Assembly: GCF_023511815.1 (NCBI RefSeq)
Contig: NZ_JAIMAV010000015.1
Coordinates: 1 to 45,766 of the forward strand
Length of the DNA stretch: 45,766 nt
Direction: 5' to 3'
From: Alicyclobacillus sp.
GTDB lineage: Bacteria; Bacillota; Bacilli; Alicyclobacillales; Alicyclobacillaceae
Made by a program: the position numbers and the translations under genes
Notes under the pieces: model-generated
Seen by the model: the letters and a program-made list of their open reading frames with translations, nothing else
Databases searched by the model: none
What the model was told of the DNA's origin: nothing
In this document: positions 1 to 45,766 of the stretch, piece after piece
Position numbering within the stretch: the first letter of the stretch is position 1
How the letters are laid out: the number at the start of each line of letters is the position of its first letter

Positions 1-167
1 CCATAAGACCTGGCGTCCCACCATCCGCTGCCCCCCGGCGGTCATCCGGATCACCGCGGCCAGCCGGATCGCAGCGCCCATTCGGATCACGCGGCCACCC
101 CAAACCCGGCGGCCTCCGGATCTCGCCATCGGGTCTCCCGCGAACTCGACGGCGCCCTCTGTCGGCG
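1..167. other. Non-coding or undetermined left edge
   Basis: No recognisable gene lies between the window edge and the ligA stop codon. The stretch is GC-rich and repeats the short word CCGGATC or close variants several times. On the minus strand an open frame starts at an ATG at 129, with a GGGAG five bases upstream, and runs off the window. Its visible 43 codons are rich in Arg, Gly and Met and match no family I know. It could be the start of a small gene downstream of ligA or a chance frame. Confidence 0.3.
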
Positions 168-4710
<4,543 letters not shown>

Positions 4711-4772
4711 TCCACCTTCCGCGGTTGTGGATCCCACGCCTTTCTCATTATAGGACATCGGCCAAAAGACGG

Positions 4773-6146
4773 TCAGGCCTCCTCCGCCGCCGTGTCCGGG
4801 TCGGGCGGCAGAAGGCGCGCCGCCTCCTCCGCCGGCAGTTCCTGCACCCGCTCGAGGCGGCGTTCAATCGTCCGCGTGCGGCGCGTCGCCGTTTCAATGG
4901 AACGGCTGGCCTCCTGCAGCTTCTTCTGCGTCTTTTGCAAGAGCTCCCCGAAGGTCCCGAACTGCGCCTTGATGGCGCCGAGCAGCTCCCACACCTCGCT
5001 CGAGCGCTTCTGAATCGCCAGCGTCCGAAAGCCCATCTGCAGGCTGTTGAGCAGGGCCGTCAGCGTGGTGGGCCCGGCGAGAACCACCCGGTACTCGCGT
5101 TGAATCGCCTCCGCCAGCCCCGATTGGCGCAGGACCTCCGCGAACAGCCCCTCCGTCGGCAGGTACATGAGCGCGAAGTCGGTGGTGTGGGGCGGTTGGA
5201 TGTACTTGTCGTGGATGGACCGCGCCTCCGCCCGGATGCGCTGGTGCAACGCCCGCGCCGCCTCCTGAAAGGCGGCCGCGTCCCCCGCGTCCTGAGCGTC
5301 GAGCATCCGCTGGTAGTCTTCCATCGGGAACTTGCAGTCGATGGGCAGGTACACCGCGTCGGCCCCTCCCTGTCCGGGCAGACGGATGGCGAACTCCACC
5401 CGCTCGTTCGATCCCGCCCGCACCGCGACATTCTTCTCGTACTGCTCGGGCGACAGCAGCTGCGCAAGCAGCATCTCGAGCTGCACCTCGCCGAATGTCC
5501 CCCGCGCCTTGACGTTGGTCAGCACCCGCTTGAGATCCCCCACGTTCGCCGCCAGCGACTGCATCTCGCCAAGCCCTCTGTGGACCGCTTCGAGCCGATC
5601 GCTGACCTGCCGGAACGACGCCGCCAGCCGCTGCTCGAGCGTGGCGTGCAGCTTCTCGTCGACGGTTTGGCGCATGCGCTCCATCTGCCGGCTGTTGTCC
5701 TCCTGGAGTTGGCGCAGCCGCGCGTCCACCACCTGACGCACCGCCTCGAGCCGCTGCTCGTTCGTATCGGCAAGATGCTTGAGTTGCCCCGCGAATGCCT
5801 CCAGCAACACCCGCTGTTGCTCTCCCATGCGATGGAGCTGATAAGCGGTCGCCTCGTTGACCTGGCTTGTCATCCGGCCGAAGCCCGCCTGCGTCGCCTC
5901 GGACAGGCGCTGGATTTGCCCGGCCAGCTCCTCGCGCAACAGCTTGGCCTGCGCGGCGTACTCCTGGCGCACCCCCGCGACGGCCCGCTCGATGGCGCCG
6001 GCCACCTCCGAACGCAGAAGATCCAGTTCCCGCCGCATCTCGCCATCCAGCGCATGCCTTCCCGCCGGTTTCCCGGCCATCCGCACCCACAACGCCACCT
6101 GCAGGACAATGACCACCCCGAGCAACGCCCACTGCACCGTGTTCAT
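4773..6146 (-). CDS. rmuC: RmuC family DNA recombination protein
   Basis: RmuC proteins limit recombination at inverted repeats. They carry a predicted PD-(D/E)XK-like nuclease domain, but the biochemistry is poorly defined. The 457-residue product has an N-terminal transmembrane helix (TVQWALLGVVIVLQVALWV), then a long coiled coil to about residue 200. The RmuC domain follows, with the segments GTFGEVQLEMLL, LPIDCKFPMEDY and FALMYLPTEGLFAEV. The ATG at 6146 follows GGGGAGGGG; the frame stays open further upstream only because it runs through the tRNA gene. pcrA starts about 60 bases downstream on the same strand, so co-transcription with pcrA-ligA is possible. Confidence 0.93.
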   Translation of the reverse strand: MNTVQWALLGVVIVLQVALWVRMAGKPAGRHALDGEMRRELDLLRSEVAGAIERAVAGVRQEYAAQAKLLREELAGQIQRLSEATQAGFGRMTSQVNEATAYQLHRMGEQQRVLLEAFAGQLKHLADTNEQRLEAVRQVVDARLRQLQEDNSRQMERMRQTVDEKLHATLEQRLAASFRQVSDRLEAVHRGLGEMQSLAANVGDLKRVLTNVKARGTFGEVQLEMLLAQLLSPEQYEKNVAVRAGSNERVEFAIRLPGQGGADAVYLPIDCKFPMEDYQRMLDAQDAGDAAAFQEAARALHQRIRAEARSIHDKYIQPPHTTDFALMYLPTEGLFAEVLRQSGLAEAIQREYRVVLAGPTTLTALLNSLQMGFRTLAIQKRSSEVWELLGAIKAQFGTFGELLQKTQKKLQEASRSIETATRRTRTIERRLERVQELPAEEAARLLPPDPDTAAEEA

Positions 6147-6177
6147 CCATTCCCCTCCCCGTCTGTGCCCAGGACAA

Positions 6178-6213
6178 GACGAAAACACCCGCCTCCCGGA
6201 GGAAGCGGGTGTT
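6178..6213 (-). terminator. Intrinsic terminator after tRNA-Pro
   Basis: On the minus strand a 9-bp stem (AACACCCGC / GCGGGTGTT) with a 12-base loop begins eight bases after the tRNA 3' end. It is followed by TTTCGTCTTG. The U tract is short but the position fits termination of the tRNA transcript. Some read-through into rmuC is possible. Confidence 0.75.
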
Positions 6214-6220
6214 CTCCCAT

Positions 6221-6296
6221 TGGTCGGAATGACAGGACTCGAACCTGCGGCCTCACGGTCCCGAACCGTGCGCTCTACCACCTGAGCTACATTCCG
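6221..6296 (-). tRNA. tRNA-Pro (anticodon CGG)
   Basis: The minus strand folds into a full cloverleaf of 76 bases. The acceptor stem is CGGAATG/CATTCCG, and the D arm contains AGGTGGTAG. The anticodon stem is CACGG/CCGTG with loop TTCGGGA, giving anticodon CGG (reads CCG, proline). The T arm has TTCGAGT and the 3' end is an encoded ACCA. CCG is a common proline codon in this GC-rich genome. Confidence 0.96.
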
Positions 6297-6318
6297 TCGG
6301 CTGCGCCGGACAGAAGCT

Positions 6319-6347
6319 AATATACCATCGGTGGCTGCGAGCGTCAA
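6319..6347 (-). promoter_or_regulatory. Sigma-A promoter of tRNA-Pro
   Basis: The minus strand has TTGACG, a 17-base spacer and TATATT, ending about 22 bases before the tRNA 5' end. Box sequences, spacing and position all fit a housekeeping promoter. Confidence 0.8.
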
Positions 6348-6385
6348 CCGTCTGCGGCTGGAAATCTTTCACCGGATGCCACCGG

Positions 6386-6413
6386 ACAAAAGAGCCCGCC
6401 CGAAGGGAGGCGG
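6386..6413 (-). terminator. Terminator after the SPW-repeat gene
   Basis: The minus strand carries CCGCC, an 8-base loop and GGCGG, followed by GCTCTTTTG, about 60 bases after the stop at 6474. The stem is short and the U tract has four bases, so this is a moderate candidate. Confidence 0.5.
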
Positions 6414-6473
6414 CGGACACCCGGTTCCGCACATCCGCCCGGGGCGGGCGCAAGCCTTTCAAGTCGGTAGCCG

Positions 6474-6836
6474 TCACGCGTTGGCCTTCCCACCGGTGCT
6501 GTGCCCATTGGCCCCTTCCCACATGGTCCACAGGTTGAGCACCGCGGTGACAATGCCGAGGATCACACTGGTCCACGTCTCCCCCGCGTTGCCGGAGAGG
6601 GGCAGGACAAACGGCTGCAGGATGAACCACACGCCGGTCAGGAAGGACACCCAGTTCTGCCAGGTGCGCCAGCTGGGCTCCTCCACGTAGGCGGCCCAGA
6701 CGGAGGCAATCACCTGGATGGCGCCAAAGATGACGCTCGTCCAGACGGCTCCCGCCACATCCGAGACGCCGAGCACCCAGGGCGCGATGATGAACCAGAC
6801 ACCGATAATGGCATTCAACCAGTTCCGCCACTTCAT
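6474..6836 (-). CDS. SPW repeat membrane protein
   Basis: A 120-residue integral membrane protein of unknown function with about four hydrophobic helices. It contains two copies of the SPW-type repeat: WRNWLNAIIGVWFIIAPWVL near the N terminus and WQNWVSFLTGVWFILQPFVL in the second half. Each is followed by a helix containing WTSVI(F/L)G. Such proteins are widespread and lack a defined role. I chose the ATG at 6836 because GGAGGTG precedes it at normal spacing; the longer frame to 6908 has no ribosome binding site. The gene stands alone, with a hairpin downstream and possible promoter elements upstream. Confidence 0.8.
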   Translation of the reverse strand: MKWRNWLNAIIGVWFIIAPWVLGVSDVAGAVWTSVIFGAIQVIASVWAAYVEEPSWRTWQNWVSFLTGVWFILQPFVLPLSGNAGETWTSVILGIVTAVLNLWTMWEGANGHSTGGKANA

Positions 6837-6932
6837 CTCGCGACACCTCCGGAGATTTGATGATTTACTTACGGATTGAAAGTAACGCTGGGACACGGTG
6901 TACGTCAAAGTTCGTCAACGGCAACTTCAACC

Positions 6933-6962
6933 GGTTTACATAAACCAGGCGCGATCGCGCGC
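6933..6962. promoter_or_regulatory. Two adjacent palindromes upstream of the SPW gene
   Basis: GGTTTACATAAACC (6933-6946) is a near-perfect palindrome. A few bases on, GCGCGATCGCGC is a perfect one. They lie about 100 bases upstream of the SPW start, close to TTGACG-like hexamers on the minus strand, and could be operator sites. The rest of 6837-7052 shows no gene; the minus strand has TTGACG, 17 bases and TTACTT as a weak promoter candidate near 6885-6915. Confidence 0.35.
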
Positions 6963-7045
6963 AACCATCCCGCCCCGCCTCCAAATCCCGCCACCGCTCG
7001 CCCTCAATCTTCCACGCCGCCCCCGCGCCTCGACGCACCCTTCCC

Positions 7046-7079
7046 ATGTAAAGAGGCGGCTCCTCGTCAGAGCCGCCTC
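7046..7079 (-). terminator. Strong hairpin terminator after the CotF-like gene
   Basis: A perfect 10-bp inverted repeat (GAGGCGGCTC / GAGCCGCCTC) with a 7-base loop lies 88 bases after the CotF-like stop codon. On the minus strand it is followed by TTTACATG. The stem is very stable but the U tract is short. Confidence 0.65.
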
Positions 7080-7167
7080 ATCGCACAATTCCCGCTTCTC
7101 AACCGTTTCGTGGCGTGCGGCGGACGGCTTGGTGGTTCACCGTCCACCGCCCGCTCCCCCCGTGGAC

Positions 7168-7722
7168 TTAGTGCACGCCGGCCAGCTCCCGCACCGGCGC
7201 ATACGTCTGGCCCAGCCGCTGCATGTACGTCGCCGGCGCCTGTTCCGTCGGGTAGTACCCCTTTTTGATCATGTACTGCGACACCTCGTACGCATGACGG
7301 CAGCACATGGTGAAGGCGTCCTCGAGGAACGTCCGCAGCTGCGGGTCCGTGCACTCCATCGCCGCCCAGGCGTAGTCGCGGCCCGCGCGCTTGAGGGTCA
7401 ACAGGTAGGACGTCGCAATCGCGCGGTCGTCCAATGCCGTCATCTGCGGGTTGGGGGTCACCGGCTGCGCCAGGTTGTGCGTGCCACCCGCCGTCGCCTG
7501 CGGCATGGCGGGGACCGCCAACTTCTGGTTGCTGGTCTGTTTGGTGGCCCACTCGACCTTCATGTTGTAGTCCTGAATGTGCGCCGCCATGTGCTTCTCA
7601 AGAATGCCCTTCAGCTCCTGGCACCGCACCTGGCTGAGGAACAACCCCATGCTGTTGATGGAGTTGACACAGCTCATCAAAAGCTCGTTCAGTTCACACG
7701 CCTCGTGGATCATCAAAGGCAT
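7168..7722 (-). CDS. CotF-family spore coat protein
   Basis: A 184-residue protein of the spore coat protein F family, predicted to be a ferritin-like helical bundle in the coat of the spore. Typical segments are the N-terminal ELNELLMSCVNSINSM, the central LDDRAIATSYLLTLKRAGRDYAWAA (about residues 105-130, quoted here as two parts of one helix) and LEDAFTMCCRHAYEVSQYMI, followed by the KKGYYPTE motif common in this family. A low-complexity Ala/Pro/Thr linker separates the two halves. The ATG at 7722 follows GGGAGG; the longer frame has no better site. It supports a spore-former. Which coat layer it belongs to cannot be read from sequence. Confidence 0.85.
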   Translation of the reverse strand: MPLMIHEACELNELLMSCVNSINSMGLFLSQVRCQELKGILEKHMAAHIQDYNMKVEWATKQTSNQKLAVPAMPQATAGGTHNLAQPVTPNPQMTALDDRAIATSYLLTLKRAGRDYAWAAMECTDPQLRTFLEDAFTMCCRHAYEVSQYMIKKGYYPTEQAPATYMQRLGQTYAPVRELAGVH

Positions 7723-7901
7723 GATCACAACCTCCCTCTCCTTGGTGGAACGCTTCTCATCTTCGCCCGGGCATGGCCTTCGCATGCGTGCCCGGCGAGG
7801 GACCTGCAACCAACCCGGCCAATCCCCGCCCGGCCCGCATAACCCGTGTCCCCCCGCGCAAGATCTTCCTTGGAAGACCCGAATCCTCAGCGAAAGGGGC
7901 C

Positions 7902-8291
7902 ATGACCGTGACCGCGCACCGCGCACGTCTGGCGGAGGTCTCCCTCCGTAACGCCATCGCCAAACTGGTCCTCTTCTCCCTCGTGCTGTCCGCGGCCCGC
8001 GTCCTCTGGCCCGATTTGTACCCGTCCGCGTGGCCGCTTGTCCTCACCGTCCTGGTGCTGACCGTCACCGGCGTGATCGGCGACGCCACGCTCGTGGTGC
8101 GCTACGGCAATGTGCCCCCGCTGCTCATCGGTTTCTTCGGCATGACCGCCATCCTGTGGGGGGTGGCCCGGCTGTGGCCGGCAACGCACATGACCCTCGA
8201 ACGCGCGGTGACCGTCACCCTCGCCCTCGGTGTCGTGGAGTTCTTCCTCCACCGCTACGTCCTGTCCGCCATCCGGACGCCCGCTCGCTGA
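7902..8291 (+). CDS. DUF2512 family small membrane protein
   Basis: A 129-residue protein with about four transmembrane helices, resembling the YndM/DUF2512 family of Bacilli. The helix pattern and the segment VTGVIGDATLVVRYGN match the family, in which a G-D pair sits between helices two and three. Function is unknown; some members are sporulation-expressed. I chose the ATG at 7902 because GAAAGGGG precedes it at short spacing. It is divergent from the CotF-like gene and lies 97 bases before the acyl-CoA synthetase gene on the same strand, so transcription into the latter is possible. Confidence 0.65.
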   Translation: MTVTAHRARLAEVSLRNAIAKLVLFSLVLSAARVLWPDLYPSAWPLVLTVLVLTVTGVIGDATLVVRYGNVPPLLIGFFGMTAILWGVARLWPATHMTLERAVTVTLALGVVEFFLHRYVLSAIRTPAR

Positions 8292-8388
8292 ACCTATCGG
8301 AATTTTCCCAATCGGAAGTGTCACAAAACCGCCACCGGCGGCGAATGGTATAGAAGACCCACACCCGCCTGTGAAGGGAGGTACCCCC

Positions 8389-10917
8389 GTGAACCTCGTG
8401 CAGTCGTTGGAAAGGGCCGTCCTCCGGGATCCGGACCACCCGTGCCTGATGCACAAGACCGACGGCCGGTGGCAGGTGATGACCTACGGAACGGTCTGGG
8501 AGCACATCCAAGACTTCGCCGCGGGCATCCGGAAGTGCGGCGTCCGGCGCGGAGACCGGGTCGCGCTCCTCGCGACCAACCGGCCGGAGTGGGCCATCGC
8601 GGACTACGCCCTGCTCGCCCTGGGCGCCGTCGTCGTCCCGGTGTATCCCACGCTCCCGCGCGACCAGGTGCTGTACATCCTCGAGAACGCCGAGGTCAGC
8701 CACATCATCCTGGAGGACGCCGCGCAGTACCAGAAGGTGATGGATCCCTGGCCGGAGCGCATTCGCCTGTCCGTCGTCATGCGCCACGAGACCATGCCGC
8801 GAACCCCGAATCGGCGCTGGCTGCCGTTCTGGGACGTGGTGCGCCTGGGCCAGCCGCCGTTCACCACGGAACCGGTCAATCCGTCCGTCATCCCGGACGA
8901 GGCGTTGGCGACCATCGTCCACACCTCGGGGACCTCGGGCCATCCCAAGGGCGTCATGCTCTCCCATCGCAACATCGTCAGCAACGTCGAGGCGTGCCTG
9001 CAGATCCTGCCGGTGGATCCGAACGATGTCTCACTGTCCTACCTGCCCTTATCCCATATCTTCGAGCGGACCGTCGGCCAGTTCGCCGCCCTCTCCTCCG
9101 GAGCCACCGTCGCCTACGCCGAGTCCATCGACGCCCTGCGGCAAAACCTGACGGAAGTGCGCCCGACCATCCTGATCACCGTCCCGCGGCTCTTGGAGAA
9201 GGTGTACACCGGCATCCAGGAGCAGCTCGGCCGGCTCCCCGCGCCCGTCCGCCGGGTGTTGCGAGCGGGTCTCGATCGCGACGAAACCACGGGCCTGACC
9301 TACCGACTGGTCAATCGGCTGGTGTACGAAAAACTGCGCCAGGGGCTCGGTGGAAGGCTGCGCGTCATTGTCTCCGGCGGTGCCGCGCTCAGCCCCGAGA
9401 TCGCAAGGTTCTACACCCGTGCCGGCATCCCGGTGCACGAGGGGTACGGGATGACCGAGGCCGCACCGGTGATCGCCGCCAACCCGGCGGATGCCAACCG
9501 GCCCGGCACGGTCGGCGTGCCCATCCCGGGAGTGGAGATCCGCATTGCCGAGGACGGAGAGCTGCTCGTGCGCGGCCCGAACGTCATGCAGGGCTACTAC
9601 CGGGCGCCCGAGGAGACGGCGAAGGCGCTGGAGGACGGTTGGCTGCACACCGGAGACATCGCCGTGCTGGAGGACGGGTACCTGCGGATTGTCGACCGCA
9701 AGAAGAACATCCTGGTGCTCGCAACCGGCAAGAATGTCGCCCCGGCACCCGTGGAGACCGCCATTGCCCTCAGCCCGTACGTCTCCAGCGCCGTGCTCAT
9801 CGGGGATGGCCGCAAGTACGTCACCTGCCTGGTCTCCCCGGACCTCGGCGCCCTCACCCAGCTCGCGCAGCGGCTCCACCTGACCGGAGGCCCGGCGGAT
9901 TGGATCGCGACCCCGCAGGTGCGCGCTCTGTTTGCACAGGAGATCCGGCGCGCGGTGGAACCGTTTGCGTCGTTTGAACAGCCCAAACGCGCCCTGCTGT
10001 TGCCGGAGGAGTTCTCCGTGGAGGGAGGGCAGCTCACCCCGACGCTCAAGGTGCGCAACCGCATCATCATGCAGCGGTACGGAGACGCCATCGAGCGGAT
10101 GTACGAAGGCACGGAGGGGATTCCCATCTTCGATCCCGACGTCCCCCGCGCCCCCGCCCCACCCCCGGGCACGGGACACCGCAGTGGACCGGGGGTCCCC
10201 GCCGCCGCGGTGGCGGGCTCCGCGCCGCCAGACATCCGTTTCGCGGAAGACACCGCACCGGGGTCCAACACCGCTGGCCCTGGGACCAACACCCCCGTGC
10301 CCGGGACCAACACCGTCGGACCCGCCAACTCCGTCGCGGAGGCGGCGGACCATCCCGTCGCGGAGGCGCCTGCCGCGAGCGCGCGTCGCCGGCGGCGATG
10401 GGCGGTGGCCGGCGGGATCGCCCTGTGCGGTGTCGCGGCGGCCGCGGCGGTGCAGGCGGCGGTCCACGGTCCGGCGGCCCTGTGGAACATCCCGGGCTTG
10501 GTGCGGCAGATGGCCGGAACCAACGACGGCATCAACGGAGCCAACCGGGACATTCTCAACCACCTGCGGGACATCGACCAGCTGGCCGGGCGGACCGGGG
10601 ACATGGTCGGGTCCCTGCAGCAGGTCAACACCAGCGTCGCACGGGATCAACAGACGCTCGCCCGCCTGAACGACCTGAGCCGTCAGGAGGTCGACTTGAG
10701 CCAGCAGTTCCTCACCCTCGCCCGCGCGATGCAATCGGACATGAACCGCATCGGAGCCGCATCAAACACCCAGGCCCGGAATCTGGGCACCATGCGGACC
10801 ACCTCCGGCCAGGTGGTGTCGGCCGCCGCGCAGCTCACGGACGTCAATCGCACCATGGCCGGTAAACTGGACGAAGCCGACCGGCGGACACACGCCGTCA
10901 ACCAGTCGATTCCCTGA
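8389..10917 (+). CDS. Long-chain acyl-CoA synthetase fused to a transmembrane coiled-coil tail
   Basis: The first ~580 of 842 residues are a complete ANL-superfamily long-chain fatty acid-CoA ligase. The ATP/AMP-binding loop TSGTSGHPKG is near residue 180, followed by YLPLSHIFER, GYGMTEA near 351, and GWLHTGDIAVLEDGYLRIVD. LTPTLKVRN near 552 carries the expected catalytic Lys. The family normally ends about here. This protein continues with a Pro/Thr/Asn-rich linker with PGTNT repeats (about 585-665), an Arg cluster, and one transmembrane helix (AVAGGIALCGVAAAAAVQAA, about 672-692). A ~145-residue helical, Gln/Asn-rich, Cys-free tail ends it. By the positive-inside rule the synthetase is cytosolic and the tail outside. 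The tail resembles the next four gene products. The GTG at 8389 follows GGGAGG at good spacing; the ATG at 8230 lies inside the previous gene. Free fatty acid chain length cannot be read from sequence. Confidence 0.9.
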   Translation: MNLVQSLERAVLRDPDHPCLMHKTDGRWQVMTYGTVWEHIQDFAAGIRKCGVRRGDRVALLATNRPEWAIADYALLALGAVVVPVYPTLPRDQVLYILENAEVSHIILEDAAQYQKVMDPWPERIRLSVVMRHETMPRTPNRRWLPFWDVVRLGQPPFTTEPVNPSVIPDEALATIVHTSGTSGHPKGVMLSHRNIVSNVEACLQILPVDPNDVSLSYLPLSHIFERTVGQFAALSSGATVAYAESIDALRQNLTEVRPTILITVPRLLEKVYTGIQEQLGRLPAPVRRVLRAGLDRDETTGLTYRLVNRLVYEKLRQGLGGRLRVIVSGGAALSPEIARFYTRAGIPVHEGYGMTEAAPVIAANPADANRPGTVGVPIPGVEIRIAEDGELLVRGPNVMQGYYRAPEETAKALEDGWLHTGDIAVLEDGYLRIVDRKKNILVLATGKNVAPAPVETAIALSPYVSSAVLIGDGRKYVTCLVSPDLGALTQLAQRLHLTGGPADWIATPQVRALFAQEIRRAVEPFASFEQPKRALLLPEEFSVEGGQLTPTLKVRNRIIMQRYGDAIERMYEGTEGIPIFDPDVPRAPAPPPGTGHRSGPGVPAAAVAGSAPPDIRFAEDTAPGSNTAGPGTNTPVPGTNTVGPANSVAEAADHPVAEAPAASARRRRRWAVAGGIALCGVAAAAAVQAAVHGPAALWNIPGLVRQMAGTNDGINGANRDILNHLRDIDQLAGRTGDMVGSLQQVNTSVARDQQTLARLNDLSRQEVDLSQQFLTLARAMQSDMNRIGAASNTQARNLGTMRTTSGQVVSAAAQLTDVNRTMAGKLDEADRRTHAVNQSIP

Positions 10918-10935
10918 GGACGGGAGGGATACACC

Positions 10936-11448
10936 ATGCCCATCCTGCGCGTGTTGGGATACGTCGCGAGCGCCGGGCTCGCCGCTCTGCTGGCTCAACA
11001 GGTGGTCACGACCTACTACGTGGCCAGGATTGACGCCGGGCTGCGCACGAGCCTCAACGCCACTCGTCAGCTGGGAGATATTCAGGCGGCGGTGATTGAG
11101 AAAAACGGCGCGCTGAAGCAGATGCAATCCACGTCGGACGCCGCCCTGGCCCAGCTGAGGGCGACGCTCCAGGTGACCCAGGCCATCGATCAAAACATCA
11201 CCCAAATCGACCAGCTCAACGCGTCGACCCGGCAGATCAATGATCAACTGGCGGCGGCCGGACGCACCGGCCAGGCGACGCTCGGCGACATCGCCGGCAC
11301 GCTGGCTCAGTTGAAGGACACCCTCGGCCAACTGGGGCCGCACGTGGGGGACCTGCAGCAGATGGTCCGCGCGGACGCGGGCAACCTGGCCGACATGCGG
11401 GAGCAGGTTCATCAAATGGATCAGAAGATTCCGGGCCTTCTTCGGTGA
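10936..11448 (+). CDS. Membrane-anchored coiled-coil protein, second gene of the synthetase operon
   Basis: A 170-residue protein of no family I recognise. It has a short N-terminal cytoplasmic start, one transmembrane helix (about 5-28, with AGLAALLAQQVVTTYYV) and then an almost continuous helical region rich in Gln, Leu, Asp and Asn with heptad-like spacing. Residues QIDQLNASTRQINDQL align with DLDRLNAATDQVRQHL of the fifth gene. The end VHQMDQKIPGLLR aligns with LHQLNQRFALLR of the fifth gene and with THAVNQSIP of the synthetase tail. The gene starts 18 bases after the synthetase stop with a GGGAGG site. I infer an outer-face structural partner of the synthetase tail. Confidence 0.8.
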   Translation: MPILRVLGYVASAGLAALLAQQVVTTYYVARIDAGLRTSLNATRQLGDIQAAVIEKNGALKQMQSTSDAALAQLRATLQVTQAIDQNITQIDQLNASTRQINDQLAAAGRTGQATLGDIAGTLAQLKDTLGQLGPHVGDLQQMVRADAGNLADMREQVHQMDQKIPGLLR

Positions 11449-11460
11449 GGAGGCGAATCC

Positions 11461-12000
11461 ATGAAGGCAGAATTTGTGCGCGCGGGACTGCGGCGCGCGT
11501 TTTCGACGCCGAAGGTGCTGGTGGTGGTGTGCCTGGCGGGGCTCGGGATCAACGGGCTACTTCAGGTTGGGCTGCAGCACGACATGGCCGCGAGATCGGC
11601 CGAACTCCAGCAGCAGGTGGCCCGGGCGCAGGGGCAGAGCGGCCAGATGAAATCGAGCGTCGCCGGCCTGCCGCATCTTTCCGCGACGACGGCCGAGATG
11701 CAGAACGTGCTCGGGCAGATTGAGGCGACGACGGCCCACATGGACCAGGGGCTGATGGTGCTCGCGGACACCGTCGCCGGGATTGAGAAGGACGCCGCGG
11801 CGCTGACGGGATCGACCCAGGCGTCGGACGCCCAGATTCGCCAGGCGGCCGCCACGGCACAGGCCCTGCTGGCGCAGGTGCAGGACCTGCAGCGGATGAA
11901 CGCGGATGTGGTGGCGCAACTGCGGTCCATGGCATCGGATCAGGTGCAGATCAACCGCGACCTGGAGGACATGAACGCGAAGACGGCGTTTCTCCCGTGA
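11461..12000 (+). CDS. Membrane-anchored coiled-coil protein, third gene of the synthetase operon
   Basis: A 179-residue protein with a basic N terminus (MKAEFVRAGLRR), one transmembrane helix (KVLVVVCLAGLGINGLLQVG, about 18-37) and a helical tail of ~140 residues rich in Gln, Ala and Met. The C-terminal INRDLEDMNAKTAFLP has the same hydrophobic-x-x-(N/D)-x-(K/R) pattern as the ends of its neighbours. No catalytic motif or cysteine is present in the tail. The gene begins 12 bases after the previous stop, with GAGGAGG as ribosome binding site. Function is unknown; organisation and topology tie it to the synthetase. Confidence 0.8.
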   Translation: MKAEFVRAGLRRAFSTPKVLVVVCLAGLGINGLLQVGLQHDMAARSAELQQQVARAQGQSGQMKSSVAGLPHLSATTAEMQNVLGQIEATTAHMDQGLMVLADTVAGIEKDAAALTGSTQASDAQIRQAAATAQALLAQVQDLQRMNADVVAQLRSMASDQVQINRDLEDMNAKTAFLP

Positions 12001-12023
12001 GCGTTCAAGCGTGAGGAGGTGAA

Positions 12024-12899
12024 GTGTGGATGCAGCGGATCGTGATGACCAAACCGGTGGCCGTCGGCGCGGTGGCTGGACTTCTTGCCGTCGGCGCCGT
12101 CACGTGGGCGACGACCACCGCCGCTCCCGTTCGCGGTGTGGACGCCTTGGCTCCGCTCAAGCAGGTGGCGACCCTGGCGCAATCCACGCAACAGGTGTAC
12201 CAGAGCACGCGCCACCTGTCCGACGCCGTGTCTTCGGTGGCGACCGAGTTGCAACAGCTGGATGTTCAGGCAAATGTGCTGCAACAACAGCTGGAGACGG
12301 GCCGCGCCCTGGAGGACGCGTTGACCGAACAGGCCACCCTGACCGCCCAGGGGGTCTCGGCCATGCGGGACATCCTGGCGCGGCAGAAACAAACCCAGGT
12401 GCTGACCCATCAGGTGGCGGCGGCGGCCGAGGCCGTCGCGCCTTCGGTGGCGCAGAGCGCCGCCGGCATGACGGCGCTGTTGGGTGCGCTGAACGATGCG
12501 AACCGGTCCTCCGCCTCCCTGAACACCCGCCTGGACGCCCTGCTTCAGGAGCTGGCGGCGGCGCAGCAGTCGTTCCGACTGCTGGGGCAGCTGCAACACC
12601 TGTTGCCGGGTGGATCCGGGTTGTCCTCGGTGCTCGGCGGCCTGACGGGCGCGACGCAGCGCCTGGGCGGGCTGACCTCCGGCCTCGGCGGCGCCGGCTC
12701 GGGGCTTGGGAACCTGGCGGGCCTCGGCGGGGCGGGCACCTCGTCCAACACCGGGCAGACCGCGCCAGGGCAGGGCGCGACGGCGGGATCGACCGGGGAT
12801 CCCGGCGGCGATTCGAGCGCGACGGGCGGTCCGTCGACGGGCGGAACGGCGGGAGGCCTCGGGGATCCGCTCGGATCGGTCCTGGGCATGCTTCCGTGA
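12024..12899 (+). CDS. Exported or anchored coiled-coil protein with Gly-rich tail, fourth gene of the synthetase operon
   Basis: The product has about 290 residues and no family I recognise. An N-terminal hydrophobic segment (PVAVGAVAGLLAVGAVTWA) acts as signal or anchor; a cleavage site after ATTTAA is possible. A helical region follows to about residue 190, with LQQLDVQANVLQQQLETG typical. The last ~90 residues are Gly/Ser/Thr/Ala-rich low complexity (GGLTSGLGGAGSGLGNLAG). It ends GSVLGMLP. Two starts are possible after GAGGAGG: GTG at 12024 or ATG at 12030; the latter has the looser spacing. The gene sits 23 bases after the previous stop. It is the longest of the small proteins and the only one with a disordered tail. 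Confidence 0.75.
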   Translation: MWMQRIVMTKPVAVGAVAGLLAVGAVTWATTTAAPVRGVDALAPLKQVATLAQSTQQVYQSTRHLSDAVSSVATELQQLDVQANVLQQQLETGRALEDALTEQATLTAQGVSAMRDILARQKQTQVLTHQVAAAAEAVAPSVAQSAAGMTALLGALNDANRSSASLNTRLDALLQELAAAQQSFRLLGQLQHLLPGGSGLSSVLGGLTGATQRLGGLTSGLGGAGSGLGNLAGLGGAGTSSNTGQTAPGQGATAGSTGDPGGDSSATGGPSTGGTAGGLGDPLGSVLGMLP

Positions 12900-12983
12900 C
12901 CCGGCGGCATGCCTCCGTGACCGGCGACTCCCCGCAGAGCACGGCGATACGGAACGGAACCATGCAGGAGAGGAGGAGACGGA

Positions 12984-13511
12984 ATGCGCGCCATCTGGAT
13001 CAACGGATTGCTGTGGGCCATCGGCCTTCTGGGCGCCGGGAGCTTCGCGTACAGCCTCACGCAGCAATCGAATTTACAAACCAGGATGAATCAGACAATG
13101 GTGGAGATTGGAACCTCCGTTCTTGCAACCTCCGGACTGGTTCAGGAGACGGGAGACGCCCTGGCGCCGCTCGGCGAGCTGACGCAGACCCTGCAGCACA
13201 TGCAGGCGTCCCAGTCGCGCACGGTGACGCACCTGAAGGCGATGAACGGAAGGCTCGAGGCCATCGGGCAGACGGAACAACAGATCATCCGCGACCTGGA
13301 CCGCCTCAATGCGGCGACCGACCAGGTGCGTCAACACCTGACGCAGATGGCCCCGGTCACGGCCGGATTGCGGGACGCCACCGGCGCCTCCGCCGGTCAG
13401 GCGCGCCAGGAAGCGGGGTCGGTGGCCGCGATGGATCAGATGACACAACAGACGGTGGACGGGTTGCACCAGCTCAACCAACGGTTCGCCCTGCTGCGCG
13501 CCCTCCCGTAG
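12984..13511 (+). CDS. Membrane-anchored coiled-coil protein, fifth gene of the synthetase operon
   Basis: A 175-residue protein with one N-terminal transmembrane helix (about 5-24, WINGLLWAIGLLGAGSFAYS) followed by ~150 helical residues rich in Gln, Thr and Leu. It shares sequence with the second gene product: DLDRLNAATDQVRQHL against QIDQLNASTRQINDQL, and the C-terminal LHQLNQRFALLR against VHQMDQKIPGLLR. GAGGAGGAGACGG lies directly before the ATG. The 84 bases between the previous stop and this start contain no terminator, so it is probably the last gene of the operon. The next gene encodes a CoA-binding protein 160 bases on. Confidence 0.8.
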   Translation: MRAIWINGLLWAIGLLGAGSFAYSLTQQSNLQTRMNQTMVEIGTSVLATSGLVQETGDALAPLGELTQTLQHMQASQSRTVTHLKAMNGRLEAIGQTEQQIIRDLDRLNAATDQVRQHLTQMAPVTAGLRDATGASAGQARQEAGSVAAMDQMTQQTVDGLHQLNQRFALLRALP

Positions 13512-13672
13512 CGAGCCGGCGCCTGGCGGGATGACTCAAGGCAGATGGGTCGGCGGGGCGCGGCATGCGTCCCATCATCTGTTCGCCGACTAACCGCTCC
13601 CGCCGGGGCGCATACTAGCCCCGTCGGATGGCCTGTGCCGTCCGGTACACCTCGGTGAAGGAGAGGTGCCGG

Positions 13673-14095
13673 TTGAACAGCATTCCGGATGACGCGCTGG
13701 CCCAGCTGATGGCGGATGCCCGTCTGATTGCGTCCGTCGGGCTGGTGGACGACCCGAGCCGCCCCAGTTATCAGGTGGCGATGTATCAACAATCGCAGGG
13801 ATACAAGGTGATCCCGGTCAATCCGAATGTGGACTCCGTGCTCGGCCACAAGGCCGTCCCGAGTGTGCAGGCCATCGCCGAGCCGGTGGACATCGTGAAT
13901 GTGTTCACACACGGGGATCAGGCCCCCCGCATCGTGGAGGACGCCGTCGCCAAGGGGGCCAAGGCCATCTGGCTGCAACCGGGTGTCGAGAGCCCCGAGG
14001 CGGAGGCCAAGGCCCGCCAGGCCGGCCTGCAGGTGATCTCCCACCGTTGCTTCAAGACGGAACACCAGCGCCTGCTCGCCAACCGGCCGATGTGA
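13673..14095 (+). CDS. CoA-binding domain protein (YccU type)
   Basis: A 140-residue single-domain Rossmann protein of the CoA_binding_2 family, homologous to the CoA-binding domain of succinyl-CoA synthetase alpha. It shows IASVGLVDDPSRPSYQVA, YKVIPVNPNVDSVLG and AIWLQPGVESPEAEAKA in the right order. These proteins bind CoA or acyl-CoA but their role is unclear. I chose the TTG at 13673 because AAGGAGAGG precedes it at good spacing; the ATG at 13628 has no site. It follows the synthetase/coiled-coil operon at 160 bases, so a link to acyl-CoA use is conceivable but unproven. Confidence 0.88.
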   Translation: MNSIPDDALAQLMADARLIASVGLVDDPSRPSYQVAMYQQSQGYKVIPVNPNVDSVLGHKAVPSVQAIAEPVDIVNVFTHGDQAPRIVEDAVAKGAKAIWLQPGVESPEAEAKARQAGLQVISHRCFKTEHQRLLANRPM

Positions 14096-14189
14096 CGACC
14101 GGAACCGGCCACTGCCCCGGGGCGTCCCGCGGAACCGCCGGGAGGCAGGCCGCCTTGTGGAACGAGCATAAAAGTGGATCTGGCTGGGT

Positions 14190-14218
14190 TTGCCTGATCG
14201 GAGGGCTCCTGTTAGAAT
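14190..14218 (+). promoter_or_regulatory. Sigma-A promoter of the DUF420 gene
   Basis: TTGCCT, a 17-base spacer and TAGAAT lie 38 bases before the DUF420 start codon. A small inverted repeat (GGGTGAGATCACCC) covers the expected transcription start region. Confidence 0.7.
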
Positions 14219-14255
14219 GCGGGTGAGATCACCCGTGCGGAAGGAGCCCCCCTGC

Positions 14256-14714
14256 ATGCAACTGTTCCTCGCCTCGTTGGACGAGTTGTGCATCCTGGCC
14301 AGCGCCGTGGTGATGGCCGTCGGCTGGCACCAGATCCGGCATCGCCGGGTGGAGTCGCATCGCCGCCTCATGTTGGCCGGTGCGGTGCTGGCCGTCCTGT
14401 TCTTTGTGACCTATGTCCTCAAAACCATCGTCGTCGGAGACACTTCCTTCGGCGGCCCGGCGGCATGGCGTCTGCCCTATCAGGTCTTCCTGCAGATTCA
14501 CTCGGTGCTGGCGACCATCGCGGCCATCCTCGGCATCCTGACGCTCCGGGCGGCGTATCGGGAACGCTTTTCAGCGCACCGACGGCTCGGTCCGTGGACG
14601 CTGGTGCTGTGGTTCATCACCGCGGCCAGCGGTCTGGTGGTCTTTCTGCTGCTGTACATCATCTTCCCGCCCGGTCCCACCAAGAATCTGTTTCACGTCT
14701 GGACAGGGCACTGA
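14256..14714 (+). CDS. DUF420 membrane protein (YozB/CtaM-like)
   Basis: A 152-residue protein with four transmembrane helices. Conserved His residues lie at the helix ends (GWHQIRHRRVESHRRLMLAG, IHSVLATIAAILG, HRRLGPWTLVLWF), as in the DUF420 family. Members next to cytochrome oxidase genes, and CtaM of Staphylococcus, are needed for aa3 oxidase maturation; applying that here is inference because no cta genes are visible. The ATG at 14256 follows GGAAGGAG. The gene appears monocistronic with its own promoter. Confidence 0.8.
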   Translation: MQLFLASLDELCILASAVVMAVGWHQIRHRRVESHRRLMLAGAVLAVLFFVTYVLKTIVVGDTSFGGPAAWRLPYQVFLQIHSVLATIAAILGILTLRAAYRERFSAHRRLGPWTLVLWFITAASGLVVFLLLYIIFPPGPTKNLFHVWTGH

Positions 14715-14802
14715 GAAAGAAGCCCCTCGATATACAAAATGAAGGTTCGGATTCCAAATTTGTCATTGGGGAAAAAGGAATTTCCCGGTTTTTGTAGAAT
14801 CC

Positions 14803-14851
14803 TGAGGTCAGCGACCATCTTCACTCTATCTTCTGAGGAGCGTTGACCTCA
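14803..14851 (+). promoter_or_regulatory. Inverted repeat enclosing the ribosome binding site of the MFS gene
   Basis: TGAGGTCAGCG at 14803-14813 can pair with CGTTGACCTCA at 14841-14851 over 11 bp with one G-U pair. The GAGGAG ribosome binding site lies in the 27-base loop and the last stem base is the A of the ATG. It could be a translational switch in the mRNA or a DNA operator. A sequence TTGTAGAAT just upstream (14793-14801) may be the -10 region. Confidence 0.45.
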
Positions 14852-16116
14852 TGAACGAATCATCCGGATCCCTCTTCTCCGTCTTTCGCATTCGGGATTT
14901 TGCCATCTTTTTCACCGGCCAGGCCATCTCGCGGCTCGGCGACAGCATGTTCACCATCGCCATCGTGTGGTTGATGCACACCTTGACCAACTCTTCGCTC
15001 TGGATGGCCCTCGTTCTGGCCGCGGGTGTGATCCCCCGGGTGGTGTTCGCCCCCTTCTCAGGCGCCTTCGTCAACCGTTGGCCCAAGCGAGGAGTCATGA
15101 TTCGAACGGACCTGGTGCGCTTCGTGCTGCTGACCGCGCTGACCGTGGCGGCCGCGAGCCACCTGAGCACCCCCTGGTTGCTGGTGTTGGTGAACTTCCT
15201 GGTGTCCATCGCGGGCACCTTCGCCAGCCCCGCCTACGTCGTCCTGCAGAAGCGATTGGTGCCGGAGGATCAACTGTTGCAGGCCAACTCGGTGAGCCAG
15301 ACCGCGCTGAACATCACCCAGGTGCTCGGCTTCGCCGTCGGCGGCACCCTGATTGGGTGGCTTGGCGCTCAGACCGCCTTCGCCGTTGACGCGGTGAGCT
15401 TTCTGTGCTCCGCGGTGACCTCGGGAGTCATCCGTGTCGACGAACCCGCCCAGGAACGCGGCCCGCTCACCGGAACGAACCTCCTCCTCGGCATCCGCAA
15501 CGGCGTTCGTGTGGCTTTGCAATTCCCGCTGGTTCGCATGCTCACGCCCGTCCTGCTCGCATACACGTTCTTTGTCATCGGCGTGGAGAATCTCCTGTTG
15601 GTGCAGTACATCGCGAACACCCTGCACCGCGGATCCGCCGCCGTGGGGGCGGTCAACGCGTGCATGGCGATTGGCGAGCTGGCCGGCAGTCTCTCAGTGA
15701 CCGCCGTCACTCGGCGCGTCCCGATGCCTCGGCTGCTCGTGATCAACATGATGATCACCGGTCTGTGCGTGAGTCTGACCGGTGTGATGCCATGGGTGGC
15801 CGGCATCGCCGTGTTGAGCGCGGTCGGCGGGTTCTGCATGAGCATGGTCAACGTCGCCTTTTTCACCAGCATCCAGAAGGCGATTCCGTCCGAATCGCTG
15901 GCCACCGTCTGGGGAATGGTGGGGTCGGTGTTCACTGTGGTGGTGCCCATGGGCCAATTGGTGTTTGGCGCCATCGGCGAAGCGGTTGCGCCCGGCCGGA
16001 TGATCGCCATCCTCGGGCTGTGTGCGGCGGTGTGCGGCGCCGCGCCCGTGTGGTTGCCCGCGCTGCGGCGGCAAATGCGAAGTCAACACCTGCAAACCAT
16101 GCGTCCATCGCTGTGA
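14851..16116 (+). CDS. MFS transporter (multidrug/enterobactin-exporter type)
   Basis: A 421-residue major facilitator with about 12 transmembrane helices. The N terminus (FRIRDFAIFFTGQAISRLGDSM) and the loop-2/3 region PFSGAFVNRWPKRGVMIRTD with its conserved basic-Asp pattern place it in the MFS_3/EntS-like exporter group. Substrate is unknown. GAGGAG precedes the ATG. The gene has its own leader with an inverted repeat around the ribosome binding site. An HxlR regulator starts 91 bases after its stop; the two may or may not be linked. A second exporter of the same group is at 25660. Confidence 0.9.
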   Translation: MNESSGSLFSVFRIRDFAIFFTGQAISRLGDSMFTIAIVWLMHTLTNSSLWMALVLAAGVIPRVVFAPFSGAFVNRWPKRGVMIRTDLVRFVLLTALTVAAASHLSTPWLLVLVNFLVSIAGTFASPAYVVLQKRLVPEDQLLQANSVSQTALNITQVLGFAVGGTLIGWLGAQTAFAVDAVSFLCSAVTSGVIRVDEPAQERGPLTGTNLLLGIRNGVRVALQFPLVRMLTPVLLAYTFFVIGVENLLLVQYIANTLHRGSAAVGAVNACMAIGELAGSLSVTAVTRRVPMPRLLVINMMITGLCVSLTGVMPWVAGIAVLSAVGGFCMSMVNVAFFTSIQKAIPSESLATVWGMVGSVFTVVVPMGQLVFGAIGEAVAPGRMIAILGLCAAVCGAAPVWLPALRRQMRSQHLQTMRPSL

Positions 16117-16153
16117 CTTGTGGGGCACAGACTCGGGGCGGCCTGGGGGCATA

Positions 16154-16183
16154 CTGACTTCAGGTAAGTGGGTGTGCTACACT
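16154..16183 (+). promoter_or_regulatory. Promoter of the hxlR-type gene
   Basis: CTGACT, an 18-base spacer and TACACT lie 25 bases before the start codon. The -35 matches only in TGAC, so the site is moderate. Confidence 0.5.
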
Positions 16184-16207
16184 GAAACCGTTAAGGAGTG
16201 ACGCCCC

Positions 16208-16537
16208 ATGGCATTTCCCCAGATGTGTCCCAAGTTTGAGGCGGCGTTCGAGTTGCTCGGCAAGCGCTGGACAGGCCTCATCATCCGTGCCCTGATGAGT
16301 GGCCCCAAGCGGTTCAAGGATATCTCCGAGATGATTCCAAACATGAGCGACCGCATGTTGGCCGAGCGTTTCAAGGAACTGGAGGCGGCCGGGATCCTGA
16401 TACGCCGGGTGTATCCGGAAACCCCGGTCCGCATCGAGTACGAGTTGACCGATAAGGGAAAAGGTCTGGGTCCGGTGATGGACGAGGTGCAGCGGTGGGC
16501 GGACACCTGGCTCGACGCGGAGCGGAAGGCGGACTGA
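16208..16537 (+). CDS. HxlR-family winged-helix regulator
   Basis: A 109-residue transcription factor of the HxlR/YodB/DUF24 family. It shows the family pattern CPKFEAAFELLGKRW, the recognition helix region RFKDISEMIPNMSDRML and the wing RIEYELTDKG. One N-terminal Cys (residue 7) precedes the Pro-Lys, the position used as a redox or electrophile sensor in relatives; sensing here is inference. AAGGAGTG precedes the ATG. The target may be the neighbouring MFS exporter, but no shared operator was found. Confidence 0.9.
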   Translation: MAFPQMCPKFEAAFELLGKRWTGLIIRALMSGPKRFKDISEMIPNMSDRMLAERFKELEAAGILIRRVYPETPVRIEYELTDKGKGLGPVMDEVQRWADTWLDAERKAD

Positions 16538-16828
16538 GCCCCCTGCCCGTTCAACTCGTGCCTCACCATCGCCGGGTGGCCTGACCTCCCCAATCGGGCC
16601 CTTCCCGGCCCGACGCGGTCGGCGCCCCTCCCCCATCCGAACCGCACCCCACCGAGATCCATCGGTTGCCGCGACGCCACGTGCCTCGGCGAAGCAAGAC
16701 GCATCCCGATGTCCCGCAAACTGAGCACATAACCCTTCCGTCCGCATAATACTGTAGCAATGTCTACTCCGGGAAACCGGTTGGCGTTACCTTGGCCGGT
16801 CACCCGCCGACGGAAGAGGGCGAACCCC

Positions 16829-17848
16829 ATGAGAAGGTTTGTGCGGTCCTGCGTTCTGGCACTCCTGGCGACCCTGATGCTCGGCGTGAGCGCGTGCACT
16901 CCCTCCGGGACCGCGCAACCGACCACCCTCAAACCGCTCCCAAATTCCGTGACAGGTTCGGATGCGTATGCGCAGCCGGGTATCGCCGTTCCGCCACCGT
17001 CCGGCGGAAAGCCATCCGACGCCGTCACCCCGGATCGCCCCGGCGACTCGCGCACCGTGCCGGATGCCGGCTCCGGATCGGCGACCGCGGGCACGGACAA
17101 TCCATCCGTCGAAGTCCCGCTGAGCGCCCTCCCGACGCTGCAGCAGGGAGACTCGGGCCCCGCCGTCACCCGCCTGCAGCAACTGCTGGGTGAGCTGGGA
17201 TACCTGCCGCTCGGCTTTCAGCCCGACGGTGAAGAACCCGGCACCCTCAACGCCCAGCGCCGCGCCGTGCTGAGCCCGCCGAGCGGGACGTGGAAGGTCA
17301 GCTATCCCAACACGCCCAGCGCCCTGACGGATCTGTGGGCCGCGGGGCAGTTCAACACGCTTGTGCGGGGCGCCGTGATGACCTTTCAGGAAGCCAAGGG
17401 GCTGGAAACCGACGGGGTGGTTGGGCCGAAGACCTGGGCCGCGCTGTTGACCGACGCGCTGGCCAAACGCGCCAATCCGTTCGGATACACGTTCGTCACC
17501 GTCAACACCCGCGTCCCCCAGACCCTGACGGTGTGGTGGAACGGAAAGACGGTCCTCACGTCGCCGGCGAACACAGGGATTGCCCAGAGTCCCACCGTGC
17601 ACGGGACGTTCCCCGTCTATCTTCGCTATCGAAGTCAGACGATGAGCGGCGTGACGCCGTGGGGAGAGCGGTACTCCGACCCGGGTGTGCCCTATGTCAG
17701 CTACTTCTACGGAGGCGAGGCGGTGCACGGGTTTGAGCGTGCCAGCTACGGCACGCCGCAGAGCCTCGGGTGCGTGGAGCTGCCTGTGGCCAACGCCGCG
17801 GTGGCGTGGAAATACATGCATTACGGAACCCTGGTGCAGATCCGATGA
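16829..17848 (+). CDS. Lipoprotein L,D-transpeptidase with peptidoglycan-binding domain
   Basis: The 339-residue protein starts with a lipoprotein signal (LMLGVSAC, lipid-modified Cys23). A ~85-residue Pro/Ser/Gly-rich linker follows. A peptidoglycan-binding-1 domain spans about 110-215 (GDSGPAVTRLQQLLGELGYL ... DGVVGPKTWAALL); it is split by an insertion. A YkuD L,D-transpeptidase domain ends the protein, with its catalytic motif from HGFERASYG to SLGCVEL; the nucleophile is Cys315. The enzyme makes or edits 3-3 cross-links in peptidoglycan. The ATG at 16829 with GAAGAGGG upstream gives the intact signal; the earlier ATG at 16760 does not. The 291 bases upstream hold no gene or riboswitch I can recognise. 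Confidence 0.9.
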   Translation: MRRFVRSCVLALLATLMLGVSACTPSGTAQPTTLKPLPNSVTGSDAYAQPGIAVPPPSGGKPSDAVTPDRPGDSRTVPDAGSGSATAGTDNPSVEVPLSALPTLQQGDSGPAVTRLQQLLGELGYLPLGFQPDGEEPGTLNAQRRAVLSPPSGTWKVSYPNTPSALTDLWAAGQFNTLVRGAVMTFQEAKGLETDGVVGPKTWAALLTDALAKRANPFGYTFVTVNTRVPQTLTVWWNGKTVLTSPANTGIAQSPTVHGTFPVYLRYRSQTMSGVTPWGERYSDPGVPYVSYFYGGEAVHGFERASYGTPQSLGCVELPVANAAVAWKYMHYGTLVQIR

Positions 17849-17918
17849 CGCGAGCGATCGCGCCGTCCAAGGTCCCCCGATTCCGGCGACAGCGCTGTCC
17901 TCCACGCCTTCGGCTCCC

Positions 17919-17973
17919 GGGGGCGGTGCCGCCCCATCCACGCCGCGGGCGCGGGGGGAACCCCCCCGCCCGC
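17919..17973. terminator. GC-rich hairpins between convergent genes
   Basis: Two inverted repeats lie between the L,D-transpeptidase and ribokinase stops: GGGGCGG/CCGCCCC with a short loop at 17919-17935, and a very GC-rich one at 17945-17973 (GCGGGC...GCCCGC around runs of G and C). Neither has a U tract on either strand. They may act as a bidirectional terminator. Confidence 0.4.
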
Positions 17974-17999
17974 AACCGCGTATGGCTTGCCCTTTGGCG

Positions 18000-18941
18000 T
18001 CATCGAGCCTGAAGGAACCTCTCGATGTCCTCCCGCGACGGGATCCCCGTCTGTGCCCCCGGGCGCGTGACCTTCACCGCCGCCGCGGCGGAGGCGAAGC
18101 GCAGCGCCTCGTGCAGCGGAAGCGCGTCCCCCGCGCCCGGCGCGGTGCCGGTCCCCCGCACCGCCGCGAACGCCCCGATGAAGGTGTCTCCGGCCGCCGT
18201 CGTGTCCACCGGCTGCACCGGGAAGGCCGGAAAGTGGGCCGGGTCGCCGGCGGGATCTACCCAGACGCATCCCTGCGCCCCCAGGGTCACGAGGACCGCC
18301 TCCGCACCGCGGGACACCAGGCGCCGGCCCGCGTCCACAGCCTCCGCCACCGACGACACCGGCACGGAACTTGCCACCGACGCCTCGACCTCGTTGACCA
18401 CCAACACGTCCACCAGTCGAATCTCCTCGTCGGTGAGCTCGCGCGCCGGGGCCAGGTTGAGGTACACCTGGCGACCGAGCGCCCGCGCCCGGCGCATCGC
18501 GTGCACCGTGGTCTCCCACGGGATCTCGTTTTGCAGCAGGACCACGTCGCACGCGGCCAGGGCCACCTCCGCCCGATCCACGTCCGCCGGCATCACCGAT
18601 CCGTTCGATCCCGCCGACAGAATGATGGTATTCTCTCCGCTCTCGGCCACGGTGATGAACGCCAGCCCGGAGGTCCCCGGCCTGACCGAGACGTGCGACA
18701 CATCGACGCCGGCCTGTGCCAACCCGTCCCGCAACTGGCCGCCGAATGCGTCGGACCCCACCGCGCCGACGAAGGTAACCGCCGCGCCCGCGCGCGCCGC
18801 CGCGATCGCCTGGTTCGCCCCCTTGCCGCCGGGGATGTAGCGCGTCCCGAAGGCGTGCAGGGTCTCGCCGGGCTTTGGGTGGTCCTTCACCGCGTTGACG
18901 ATGTCCATGTTGATACTGCCCACGACGAGGACTTTCGTCAT
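18000..18941 (-). CDS. rbsK: Ribokinase (PfkB family)
   Basis: Phosphorylates ribose (or another pentose) at O5 with ATP in the cytosol. The 313-residue protein has the N-terminal PfkB pattern VLVVGSINMDIV, the signature GGKGANQAIAAARAG, and the C-terminal DTTAAGDTFIGAF with catalytic Asp252, as in true ribokinases. The ATG at 18941 follows GGGAGGCGG; the longer frame to 19037 has no support. No ribose transporter, rbsD or regulator lies nearby, so the sugar is assumed from similarity. The upstream lipoprotein gene is 103 bases away on the same strand. Confidence 0.9.
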   Translation of the reverse strand: MTKVLVVGSINMDIVNAVKDHPKPGETLHAFGTRYIPGGKGANQAIAAARAGAAVTFVGAVGSDAFGGQLRDGLAQAGVDVSHVSVRPGTSGLAFITVAESGENTIILSAGSNGSVMPADVDRAEVALAACDVVLLQNEIPWETTVHAMRRARALGRQVYLNLAPARELTDEEIRLVDVLVVNEVEASVASSVPVSSVAEAVDAGRRLVSRGAEAVLVTLGAQGCVWVDPAGDPAHFPAFPVQPVDTTAAGDTFIGAFAAVRGTGTAPGAGDALPLHEALRFASAAAAVKVTRPGAQTGIPSREDIERFLQAR

Positions 18942-19044
18942 GTCATCCGCCTCCCGTCGCCGTGCCGCCGGCACAGCCCTGTGGCACCAGTGTACCACGG
19001 GCGCCGCGCCCGCCCTTCGGTCCACCTGCGGTCCCACCGGCGGG

Positions 19045-19533
19045 TCAGTTGAACGTGTTCACCTGCACGATGCCCGTCTCGCCCGCATCGTCCCGCGCCA
19101 ACAGGTAGAACGGATGATGCCGCGGAATGGTGTACGATCCGGTGTCCCAAGTCGCCTCCCAGGATCCGTCGGCGCGCACCTGGGCCCGTGCCACGTGCTG
19201 CACGTTGCGGGCCGCGCGCAGCTCCAGGTGATCCCCGCGGTGAACGACGTTGTCGGACGGCAGGTAGTACACGTCCACGGTGCGCCCGTGCCAGCGCTGG
19301 CGGGAGAAGATGTGGAGCAACCGGCCGGTGCGGTACGCCATGATCACCGGCGGGAGCGCCTGCGGCGCCACCGCCAGCGTCTCCGGCCTGCCCGCGATGG
19401 ATGTCGGCAGGACATCCTGCACCGAAGCGGACGGCGCGTCCGACAGGGCGCCGGCCCGCCGCCCGTACAGCGGCGTGCAGGCCGTCACCAGCCAAACGCA
19501 GGCCGCCAAACACAGCCACAGACGTCTTGGCAT
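19045..19533 (-). CDS. Lipoprotein of unknown function next to the B12 operon
   Basis: A 162-residue product with a clear lipoprotein signal (LAACVWLVTAC, lipid Cys19). The mature part shows two beta-rich blocks: VIMAYRTGRLLHIFSRQRW, and LELRAARNVQHVARAQV followed by DGSWEATWDTGSYTIPRHH. I know no family for it. GGAGGGAG precedes the ATG. It lies 86 bases downstream of the last ECF operon gene on the same strand with no obvious terminator between. It could therefore be a further exported part of that system, though this is only positional. Confidence 0.65.
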   Translation of the reverse strand: MPRRLWLCLAACVWLVTACTPLYGRRAGALSDAPSASVQDVLPTSIAGRPETLAVAPQALPPVIMAYRTGRLLHIFSRQRWHGRTVDVYYLPSDNVVHRGDHLELRAARNVQHVARAQVRADGSWEATWDTGSYTIPRHHPFYLLARDDAGETGIVQVNTFN

Positions 19534-19619
19534 GGGCTCCCTCCTGTCCTTGGTGCTTGACAGGTAGTTTGCCCAAATCCGCCAATCCGTTCCGTATCAC
19601 GCGCACCCGGCAAGCGGGC

Positions 19620-20897
19620 TCAGGCCAGATTCAGGTGAACCGTGTTCAGTCCAAAGCTGTCGCGCAGCGCTTGAGCGGCGAGCGTTTCTCCCCACGGCAC
19701 CCACACGCGGCGGCCGCCCGTGACCACCCACTTCCCGTGGGCCCGGACCACCGCCTGCCATTCGGGCGTGAGTTCCCAGATGTAAGACCCCGCGATGGCC
19801 ATGTCGCGCAGCTGGCTCCACGATTTCCACTGGCCGTGATCCCACGCGCCACCGGCCCGGTACACCGCGGTCCAGTAGTCGTTGAGCCAGGTGAAGTGCT
19901 GCCAGTGCAGGCGCTGATAGATGGAATGGCCAAACTGCAACGCCGCGAGGCCCACGGCCGCATCGCGGGTGGAGTAGCCGCTGACGCCGGAGTACGCCCC
20001 GCCGGTGTTGTCGTACCGGAACCCGCCCGTCCCGGCGTCGTAAAAGGACAGCAGGGCCGACTTCGGCGTGCCGCCCGGTTGGGTCCACGTCTGCGGGTCG
20101 ATGCCGAGGCTGACCAAGGCGTCCACCACCACGCCAGTGGAGTCCGCGTTGCTGGTCTTGCCCGCGGTGCCAAATCCCCCGTCCTCCGCCTGCTGGGTCT
20201 TCAGAAAGGCGATCGCCTTGGCGATGGCCGGATGATCCGCCCGGTACCCGAGCAGCGACAGGGCCACCAGGGCGGCCGCCGTGTCATCCGCGTCGCTGTC
20301 GGCGTACTGCGACGAGAAGCCGAACCCGCCGTCCTCGTTCTGGTGCGCCAACAGCCACTGTGCCGCGGCCGCCCGGTTGTAGTCGACGCCCCCCGCGTCC
20401 TCGAGGGCGATGATCGCCCAGGCCTGGGCGTTGATGAGATCCGTCCCCGTACCATCCAAGTTGTCGGCGAACTTCCCGGCGTCCGGGCCGGAGGACAGCT
20501 GCGCATGCGCGAGTTTGGCGACCAGGTCTCCGGCCGGCGTCTGGTGCGGGTCCTCCCCGGCCGCCAGCGCTCCGAGGATGAAGCGGGCCGCGTCCGTCGA
20601 GGTGGACAGATTGGAAATCTCCCTGTCCAACGCCGGGTTCGCCTGCCGCAGGCCGGTCGCGGCGAAGTGGACGACGGCTGCCCAGTCGGGCATCTTGGTC
20701 CCCTGCTGCTGAACCATCCAGCGGGCGGCGGCCGCGAGGGCCGCCGCGGCCTGCGGCGTCTGCGCGGCGGCGGCCGCGGTGGAAGTAGTCCCAGCCGGTG
20801 CCCCGGCCGTCGTCGGATTCGTGGCGGCCAGCGCGGCCGGTGCGGCGGAGGACAACGAGATCATCGCGGCGAGGGCCGCGCGGGTGTGGTGTTTCAT
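19620..20897 (-). CDS. Exported prenyltransferase/squalene-cyclase-like alpha-repeat protein (intrinsic-factor alpha-domain type)
   Basis: A 425-residue protein with a Sec signal (AALAAMISLSSAAPAALA, probable cleavage near residue 25) and an Ala-rich spacer. Its core has several alpha/alpha hairpin repeats with the motif EDGGFG: LLAHQNEDGGFGFSSQ and FLKTQQAEDGGFGTAGKTS, then GTGGFRYDNTGGAYSGVSGY. This is the terpenoid-cyclase/prenyltransferase-like barrel also used by the alpha domain of animal intrinsic factor and transcobalamin. It lacks the Asp-rich cyclase motif DXDD, so it is unlikely to be an enzyme. The ATG overlaps the S component stop (ATGA). Placed last in a riboswitch-controlled ECF operon, I infer cobalamin binding outside the cell. 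Confidence 0.82.
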   Translation of the reverse strand: MKHHTRAALAAMISLSSAAPAALAATNPTTAGAPAGTTSTAAAAAQTPQAAAALAAAARWMVQQQGTKMPDWAAVVHFAATGLRQANPALDREISNLSTSTDAARFILGALAAGEDPHQTPAGDLVAKLAHAQLSSGPDAGKFADNLDGTGTDLINAQAWAIIALEDAGGVDYNRAAAAQWLLAHQNEDGGFGFSSQYADSDADDTAAALVALSLLGYRADHPAIAKAIAFLKTQQAEDGGFGTAGKTSNADSTGVVVDALVSLGIDPQTWTQPGGTPKSALLSFYDAGTGGFRYDNTGGAYSGVSGYSTRDAAVGLAALQFGHSIYQRLHWQHFTWLNDYWTAVYRAGGAWDHGQWKSWSQLRDMAIAGSYIWELTPEWQAVVRAHGKWVVTGGRRVWVPWGETLAAQALRDSFGLNTVHLNLA

Positions 20898-21601
20898 CGG
20901 GATCGCTCCTCTCCCAGGTTGAATTGTGCATCCGCCGGCATCAGCCGGCGGCGAAACCTGTCCAGAACCGACAGGGTCGGCCGCCCCGCCGCCGCGGCGA
21001 ACAGGGCGTTGGCCAGCGCGTGCAGGGTGTCAAACCAGACGCTCAGCCCGCAGAGGGCGAGGTACGCGGGCCAGGACGGATGCCCGGTGCCAAGCAGTGA
21101 CCAGGTGTTGAGGATCCACCCGAACAGGTACCCCCAGAGCACGCCGAACGGCATCAGCGCCCGCCAGGTGAGCCGCGGCCAGAACCGGCGGAGCCAGCCC
21201 GCCGAGGCCCCGGCCAGGCCCCACGCGGCCATCTGCCACGGGGTCCATCCGCCCTCGCCGAGAAACAGGTTCGATCCGACGGCCGTGAACGCCCCCACGG
21301 CCGCCCCGGTCACCGGGCCCAGCGAAAACCCGCTGGCCAGCACCAGAAACGTCGCCGGTTGCACCCCCGGGATCCCCTGCATGGCGGCCCGGCCGACGGA
21401 GGCCAGCGCGGAGAGCGTCGCGACCAGGGCGATGTACTTCGGGTCGGCCGCGTAGCGTTCGTACAGCTCCAACACCGACCACGCGCCGAGCACCAGCGCC
21501 GCCGTGGCGGTGGCATACCAGGGCCATCCCCACCACGCTCCGGCGATCACGACCCCCAGGGCCGCGACCCCGGCCACCGCGGCCAGCGCCCGTCCGCTCA
21601 C
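20894..21601 (-). CDS. ECF transporter S component, probably cobalamin-specific
   Basis: The substrate-specific membrane subunit of an energy-coupling-factor transporter, 235 residues with about six helices. Diagnostic parts are VGRAAMQGIPGVQPATFLVL, LGPVTGAAVGAFTAVGSNLF and GEGGWTPWQMAAWGLAG, shared by a family of ECF S components found with B12 riboswitches. The start is a GTG at 21601 overlapping the ATPase stop by four bases (GTGA); its stop overlaps the next ATG. The vitamin is inferred from the riboswitch upstream, not from sequence. Confidence 0.85.
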   Translation of the reverse strand: MSGRALAAVAGVAALGVVIAGAWWGWPWYATATAALVLGAWSVLELYERYAADPKYIALVATLSALASVGRAAMQGIPGVQPATFLVLASGFSLGPVTGAAVGAFTAVGSNLFLGEGGWTPWQMAAWGLAGASAGWLRRFWPRLTWRALMPFGVLWGYLFGWILNTWSLLGTGHPSWPAYLALCGLSVWFDTLHALANALFAAAAGRPTLSVLDRFRRRLMPADAQFNLGEERSR

Positions 21602-23355
21602 CGCGCCCACCCCGCCGCCACGGCGTCCGCGAGACACAGGACGCCCGGGGCGGCGCCGCGCAGCGCCCGGGCAACGACCGGCGCAAACCAGAGGGCTTGT
21701 CCAAACACCTCCGCCGGAGTGCCCGCCAGGGCCACCCGGCCGCGGTCGAGAAAGAGGATGGCGTCAGCGAATTCGGCGACGAAATCCAGGTCGTGTGTCG
21801 CCACCGCCGCCGTCCGGCCGCTCGCGCGCAGCCAGCGGCCGAGGGACTGTTTTTGCAGCGGATCGAGCCCGCGCGTCGGTTCGTCCAGCAAAAACAGATC
21901 CGGCGCTGCGGCCGAGAGGGCCGCCAGGGCGACCCGCGTGCGCTCTCCGCCCGACAGGTCGCGCGGGTGCCGTCCGAGCCACTCCGTGATGCCAAACGCC
22001 TCCGCCGCCTGTGCGACGGCCTGCTCCACGCGGCGCCGGTCAACCCCCTGCAAACGCAGCGCCAGTCCCAGTTCCTCGGCGACCGTCTCCTGGCTCAACA
22101 GATCGTTCGGGTTCTGCGGCAGAAACGCGATGCGGACCGCGCCCGGTCCCGCCGGGACACCGGGCTCGCCCGGACCGACCGGACCGACGTGCCCCCGGGC
22201 CCCGGTGACCCGCCCGCCGGACAGCGGCACCGCGCCCGCCAGGGCGCGCAGCAGCGTCGACTTGCCCGCACCGTTTGGCCCGATGATGGCGGTGACCCGC
22301 CCCCGGACCAGCGCCGCCGTGCACTCGTCAAGGGCTCGGACCCCACCCGAATACACCACCGTCGCCCGGTCGAGACCGACCAGGATATCGGGTGTGGCGG
22401 GGCCTCGCGCCAAAGGGCCCGACCGGACCGACGGCGCGGTCGCCGGCGCGATGAGACGATTCGGCGGGGCCCCCGACTGCCCGCCGGGCCCATCGCTCCC
22501 CGGCGGTGGCGTACCTGCGGCCGGACCGATGCGTTGCCGCACCTCACGCACGGTCAGCGCGGGGGCCATGTCCTCCTCCGGATGGTCCGGTGCACCGGGC
22601 CGCGACCGCAGACGCGCGAGCACCGGCGCTTGCGCAGGACTGGTCCGGCACAGCCAGGCCGCCACCTCCCGAGGCGATCCGGTGGCGGCCACGCGGCCCG
22701 CCTCCATCACCGCCACCTGGTCCACCCAGCCGTACAGCCGGTCAATCCGGTGTTCACTCAGAATCAGCGTGATGGAAAAATCGTCCCGCAGGCGCCGCAG
22801 CACATCCCACAGTTCCTCAGCGGCCACCGGATCGATCTGCGATGCCGGCTCATCCAACAACAGCACCGCCGGCTGGTGGACCAGCGCGGCCGCCAACGCC
22901 ACCCGCTGGCGCAGACCGCCCGACAGGGACGCCACCGCGTCCTCGGCCCGGTCCGACAGGCCGACCATGGCCAGCGCCTCGGCCACTCGCCACTCCATCT
23001 CGCGCGGCGGAACGCCGAGGTTCTCCAGGGTGAAGGCCACCTCGCGGGCGACGGTCGAGTGGACCTGCTGAGCCTCCGGATCCTGGTACACCACGCCGAT
23101 CCGCCGCACGCGCTCGGCGGGCGTCATCGCCTGCGGGGAGCGGCCGCCGATTTCCACCCGGCCCGTGATGGTCCCGCCCGAAAACGCGGGGCACGCCCCC
23201 GAAAGGCATCCCAACAGCGTCGATTTGCCCGATCCGGTCTCTCCGTGCAACAGCAGGGCGGAACCGGGCGGCACCTTCAGGGACACCCCGTTCAGGGCCG
23301 GCACGACCGCCCCCGGGTAGATGAACGTCAGGTCCTCCACAACCACATCAAGCAA
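21598..23355 (-). CDS. Fused double ECF transporter ATPase (EcfA1-EcfA2)
   Basis: One polypeptide of about 585 residues carries both ABC ATPase domains of the ECF module. Domain 1 has Walker A HGETGSGKS, Q-loop VVYQDPEAQ, signature SLSGGLRQR and Walker B AVLLLDEPASQ. Domain 2 has Walker A GPNGAGKS, Q-loop FLPQNPND, signature DLSGGERTR and Walker B LFLLDEPTRG. A ~95-residue Gly/Pro/Ala-rich linker separates them. Domain 2 has a Gly/Pro/Val insertion (GPVGPGEPGVPAGPG) before its Q-loop. I chose the TTG at 23355 because GGGAGG precedes it; it overlaps the ecfT stop. A GTG at 23346 is an alternative. The protein powers uptake by the membrane subunits EcfT and S. Confidence 0.9.
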   Translation of the reverse strand: MLDVVVEDLTFIYPGAVVPALNGVSLKVPPGSALLLHGETGSGKSTLLGCLSGACPAFSGGTITGRVEIGGRSPQAMTPAERVRRIGVVYQDPEAQQVHSTVAREVAFTLENLGVPPREMEWRVAEALAMVGLSDRAEDAVASLSGGLRQRVALAAALVHQPAVLLLDEPASQIDPVAAEELWDVLRRLRDDFSITLILSEHRIDRLYGWVDQVAVMEAGRVAATGSPREVAAWLCRTSPAQAPVLARLRSRPGAPDHPEEDMAPALTVREVRQRIGPAAGTPPPGSDGPGGQSGAPPNRLIAPATAPSVRSGPLARGPATPDILVGLDRATVVYSGGVRALDECTAALVRGRVTAIIGPNGAGKSTLLRALAGAVPLSGGRVTGARGHVGPVGPGEPGVPAGPGAVRIAFLPQNPNDLLSQETVAEELGLALRLQGVDRRRVEQAVAQAAEAFGITEWLGRHPRDLSGGERTRVALAALSAAAPDLFLLDEPTRGLDPLQKQSLGRWLRASGRTAAVATHDLDFVAEFADAILFLDRGRVALAGTPAEVFGQALWFAPVVARALRGAAPGVLCLADAVAAGWAR

Positions 23356-24190
23356 CGCGCCGCCCTCCCATCCACGCACCTGCGACCACAGGGATGGCAG
23401 CCGCCAGCCCCTGTTCCCAGCCGCTCGCCCGCCCCAGCCCCGACCAGACCGCCAGGGCCAAGGCCAGGGCGCAACCCGCCGCAACCCCGCTGTCCTGGCG
23501 GCGCCACCTCGGCGGACGATACTGCGTGCGGCCAGGTCCTCCGTATCCCCTGGTGTACATCGACTCGGCGAGCGTCCAGGCTCGCTCCAGGCCGTTCATC
23601 AACAGCGTCTGGTACACGACCGCCAGGTGCCGGACCCGCATCCGGATGCCGCCTGTCGGGTTGCCTGCGCGCAGTCGCAACAACGCCTCCACCCGTTCCC
23701 GCTCGCGCAACAGCTGCGGCACGAATCCGATGACCATCTGCACGGTCAGTCCCGCGCGCGCGAACCGCCGGCCGAGCCAGTGCGTGATGTCATCCGGGCG
23801 CACCACCTGGCCGAACCAGGAGAGAAAAACCAGCAGATTCCACAACCGCAGCCCCCGGACGAGCGCGGCCTCCAGGCTCTCGGGGCCGAGGACGAGGGTT
23901 CCGAGGCCGGGCAGATGGGGCCCCCGCCACCAGACGGTCTCCGAAACCGTCCCGAACAGGCTGCCGATGGCCACGTACAGGAGGAGAAACGGAAGCGCCC
24001 ACCCGGCCGCCGCGCGCCCCGGGCGCGAATTTCCTCCTCCGTCGCGCCACTGCAAGCCCACCGCCCCGGCGCACATCAGGGCCAGCACGGGCCAGGACGA
24101 GAGGCTTTCGACCACCACCACCCAGGTGAGGGCGCACAGGCCGATCGCCAGCGGGTGCGGGGGCTGGCGCCGCGCGGATGGCCCTGCCAT
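23348..24190 (-). CDS. ECF transporter transmembrane protein EcfT
   Basis: The energy-coupling membrane subunit, 280 residues with about five or six transmembrane helices. Near the end are the coupling-helix features RERERVEALLRLR and ESMYTRGYGG, the latter the Ala/Thr-Arg-Gly motif that docks on the ATPases. The ATG at 24190 overlaps the DUF4430 stop (TGATG) and its stop overlaps the ATPase start, so translation is tightly coupled. The longer frame to 24349 lies within the upstream gene and is not used. Confidence 0.88.
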   Translation of the reverse strand: MAGPSARRQPPHPLAIGLCALTWVVVVESLSSWPVLALMCAGAVGLQWRDGGGNSRPGRAAAGWALPFLLLYVAIGSLFGTVSETVWWRGPHLPGLGTLVLGPESLEAALVRGLRLWNLLVFLSWFGQVVRPDDITHWLGRRFARAGLTVQMVIGFVPQLLRERERVEALLRLRAGNPTGGIRMRVRHLAVVYQTLLMNGLERAWTLAESMYTRGYGGPGRTQYRPPRWRRQDSGVAAGCALALALAVWSGLGRASGWEQGLAAAIPVVAGAWMGGRRVA

Positions 24191-25107
24191 CAGCCGTACA
24201 CCTGCGCCGGGTCCCAGCGGTGATAATCCCAGGTGTCCACGTCCCCCGATCGCGGCTGGATGTCCGCCGCCCCCACCTTGGCCTGCTGCCCATTCACATA
24301 CAGAAACCAGTCCACCGGCTGGCGCTGGCCGGCCGGGACACCCGTCCATTGGGACCGAATCCCGTTGATGGAGACCATGAAGTTGTCCCCATAAGCCGTG
24401 ACGATGTCAAAGTACTGATGCATGTAATCCATGAGCGACTCCCCCGGCACCACCGGCACCGTCTTCTTCGCGATGAGATGCGCACCGTTGTCCTCGCTGA
24501 CGACGATGGTGAACTGGCCCGCCGGTTGCGGGGACGCCGGCGGGGTCCCCTGTGCCGTCTGCCGGCCCTCGCCGGTCGTCCCGCCGGAACCGCCACGCCC
24601 GCCGGAACCTGCGCTGCCTCCGGTCCCCGTGACGGCATCCCGTGCGCCTGCGCCGTCCGCCCCGGCGCCCCCCGCACCGGTGCCCGTTCCGGCATTCGGG
24701 CCGGCGGCGTGTGCCCCTGCGCCCGCCCCGGCGGTGGCAGCCAAGCCAGCGGCGATGGACGCCTTCGCAGTGCCGCCCGCCGCTTTTCCGGCCGCCGCGC
24801 TCGGATCCGCCTTCGCGGCATGGGCCGTCCCATCCCCCGCCCCCTGGCCTGATGCGGCAAAACCGGCGGCGTCCCCTCCTGAAGCGGGCGCCGCCAGCCC
24901 CCCGCCGGTGCGATTGCCCGCGGAGGTGCGCTCCGGATCCCCCATGGAAACGAGGTTCCCAACCCCTCCGCCGGTCGAATGAATTGCGTCAGCCTGTTGC
25001 GCTTCACCACCGGGCCGGTGGGCCGGGTGCGTGGCGTGCAACGCACCGTACAGCACGGCGACGCCGGCCAAACCGATGAGCCCCGTCCGCAACACCCAGC
25101 GGCGCAT
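24190..25107 (-). CDS. DUF4430 exported protein (intrinsic-factor beta-domain type)
   Basis: A 305-residue protein with an N-terminal signal anchor (MRRWVLRTGLIGLAGVAVLY), a ~165-residue Gly/Ala/Thr-rich linker, and a C-terminal DUF4430 domain (about 199-305). The domain shows GESLMDYMHQYFDI, FMVSINGIRSQW and VDWFLYVNGQQAKVGAADI. DUF4430 is the fold of the C-terminal beta domain of transcobalamin and intrinsic factor. The ATG at 25107 follows AAGGAG with 8-base spacing; the GTG at 25116 overlaps the site. It is the first gene after the cobalamin riboswitch and is coupled to ecfT. I infer an anchored outer B12-binding subunit on a flexible tether. Confidence 0.88.
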   Translation of the reverse strand: MRRWVLRTGLIGLAGVAVLYGALHATHPAHRPGGEAQQADAIHSTGGGVGNLVSMGDPERTSAGNRTGGGLAAPASGGDAAGFAASGQGAGDGTAHAAKADPSAAAGKAAGGTAKASIAAGLAATAGAGAGAHAAGPNAGTGTGAGGAGADGAGARDAVTGTGGSAGSGGRGGSGGTTGEGRQTAQGTPPASPQPAGQFTIVVSEDNGAHLIAKKTVPVVPGESLMDYMHQYFDIVTAYGDNFMVSINGIRSQWTGVPAGQRQPVDWFLYVNGQQAKVGAADIQPRSGDVDTWDYHRWDPAQVYG

Positions 25108-25235
25108 CGCGTCCACTCCTTGGGATTCCGACTTGCATGCGATTCAACAGGAGATGCCCCGTGACGCGTCGCGATCCATCGTGGCGCCCACCTCATGTAA
25201 AGGGCGGCCGCAGTCTTCCAAACCCACCACGGGAT

Positions 25236-25261
25236 TGAAAAAGGCTCCCCGGAGGGAGCCT
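25236..25261 (-). terminator. Riboswitch-associated intrinsic terminator
   Basis: On the minus strand an 8-bp perfect stem (AGGCTCCC/GGGAGCCT) with a TCCG loop is followed by TTTTTCA. It lies about 65 bases after the aptamer and 130 bases before the DUF4430 start. This is the expected expression platform of a transcription-terminating cobalamin riboswitch. Confidence 0.85.
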
Positions 25262-25326
25262 GACCGTCGCCGCGTTCGACGAATCGGTTTCGTGTCCCCG
25301 GCTTCCCTCCGAAGCCTGGACGCGTC

Positions 25327-25482
25327 GGGCTGCGGCTGGTCTCCTGACTCGTGACATGCCTACCGTCTCGCCTTCCCGCCTCGCGGCAGTGGCCCTGAGA
25401 CTCGTAGTCACTTACAGTAGCGGGGGCTGTTCCGGACTTTCACCGGATTCCCATTTCACTCGCGCTTGCGAGACCGCAACCC
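25327..25482 (-). promoter_or_regulatory. Cobalamin riboswitch aptamer
   Basis: The minus strand carries the conserved blocks of the cobalamin aptamer in order: GGGAATCCGGTGAAA, CCCCCGCTACTGTAA, GGCCACTGCC (B12 box region), GGCGGGAAGGCG and CAGGAGACCAGCC. GGGTTGC at the 5' end pairs with GCAGCCC at the 3' end to close P1. It precedes the DUF4430-ecfT-ecfA-S-alpha-repeat operon, which implies repression by adenosyl- or other cobalamin. Confidence 0.96.
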
Positions 25483-25508
25483 ATACTCGATGCGATTTTG
25501 ACAGACAA

Positions 25509-25538
25509 AGTATACGCCAGATGGCGGTCGTCTGGCAA
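25509..25538 (-). promoter_or_regulatory. Promoter of the B12 riboswitch operon
   Basis: The minus strand has TTGCCA, an 18-base spacer and TATACT, placing the transcript start some 20 bases before the aptamer P1 stem. Confidence 0.75.
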
Positions 25539-25573
25539 CGCAGGCGGATGCAAACCACCCTTTCGATTCGTCC

Positions 25574-25602
25574 TTGCGACCCCCGTCGGCATCTGTTAGC
25601 AT
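25574..25602 (+). promoter_or_regulatory. Promoter of the second MFS gene
   Basis: TTGCGA, a 17-base spacer and TAGCAT lie 57 bases before the TTG start of the MFS gene. Confidence 0.55.
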
Positions 25603-25659
25603 ACCTCTGACGTCTGTGCACCGAATCATTCAATATCCTGAAGGTTGGGAGATGCAGGT

Positions 25660-26910
25660 TTGAGTCGATCCCGAATTTGGAACAATCGAGATTTTCGCTG
25701 GCTCATCTCCGGACAGACCGTGTCGGAGTTTGGATCGGCCGTCAGCGGCTTCGCCTTGCCGTGGCTAATGCTGCAAATGACCGGCTCCGCGTTGCAGATG
25801 GGCCTCAGCTTTGCGGTCGGCTTCGTCCCATACCTGCTGCTCTCGCTGCCCGCAGGGGTGTGGGCGGACCAGTGGGATCGAAAACGGATGATGGTGCTCG
25901 CCGACGGGCTGCGCATGGCGCTCATCGCCACCATCCCGGCGGCGTCCCTCGCCGGCGTCCTCACCGTGGCCCAGCTGTACATCGTCATGGCCGGGATGAG
26001 TGCCTGCAACGCCCTGTTTGATGCGGCATACGTATCCTGCCTGCCAAACGTTGTGGACCGGTCTGAGCTGCAGGAGGCGAACGCCGCGCTGCAGGGGACC
26101 GTCTCGGTGAGCCAAATTCTTGGACCCGCACTGGCCATGGGGCTCATTGGCTTTGTCGGCGCCGCGAACACACTGGTGCTGGACGCCCTGAGTTACCTGG
26201 TCTCCGTGGTGTCGCTCCTCTCCATCCGCCGGCCGTTTTCGGCCCACTCGACGGGCCGGATGGAACAAGGCATGCTCCGAAATATCCTGGAGGGGCTGCG
26301 CTACGTGTGGAACCAGCGGCTGATCCGCACCATCAGCCTCTTCACCCTCGTCGGCAACCTCGGCGGATCCGCCGCGAGCGCCCTGGTGCTGTACCGGCTT
26401 CACCACGACCTGCACGCGAGCGTGTACCTGTCGGGGCTGGCGATGGCCGGATTCAGCGCCGGATCGGTCCTCGGCTCGTTTCTTTCCGGATTTCTATCCA
26501 GGCGGATGCAACCGGGACGGCTGATGGCCGCATCCCTGTTTCTGTTTTCCATCCCGGACCTGGTGACCGCCGCGGCCCGGTCCCCCCTCGTCATCGGCCT
26601 GGCGAACGTCCTCATGGGGGTGAGCATCGTCCTGTGGAACGTGCAATCGGTCTCCCTCCGGCAGTCGGTCATCCCGGATCACATGCTCGGGCGGGCCAGC
26701 AGCAGCATCCGCATGCTGGTGTGGTGCTCCATCCCGCTCGGCAACGCCATGGGCGGTGTCGCCGGAGAATGGTTCGGCACCGTCGCGGTGTTCACGGCGA
26801 CCGGGCTGATGCACCTGTTGGTCTGGCTGGCCGGATTCCGCACGCCGCTATACCGATGGTCCCGCACGACCTTCGATTCCCCGGCCGCCCGCACCCCGGC
26901 CTCCGGCTGA
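25660..26910 (+). CDS. MFS transporter (multidrug/enterobactin-exporter type)
   Basis: A 416-residue major facilitator with about 12 helices. The N terminus RIWNNRDFRWLISGQTVSEFG and the loop LPAGVWADQWDRKRMMVLAD mark the same exporter group as the protein at 14851, although the two are clearly divergent. Substrate is unknown. The TTG at 25660 follows GGGAGA at normal spacing; a TTG at 25645 is further upstream, and the ATG at 25652 is out of frame. It is divergent from the B12 operon and has its own promoter, so there is no direct evidence it shares the riboswitch. Confidence 0.88.
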   Translation: MSRSRIWNNRDFRWLISGQTVSEFGSAVSGFALPWLMLQMTGSALQMGLSFAVGFVPYLLLSLPAGVWADQWDRKRMMVLADGLRMALIATIPAASLAGVLTVAQLYIVMAGMSACNALFDAAYVSCLPNVVDRSELQEANAALQGTVSVSQILGPALAMGLIGFVGAANTLVLDALSYLVSVVSLLSIRRPFSAHSTGRMEQGMLRNILEGLRYVWNQRLIRTISLFTLVGNLGGSAASALVLYRLHHDLHASVYLSGLAMAGFSAGSVLGSFLSGFLSRRMQPGRLMAASLFLFSIPDLVTAAARSPLVIGLANVLMGVSIVLWNVQSVSLRQSVIPDHMLGRASSSIRMLVWCSIPLGNAMGGVAGEWFGTVAVFTATGLMHLLVWLAGFRTPLYRWSRTTFDSPAARTPASG

Positions 26911-26941
26911 GGCAAGCCGGCCCCACGGGCCGAGGCGCGGC

Positions 26942-27748
26942 TCACGAATCCCGCCGCCCCCGGCCCGCATCCTGCGGCCATCCCCCCGAATCCGCCACCT
27001 CTTGCGGCACGAACAGATCCGACAGGCGGCACAGACGGTATCCTCGTTTCCCCAACGCCTCGGCCAACATCGGCATCAACCGGATCACCTGTTCCGGCGC
27101 ACCCGCCTCGCTGCCCCACGTCTCGTCCGAATCGTGCAGGACCAGGATGGCCCCCGGATGCAGACGCCGCACAATCCGATTCAGGAGCACGCGGGCGCCC
27201 GCCTCCGGAGTCGCCCCAGCCTTTCGCCAGTCCCCCACCATGATGGACCAGGTGACCAGCCGCATCCCGCGCCGCCGGTGTCCGATCCACCACAGCGTGG
27301 CCAGGTTGCACAGGCCCCAGGTGGGGCGATACCAACGCACGGACACGCCGAACCGCTCCTCCAACCGATCCGCGGCCGTGAACACCTGCTCCGCCGTCCG
27401 ACCCGGCGGCAGGGCGGGCACCAGGAGGTGGCGCATGCCGTGCACCTGCACCTCGTGGCCCTCGCGGATCATCCGCTCCACGATGTCCGGGCGCCGGAGC
27501 GCCTTGTCCGCAATGAGGAAGAACGTCGCCCTGACCCCGCAGGCCTTCAGCGCATCGAGCAGGCGCGGGGTGTAACCGGGGTCCGGGCCATCGTCAAATG
27601 TGAGCGCCACCCGGGATCCCGCGGCCGGCCATCGGCGCAGCGCGGTTTGCCGAAGCCACCGCGTCCACACATTCGGCAGGCCGCTGTACATCAACACGGC
27701 GGCCACAACCAGCAGCGCGGCCGCAGGTCCCCACCACCATCCTCGCAT
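26942..27748 (-). CDS. Membrane-anchored polysaccharide deacetylase (NodB fold)
   Basis: A 268-residue protein with one N-terminal transmembrane helix (GPAAALLVVAAVLMYSG) and an outer NodB-type deacetylase domain. Motif 1 is TFDDGPDPGYT (Asp52/Asp53), motif 2 HGMRH (metal ligands His103 and His107), motif 3 YRPTWG, and motif 5 LVLHDSDE. These enzymes remove N- or O-acetyl groups from peptidoglycan or other glycans with a divalent metal. The substrate cannot be told here. The ATG at 27748 follows CGGAGGT. It is divergent from ytxJ. Confidence 0.9.
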   Translation of the reverse strand: MRGWWWGPAAALLVVAAVLMYSGLPNVWTRWLRQTALRRWPAAGSRVALTFDDGPDPGYTPRLLDALKACGVRATFFLIADKALRRPDIVERMIREGHEVQVHGMRHLLVPALPPGRTAEQVFTAADRLEERFGVSVRWYRPTWGLCNLATLWWIGHRRRGMRLVTWSIMVGDWRKAGATPEAGARVLLNRIVRRLHPGAILVLHDSDETWGSEAGAPEQVIRLMPMLAEALGKRGYRLCRLSDLFVPQEVADSGGWPQDAGRGRRDS

Positions 27749-27843
27749 GACACAGACCTCCGGTTCTCGCATTCGGTATACTGGAGATGTCCGCCCCCGC
27801 AAGAAGGCGCAAAGGCGGGATTCCATCGCTGGGAGGGACCGGC

Positions 27844-28191
27844 ATGAGCCGTTATGAGGAGTTGACGACGCTGGAGCAGTGGGCCGCGGTGTACGAGGCG
27901 TCGAAGAAGCGCCCCACGCTGGTGTTCAAACACAGCACCACCTGCCCCATCAGCGCAAACGCGCACCGGGAATTCGAACGCTACCTGGAGAACGCCCCCG
28001 AGGGGGTGGCCCATGTGCTGGTGAAGGTGATTGAGTCGAGGCCCGTCTCCAACCGGATCGCCGAGGACCTTGAGGTCACCCACCAGTCCCCGCAGGCCAT
28101 CCTCGTTCGCGATGGCCGGGCCGTCTGGAACGCCTCGCACTGGGACATCACCGCCGCACGTCTCCAGGAGGCCATCACCGGCGGCGCGTGA
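27844..28191 (+). CDS. ytxJ: Bacillithiol system redox-active protein YtxJ
   Basis: A 115-residue thioredoxin-fold protein of the YtxJ family, proposed to act as a monothiol bacilliredoxin-like protein in organisms that make bacillithiol. The active-site segment HSTTCPISANA has one Cys (residue 34), and VTHQSPQAILV carries the cis-Pro loop. Length and sequence fit the family throughout. GGGAGG precedes the ATG at short distance. A TATACT sequence at 27776 could be its -10 box, but no good -35 is visible. Confidence 0.9.
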   Translation: MSRYEELTTLEQWAAVYEASKKRPTLVFKHSTTCPISANAHREFERYLENAPEGVAHVLVKVIESRPVSNRIAEDLEVTHQSPQAILVRDGRAVWNASHWDITAARLQEAITGGA

Positions 28192-28211
28192 TGGACCGCC
28201 CGGCGGAAGAC

Positions 28212-28245
28212 GTGAGGGGCCGGCGGCCATCCCATGGCCCCTCAC
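28212..28245. terminator. Inverted repeat between ytxJ and queE
   Basis: A perfect 10-bp repeat, GTGAGGGGCC/GGCCCCTCAC with a 14-base loop, lies between these convergent genes and covers the queE stop codon. There is no U tract on either side. It is probably a bidirectional terminator. Confidence 0.5.
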
Positions 28246-28955
28246 ACCCCACGGCAATTCCCCCACAGAAGGGTGTGCAACTGCGGCAGCACGCGCACCG
28301 CGACCAGCTCCTCGTCCCGCACCACCCGATCCACCAACCACGCCAACCGGGACAAAAGGGTCTTGGCCACATCCCCCGGCGCGGCCGGATCCGGATTGCC
28401 GACCGAAAGATACAGCGCGACATCGGGCCACCTCCGATGCACGCGCCGGGCGTATGCCAGGTCCTCCTCATCGAAGACGGGGATCTTGAAGGAGAAATTC
28501 ACCTCCCCCGCCCGGAGCCGACCCACCATGTCATCGAGCGCATCCCAGTTGGTGGTCATTTGGGAGCTCGGGGGTTTCGGCGAGAGGGTCAAATCGTCGA
28601 TCTCGAGGAACCACGGCTGCCAGACGCTCCCCTGCGTCTCGAGCCCCACCCGAATCCCCCGCTCGTGCAGAAGCCGAATCAGATCGGCCATCGGCTCCCG
28701 GATGAGCGCGGGATTGCCGCCGGAGATGGTGACGTGGTTGAACCGCCGGCCGCCCAGCGCCACAAGCTCCGCCCACACGGCCTCCGGCGTCAGGAGCCGG
28801 GCCCGCTCACTCCCGTCCCAGGTGAACTTCGAGTCACACCACACGCACCGGTAGTCGCATCCGGCCGTGCGAACGAACATGGTCTTGCGCCCAATCACCA
28901 TACCCTCTCCCTGGATGGTCGGGCCGAAGACCTCGAGGACCGGGATGCGGCTCAT
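28242..28955 (-). CDS. queE: 7-carboxy-7-deazaguanine synthase QueE
   Basis: A radical SAM enzyme that converts 6-carboxytetrahydropterin to 7-carboxy-7-deazaguanine in the queuosine/preQ0 pathway. The 237-residue protein has the cluster-binding motif CDYRCVWC (Cys33, Cys37, Cys40), the entry motif EVFGPTIQGEG, the SAM-contact segment VTISGGNPAL and LSPKPPSS. Its ATG overlaps the queD stop by four bases, so they are co-expressed. queC and queF are not in this window. Confidence 0.95.
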   Translation of the reverse strand: MSRIPVLEVFGPTIQGEGMVIGRKTMFVRTAGCDYRCVWCDSKFTWDGSERARLLTPEAVWAELVALGGRRFNHVTISGGNPALIREPMADLIRLLHERGIRVGLETQGSVWQPWFLEIDDLTLSPKPPSSQMTTNWDALDDMVGRLRAGEVNFSFKIPVFDEEDLAYARRVHRRWPDVALYLSVGNPDPAAPGDVAKTLLSRLAWLVDRVVRDEELVAVRVLPQLHTLLWGNCRGV

Positions 28956-29395
28956 GGCAGGTCCACCCCTTCACGCGGGCGGAACACCACGTAGCTGGTC
29001 GGCGTCTCGCGCACCACCACCTGCAGGCAGCGCGGGCGGTTGGGCTTTTGGTCGAGCAGCCGCTGAATCCGTTCCCACACCACCCGCGCCACCACCTCCG
29101 TGGTGGGAAAGCGATCGGGATCCATCCCGTCGAACGATTCCACATCGTCGTTGAGGAGGGTGTGATCCCAACGGCCGTGGACGGCCTCCTTCAATTCTTT
29201 GAAGTTGACGAGAAAGCCGGATCCGTCGAGATCGTCTCCGGCGACGGTGACATTGATGAAATACGTGTGGCCGTGCGTCCGTGCGCAGACCCCGGCGTCT
29301 GGGTGCGGGATGAAGTGCGCGGCCGCCAGCTGCATGTCCTTGTTGAGCTCGTACCGGTAGCGATGCGGCACCTGCGGATAGAACTGCTGCAACAT
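28952..29395 (-). CDS. queD: 6-carboxytetrahydropterin synthase QueD
   Basis: Converts dihydroneopterin triphosphate to 6-carboxytetrahydropterin, the step before QueE. The 147-residue protein has the zinc ligands His27, His41 and His43 (AAAHFIPH, THGHTYF) and the catalytic Cys37, with nearly the spacing of E. coli QueD. The Asp-His pair of the catalytic triad lies in WDHTLLND. The ATG at 29395 follows a run of G (AGGGGGG). A TATACT at about 29420 may be a promoter -10. The upstream DinB-family gene is 60 bases away on the same strand. Confidence 0.94.
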   Translation of the reverse strand: MLQQFYPQVPHRYRYELNKDMQLAAAHFIPHPDAGVCARTHGHTYFINVTVAGDDLDGSGFLVNFKELKEAVHGRWDHTLLNDDVESFDGMDPDRFPTTEVVARVVWERIQRLLDQKPNRPRCLQVVVRETPTSYVVFRPREGVDLP

Positions 29396-29455
29396 GCCGG
29401 CCCCCCCTTTTCGCTCCCCAGTATACTCGCGCAAAGCCCGCAGGGCCAGCCGCGC

Positions 29456-29935
29456 TCACCGCCCGTGCAGCGCCGCCCGCCGCTCCTCAATCTGGGCCAG
29501 GTGATGGTACAGATGATCGGTCACCTTCTGGCACAACTCGGCGGCCGTCACCGGACCGTCCGTCTCATGCGTGCCCGTCTGCGTCAGCGCCGCCGGTGAC
29601 AACCGGCGCAGCGTGTGGATGTGAAACGCGCGAATGGCGGAGATCACCGCAATGGCGTCCCGAACCGGAACCTTGGATGCGAACAGGTGATCCACCCACC
29701 GGTCCTGGTCGAAGACGGTCAACAGGCTCCCCGGCTCCGCAACCGCGCGGCGCATGCGGTGTGTGTACACCATCTCCGTGTCGGCCAGATGCACCACAAT
29801 CTGCCGGATGGACCACTTTCCCGGCCGCGGCCGCCAATCGAGGGCCTCGTCCCCCAGTCCCTCGACCGCCTTCGCTAGTGCAACGGGCCCCTGCTCGTAT
29901 CGCCGCAGCACCTCGCTCCACCGCTCCTCTTCCAT
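29456..29935 (-). CDS. DinB-family protein
   Basis: A 159-residue four-helix protein of the DinB/YfiT superfamily, which includes bacillithiol S-transferases and many uncharacterised metal-binding proteins. The segment KWSIRQIVVHLADTEMVY has the first metal His; HIHTLRRLSP and HLYHHLAQIEER supply the others. WRPRPGKWS is a common family motif. The exact reaction is unknown. With YtxJ nearby, thiol chemistry is a reasonable but untested idea. GGAGGAGG precedes the ATG. Confidence 0.85.
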   Translation of the reverse strand: MEEERWSEVLRRYEQGPVALAKAVEGLGDEALDWRPRPGKWSIRQIVVHLADTEMVYTHRMRRAVAEPGSLLTVFDQDRWVDHLFASKVPVRDAIAVISAIRAFHIHTLRRLSPAALTQTGTHETDGPVTAAELCQKVTDHLYHHLAQIEERRAALHGR

Positions 29936-30027
29936 GGGTGTCCTCCTCCACCACCGAAGTGAAAGTCAACCTCACGCTAATCCTGGTACGGGTGCGTGTC
30001 AACCCACGCGGTCACATGCGACCAAAT

Positions 30028-30052
30028 AAAAAAAAAGGGAGCGTTCGCTCCC
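30028..30052 (-). terminator. Intrinsic terminator after the tandem-repeat exported protein
   Basis: On the minus strand GGGAGCG-AA-CGCTCCC is followed by nine T. It is a textbook terminator 12 bases after the stop at 30064, and the strongest in the window. Confidence 0.93.
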
Positions 30053-30063
30053 TCCCCCTGCGT

Positions 30064-30939
30064 TCAGGCGTTGCTCTGGACCGACGTGGGCGTCACCCCA
30101 CCTGCGGCCGATCCAGACGAACTCCCCGCCGCCCCAGGGCTGGCGGCTCCCGCCCCGCTCGCCGGAGCCGAAGCCCCAGTTCCGCGGTCTTTTTCGAAAC
30201 CGCCTTTGTGGTTGACAAAGTTTTGGATGTTCTGGTTCACCTTGTCCGTGACCGCCTTCTCCAGGTCGCTGGTCAGCTGATTGATATCCACGCCCTTCGT
30301 CTTGGCCACATCCGCGATGGACTGACCGTTCGCCAGATCCTTTCGCAGCTCGGCGACCGTGATGTTCAGGTCCTTGGCCGCCAATTGCAACAGGTCCACC
30401 CCGAACATCCCCTTTTGGCCGCGCGGTCCGCCAAAGGGCAGGTGCGTGCTCGACGCCCACGTCGACAGCTGTGCGTCCAGCTTTTGCTCCAGCGTCGCCT
30501 CCTGGCTCGCCGTCAGGCGCCCGGCCTGGACGTCCTGCTGCAACGCATCGTGCACCAGCGTCTTCAGTTCCGTCTGCAGCGCGTCCGCCGTCTTCCCGTG
30601 GGCCGTCGCCACATCATTGAGCGACTTCCCCGACGCCAATTCCTGATGGAGCTCGTCCTCCGTGATGCCAAAGTAATTCGCCAACTGTGGCATCACCTGT
30701 CCCAGGATGCGCCCCTCCGGACCACCGCCGCGATGCCCCATCGGCTCGTGCGCCTGGCCCGTTGCATCCGATCCGGCCCCGCCGCCGGTCGATCCGCTGG
30801 CCGCAGCACTCGCCGCCGTTCCAGTCCCCGCGTTTGTGCTGTCCGCGAACGCGTACACACCAAAAATCCCGGCACCCGTCAGAAATCCGGCCGCTGCGCC
30901 CACCAGCGCCGCCATCTTTGCCTTGCCCATCGGTGCCAT
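30064..30939 (-). CDS. Exported or anchored protein with two tandem helical repeats
   Basis: A 291-residue protein with an N-terminal hydrophobic segment (ALVGAAAGFLTGAGIFGVYA) as signal or anchor, a Gly/Ser/Ala-rich linker, and two copies of a ~48-residue repeat. Copy 1 starts FGITEDELHQELASGKSLND; copy 2 starts LNITVAELRKDLANGQSIAD. Both continue VA-x3-G-x4-(A/Q)-L. The end is a Gly/Ser/Ala/Pro tail. Similar repeats occur in many exported proteins of Gram-positive bacteria without known function. GAGGAGG precedes the ATG and a strong terminator follows. It is probably monocistronic. Confidence 0.75.
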   Translation of the reverse strand: MAPMGKAKMAALVGAAAGFLTGAGIFGVYAFADSTNAGTGTAASAAASGSTGGGAGSDATGQAHEPMGHRGGGPEGRILGQVMPQLANYFGITEDELHQELASGKSLNDVATAHGKTADALQTELKTLVHDALQQDVQAGRLTASQEATLEQKLDAQLSTWASSTHLPFGGPRGQKGMFGVDLLQLAAKDLNITVAELRKDLANGQSIADVAKTKGVDINQLTSDLEKAVTDKVNQNIQNFVNHKGGFEKDRGTGASAPASGAGAASPGAAGSSSGSAAGGVTPTSVQSNA

Positions 30940-31070
30940 CTCATCAACCTCCTCTGTCCTGGGATGGCATCATCCTACCCTGGGTTCCTTGAAACGGCAT
31001 TGAAACCACCCGGCGCACGAACGAGCGGCAAATCCCGAGACACCGCAGACAGACCCGCACGGCCCCAACG

Positions 31071-31099
31071 TTGACGTTTACGTAAGTTTACAGTATATT
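31071..31099 (+). promoter_or_regulatory. Promoter with LiuR-like operator
   Basis: TTGACG, a 17-base spacer and TATATT lie 13 bases before the ATG at 31113. The spacer and -35 form GACGTTTACGTAAGTTTAC, which includes the palindrome TTACGTAA. It resembles the GTTTACGTAAA-type sites bound by LiuR-group MerR proteins. MerR regulators usually bind such spacers, so self-regulation is likely. Confidence 0.7.
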
Positions 31100-31112
31100 C
31101 GACATCGACTGC

Positions 31113-31547
31113 ATGGTGGAGTTTTACCCATCGAAAAAGGGGGGAGAACCGATTTCACGACGTTACACCATCACCGAGTTGACCCAGATGTTCGACGTTA
31201 CTCCGCGCACCCTGCGGCACTACGAGGAGGTTGGCCTCCTGCAACCGGAAAGACGCGGAGGCCAGCGTCTGTACAATGACCGGGACCGGGTTCGCGTCCA
31301 GCTCATCCTGCGCGGCCGGCGGCTCGGGTTCAGTCTCGCCGAGATTGCCGAGATGCTCGAGTTGTACGACACCGACCCGACCGAGGTCGCCCAACTCCGC
31401 GACGTCCTGCGGCGCGGCGACCATCGGCTGCGTGAGATTGAGCAGCAGATGGAAGAACTGCAGGCATTGCGCGAGGAGCTGTTAGAAATGCGCGATCGGC
31501 TGCAGCAAGCGCTGAATGAAAAACTGAAAGGAAGCGACCCATCATGA
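31113..31547 (+). CDS. MerR-family regulator, LiuR-like
   Basis: A DNA-binding regulator of the LiuR branch, which in other bacteria controls branched-chain amino acid and acyl-CoA degradation. The core runs from RRYTITELTQMFDVTPRTLR (winged helix) through QRLYNDRDRVRVQLILRGRR and LGFSLAEIAEMLELYD, typical of LiuR. A C-terminal coiled coil follows; no metal-binding Cys is present. The start is uncertain. ATG at 31113 has no ribosome binding site and is close to the expected mRNA start. ATT at 31152 has GGGGGGAG five bases before it and would give a product beginning at the usual LiuR position. The next reading frame overlaps by four bases (ATGA) and is a broken acyl-CoA dehydrogenase. Confidence 0.85.
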   Translation: MVEFYPSKKGGEPISRRYTITELTQMFDVTPRTLRHYEEVGLLQPERRGGQRLYNDRDRVRVQLILRGRRLGFSLAEIAEMLELYDTDPTEVAQLRDVLRRGDHRLREIEQQMEELQALREELLEMRDRLQQALNEKLKGSDPS

Positions 31548-32163
31548 ATCCCATCTCCTACGCCTACGGGACGAACCACTTCACGCGCGACACTGTGCTC
31601 CAGGACGTGCTCCGCCGCTTCTGGCCGACCTACCCACAGCACGTCGACGAACTGGAGAAATTCGGTGCCTACGCCGGGCGCGAGGTCTATGAAACCGTTT
31701 ACCATGTCGATCACGACGCCCCACCCACCCTCATCCACCACGACCTGGACGGCCGCCGCATTGACCGCGTCCGACTCAGTCCGCCGCACCGCCAGGTCCT
31801 GCAACCGTCGTGAAGCAGCGGGCGCACGAGGCCGTGCTGGAGGACGTGGTGGCACCGCTGGAGCGGTTGAATCAACCTGAGGCCAGGCGGGCAGCGACAG
31901 CCGCGCGCGTCGCCCTGAACCAGCTCGCCAGTCTGCCCAAGGATCGGGCCGAGTGGCACGCCAAAGGCAGTTTGCGGCTCGTCGCCGACGCGGCCCAGGC
32001 GGCCACCCTGTATCGGGTGGCCGAGACCGCCGGTGAACGGTACGAGAAACTGGCCACTCTGTACATCCGGCATTTCATGGACCATGAGGAGTATCCCGAC
32101 TGGGCGCTATCCGATTCCGACATCTGGGGGGTTGGTTTGGATGCGGCACGCATTGGTTCCTGA
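31544..32163 (+). pseudogene. Internally deleted acyl-CoA dehydrogenase (AidB-like)
   Basis: Two short frames are remnants of one gene. Residues encoded at 31544-31813 (MNPISYAYGTNHFTRD ... VLRRFWPTYPQHVDELEKFG) match the N terminus of AidB-like acyl-CoA dehydrogenases. The frame at about 31810-32163 (EDVVAPLERLNQ ... YRVAETAGERYEKL, HFMDHEEYPDW) matches the C terminus. The middle, which holds FAD and substrate sites, is missing: about 205 residues remain of an expected 540 or more. The joint near 31790-31815 also shifts frame, so no fusion protein forms. The gene overlaps the LiuR-like regulator start-to-stop, as expected for its former target operon. Confidence 0.78.
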
Positions 32164-32233
32164 GCTGCTGGCGGATGCCGCGTGGCAGCACGGCGACAAC
32201 ATGGTCACATGTCCCGTTGGACGATTGACTCAA

Positions 32234-32263
32234 ACAGCGCGCAGCCGTTCGGCCGCGCGCTGT
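32234..32263. terminator. Inverted repeat after the permease gene
   Basis: ACAGCGCGC and GCGCGCTGT pair over 9 bp, with GCC/GGC extending the stem inward. It lies between the end of the pseudogene and the stop of the convergent permease. On the minus strand it is followed by TTTGAG, on the plus strand by CTCTG. It probably serves both directions weakly. Confidence 0.55.
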
Positions 32264-32293
32264 CTCTGTCCGGCGATGGAGCTGCCCGACGCA

Positions 32294-33901
32294 TCACGAG
32301 CTCGACGCCATCGTCCTGGAATCGGCCATTACGCGCAAAGACTCCGCCTCTGAGTCGACCACCTCGTCCTCGTCGAACACCGGGCGCACGAGCGCGCTCC
32401 GAACCCCCCAGATGTAGGTCACCAATGACCAGGCCACGACGGCCACCTGGTCCCACGGCGCACCGAGCACGCCGCGTCCGCCGTCGAAGGTCCCGAGATA
32501 GGAAAGAAGCATCATTCCCGCTTCGTACACCACCAACCACAGGGCCGATCGCACCTGTTGCGCGAACGGAACGGTCCGCGGGGCGAACCGCCGGAACACC
32601 ACGTACAGGATGAACATGACCAGTTGGGCACCGATGAGCAACGAATCCGTCTTCCAACCGGTCCAGTAGATGATGAGCGACGCGACGATGTAGGCCAGCG
32701 GCGACACCACGGCCATCCCCTTCAATCGGAACGGGCGCTCCAGGCCGGGAGCCGTCCGGCGAAACGCATGCGCCGACACCGGGCCCAGAATGTACGTCAG
32801 AACGGTCGCCGAGGACACCACGCCGACCAGCTTGTCCCAGGACGGGAACGGCAGGGTGAAGAAGATGGAAAGCAGGAATGCCAGCCAAAGCGCCGGACGC
32901 GGCACCCCGGTCCGCGCGTCCAGCCGCGTGAACGTGCGGAAAAATGTGCCGTTTTTTGCCCATCCAAAGATCACCCGAGCCGTGGCCGACAGGTAGATGT
33001 TGGCCGTCCCGCTCGGCGAGATGACCGCATCCCCGAGAATCACCGCCGACAACCAGCCAATCCCCAAGGCCGCCGCGACGTTCGCGAACGGAGAGGTGTA
33101 ATGCAGAGCATCCCAACCGTGCGCGATGACGGCGGCGGGCACCGCACCGACGAAGCTCAGCTGCAGCAGGACATACAGACCCGCCGACAGCAACACCGCC
33201 AACAGGATGGCCAAGGGCACCGTCCGCTGCGGGTTTTTCGCCTCCGAGGAGAAGCCGACCGCCTGCTGAAACCCGAGAAACGCGAAGATGATCCCGGCGG
33301 TGGACACCGCCTGCTCCACACCCGAGAAACCGTACGGGGCCATCCCGTGCACGGTGAAGTTGGCCGGTTTCAGGTGCATCAACAACACCACGATGGTCAG
33401 AGTCGGCACCACAAACTTGATGGCCGTGAGGATGCTGTTGATTTTCCCGAACAGGTTGACCGACCAGTAGTTCAATAGGAAAAAGAGGATCAGGAGCAAC
33501 AGCTGCACGAACCAGCCTAGCATCGTCGGACCATCCCCGCCCAGCGCCGGCCACCAGGTGTCCGCGTACTGCCGCATCGCCTCGGCCTCAATCGCGGCGA
33601 CACTGGCGAACGCCACGATGGACGCGAATCCCGCCAGGTATCCGACGAGCGGGCCGTGCGAATAATCGGGGTAACGGACCGTCCCCCCAGCCCGCGGCAG
33701 AGAACCGCCCAGCTCAGCATACACCAACCCCAGAAGCGTCACAGCCAGGGCGCCGATGACCCACGAAACCCAGGCCGCCGGGCCGGCCACCTGCGCCGCC
33801 CGCTGAGATGCGAACAACCATCCCGAGCCGATGATGGACCCGAGACCGATGAATGTTAGATCCGCCAGGGACAGCTGGCGTCGAAATCCTCCCGTGTGCA
33901 C
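32294..33901 (-). CDS. APC-superfamily amino acid permease
   Basis: A 535-residue secondary transporter with about 12 transmembrane helices. The first helix has the family motif FIGLGSIIGSGWLFAS. Other typical parts are LPRAGGTVRYPDYSHG and GFSSEAKNPQRTVPLAIL. Some relatives carry aspartate or other amino acids; the substrate cannot be read. I chose the GTG at 33901 because AAGGAG precedes it by 9 bases; the GTG at 33934 has no clear site. On the minus strand TTCACA, 16 bases and TAATAA lie near 33990-34020 as possible promoter. Confidence 0.87.
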   Translation of the reverse strand: MHTGGFRRQLSLADLTFIGLGSIIGSGWLFASQRAAQVAGPAAWVSWVIGALAVTLLGLVYAELGGSLPRAGGTVRYPDYSHGPLVGYLAGFASIVAFASVAAIEAEAMRQYADTWWPALGGDGPTMLGWFVQLLLLILFFLLNYWSVNLFGKINSILTAIKFVVPTLTIVVLLMHLKPANFTVHGMAPYGFSGVEQAVSTAGIIFAFLGFQQAVGFSSEAKNPQRTVPLAILLAVLLSAGLYVLLQLSFVGAVPAAVIAHGWDALHYTSPFANVAAALGIGWLSAVILGDAVISPSGTANIYLSATARVIFGWAKNGTFFRTFTRLDARTGVPRPALWLAFLLSIFFTLPFPSWDKLVGVVSSATVLTYILGPVSAHAFRRTAPGLERPFRLKGMAVVSPLAYIVASLIIYWTGWKTDSLLIGAQLVMFILYVVFRRFAPRTVPFAQQVRSALWLVVYEAGMMLLSYLGTFDGGRGVLGAPWDQVAVVAWSLVTYIWGVRSALVRPVFDEDEVVDSEAESLRVMADSRTMASSS

Positions 33902-34094
33902 GATGATACGCTCCTTCCACGCCGCGTCCTGCACAGACGCAAAATGCCGGTGCGTGAACGGACGCAGCCGGGTTGTTCTTGGATTGCGGTTGTTATTAAT
34001 CTACAACAGTCGATTGTGAAGATCACCTTGAAATCGTTGGATTTCTCTCATTTCGACCGTCCATTCGGTCATCTCTCCGGTGGCATCATTCTCC

Positions 34095-34123
34095 TTGAAG
34101 CCGCCCGGCGTGTTTCGTATGCT
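34095..34123 (+). promoter_or_regulatory. Promoter of the heme-oxygenase-fold gene
   Basis: TTGAAG, a 17-base spacer and TATGCT lie 75 bases before the start codon. The rest of the 297-base gap between the two divergent genes (33902-34198) shows no gene. Confidence 0.55.
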
Positions 34124-34198
34124 GGTGCAGGCATCCCACCGGTCCGGCCTTCATACGGATTCTATGAAACCGTCGGCGAGACAAGGAGGAGGGGTTCA

Positions 34199-34924
34199 AT
34201 GGAACCGCGCTTGCAGACCTATACGGATGTGGAGCGAGCCATACAGGCGGTGGTGGATGAGGCATTCTTTCACGGGGATTTTTTGCAGACGCTGGGGGCC
34301 GGCGCCTACACCGATGCGCAGATTCGCCACTTTGCCATCCAGTATTCGTACTACAGCCGAAACTTCCCGAGAGTCCTGGGCGCCGCCATCAGCGCGATGC
34401 CGCCCATCGACACGTGGTGGGTGCCGATTGCCGACAACCTGTGGGACGAAGCCGGACGAGGCGTGCCCGGGCGGGCGCACGAGAAGCTGTACCTGACTTT
34501 CCTGAGGTCCGTCGCCCCGGATGTCGAGTTGGACGACCATGGCATACCGAACGTTCCCATGTCCCCGGCGGTCGGCAAGGCCATCGACACGTTCATTCAA
34601 TTCTTCCGGGAGGCAACGCCTCTGCAGGCGATGGCCGCGGTTGGCCTCGGTTCAGAGATGTTCGCGGGTGCGGTCATGGGCCGCATCGGGGCATCGTTCC
34701 AACACCCGAGGTACAATGAGAGCCGCGTGATCGACGTTCGTTTTTGGCAACTGCACGCCGACGAACACGAACCGCGGCATTATCAACTGTGCAAAAATGT
34801 GCTGGAGACCTTCACATCTCCCGAGGAGCTGCGGACGATGTATGAAACGGGCAAATTCATCGCCCTCTCGGAAGCCCAAATGTACCAGGAGCTGCACGAG
34901 GAGATGATGCGGTGGAGGGTTTGA
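34199..34924 (+). CDS. Heme-oxygenase-fold (TenA/PqqC-like) iron-containing redox enzyme
   Basis: A 241-residue all-helical protein of the TenA/PqqC/CADD-like group, now often called heme-oxygenase-like diiron oxidases. It shows FAIQYSYYSRNFPRVLGAAI, NLWDEAGRG, LGSEMFAGAVMGRI and the C-terminal HADEHEPRHYQL, which has the clustered His/Asp/Glu residues expected of metal ligands in this group. No thiamine or PQQ genes are near, so the substrate is unknown. AAGGAGGAGG precedes the ATG at 34199, and the longer upstream frame has no other support. Confidence 0.8.
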   Translation: MEPRLQTYTDVERAIQAVVDEAFFHGDFLQTLGAGAYTDAQIRHFAIQYSYYSRNFPRVLGAAISAMPPIDTWWVPIADNLWDEAGRGVPGRAHEKLYLTFLRSVAPDVELDDHGIPNVPMSPAVGKAIDTFIQFFREATPLQAMAAVGLGSEMFAGAVMGRIGASFQHPRYNESRVIDVRFWQLHADEHEPRHYQLCKNVLETFTSPEELRTMYETGKFIALSEAQMYQELHEEMMRWRV

Positions 34925-34993
34925 CGGAGGCACTGCGGCGCCCCCGTCGCGCCCCGGGCTCCTCACCTCATCCTGGCCACGCAGCGCTTTGGA

Positions 34994-36715
34994 TCAATCG
35001 CGGCCATGCGACCTTTGGTGGCAGCGCAGCGTCCGCAGCCGGTTGAGGGCCGCCGCCAGCTCGTACCGGCGCGGCCGCGCGAGCTCCCCCGGATGACCCT
35101 GGCGAAACGACATGGAACCCAGCCCCTGTTTGTCCCACTGATCCTCCATCCTCTCGAGCAGCTCCCGCACGGTCCGCTGCTCTCCCAGCCATCCCTTGCG
35201 CTCCATGTACAGCAGGGCGGCCGCAATGGCCCGCGTCTGACTGTCGTCCACCAGCTGCTCGAGCGCGTGAAGCAACACGTCCGTCGTCCCGTACTGCACC
35301 ACATGGCGCCCGCGCGCCACCGCCTTGGCCTTCGCGCCCCGTTGACTGTTCAGACTCTCGGGCAGCGGGACACGTTCGCGAATCCGGCCGATGGAGGTGC
35401 CGCCCTCCGCCTTTCTCCCGGAGGGCATTTCGGACGCAATCCGCTTCGCCTCCCGCGTCACGTCGTACGGGACGTATTGTTCCATCTTGATCACGCAATC
35501 GGCGATGTCCAGATAATCGCCCAGTCCCCCCACAACCAGCACCGTGGACACGCCGTACTCGTCGTACAGCTGGCGCGCGCGGTCGATGTACGGGGTGATG
35601 GGCTCGGCCGATTTGGCCACCAACGCCTGCATACGGGCGTCGCGCACCAGGAGGTTCGTCGCGCTCGTGTCCTCGTCAATCAAAAACACCGAAGCCCCGG
35701 CCTCAATCATTTCCATCATGCTCGCCGCTTGGGACGTGCTCCCGCTCGCGTTCTCCGTCGAGAAGCGGGCCGTGTCCTTGCCGTGCGGAAGCGTCCCAAT
35801 CAAAGGGGAGATGTCCACGTCGGCGACGCTGCGTCCGTCCTCGGCCCGAATCTTCACCGCCCCGCCGTCGGTGATCACAAACTCGCGCCCGTCTCCGGCG
35901 ATGTGGTCATACACCCCATGCTCCAACGCCTGAAGCAACGTCGATTTCCCGTGGTACCCTCCGCCCACAATCAGCGTGATGCCGCGCCGGATCCCCATGC
36001 CGCGCACCGGTTCGGCCCGATGGGGCACCGGGATGGCAATCTCCAGTTCCGGCGGGCTTTGAAACGGGACCGCGCCGCGCACCAACGGTTTGTCGCTGAC
36101 GCCGCTTTCGCGCGGCAGGATCGATCCGTTGGCCACAAACGCCACCAACCCCCGCTCGCGAAGCGACTGGCGGATGGCGTCCTGCTGATCCGCGAGTTCG
36201 ACGGCGGGGCGGATGACGTCCTCCTTCAGATCGTACACGGCCCGCTGCACCACGGCGGGAATTTGTTCGAAAAAGATCGTCTCGGCCTCCCTGGCCAGGA
36301 TGCGCCGGCCGTTCGCCGGCAGCCCGACGGACAGGCAGAGCGTGACCGAATCATCGCCAATCTGCACGGCGGTCCGTTCCAACACCTGCTGACCCGGCGC
36401 ATCGATGAACACCAACCCGCTCTTGCCCGATCCGTGCGCCCGCAGGGGCCACTGCCTCAATTCATGATGCACCCGGCGAGCCAACAGATCTTCGCAACGG
36501 ATGCGCCGCGGTTTGGTCTGTGTCCACCGTTTGTCCAGCACCGTCTTGGTGCGCGGCACAAGGATCCGCACCTTCGAGGGTTCGGCGAACGGATCGCCCT
36601 GCACATGATCGATGGCGAGCGTGAACCCGGGAAACGTGTACGTCCCCTCGATGGATTTGTACGCCTTGTATCCCTTCTGGTCGATGGACCGCAAACGCTG
36701 TCTCAGTTTTTCCAT
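34994..36715 (-). CDS. Predicted ABC-class ATPase (COG3044/MRB1590 type)
   Basis: A 573-residue soluble ATPase of the ABC class without membrane partner. It has an N-terminal ABC_N region, an unusual Walker A (IVGGGYHGKSTLLQALEHGV, quoted in full as 20 residues), and the conserved block TARFSTENASGSTSQAAS, taking the place of the ABC signature. The Walker B region is SVFLIDEDTSATNLLVRD. A C-terminal domain resembles the one seen in the trypanosome RNA-editing factor MRB1590. The cellular role in bacteria is unknown. The ATG at 36715 has GGGAGCTGGTGG before it. It follows panC by 55 bases on the same strand and may be in its operon. Confidence 0.88.
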   Translation of the reverse strand: MEKLRQRLRSIDQKGYKAYKSIEGTYTFPGFTLAIDHVQGDPFAEPSKVRILVPRTKTVLDKRWTQTKPRRIRCEDLLARRVHHELRQWPLRAHGSGKSGLVFIDAPGQQVLERTAVQIGDDSVTLCLSVGLPANGRRILAREAETIFFEQIPAVVQRAVYDLKEDVIRPAVELADQQDAIRQSLRERGLVAFVANGSILPRESGVSDKPLVRGAVPFQSPPELEIAIPVPHRAEPVRGMGIRRGITLIVGGGYHGKSTLLQALEHGVYDHIAGDGREFVITDGGAVKIRAEDGRSVADVDISPLIGTLPHGKDTARFSTENASGSTSQAASMMEMIEAGASVFLIDEDTSATNLLVRDARMQALVAKSAEPITPYIDRARQLYDEYGVSTVLVVGGLGDYLDIADCVIKMEQYVPYDVTREAKRIASEMPSGRKAEGGTSIGRIRERVPLPESLNSQRGAKAKAVARGRHVVQYGTTDVLLHALEQLVDDSQTRAIAAALLYMERKGWLGEQRTVRELLERMEDQWDKQGLGSMSFRQGHPGELARPRRYELAAALNRLRTLRCHQRSHGRD

Positions 36716-36769
36716 TCCACCAGCTCCCGCCTCAGGTTTCCCTCGGTCCAACACGCGCTTGGTCCATCG

Positions 36770-37636
36770 TCACTCCAGGACCTCGTCGCCCCGAATGGTC
36801 AACTGCAGGTTGTCGATGAGCCTCGCCTTCCCAACGTACGCGGCGACGGCAAGCATCACGCGCCCCTCCAGATGCTCCAACGGTTCCAGGGTGTCGGTGT
36901 GCACCACTTCGGCGTAGTCCATCCGCACGCCCGGCTCCGCCCCGATGATCTCCGCCATCCCCCGCGCCAGTTCCGGGCCGCTTCGCACGCCCTCGAGAAT
37001 CCGGCCTCGCGCCCATTGCAGGGCTCGGTACAGCACGGTGGCATGTGCGCGCTCCTCGGGTGTCAGGTACACATTCCGAGAGCTCAGCGCGAGACCATCC
37101 GGTTCGCGCACCGTCGGTACGTCGACAATCTCCACGGGGAAATTGAGATCCTCGACCATTCGCCGGATCACCGCCACCTGTTGGCCGTCCTTCCGCCCGA
37201 AATACGCCCGGTCGGGCCCCACGATGTGGAACAGTTTCGCCACCACGGTGGCGACGCCGCGAAAGTGCGTGGGCCGGGATCGCCCGCACAGAGGTTGCCC
37301 CAAGCGCGCCACGTCCACCACGGTCTCCATGGGACGCGGGTACATCTCCTCAACGGACGGCGCGAAAAGAACGTCACAGCGGTGTTGCATCAAGAGGTGG
37401 GCGTCCCGTTCCAGGTCCCGCGGATACCGCTGAAGGTCCTCGTTGGGGCCAAACTGCAGCGGATTGACAAACACGCTGGCGACGACAAGTCCATTTTCGC
37501 GCCGCGCGGTGTCAACGAGCCGCAGATGCCCGTCGTGCAAATAGCCCATCGTCGGAACAAAGCCGATGGATTTCCCTTCGCGCCGGGCCTGTTGGACGGC
37601 CTCACGCACTTCCCGAATGGTCGTCGCGCGGATCAT
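36770..37636 (-). CDS. panC: Pantothenate synthetase PanC
   Basis: Joins pantoate and beta-alanine with ATP to make pantothenate, the CoA precursor. The 288-residue protein has the nucleotide-binding FVPTMGYLHDGHL (His34 and His37), the pantoate region FVNPLQFGPNEDLQRYPRD, AYFGRKDGQQ, and SSRNVYLTPEER with the KMSKS-like loop. The ATG at 37636 lies two bases after the panB stop and follows GGGAGGAAAG, so panB and panC are coupled. No panD is found in the window. Confidence 0.96.
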   Translation of the reverse strand: MIRATTIREVREAVQQARREGKSIGFVPTMGYLHDGHLRLVDTARRENGLVVASVFVNPLQFGPNEDLQRYPRDLERDAHLLMQHRCDVLFAPSVEEMYPRPMETVVDVARLGQPLCGRSRPTHFRGVATVVAKLFHIVGPDRAYFGRKDGQQVAVIRRMVEDLNFPVEIVDVPTVREPDGLALSSRNVYLTPEERAHATVLYRALQWARGRILEGVRSGPELARGMAEIIGAEPGVRMDYAEVVHTDTLEPLEHLEGRVMLAVAAYVGKARLIDNLQLTIRGDEVLE

Positions 37637-37638
37637 CG

Positions 37639-38511
37639 TCACTTTCCTCCCTCTGTTTCGGCCTGCGCGGAACACCAGTTTTCCCATGCGGCCCGTTCGT
37701 TTGGTCTCAGCCGAACCGTCTGCGGCTCTCCCGGAAACACACCGGCGGCGACCTCTTGAACATAGGTTCGTGCGGCATTCCGAATGACGTCCGCGAGGTC
37801 CGCGTAGCGCTTGTTGTGACGCGGGATATAACCACTGGTGAACCCCATCATGTCGTGAAAGACCAGCACCTGTCCATCGCAGCCTGGGCCGGCGCCGATG
37901 CCAATGGTTGGGATGGATAAGCGCTCGGTGATAAATTCGGCCACCTCGGCGGGCATCATCTCCAGGACAATCGCGAACGCCCCCGCTTCCTCGAGCGCCA
38001 TCGCGCTGGTCAGCAATCGGCTCGCGGAATCCACCGTTCGACCCTGTACACGGAATCCGCCAATGGCGTGCACGGACTGGGGGGTCAACCCGATGTGACC
38101 CATCACCGGAATGCCCGCCTGCACCAACTCGCGGACAACGGGGGCCACCTCGGTGCCTCCTTCGAGTTTGACGGCTTGAGCACCCCCCTCTTGCATCAGA
38201 CGCCCGGCGGCGCGCAGGACATCCACCCGTTCGAGATGGGCGGTGAGAAACGGCAGATCCGCAACGACCAGCGCGTGCGTTGCACCTCGTGACACCCAGC
38301 GGGTGTGATAGACGACGTGATCGAGCGTCACCCCGACGGTGTCCGATCCCCCCTGCACCACCATTCCCAAGGAATCGCCCACCAACAGGACGTGCAACCC
38401 TGCTTCATCGAGAAGTTGAGCGGTTGGATGGTCGTATGCGGTCATCATGGCAATTTTCTGCCCGCTTTTCTTCATGTCGATGAGGGTGCGCACGGTAACA
38501 CGGGACTCCAT
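37639..38511 (-). CDS. panB: 3-methyl-2-oxobutanoate hydroxymethyltransferase PanB
   Basis: Adds a hydroxymethyl group from methylenetetrahydrofolate to ketoisovalerate to form ketopantoate. The 290-residue protein shows MMTAYDHPTAQLLDEAG, the magnesium-binding LLVGDSLGMVVQG, VKLEGGTEVAP and IPTIGIGAGPGCDGQVLVFHD. Length and motifs are normal. The ATG at 38511 follows GAGGAGGA; the longer start at 38529 overlaps the preceding gene and lacks a site. panC follows directly. Confidence 0.96.
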   Translation of the reverse strand: MESRVTVRTLIDMKKSGQKIAMMTAYDHPTAQLLDEAGLHVLLVGDSLGMVVQGGSDTVGVTLDHVVYHTRWVSRGATHALVVADLPFLTAHLERVDVLRAAGRLMQEGGAQAVKLEGGTEVAPVVRELVQAGIPVMGHIGLTPQSVHAIGGFRVQGRTVDSASRLLTSAMALEEAGAFAIVLEMMPAEVAEFITERLSIPTIGIGAGPGCDGQVLVFHDMMGFTSGYIPRHNKRYADLADVIRNAARTYVQEVAAGVFPGEPQTVRLRPNERAAWENWCSAQAETEGGK

Positions 38512-38525
38512 CGGCAGATTCCTCC

Positions 38526-39482
38526 TCAACGATCCTCCGGGGTATCCAGTAACCCCCGCAATTGACGGGCAGCATCATCAGTCAACCGCCCTTTGTCCTG
38601 CGCCATGTGGATCATCCAGGTGCTCAGCGCTCGATACATCCTGTCCACGTCCGCCTCGCCGCGGAGTGCGGCCAGATGAGCGCGCACAGTCTCCAGGTCC
38701 CCGCGTTCCACGGGCCCCGTCAGAGCGTTTGGCAGCCCCACCCGCTCAAGATTGCGGAGCACACCGTCGAGGAGAGGCAACAGGGCCGCCACGCCATTCG
38801 GAAATGGCAACAGACGGGCGGCCGCGTCAACCAGGGCCACCAGTCCGTTGGCGGCCAGGGCCGCCGCCGCGTGGTACCGCGGCTTGTCCATTGCGGAAAT
38901 TTCCACAGAGTGTCCTTCCCAGTCGCGCACCCAGCGGCGGCCCGCTTGTATGGCCGTTGCGTCGCCCTCCAGCGCACAGTATACACCGCGCAGGGGACGC
39001 CATCTGGAGGATGGTGCGGCGGCATTCGGTGGATCCGCGACACTCTGCAGAGGATGAAGGCTGAGACAGGCCGCCCCCGCCGCGCGAACCGGAGAGAGGA
39101 CGCCGCTCGGCAGTGCCCCAGAAACATGGACCACCAACTGACCCGCGCGCAGTTGGCCGCTGACCGCCAGCGCTTGGGCGATTTCCGCCACCCTGCCGTC
39201 GGGAACCGTCAGCCAAATCACGTCAGCCTCGGACAGCCACGTTTCCGCGGCGGGCAGCCCACCAGCGGATCGGGCATCCTCACAGGCGTACAAATCCACG
39301 ATTTCCGTCATCGGTCGCACACAACGCTTTGTCACAGAAGCGTACCGGGCTGCGGCATCCCCGTTGGGATCGCGGCTGTACGCCCCCAACACGGGGTAGC
39401 CCGCTTCCTGCAACGCCACGGTCAGAGCGGTCGCCATTTTCCCCGGGCCGATAAACACCATGCGTTCCACCACGTGTTTCAC
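38526..39482 (-). CDS. Rossmann-like and DUF2520 protein, candidate ketopantoate reductase
   Basis: A 318-residue NAD(P)-binding protein. The N-terminal Rossmann domain has VFIGPGKMATALTVALQEAG and VIWLTVPDGRVAEIA. The C-terminal helical DUF2520 domain has RYHAAAALAANGLVAL and LPLLDGVLRNLERVG. Such proteins are related to 6-phosphogluconate-type dehydrogenases. Here the gene directly precedes panB-panC, and no panE is present in the window. A role as the reductase that makes pantoate is therefore a fair inference. The GTG at 39482 has GGGGAT upstream; the ATG at 39461 is an alternative. Confidence 0.85.
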   Translation of the reverse strand: MKHVVERMVFIGPGKMATALTVALQEAGYPVLGAYSRDPNGDAAARYASVTKRCVRPMTEIVDLYACEDARSAGGLPAAETWLSEADVIWLTVPDGRVAEIAQALAVSGQLRAGQLVVHVSGALPSGVLSPVRAAGAACLSLHPLQSVADPPNAAAPSSRWRPLRGVYCALEGDATAIQAGRRWVRDWEGHSVEISAMDKPRYHAAAALAANGLVALVDAAARLLPFPNGVAALLPLLDGVLRNLERVGLPNALTGPVERGDLETVRAHLAALRGEADVDRMYRALSTWMIHMAQDKGRLTDDAARQLRGLLDTPEDR

Positions 39483-39511
39483 AATCCCCTGGAGATCATC
39501 AATTTCATTCT

Positions 39512-39539
39512 ATTATACCAATGATTGTACGAATTGAAG
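39512..39539 (-). promoter_or_regulatory. Promoter of the pan operon
   Basis: The minus strand has CTTCAA, a 16-base spacer and a perfect TATAAT, about 30 bases before the GTG of the DUF2520 gene. Confidence 0.7.
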
Positions 39540-39555
39540 GAATCGTTTCATCAGA

Positions 39556-39590
39556 CGCGCAGAACGGTGACACCCCGGTTATTCTGCACG
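39556..39590 (-). terminator. Hairpin after the ger operon
   Basis: On the minus strand CGTGCAGAA pairs with TTCTGCGCG over 9 bp with one G-U, and CGG/CCG extends it inward. It follows the stop at 39624 by 34 bases. There is no U tract, so termination is uncertain. Confidence 0.35.
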
Positions 39591-39623
39591 ATCGGTGAAC
39601 ATCAAGGCAATCAAGGCCGAGCA

Positions 39624-41072
39624 TCAAACCAAGGGAAGACCGGTGATCCGAGCCACCTCGGGATCGTAGGCCACGAGGTCGGAACGGTTCACATCGTGGA
39701 CCGAGATCTTTCCCAACGCCCGTGCTCCCATCTTCATCTCTTCGCAACAGCTCTGTAAAAACCGGGCGAGGCTCTCCGCCCCTTCATTTTCATTAAATTG
39801 GTTCCACAAGTGAGCATTCGCCCAAGCCAACTGAGTGGGCGGTTCAAACGGGATTGCCTTTACAATCTGTGTGTGCACGACGGCAAAAAGTGCGGCGGTA
39901 CCGATGTAGACCGCGTCCGCGCCAAGAGCGAGTGCCTTCAGCATGTCACCGGGAGTCCGCAGACCGCCGGAAATCACCAGTTGCACCCGATCGCGATAAC
40001 CGTTTTCCTCCAGAAACCGAACCGATCTTATCAATGCGGCAAGGGTCGGGAGCCCGAAATCGTCCACAAGAATCGCCGGAGCCGAGTGGGTGCCCCCTTG
40101 AGCACCGTCTACCACCAACACGTCGGCGCCCGCCTGGACGGCGATTTGAATGTCTCGTTCGAGATCATGGCCAGCCGCCAGTTTCACGGCGATGGGGACC
40201 CCGTCTCCTTCCTCCCGCAGACGCCGGATGAGCCGCCGTAGATCACTGGTTCGGCGAACCTCGGGCTGACCGGCGGGAATGTACGCCTGTTGGGCCGACC
40301 CCATCCCGAGATCCTGTTTCACGGTTTCATCCAGTCCTTGAGCCGGGATGAACGTCCCACATCCGGCGTTCGCCCCCTGACCGAATCGGATTTCAATCAT
40401 GTCGGCTTGGTGCAACAAGTCGGCTCCAGGCCTCCATTGAGCGCCGTGGTACTGAACAATCCAGCGGCTCGCCAAATCCCTGAATTCCTGTAAAGCCGGG
40501 CCCTGCCCTGCGTTGCATGCCGTCCCCACCAGTGCGGTTCCTTTTGCGATCGCACGAACAAACGGTTTGCTCAGCGCCACTCCGTATCCCATCGCCGTCA
40601 CCATGACCGGCATCGACAACACGAGCGGCCGTCGCGCCCGGGTTCCGAGCACCGTCTGTGTCTCCACCGGAACGGCATGATTCAACGGGCGCCGGTGCAA
40701 TTGAGCCGGTGAAAACAAAATCCCATCAAAGTGAGGGAATTGGCGGGAAGTCCCGATCGGTTTCTCAAGCGGCTGACCTGTATGAGACCGCAGTTCGTTC
40801 TCAGCGGTCCACAGCAGGCCGACCTTTCCGAGCGCTTTCCAACCCTCCAATAGGTTCTTCGTATAAGGCTCGGTGAACAGCAGTTTTGTAACGCGGCCGA
40901 CAACTTTTTTCAGGACTAACCGCGTCCACCATGGAGCCGTGAGCACCATCAAACCCAACAGTACGAGCCAGCCCATGAAGCACAGAACGAATCCCCAGGC
41001 CAACATGAGCCAAAAAGGCATGCCCACCGAAGGAGCGGGGATGGAGAGCACCGTGTGACGCACTGAAATCAC
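39624..41072 (-). CDS. Membrane-anchored FMN glutamate-synthase-like protein
   Basis: A 482-residue protein with two N-terminal transmembrane helices (about 18-50) and a domain of the FMN-binding glutamate synthase family (GltB central region). It shows LVLSMPVMVTAMGYGVALS, GTACNAGQGP, IEIRFGQGANAGCGTFIPA, IAVKLAAGHDL, VVDGAQGGTHSAP and VISGGLRTPGDMLKALALGA, which carries the FMN phosphate-binding part. It lacks the glutaminase domain, so glutamate synthesis from glutamine is unlikely alone. The GTG start overlaps the gerC stop by four bases (GTGA). Membrane anchoring and coupling to germination genes suggest a role at the spore inner membrane; this is inference. Confidence 0.85.
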   Translation of the reverse strand: MISVRHTVLSIPAPSVGMPFWLMLAWGFVLCFMGWLVLLGLMVLTAPWWTRLVLKKVVGRVTKLLFTEPYTKNLLEGWKALGKVGLLWTAENELRSHTGQPLEKPIGTSRQFPHFDGILFSPAQLHRRPLNHAVPVETQTVLGTRARRPLVLSMPVMVTAMGYGVALSKPFVRAIAKGTALVGTACNAGQGPALQEFRDLASRWIVQYHGAQWRPGADLLHQADMIEIRFGQGANAGCGTFIPAQGLDETVKQDLGMGSAQQAYIPAGQPEVRRTSDLRRLIRRLREEGDGVPIAVKLAAGHDLERDIQIAVQAGADVLVVDGAQGGTHSAPAILVDDFGLPTLAALIRSVRFLEENGYRDRVQLVISGGLRTPGDMLKALALGADAVYIGTAALFAVVHTQIVKAIPFEPPTQLAWANAHLWNQFNENEGAESLARFLQSCCEEMKMGARALGKISVHDVNRSDLVAYDPEVARITGLPLV

Positions 41073-42367
41073 CCCTGCTGATACACAAACTCTGTTCGAG
41101 TGTAAGTCTGGACAAAATCAAGTCGTGCTCCCACCGTAACCCGAACCTGCGCGCTGGGAAATGCATTGGCCCACCAGGCATCGCCACGCCAAGCCCGGGG
41201 TTGGTGGCGGTACAGTTCCCGCCCAAATCCGAAAACGTCCGTTTTCTCCGTCTGCGCCCGGTGGATGGCGCTGGTGATCATCTCCGCGGACTGTGATTCC
41301 ACCGCCATTTGCAACGTCTTCAATCTCTCGGCATCCTGGTTCACGGCGCACACTCCGCCTTCCACACTGCCGCGCAACCGAACCTGAAGATCGATGACAG
41401 GTGGGGCGCTCCCCCCATCTGCCGTCCGGACGCGGACGCGGCAACGAGCGGATTTTATATTCACGACAAAACCGTCATTGGGACCGTTCGGGCAACGATA
41501 CACGAATACGGTGTGAGGCAGCTGGTTTTGCACCAGGGCCCATCCGACAAATTCCCGGCCGGACATCTCCCCTGCCAACCGATCTCCTGAAAAAGTGACA
41601 ATTCCCTTTATTCGCGGCGCGGACAGGTTGTGTTCCACCCCGGCGATGTCTAAGGCGAACGGCTCCACCCCTGGTGTCGACAGCCGCTGATGGAAACCAC
41701 CGATGGTCGCGTCGTACGGTCGGTTCAGCCAGACTTTGTTCCTGAACAGGTTGGTCAGGTACATGGCAGGAATCACGTCCAATTTGGGTGATTGTCGAAG
41801 AAACTCGACGGCGGGGCGATCCGATATGAAGACCCACAGATTTCGACTGACCACACGGGCCTGAATCAATGGGTTCATGATGTCGGCCACGCCTCGGTTC
41901 GCCACATGCCGACTGATCACAACCGCCTGTAAATTATTGTAAAATAATCGCCGGTTCAACGACAATTGAATTTTGTACAATGCATCCATTACATTTTCTC
42001 CCTGTTCGGATACCGTGACCACCCGCTTCGCTCCGTTCCCATCCCCGGATCCACCGGAACGGTCCCCGGCCAATGCCTGGGGATTGGCCAGTTGCAGGGT
42101 AACCATGACATCAGGCGCTTTCGGAGTTTCGTCCTGTTTTTCCGTAGTCAACGCAGTTTCGCCCGGCGCCGACTCCGATTCTCCGTTCATGGAACTGGGG
42201 GATGCTGAGAAACCGGGATCGATGCCAATCATCAGAACGATGGCACGCTGTTGCAGTTCGATGCCATCCCAACACCCAGGTATGAAGAGCCCCACAGCAG
42301 CACACAGAAGCAGTGCCAACGTGCGGTTTGGGTTACGCGTACCCAGCGGTGTCAGCCCCCTTCCCAT
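41069..42367 (-). CDS. gerC: Spore germination lipoprotein GerC (GerKC family)
   Basis: The C subunit of a Ger(x) germinant receptor, anchored by lipid on the spore inner membrane. The 432-residue protein has a lipobox (GLFIPGC, Cys32) followed by the family hallmark WDGIELQQRAIVLMIGID. Other typical parts are LNRRLFYNNLQAVVISRHVA and LWVFISDRPAVEFLR. A Ser/Glu/Thr-rich insertion (about residues 55-85) after the first strand is unusual. The ATG overlaps the end of gerB by 16 bases. The stop overlaps the start of the FMN protein gene. Confidence 0.94.
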   Translation of the reverse strand: MGRGLTPLGTRNPNRTLALLLCAAVGLFIPGCWDGIELQQRAIVLMIGIDPGFSASPSSMNGESESAPGETALTTEKQDETPKAPDVMVTLQLANPQALAGDRSGGSGDGNGAKRVVTVSEQGENVMDALYKIQLSLNRRLFYNNLQAVVISRHVANRGVADIMNPLIQARVVSRNLWVFISDRPAVEFLRQSPKLDVIPAMYLTNLFRNKVWLNRPYDATIGGFHQRLSTPGVEPFALDIAGVEHNLSAPRIKGIVTFSGDRLAGEMSGREFVGWALVQNQLPHTVFVYRCPNGPNDGFVVNIKSARCRVRVRTADGGSAPPVIDLQVRLRGSVEGGVCAVNQDAERLKTLQMAVESQSAEMITSAIHRAQTEKTDVFGFGRELYRHQPRAWRGDAWWANAFPSAQVRVTVGARLDFVQTYTRTEFVYQQG

Positions 42368-43431
42368 ATGCGTTGTTTGAACACCAGAAACACCGCAGTC
42401 GCAAACACGATGATTTCAATCCCGTTGAGCACCCACACATACTGGTGAAACAAAGTTTGCATGGACACCGGGAGCAGCGACAGACCCATCACCGTCAAAG
42501 CAATGCTCATTCCCAGGAGTACCGTGCGTTTGCGCCGGTAGTACAGCGCGATACGATAGGCTGCGAAAGTGTAAAGATTGATGGCGGAGGTGGATGCGAC
42601 GAGCACCGGCAACAGAAACAGAACCACCCACCGTCCCTCTGGTTGCATCCGGACCGCCTCGAACACCGGCCAGTAGAGTGACGCACCTTCGTAGGGCCCG
42701 AAATCAACCAGCACCACAAACAGGTTGAGGGCCTGCAGTGCAGCCGCCATCAGAAATCCACTCAAAACTCGGCGCCGCATTGGAGCCCTCTCCACCCCCG
42801 CCAATCGAAACACCGGCAAATAAACGGCCGCCAAACACCAACCGGTCATCAGGTAGCCGAACTGGGGGAATAAACCGAATACATCATGCCAATGGACCGG
42901 CCATAAGGGCAGCAAGTTTTCCCGGTCCGAGACGCCGAGGCTGAGCAATAACATCATCAGACCAATCGTTATCGTTGGCCAGAACAACGCGGCCTGATAA
43001 CGGAGAAACGCATCGAGGCCTCCGGAAAACAGCTGTAATGTCACCACCATCGCCAGACCTGCCAGTACCGCCATGGGAGTGTACGGCAAGGCAATATATT
43101 TGATGAGGTTCATGGACACCCGGAGCGCGGAGCTTGCCTGCGCCAGACAGAACATGAACAAAAGTCCGTTTAGTGTCCAGACGAGCCACCGGGTTTGAAT
43201 AAGTCCATTGAAAATGGTGACCGGACGAATAGGACCCAACTCCATCCGAAATGTGACAGATACCAAGACCCAGGCGACCAGCGCGGATATGAGGACGTAC
43301 ATGAGAAAGGGAGCCCACACCCCGGTTCGGCTGTGTGCCAACCAGTAGGGTATCCATTCAAACGTCCCTGGTCCCACCAAGGACTCAAAGATGAGGATCA
43401 TCAACACATTCCGATTGCGCTGTTTCAACAT
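42352..43431 (-). CDS. gerB: Spore germination protein GerB (APC-like)
   Basis: The B subunit of the germinant receptor, an integral membrane protein of 359 residues with about ten helices, related to amino acid permeases and thought to bind the germinant. It starts NVLMILIFESLVGPGTFEW and contains YIALPYTPMAVLAGLAMVV. The ATG at 43431 lies 18 bases after the gerA stop; GAAGAGG is some 14 bases away, so translation may depend on coupling to gerA. Germinant identity cannot be inferred. Confidence 0.93.
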   Translation of the reverse strand: MLKQRNRNVLMILIFESLVGPGTFEWIPYWLAHSRTGVWAPFLMYVLISALVAWVLVSVTFRMELGPIRPVTIFNGLIQTRWLVWTLNGLLFMFCLAQASSALRVSMNLIKYIALPYTPMAVLAGLAMVVTLQLFSGGLDAFLRYQAALFWPTITIGLMMLLLSLGVSDRENLLPLWPVHWHDVFGLFPQFGYLMTGWCLAAVYLPVFRLAGVERAPMRRRVLSGFLMAAALQALNLFVVLVDFGPYEGASLYWPVFEAVRMQPEGRWVVLFLLPVLVASTSAINLYTFAAYRIALYYRRKRTVLLGMSIALTVMGLSLLPVSMQTLFHQYVWVLNGIEIIVFATAVFLVFKQRIWEGG

Positions 43432-43449
43432 AGACCAGGACCAACCTCT

Positions 43450-44907
43450 TCAGCGCTGAGACCGTATGCGATACCAGCGCCGCCGTCTCCAACCTCCCGG
43501 GCTCCAGTAGGTGGCCGGGCGAAGGATTGACAGACGAGTAGGCGCCTTGAGAAGCGAATCCAACCAGTCCGCATAGGCAACTTGTGCAAAAGGCGTGAGA
43601 TATGGGACACCGAATGACTTCAGGCAGCACAGATGTGCGAACAGGAGCAGCGTGAACCATAACAGGCCAACCACGCCAAATACAGAGGTCGCCATAAGCA
43701 TCGGGAAACGGACCATCCGCGTGACAAACGCAGCTTCATAATTGGGAATCGCAAAGGCACCCAGAGCGGTCAGTCCGACGACCACAACCATCATCGGGCT
43801 GACGATGCCGGCTTGAACCGCGATATCGCCGAGTACCAGCCCGCCAACCACCGTAAACGACTGCCCCATCTGCTGCGGCATACGGTTGCCCGCCTCGCGG
43901 ACCAACTCCACCATAAACTCCATGAACGCGGCCTCGAACACGATGGGCAATGGAATTCCTTCCCGGGTCGCGGCAAGTTGTATCATGATGTTCACAGGTA
44001 GCAACTCCGGGTTGTACATCGTGAACGCGATATACAGCGATGGAGAAAAAATGGACAGGAGCAACGCGAAAATACGAATCAACCGGATGGCCGTGCCTGA
44101 CGTCCAACGTTGACTGTAGTCGTCCGATGTTTGGAAAAATGAGACCATCACGGAGGGTGCCAACAGAGCGAACGAACTGCCGTCGACAAGCAGCGCAACA
44201 CGCCCCTCCAGCAATGCGGAGACGGTCTTATCAGGCCGCTCCGTGGACTGGATTTGCGGATATGGAGACCATGGAGTATCTTCAATCCACTGTTCGAGCC
44301 CACCACTGTCGAGCAGCCCATCCACACGAATCGACTCCAACCGTCGAACCACTTCATCCACGATTGCCGTGTTGGCCAAATCCTTTAAATAAATAAGTAA
44401 TACCTTGGTTTTGGTTCTTTCACCGAACTCGAATGTCCTCATGACCACACGGGCATCTCGCAAACGTGTACGAATCAAAGACACATTGGTGTCGAGAGAC
44501 TCCGTGAAACCGTCTCGGGGACCTCGGATGGACATCTCAGCCGCCGGTTCCTCAGGAGTTCTCCGCTGCAATCCCTGGACGTTCACCATGACGTATCCTT
44601 TTTCGGAACAGACGATGGCATAACCGTCCATGAGTTTGATTACGGCCTGTTGCACATCCCTTGTGACCTGCACCTGACCCAATTGCAGCGTCTCGTACGC
44701 CCAACGATCGAGTCTTTGACGACGAGTCAAGGGCCTTTGCAGCAGAGGGCCCAACAGCCGTTCCTCCACGCGGGTGAGATCAACGATGCTGGTAATGTAA
44801 ACGACCTCGACGCCCGATTCCGGGATCGGTCGAACCACCACATCGAACGTGGTGTCAATATGCCGCAACAGTTTCTTGGTCGAAGAAATTCTTTGTGAGA
44901 ACTGCAT
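43450..44907 (-). CDS. gerA: Spore germination protein GerA
   Basis: The A subunit of a Ger(x) germinant receptor, 485 residues. The soluble N-terminal half has SIVDLTRVEERLLGPLL, and the central region has the hallmark LLEGRVALLVDGSSFALLAP. The C-terminal half has about five or six transmembrane helices with FSPSLYIAFTMYNPELLPV and the PLPIVFEAAFMEFMVELVRE stretch. I chose the ATG at 44907 because TTGGGAG precedes it; the frame opens seven codons earlier without support. It is the first gene of gerA-gerB-gerC and the FMN protein. An insertion sequence begins about 155 bases upstream. Confidence 0.94.
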   Translation of the reverse strand: MQFSQRISSTKKLLRHIDTTFDVVVRPIPESGVEVVYITSIVDLTRVEERLLGPLLQRPLTRRQRLDRWAYETLQLGQVQVTRDVQQAVIKLMDGYAIVCSEKGYVMVNVQGLQRRTPEEPAAEMSIRGPRDGFTESLDTNVSLIRTRLRDARVVMRTFEFGERTKTKVLLIYLKDLANTAIVDEVVRRLESIRVDGLLDSGGLEQWIEDTPWSPYPQIQSTERPDKTVSALLEGRVALLVDGSSFALLAPSVMVSFFQTSDDYSQRWTSGTAIRLIRIFALLLSIFSPSLYIAFTMYNPELLPVNIMIQLAATREGIPLPIVFEAAFMEFMVELVREAGNRMPQQMGQSFTVVGGLVLGDIAVQAGIVSPMMVVVVGLTALGAFAIPNYEAAFVTRMVRFPMLMATSVFGVVGLLWFTLLLFAHLCCLKSFGVPYLTPFAQVAYADWLDSLLKAPTRLSILRPATYWSPGGWRRRRWYRIRSQR

Positions 44908-45062
44908 AACACAACTCCCAAGGTGCAAGCTTGGAGAACATACCCTGAATCCGTGACAAGCAGGTGTGAAAACTACTGAAGCACTTGTGATTTGTCGTGT
45001 AAAATCGGGATAGTTGGGATGTCCGTTCCCTTCAATCCCCCTTCACCTCAGAGGTGAACCCC
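44908..45062. other. Intergenic region between gerA and the insertion sequence
   Basis: This stretch must contain the gerA promoter and the left end of the insertion sequence. A sporulation sigma-G promoter would be expected for gerA, but I could not identify one with confidence. ACAAG and CTTGT form a loose inverted repeat around 44956-44987. The terminal repeat and target duplication of the element could not be defined because the other end is outside the window. Confidence 0.4.
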
Positions 45063-45766
45063 TTGCGCTTCATCATCGAAGAATCCGACGAAGTCATTGC
45101 CACACATTCTGGAATGACCCTTGTCGGTGTGTTGCTGGACAAAACCACTCTCGGCGAACGCCTGAATCGGACTCGCCTGTCAGGTATGGGCAAACCAGAC
45201 ATTTCAAACCGTGATGTGGCGTACTCATACATCGGCCTGCTTTGTCAAGGCAAAACGGACTTTGACCACATCGAAGCCTTTCGTGATGACGAGTTTTTCA
45301 CGCTCGCACTACAGATGGACAACGTGCCTTCAAGCCCAACGCTGCGCCAGCGTTTGGATATGGCTGCCGGAAAGGCCGGCTGGGAGAGTATTTTACTCGA
45401 AGAGTCCGCAAAGCTCTTGAGGACCCTGGATGTTACACTGCATCCGATTGTGCTGGGCGAACCATCGAAACGCCGGGCTTACATTCCCCTTGACATTGAC
45501 GTGAGCCCGTTTGATAACTCGGGAACGAAAAAAGAAGGCGTCTCCCGTACGTACAAAGGTCACGATGGCTACGCCCCAATCTTTGCTTACCTTGGCCAAG
45601 AGGGCTATGTGGTGAATGTTCAGTTGCGTGAAGGCAGTACCCATGTTCAAAAGGATACAGCGGTCTTCTTGCGCAAGAGTATTCAGTATGCAAAGCAGAT
45701 TTCAGACCTTCCGCTGCTCGTTCGCATGGATGCCGGAAATGACAGTGCAGAAAACCTTGCCGTGTG
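45063..45766 (+). CDS. IS1380-family transposase, cut by the window edge
   Basis: An open frame from a TTG at 45063 (AGAGGTG upstream) runs to the window end, 234 complete codons. It has the IS1380-type start with LVGVLLDKTTLGERLN and SYIGLLCQGKTDFDHIEAF. The first catalytic Asp lies in LDIDVSPFDNSGTKKEG, followed by YKGHDGYAPIFAYLGQEGY. The second lies in VRMDAGNDSAENLA. There is no stop or frameshift in the visible part, so the element may be intact. It uses more A/T-rich codons than the neighbouring chromosomal genes, as expected of transfer. It is divergent from gerA. Confidence 0.9.
   Translation, partial: MRFIIEESDEVIATHSGMTLVGVLLDKTTLGERLNRTRLSGMGKPDISNRDVAYSYIGLLCQGKTDFDHIEAFRDDEFFTLALQMDNVPSSPTLRQRLDMAAGKAGWESILLEESAKLLRTLDVTLHPIVLGEPSKRRAYIPLDIDVSPFDNSGTKKEGVSRTYKGHDGYAPIFAYLGQEGYVVNVQLREGSTHVQKDTAVFLRKSIQYAKQISDLPLLVRMDAGNDSAENLAV
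45063..45766 (+). mobile_element. IS1380-family insertion sequence, left part
   Basis: The boundary given is only the transposase frame. The true left end lies somewhere in 44908-45062 and the right end is beyond the window. It sits close enough to gerA to influence the promoter of the germination operon. Confidence 0.75.

Follow-up and report, generated by a model that had tools for sequence, protein, structure and literature searches.

The window, a stretch of 45,766 nucleotides from Alicyclobacillus sp. (contig NZ_JAIMAV010000015.1), carries five genes, here termed A to E, on the forward strand between positions 8389 and 13511. The first-pass annotation had described a synthetase fused to a transmembrane (TM) helix and a helical tail, followed by four rod genes, and its coordinates and gene calls were found to be right. 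Gene A (8389-10917, 842 residues) starts with GTG with GGGAGGT ahead of it, and the gaps A-B, B-C, C-D, and D-E are 18, 12, 23, and 84 bases long.

Residues 1-580 of A (8389-10128) make up a long-chain acyl-CoA synthetase, in which Pfam assigned AMP-binding to residues 7-404 (5.2e-88; 295.9 bits compared to a cut-off of 29.9) and AMP-binding_C_3 to residues 440-574 (1.7e-9). Residues T179, S180, G181, T182, G184, K187, and G188 of the P-loop TSGTxGxPKG were invariant in 25 aligned rows, as was K554, which we take to be the catalytic C-terminal lysine. The best 50 of 1826 Foldseek matches to A were adenylate-forming enzymes. None of the best 25 NCBIfam models reached its cut-off. Judged by its sequence, the enzyme part is a regular FadD-type long-chain acyl-CoA synthetase with intact motifs. 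It is followed by a linker rich in Pro, Gly, and Thr with an Arg-rich stretch at its end (10129-10386), a predicted TM helix (residues 667-693; 10387-10467), and an outer helical tail of 146 residues (10477-10914), which ends at a Pro that is invariant in an alignment of 33 rows. In the full-length model of A the linker was disordered over about 85 residues (pLDDT about 30); its length varied among homologs and was shorter in some. Hydrophobicity and charge (positive-inside rule) predict an N-in/C-out orientation for the TM helix, which was modelled with low confidence, as was the tail with a break at 735-745.

Genes B (10936-11448, 170 residues), C (11461-12000, 179 residues), D (12024-12899, 291 residues), and E (12984-13511, 175 residues) each encode a single-pass rod protein with an N-terminal hydrophobic segment, the positive charge being higher on the N side of this segment. 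D has a Gly/Ser/Thr-rich extension past its rod. AlphaFold2 modelled B as a single helix (residues 3-164, mean pLDDT 86) without a hairpin from an underlying alignment of two sequences only, and a Gly/Ser-rich stretch is located near residues 106-115 of B. No family for B-E was found in Pfam or NCBIfam, where only weak coiled-coil matches (e.g., SMC) below the cut-offs were returned. Among the papers that the literature searches listed, none was seen to describe a five-rod system, judging by their entries.

Counting the A tail as a rod, all five rods were present in 40 of the 41 mapped loci with C, and in all 40 they were found on a single strand in the order A tail, B, C, D, E; the 41st locus (L094) is decayed. 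The 40 loci are all from one class and include one in which the A tail and B are truncated (L021) and one in which the enzyme is cut at a contig end (L036). B and C overlap by 4 bases in 30 cassettes. The co-occurrence of five rods in a single order is far from chance, and the gene order, which the first-pass annotation had put up for checking, is conserved. The synthetase was fused in 19 of the 40 cassettes, encoded by a separate adjacent gene in 11, and in 10 none of the type was nearby. In Alicyclobacillaceae the enzyme and chain A are a single polypeptide, and elsewhere the enzyme gene sits next to that of chain A. Four of the 10 genomes with no synthetase nearby (G140, G225, G210, and G200) had no match at E ≤ 1e-80, and two of the other six had weak or partial matches only. 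Since the five rods are kept together while the synthetase may be fused, adjacent, or not nearby, the five-rod cassette is the unit and the synthetase its usual but not obligatory partner. It had initially been argued that rods occurring without the fusion in most genomes would speak against a common system; about half of the mapped loci (21 of 40) turned out to be unfused, but the tail of the synthetase was still part of the set. The earlier interpretation of the five tails as one system with the synthetase was supported in part: five single-pass proteins with outward tails of near-equal length are indeed encoded together, but the synthetase, in view of the counts above, is not always a member. 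None of the findings points to the omega-alicyclic fatty acids that the first-pass annotation had named as possible substrates.

An S-layer-homology (SLH) gene was located directly upstream in two of the 10 cassettes with no synthetase nearby (L095 and L085, where it overlaps the A tail). A TetR gene immediately precedes the cassette in L082, L089, L090, L092, L093, and L098 (six loci), and L098 has TetR, acyl-CoA dehydrogenase, SCP2, and AMP-binding genes on the same strand about 1 kb past E. The TetR protein of L090 had general TetR proteins as its best matches and was not called FadR, because the solved fatty-acid regulator 3whb was only a weak match (8.6e-6).

Of the 59 genomes of the order, 58 had strong matches to the A tail and to C either both present or both absent, and the exception (G056) is located at the end of a contig. 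The tail and B-E were jointly absent from Alicyclobacillus kakegawensis and a relative, both of which retain the enzyme and flanking genes. This joint presence and absence supports the earlier reading of the tail and the small genes as one system. The distribution was patchy, with one genome of the same genus (G002) being without the cassette and another (G001) carrying a deletion through the A tail and B; the five-rod cassette is therefore dispensable. No match to C was found in plasmid and phage collections at E ≤ 1e-3. In a tree of 44 rows the fused synthetases clustered with those encoded in the operon, the A. kakegawensis type being nested among them; support for this group was moderate (92/88), and its Alicyclobacillaceae/f14 part had a support of 100/100. 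Tail-free copies of similar identity also occur: in G262 and in G124 a second synthetase, encoded elsewhere, matches A just as closely as the one in the cassette does. These second copies were left out of the tree together with the copies of G157, G226, G229, and G138, and the cassette-linked synthetase group may therefore be non-exclusive.

The rod alignments were nearly free of insertions and deletions (39 rows for B and 40 each for C, D, and E, all including the window; D and E were also aligned in sets of 15), gaps in that of the A tail were confined to the C-terminal end, and the rod length was constant. All five rods had a period peak at 3.48-3.49 residues (3.49 for the A tail; 3.48 for D) with a power of 3.0-3.8 compared to a shuffled 99th percentile of 1.1-1.5. 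The heptad repeat ran unbroken along the entire length of each rod, with a smooth phase drift and no jump. In each of the five rods hydrophobicity was higher at positions e and g than at b, c, and f. Hydrophobic e and g positions favour more than two helices in a coiled coil, and such a bundle is therefore favoured here. Some Thr and Asn residues were conserved at core positions.

The first-pass annotation had also claimed that the tails share sequence. In profile searches C matched both E (3e-10) and B (1e-7). In hhalign the pairs A-B, A-C, B-C, and C-E gave 84-97% over nearly the full length with reversed controls at 2-37%, and the B-E pair was weaker (67% vs. 24%); the A-E pair (42% vs. 47%), however, was not above its control, and D paired with each of the other rods gave 5-22% vs. 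3-33%. A relationship between the tails of A, B, C, and E is thus supported at the profile level, whereas D as a paralog of the other rods is unproven because the range of its pairs overlaps that of the reversed controls. The local B-E match quoted earlier (B 90-105, E 104-119) is present, but it is weak evidence by itself because it is out of the full-length hhalign register. The C-terminal pattern proposed at the same time was found conserved in B, C, and E as N-x-K followed by a P near the end.

Covariation between rods was analyzed in 35 sequences. A first analysis averaged along offsets gave no consistent best offset, and the count of near-register top pairs in it prompted an in-register test. 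For the top 40 pairs in-register covariation was 61 vs. 38.7 ± 6.7 (P 0.0012), while the antiparallel control was 39 vs. 38.5. At five thresholds the P values, uncorrected for multiple use, were 0.024, 0.0012, 0.0070, 0.033, and 0.023. When the best 20 or the best 100 pairs were taken, offsets other than the in-register one scored higher. This weakly suggests one parallel in-register bundle of five rods. The Gly/Ser-rich stretch of B had raised the possibility of a rod folded as a hairpin (helix-turn-helix), but the smoothly drifting phase of the repeat, the AlphaFold2 model of B, and the lack of antiparallel covariation make this less likely.

We tentatively propose, as a reading with a real chance of being correct, that the cassette encodes a membrane-anchored stalk, most likely a heteropentamer to which each chain contributes one copy, and that this stalk gathers or channels long-chain fatty acids for use by the synthetase. 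The A tail, B, C, D, and E would each cross the membrane once and extend outward as an uninterrupted helix, about 145 residues and 21 nm long, and the five chains would wind into a single parallel in-register bundle, with D running beyond its tip as a flexible Gly/Ser tail. In the wall zone, long-chain fatty acids (or carboxylic acids like them) might then be taken up by the hydrophobic core of the bundle, or by its surface, and be guided to the membrane, where the cytoplasmic synthetase would trap them as acyl-CoA (vectorial acylation). Directly supported parts are the gene content and order, the topology signals, the equal rod length, the heptad repeat, and the sequence relationship among A, B, C, and E. 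The architecture, a membrane-anchored hetero-oligomer of about 21 nm that is probably pentameric, is moderately supported, while we infer the stoichiometry of one copy per chain as well as fatty-acid binding and uptake by the rods. The lipid context comes from the synthetase being fused or adjacent in 30 of the 40 cassettes and from the genes past E in L098; the 10 cassettes with none nearby, including the four genomes without a match, count against the proposal, as do the tail-free synthetase copies, the lack of a permease or ATPase gene within the cassette, the D and A-E profile comparisons, and the patchy distribution. A more specific version, a heteropentameric coiled-coil tube of about 21 nm whose axial core would lead free fatty acids straight to the tethered synthetase, driven by acyl-CoA trapping without a transport ATPase and with an origin separate from MCE systems, we consider rather unlikely. 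If true, it would be an import conduit through the wall zone of single-membrane, thick-walled bacteria. To our knowledge the passage of long-chain fatty acids across the thick wall zone of Gram-positive bacteria is little understood, and we know of no dedicated device like this. The conserved five-rod set, often joined to or beside a synthetase, may be an undescribed cell-surface device bringing fatty acids to the membrane. With five rod families that lack a Pfam or NCBIfam entry, have a fixed order, and are mostly tied to a synthetase, the question is directly testable, and the natural variants (fused, unfused, synthetase-less, rods absent, rods broken) are ready-made comparisons.

The same rods could instead serve as an envelope scaffold, a spacer by which the membrane is tied to the S-layer or the wall; the synthetase would then be anchored there as part of normal lipid turnover, and the bundle would carry no cargo. 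The constant rod length, the flexible extension on D, the SLH genes upstream of L085 and L095, and the four synthetase-less-cassette genomes without a similar synthetase would fit such a role, which we regard as possible if not very probable; the frequent fusion or adjacency of the synthetase argues against it, and because A. kakegawensis and its relative retain the enzyme and flanks without the rods, these are not a general part of the wall. Coiled coils frequently self-associate, and together with the modest covariation signal this leaves room for five independent homo-oligomers that merely share an operon. We find this unlikely, given that five rods with a common length and repeat occur together in one order in nearly all loci with C, and that the A tail and C are jointly present or absent.

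Long single-pass coiled coils are typical of receptors, and the rods might sense an outside signal, helix movement setting the activity of the synthetase as in chemoreceptor stalks. The TetR genes upstream of six loci would be in line with this, but no sensor or HAMP domain was found at the Pfam cut-off in B-E of the window or in the scanned divergent rods, the disordered linker between enzyme and TM helix in A of the window is ill suited to mechanical coupling, and the synthetase is often a separate chain or not nearby; little credence is given to a receptor here. A divergent MCE-type lipid importer is highly improbable. TIGR00996 matches B weakly in its helical part (E 0.0028), and the mycobacterial mce1 cluster holds six single-pass helical subunits with FadD5 (PMC9882608). 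Membership of the MCE family was nevertheless rejected, the domain being missing by Pfam from A-E of the window, from the A tail and B-E of L083, and from the A tail, B, and E of L095. No YrbE permease or ATPase was found between the rod genes of the 40 cassettes; flanks were surveyed in 30 loci, with some flanking genes scanned by Pfam.

Compared to FadD-type synthetases, with which it shares AMP-binding and AMP-binding_C_3, A adds a C-terminal linker, a membrane helix, and an outer rod, and the gene set adds four further rods. Eukaryotic FATP/ACSL proteins are also membrane-attached acyl-CoA synthetases tied to vectorial acylation, but they have an N-terminal anchor and are not known to have outer coiled-coil partners. 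The mycobacterial fatty-acid importer Mce1 (Mce1A-F) resembles the cassette in its related yet different single-pass subunits, its long helical outer stalk, and the synthetase in its cluster. It differs in having six subunits with MCE domains, kink-separated repeats, a portal, a YrbE permease, and the MceG ATPase; when MceG was pulled down in the study reported there, no peptides of FadD5 were seen (PMC9882608). In the pentameric coiled coil of COMP (COMPcc) fatty acids are bound in the axial pore (PMC3487892), which gives a precedent for the binding proposed here. COMPcc is a parallel heptad coiled coil, and a continuous heptad repeat of this kind is present in all five rods, as are Thr or Asn residues at some core positions. 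Whereas COMPcc is a secreted animal homopentamer comprising residues 27-72, the rods are of five chain types, about three times longer, and membrane-anchored. No sequence relation is claimed; the five chain types and the in-register covariation suggest that the rod bundle, too, could have five helices around an axial pore.

The five genes at 8389-13511 (+) were found where the first-pass annotation had placed them, with matching coordinates. Protein A begins with an acyl-CoA synthetase part of the AMP-binding family (Pfam, 5.2e-88), the motifs of which are intact. In the model, a disordered linker follows, then a helix (667-693) that covers a hydrophobic segment and, last, the outer tail, which is helical. 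Proteins B, C, D and E (170, 179, 291 and 175 residues) each carry an N-terminal hydrophobic segment, with family medians of 1.87-2.15 for the best 19-residue Kyte-Doolittle mean. In B-E the positive charge is higher before this segment than after it, and all five tails should therefore be located outside. No Pfam or NCBIfam family was found above its cut-off for B-E of the window, nor for the divergent members of the five tail types (here termed rods) that were scanned.

Other gene groups were noted elsewhere in the window. At 19620-25116 (-), genes for CbiQ, a DUF4430 protein, a protein with two stretches of ABC ATPase and a prenyltransferase-toroid protein that looks secreted are close together; the group resembles a transcobalamin-like extracellular binding protein combined with an ECF transporter. 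The gene at 34997-36754 (-) encodes an ABC-class ATPase (PF09818) that also carries its N-terminal domain and, at the C terminus, a domain like that of MRB1590. Judged by eye, three genes at 41069-44928 (-) could encode the GerA-, GerB- and GerC-type proteins of a spore-germination receptor.

When the window's genome was searched together with 40 relatives and the neighborhoods were mapped, close relatives of A proved to have the same genes alongside. We mapped 46 loci, 41 with C and five without (L027, L028, L037, L038, and L039). All five rods were present in 40 of the 41, including loci with A-tail and B truncated (L021), the enzyme cut by a contig end (L036) or C lacking its usual end (L098). 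The remaining locus, L094 of genome G107 (4265-6685), has decayed to fragments of the enzyme, the tail, B and C, and D and E gave no match. The gene order Atail-B-C-D-E on one strand was conserved in 40/40 five-rod loci (cassettes), and B and C overlap by four bases in 30 of them.

The annotation had centered the operon on the synthetase. Association with this enzyme was indeed common, but fusion is only one form of it, and the core unit is the five-rod set. The tail was fused to the synthetase in 19 cassettes, while in 11 the synthetase was a separate gene that either overlapped the tail gene, by as many as 56 bases, or preceded it by up to 27 bases. The other 10 had no synthetase of A's type within about 3.5 kb; at E<=1e-80, six of these genomes gave a match elsewhere, in two cases weak or partial, and four gave none. 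In a 44-row tree, which leaves out second, tail-free synthetases (for example in G262 and G124), fused and operon synthetases grouped at 92/88 with the tail-free Alicyclobacillus kakegawensis type among them, and the Alicyclobacillaceae and f14 enzymes grouped at 100/100.

The rods are gained or lost together and are dispensable. A. kakegawensis (L027) and another genome of the genus (L028) lack B-E and have a tail-free enzyme of 603-606 residues, with flanks as in the window (Pfam: Coat_F and DUF2512-like before the enzyme, CoA-binding and DUF420 after). Strong matches of A-tail and C were concordant in 58/59 genomes of the order, the sole discordant genome (G056) having its A-tail at a contig end. 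Within the window's genus, a deletion in G001 (L021, 7660-7720) has removed the sequence between a point in the last third of A's tail and a point within B, so that both are truncated but the synthetase is whole, and G002 had no strong match to C (search model A2).

The system was found to be spread but patchy, and was seen in one class only. Model A2 matched C in 18/41 Alicyclobacillaceae and 19/59 genomes of the order (both E<=1e-58), and in 34/398 genomes drawn from the class (E<=5e-19). At 0.001, 76/398 passed in the class sample, where the additional matches were E paralogs or were weak, partial coiled-coil hits (2.5e-10 or worse); 40/398 passed in the phylum sample, none better than 2e-8 except the window's own genome. 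Five further searches, centered on other carriers, used the wider model A6 (E<=1e-15) and gave matches in 15/42, 6/14, the same 6/14 again, 1/39, and 1/15.

Rod alignments of 39-40 rows, which were roughly 15-65% identical to the proteins of the window, were nearly indel-free apart from truncated rows, the exceptions being a rare insertion column near the A-tail membrane end and, in D, a short gap affecting a few rows. All five rods had a hydrophobic period of 3.48-3.49 residues, with power far above shuffles and a smooth phase drift, concentrated in the first half, of some 50-85 degrees. Single helices without a break would show this pattern; at about 145 residues and 0.15 nm per residue, each would be near 21 nm long. 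AlphaFold2 predicted B as one helix (3-164, mean pLDDT 86, two-sequence alignment), and A's tail as helical with low confidence and a break at 735-745.

The proposed relatedness of the tails held in part. Profile comparisons exceeded reversed controls for C-E (96.8% vs. 8.5%), B-C (94.3% vs. 36.8%), A-B (89.7% vs. 1.6%), A-C (83.9% vs. 17.1%) and B-E (66.5% vs. 23.6%), but gave no clear excess for A-E (41.7% vs. 47.0%) or the four pairs with D (5-22% vs. 3-33%).

After partial removal of overall relatedness, covariation between the rods was enriched at in-register offsets; at 35 sequences, this is no more than suggestive of one shared bundle. The in-register band held 29 pairs vs. 19.4 expected (P 0.024), 61 vs. 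38.7 (P 0.0012), 82 vs. 57.5 (P 0.0070), 117 vs. 96.2 (P 0.033), and 224 vs. 192.3 (P 0.023) when the top 20, 40, 60, 100, and 200 pairs of each protein pair were counted, and the enrichment was strongest where one partner was the A tail (P 0.0002-0.008). Reversed (antiparallel) registers were not enriched (39 vs. 38.5). Of the four thresholds profiled, two (40 and 200 pairs) had their best center in register and two (20 and 100) had it elsewhere, and simple averages along the offsets peaked at no consistent position. The simplest reading of the stoichiometry would be a pentamer containing each chain once.

The enzyme part of A is ordinary. The five-rod cassette has no Pfam or NCBIfam family, and no description of it was found in the literature searched, subscription journals being mostly outside its reach. 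We rate the system as categorically new, with a putative function.

The genomic context points to lipids, with a synthetase fused or adjacent in 30/40 cassettes. About 1 kb beyond E in L098, genes for TetR, acyl-CoA dehydrogenase, SCP2, and AMP-binding proteins follow on the same strand after a small opposite ORF, and among upstream genes picked by eye for Pfam scans, TetR genes were directly upstream of the cassette in six loci. SLH-domain genes directly upstream in L085 (7723-9219) and L095 (3708-5030), both without a nearby synthetase, count against a lipid role and would suit rods serving as an envelope scaffold, which we consider rather unlikely. That the rods form independent homo-oligomers seems improbable, and that they act as a receptor marginally more so.

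Capture of fatty acids by the rods and delivery to the synthetase is favored over these three alternatives, if tentatively, by the lipid context together with two known systems. The rods would capture fatty acids outside and hand them to the synthetase. In the pentameric coiled coil of COMP, fatty acids occupy a pore along the axis, the key residues of which include Thr, Asn, and Gln (PMC3487892), which makes rods as a fatty-acid conduit or carrier physically plausible. For the mycobacterial importer Mce1, the structure paper proposes that fatty acids pass through the tunnel of a long helical outer stalk (PMC9882608).
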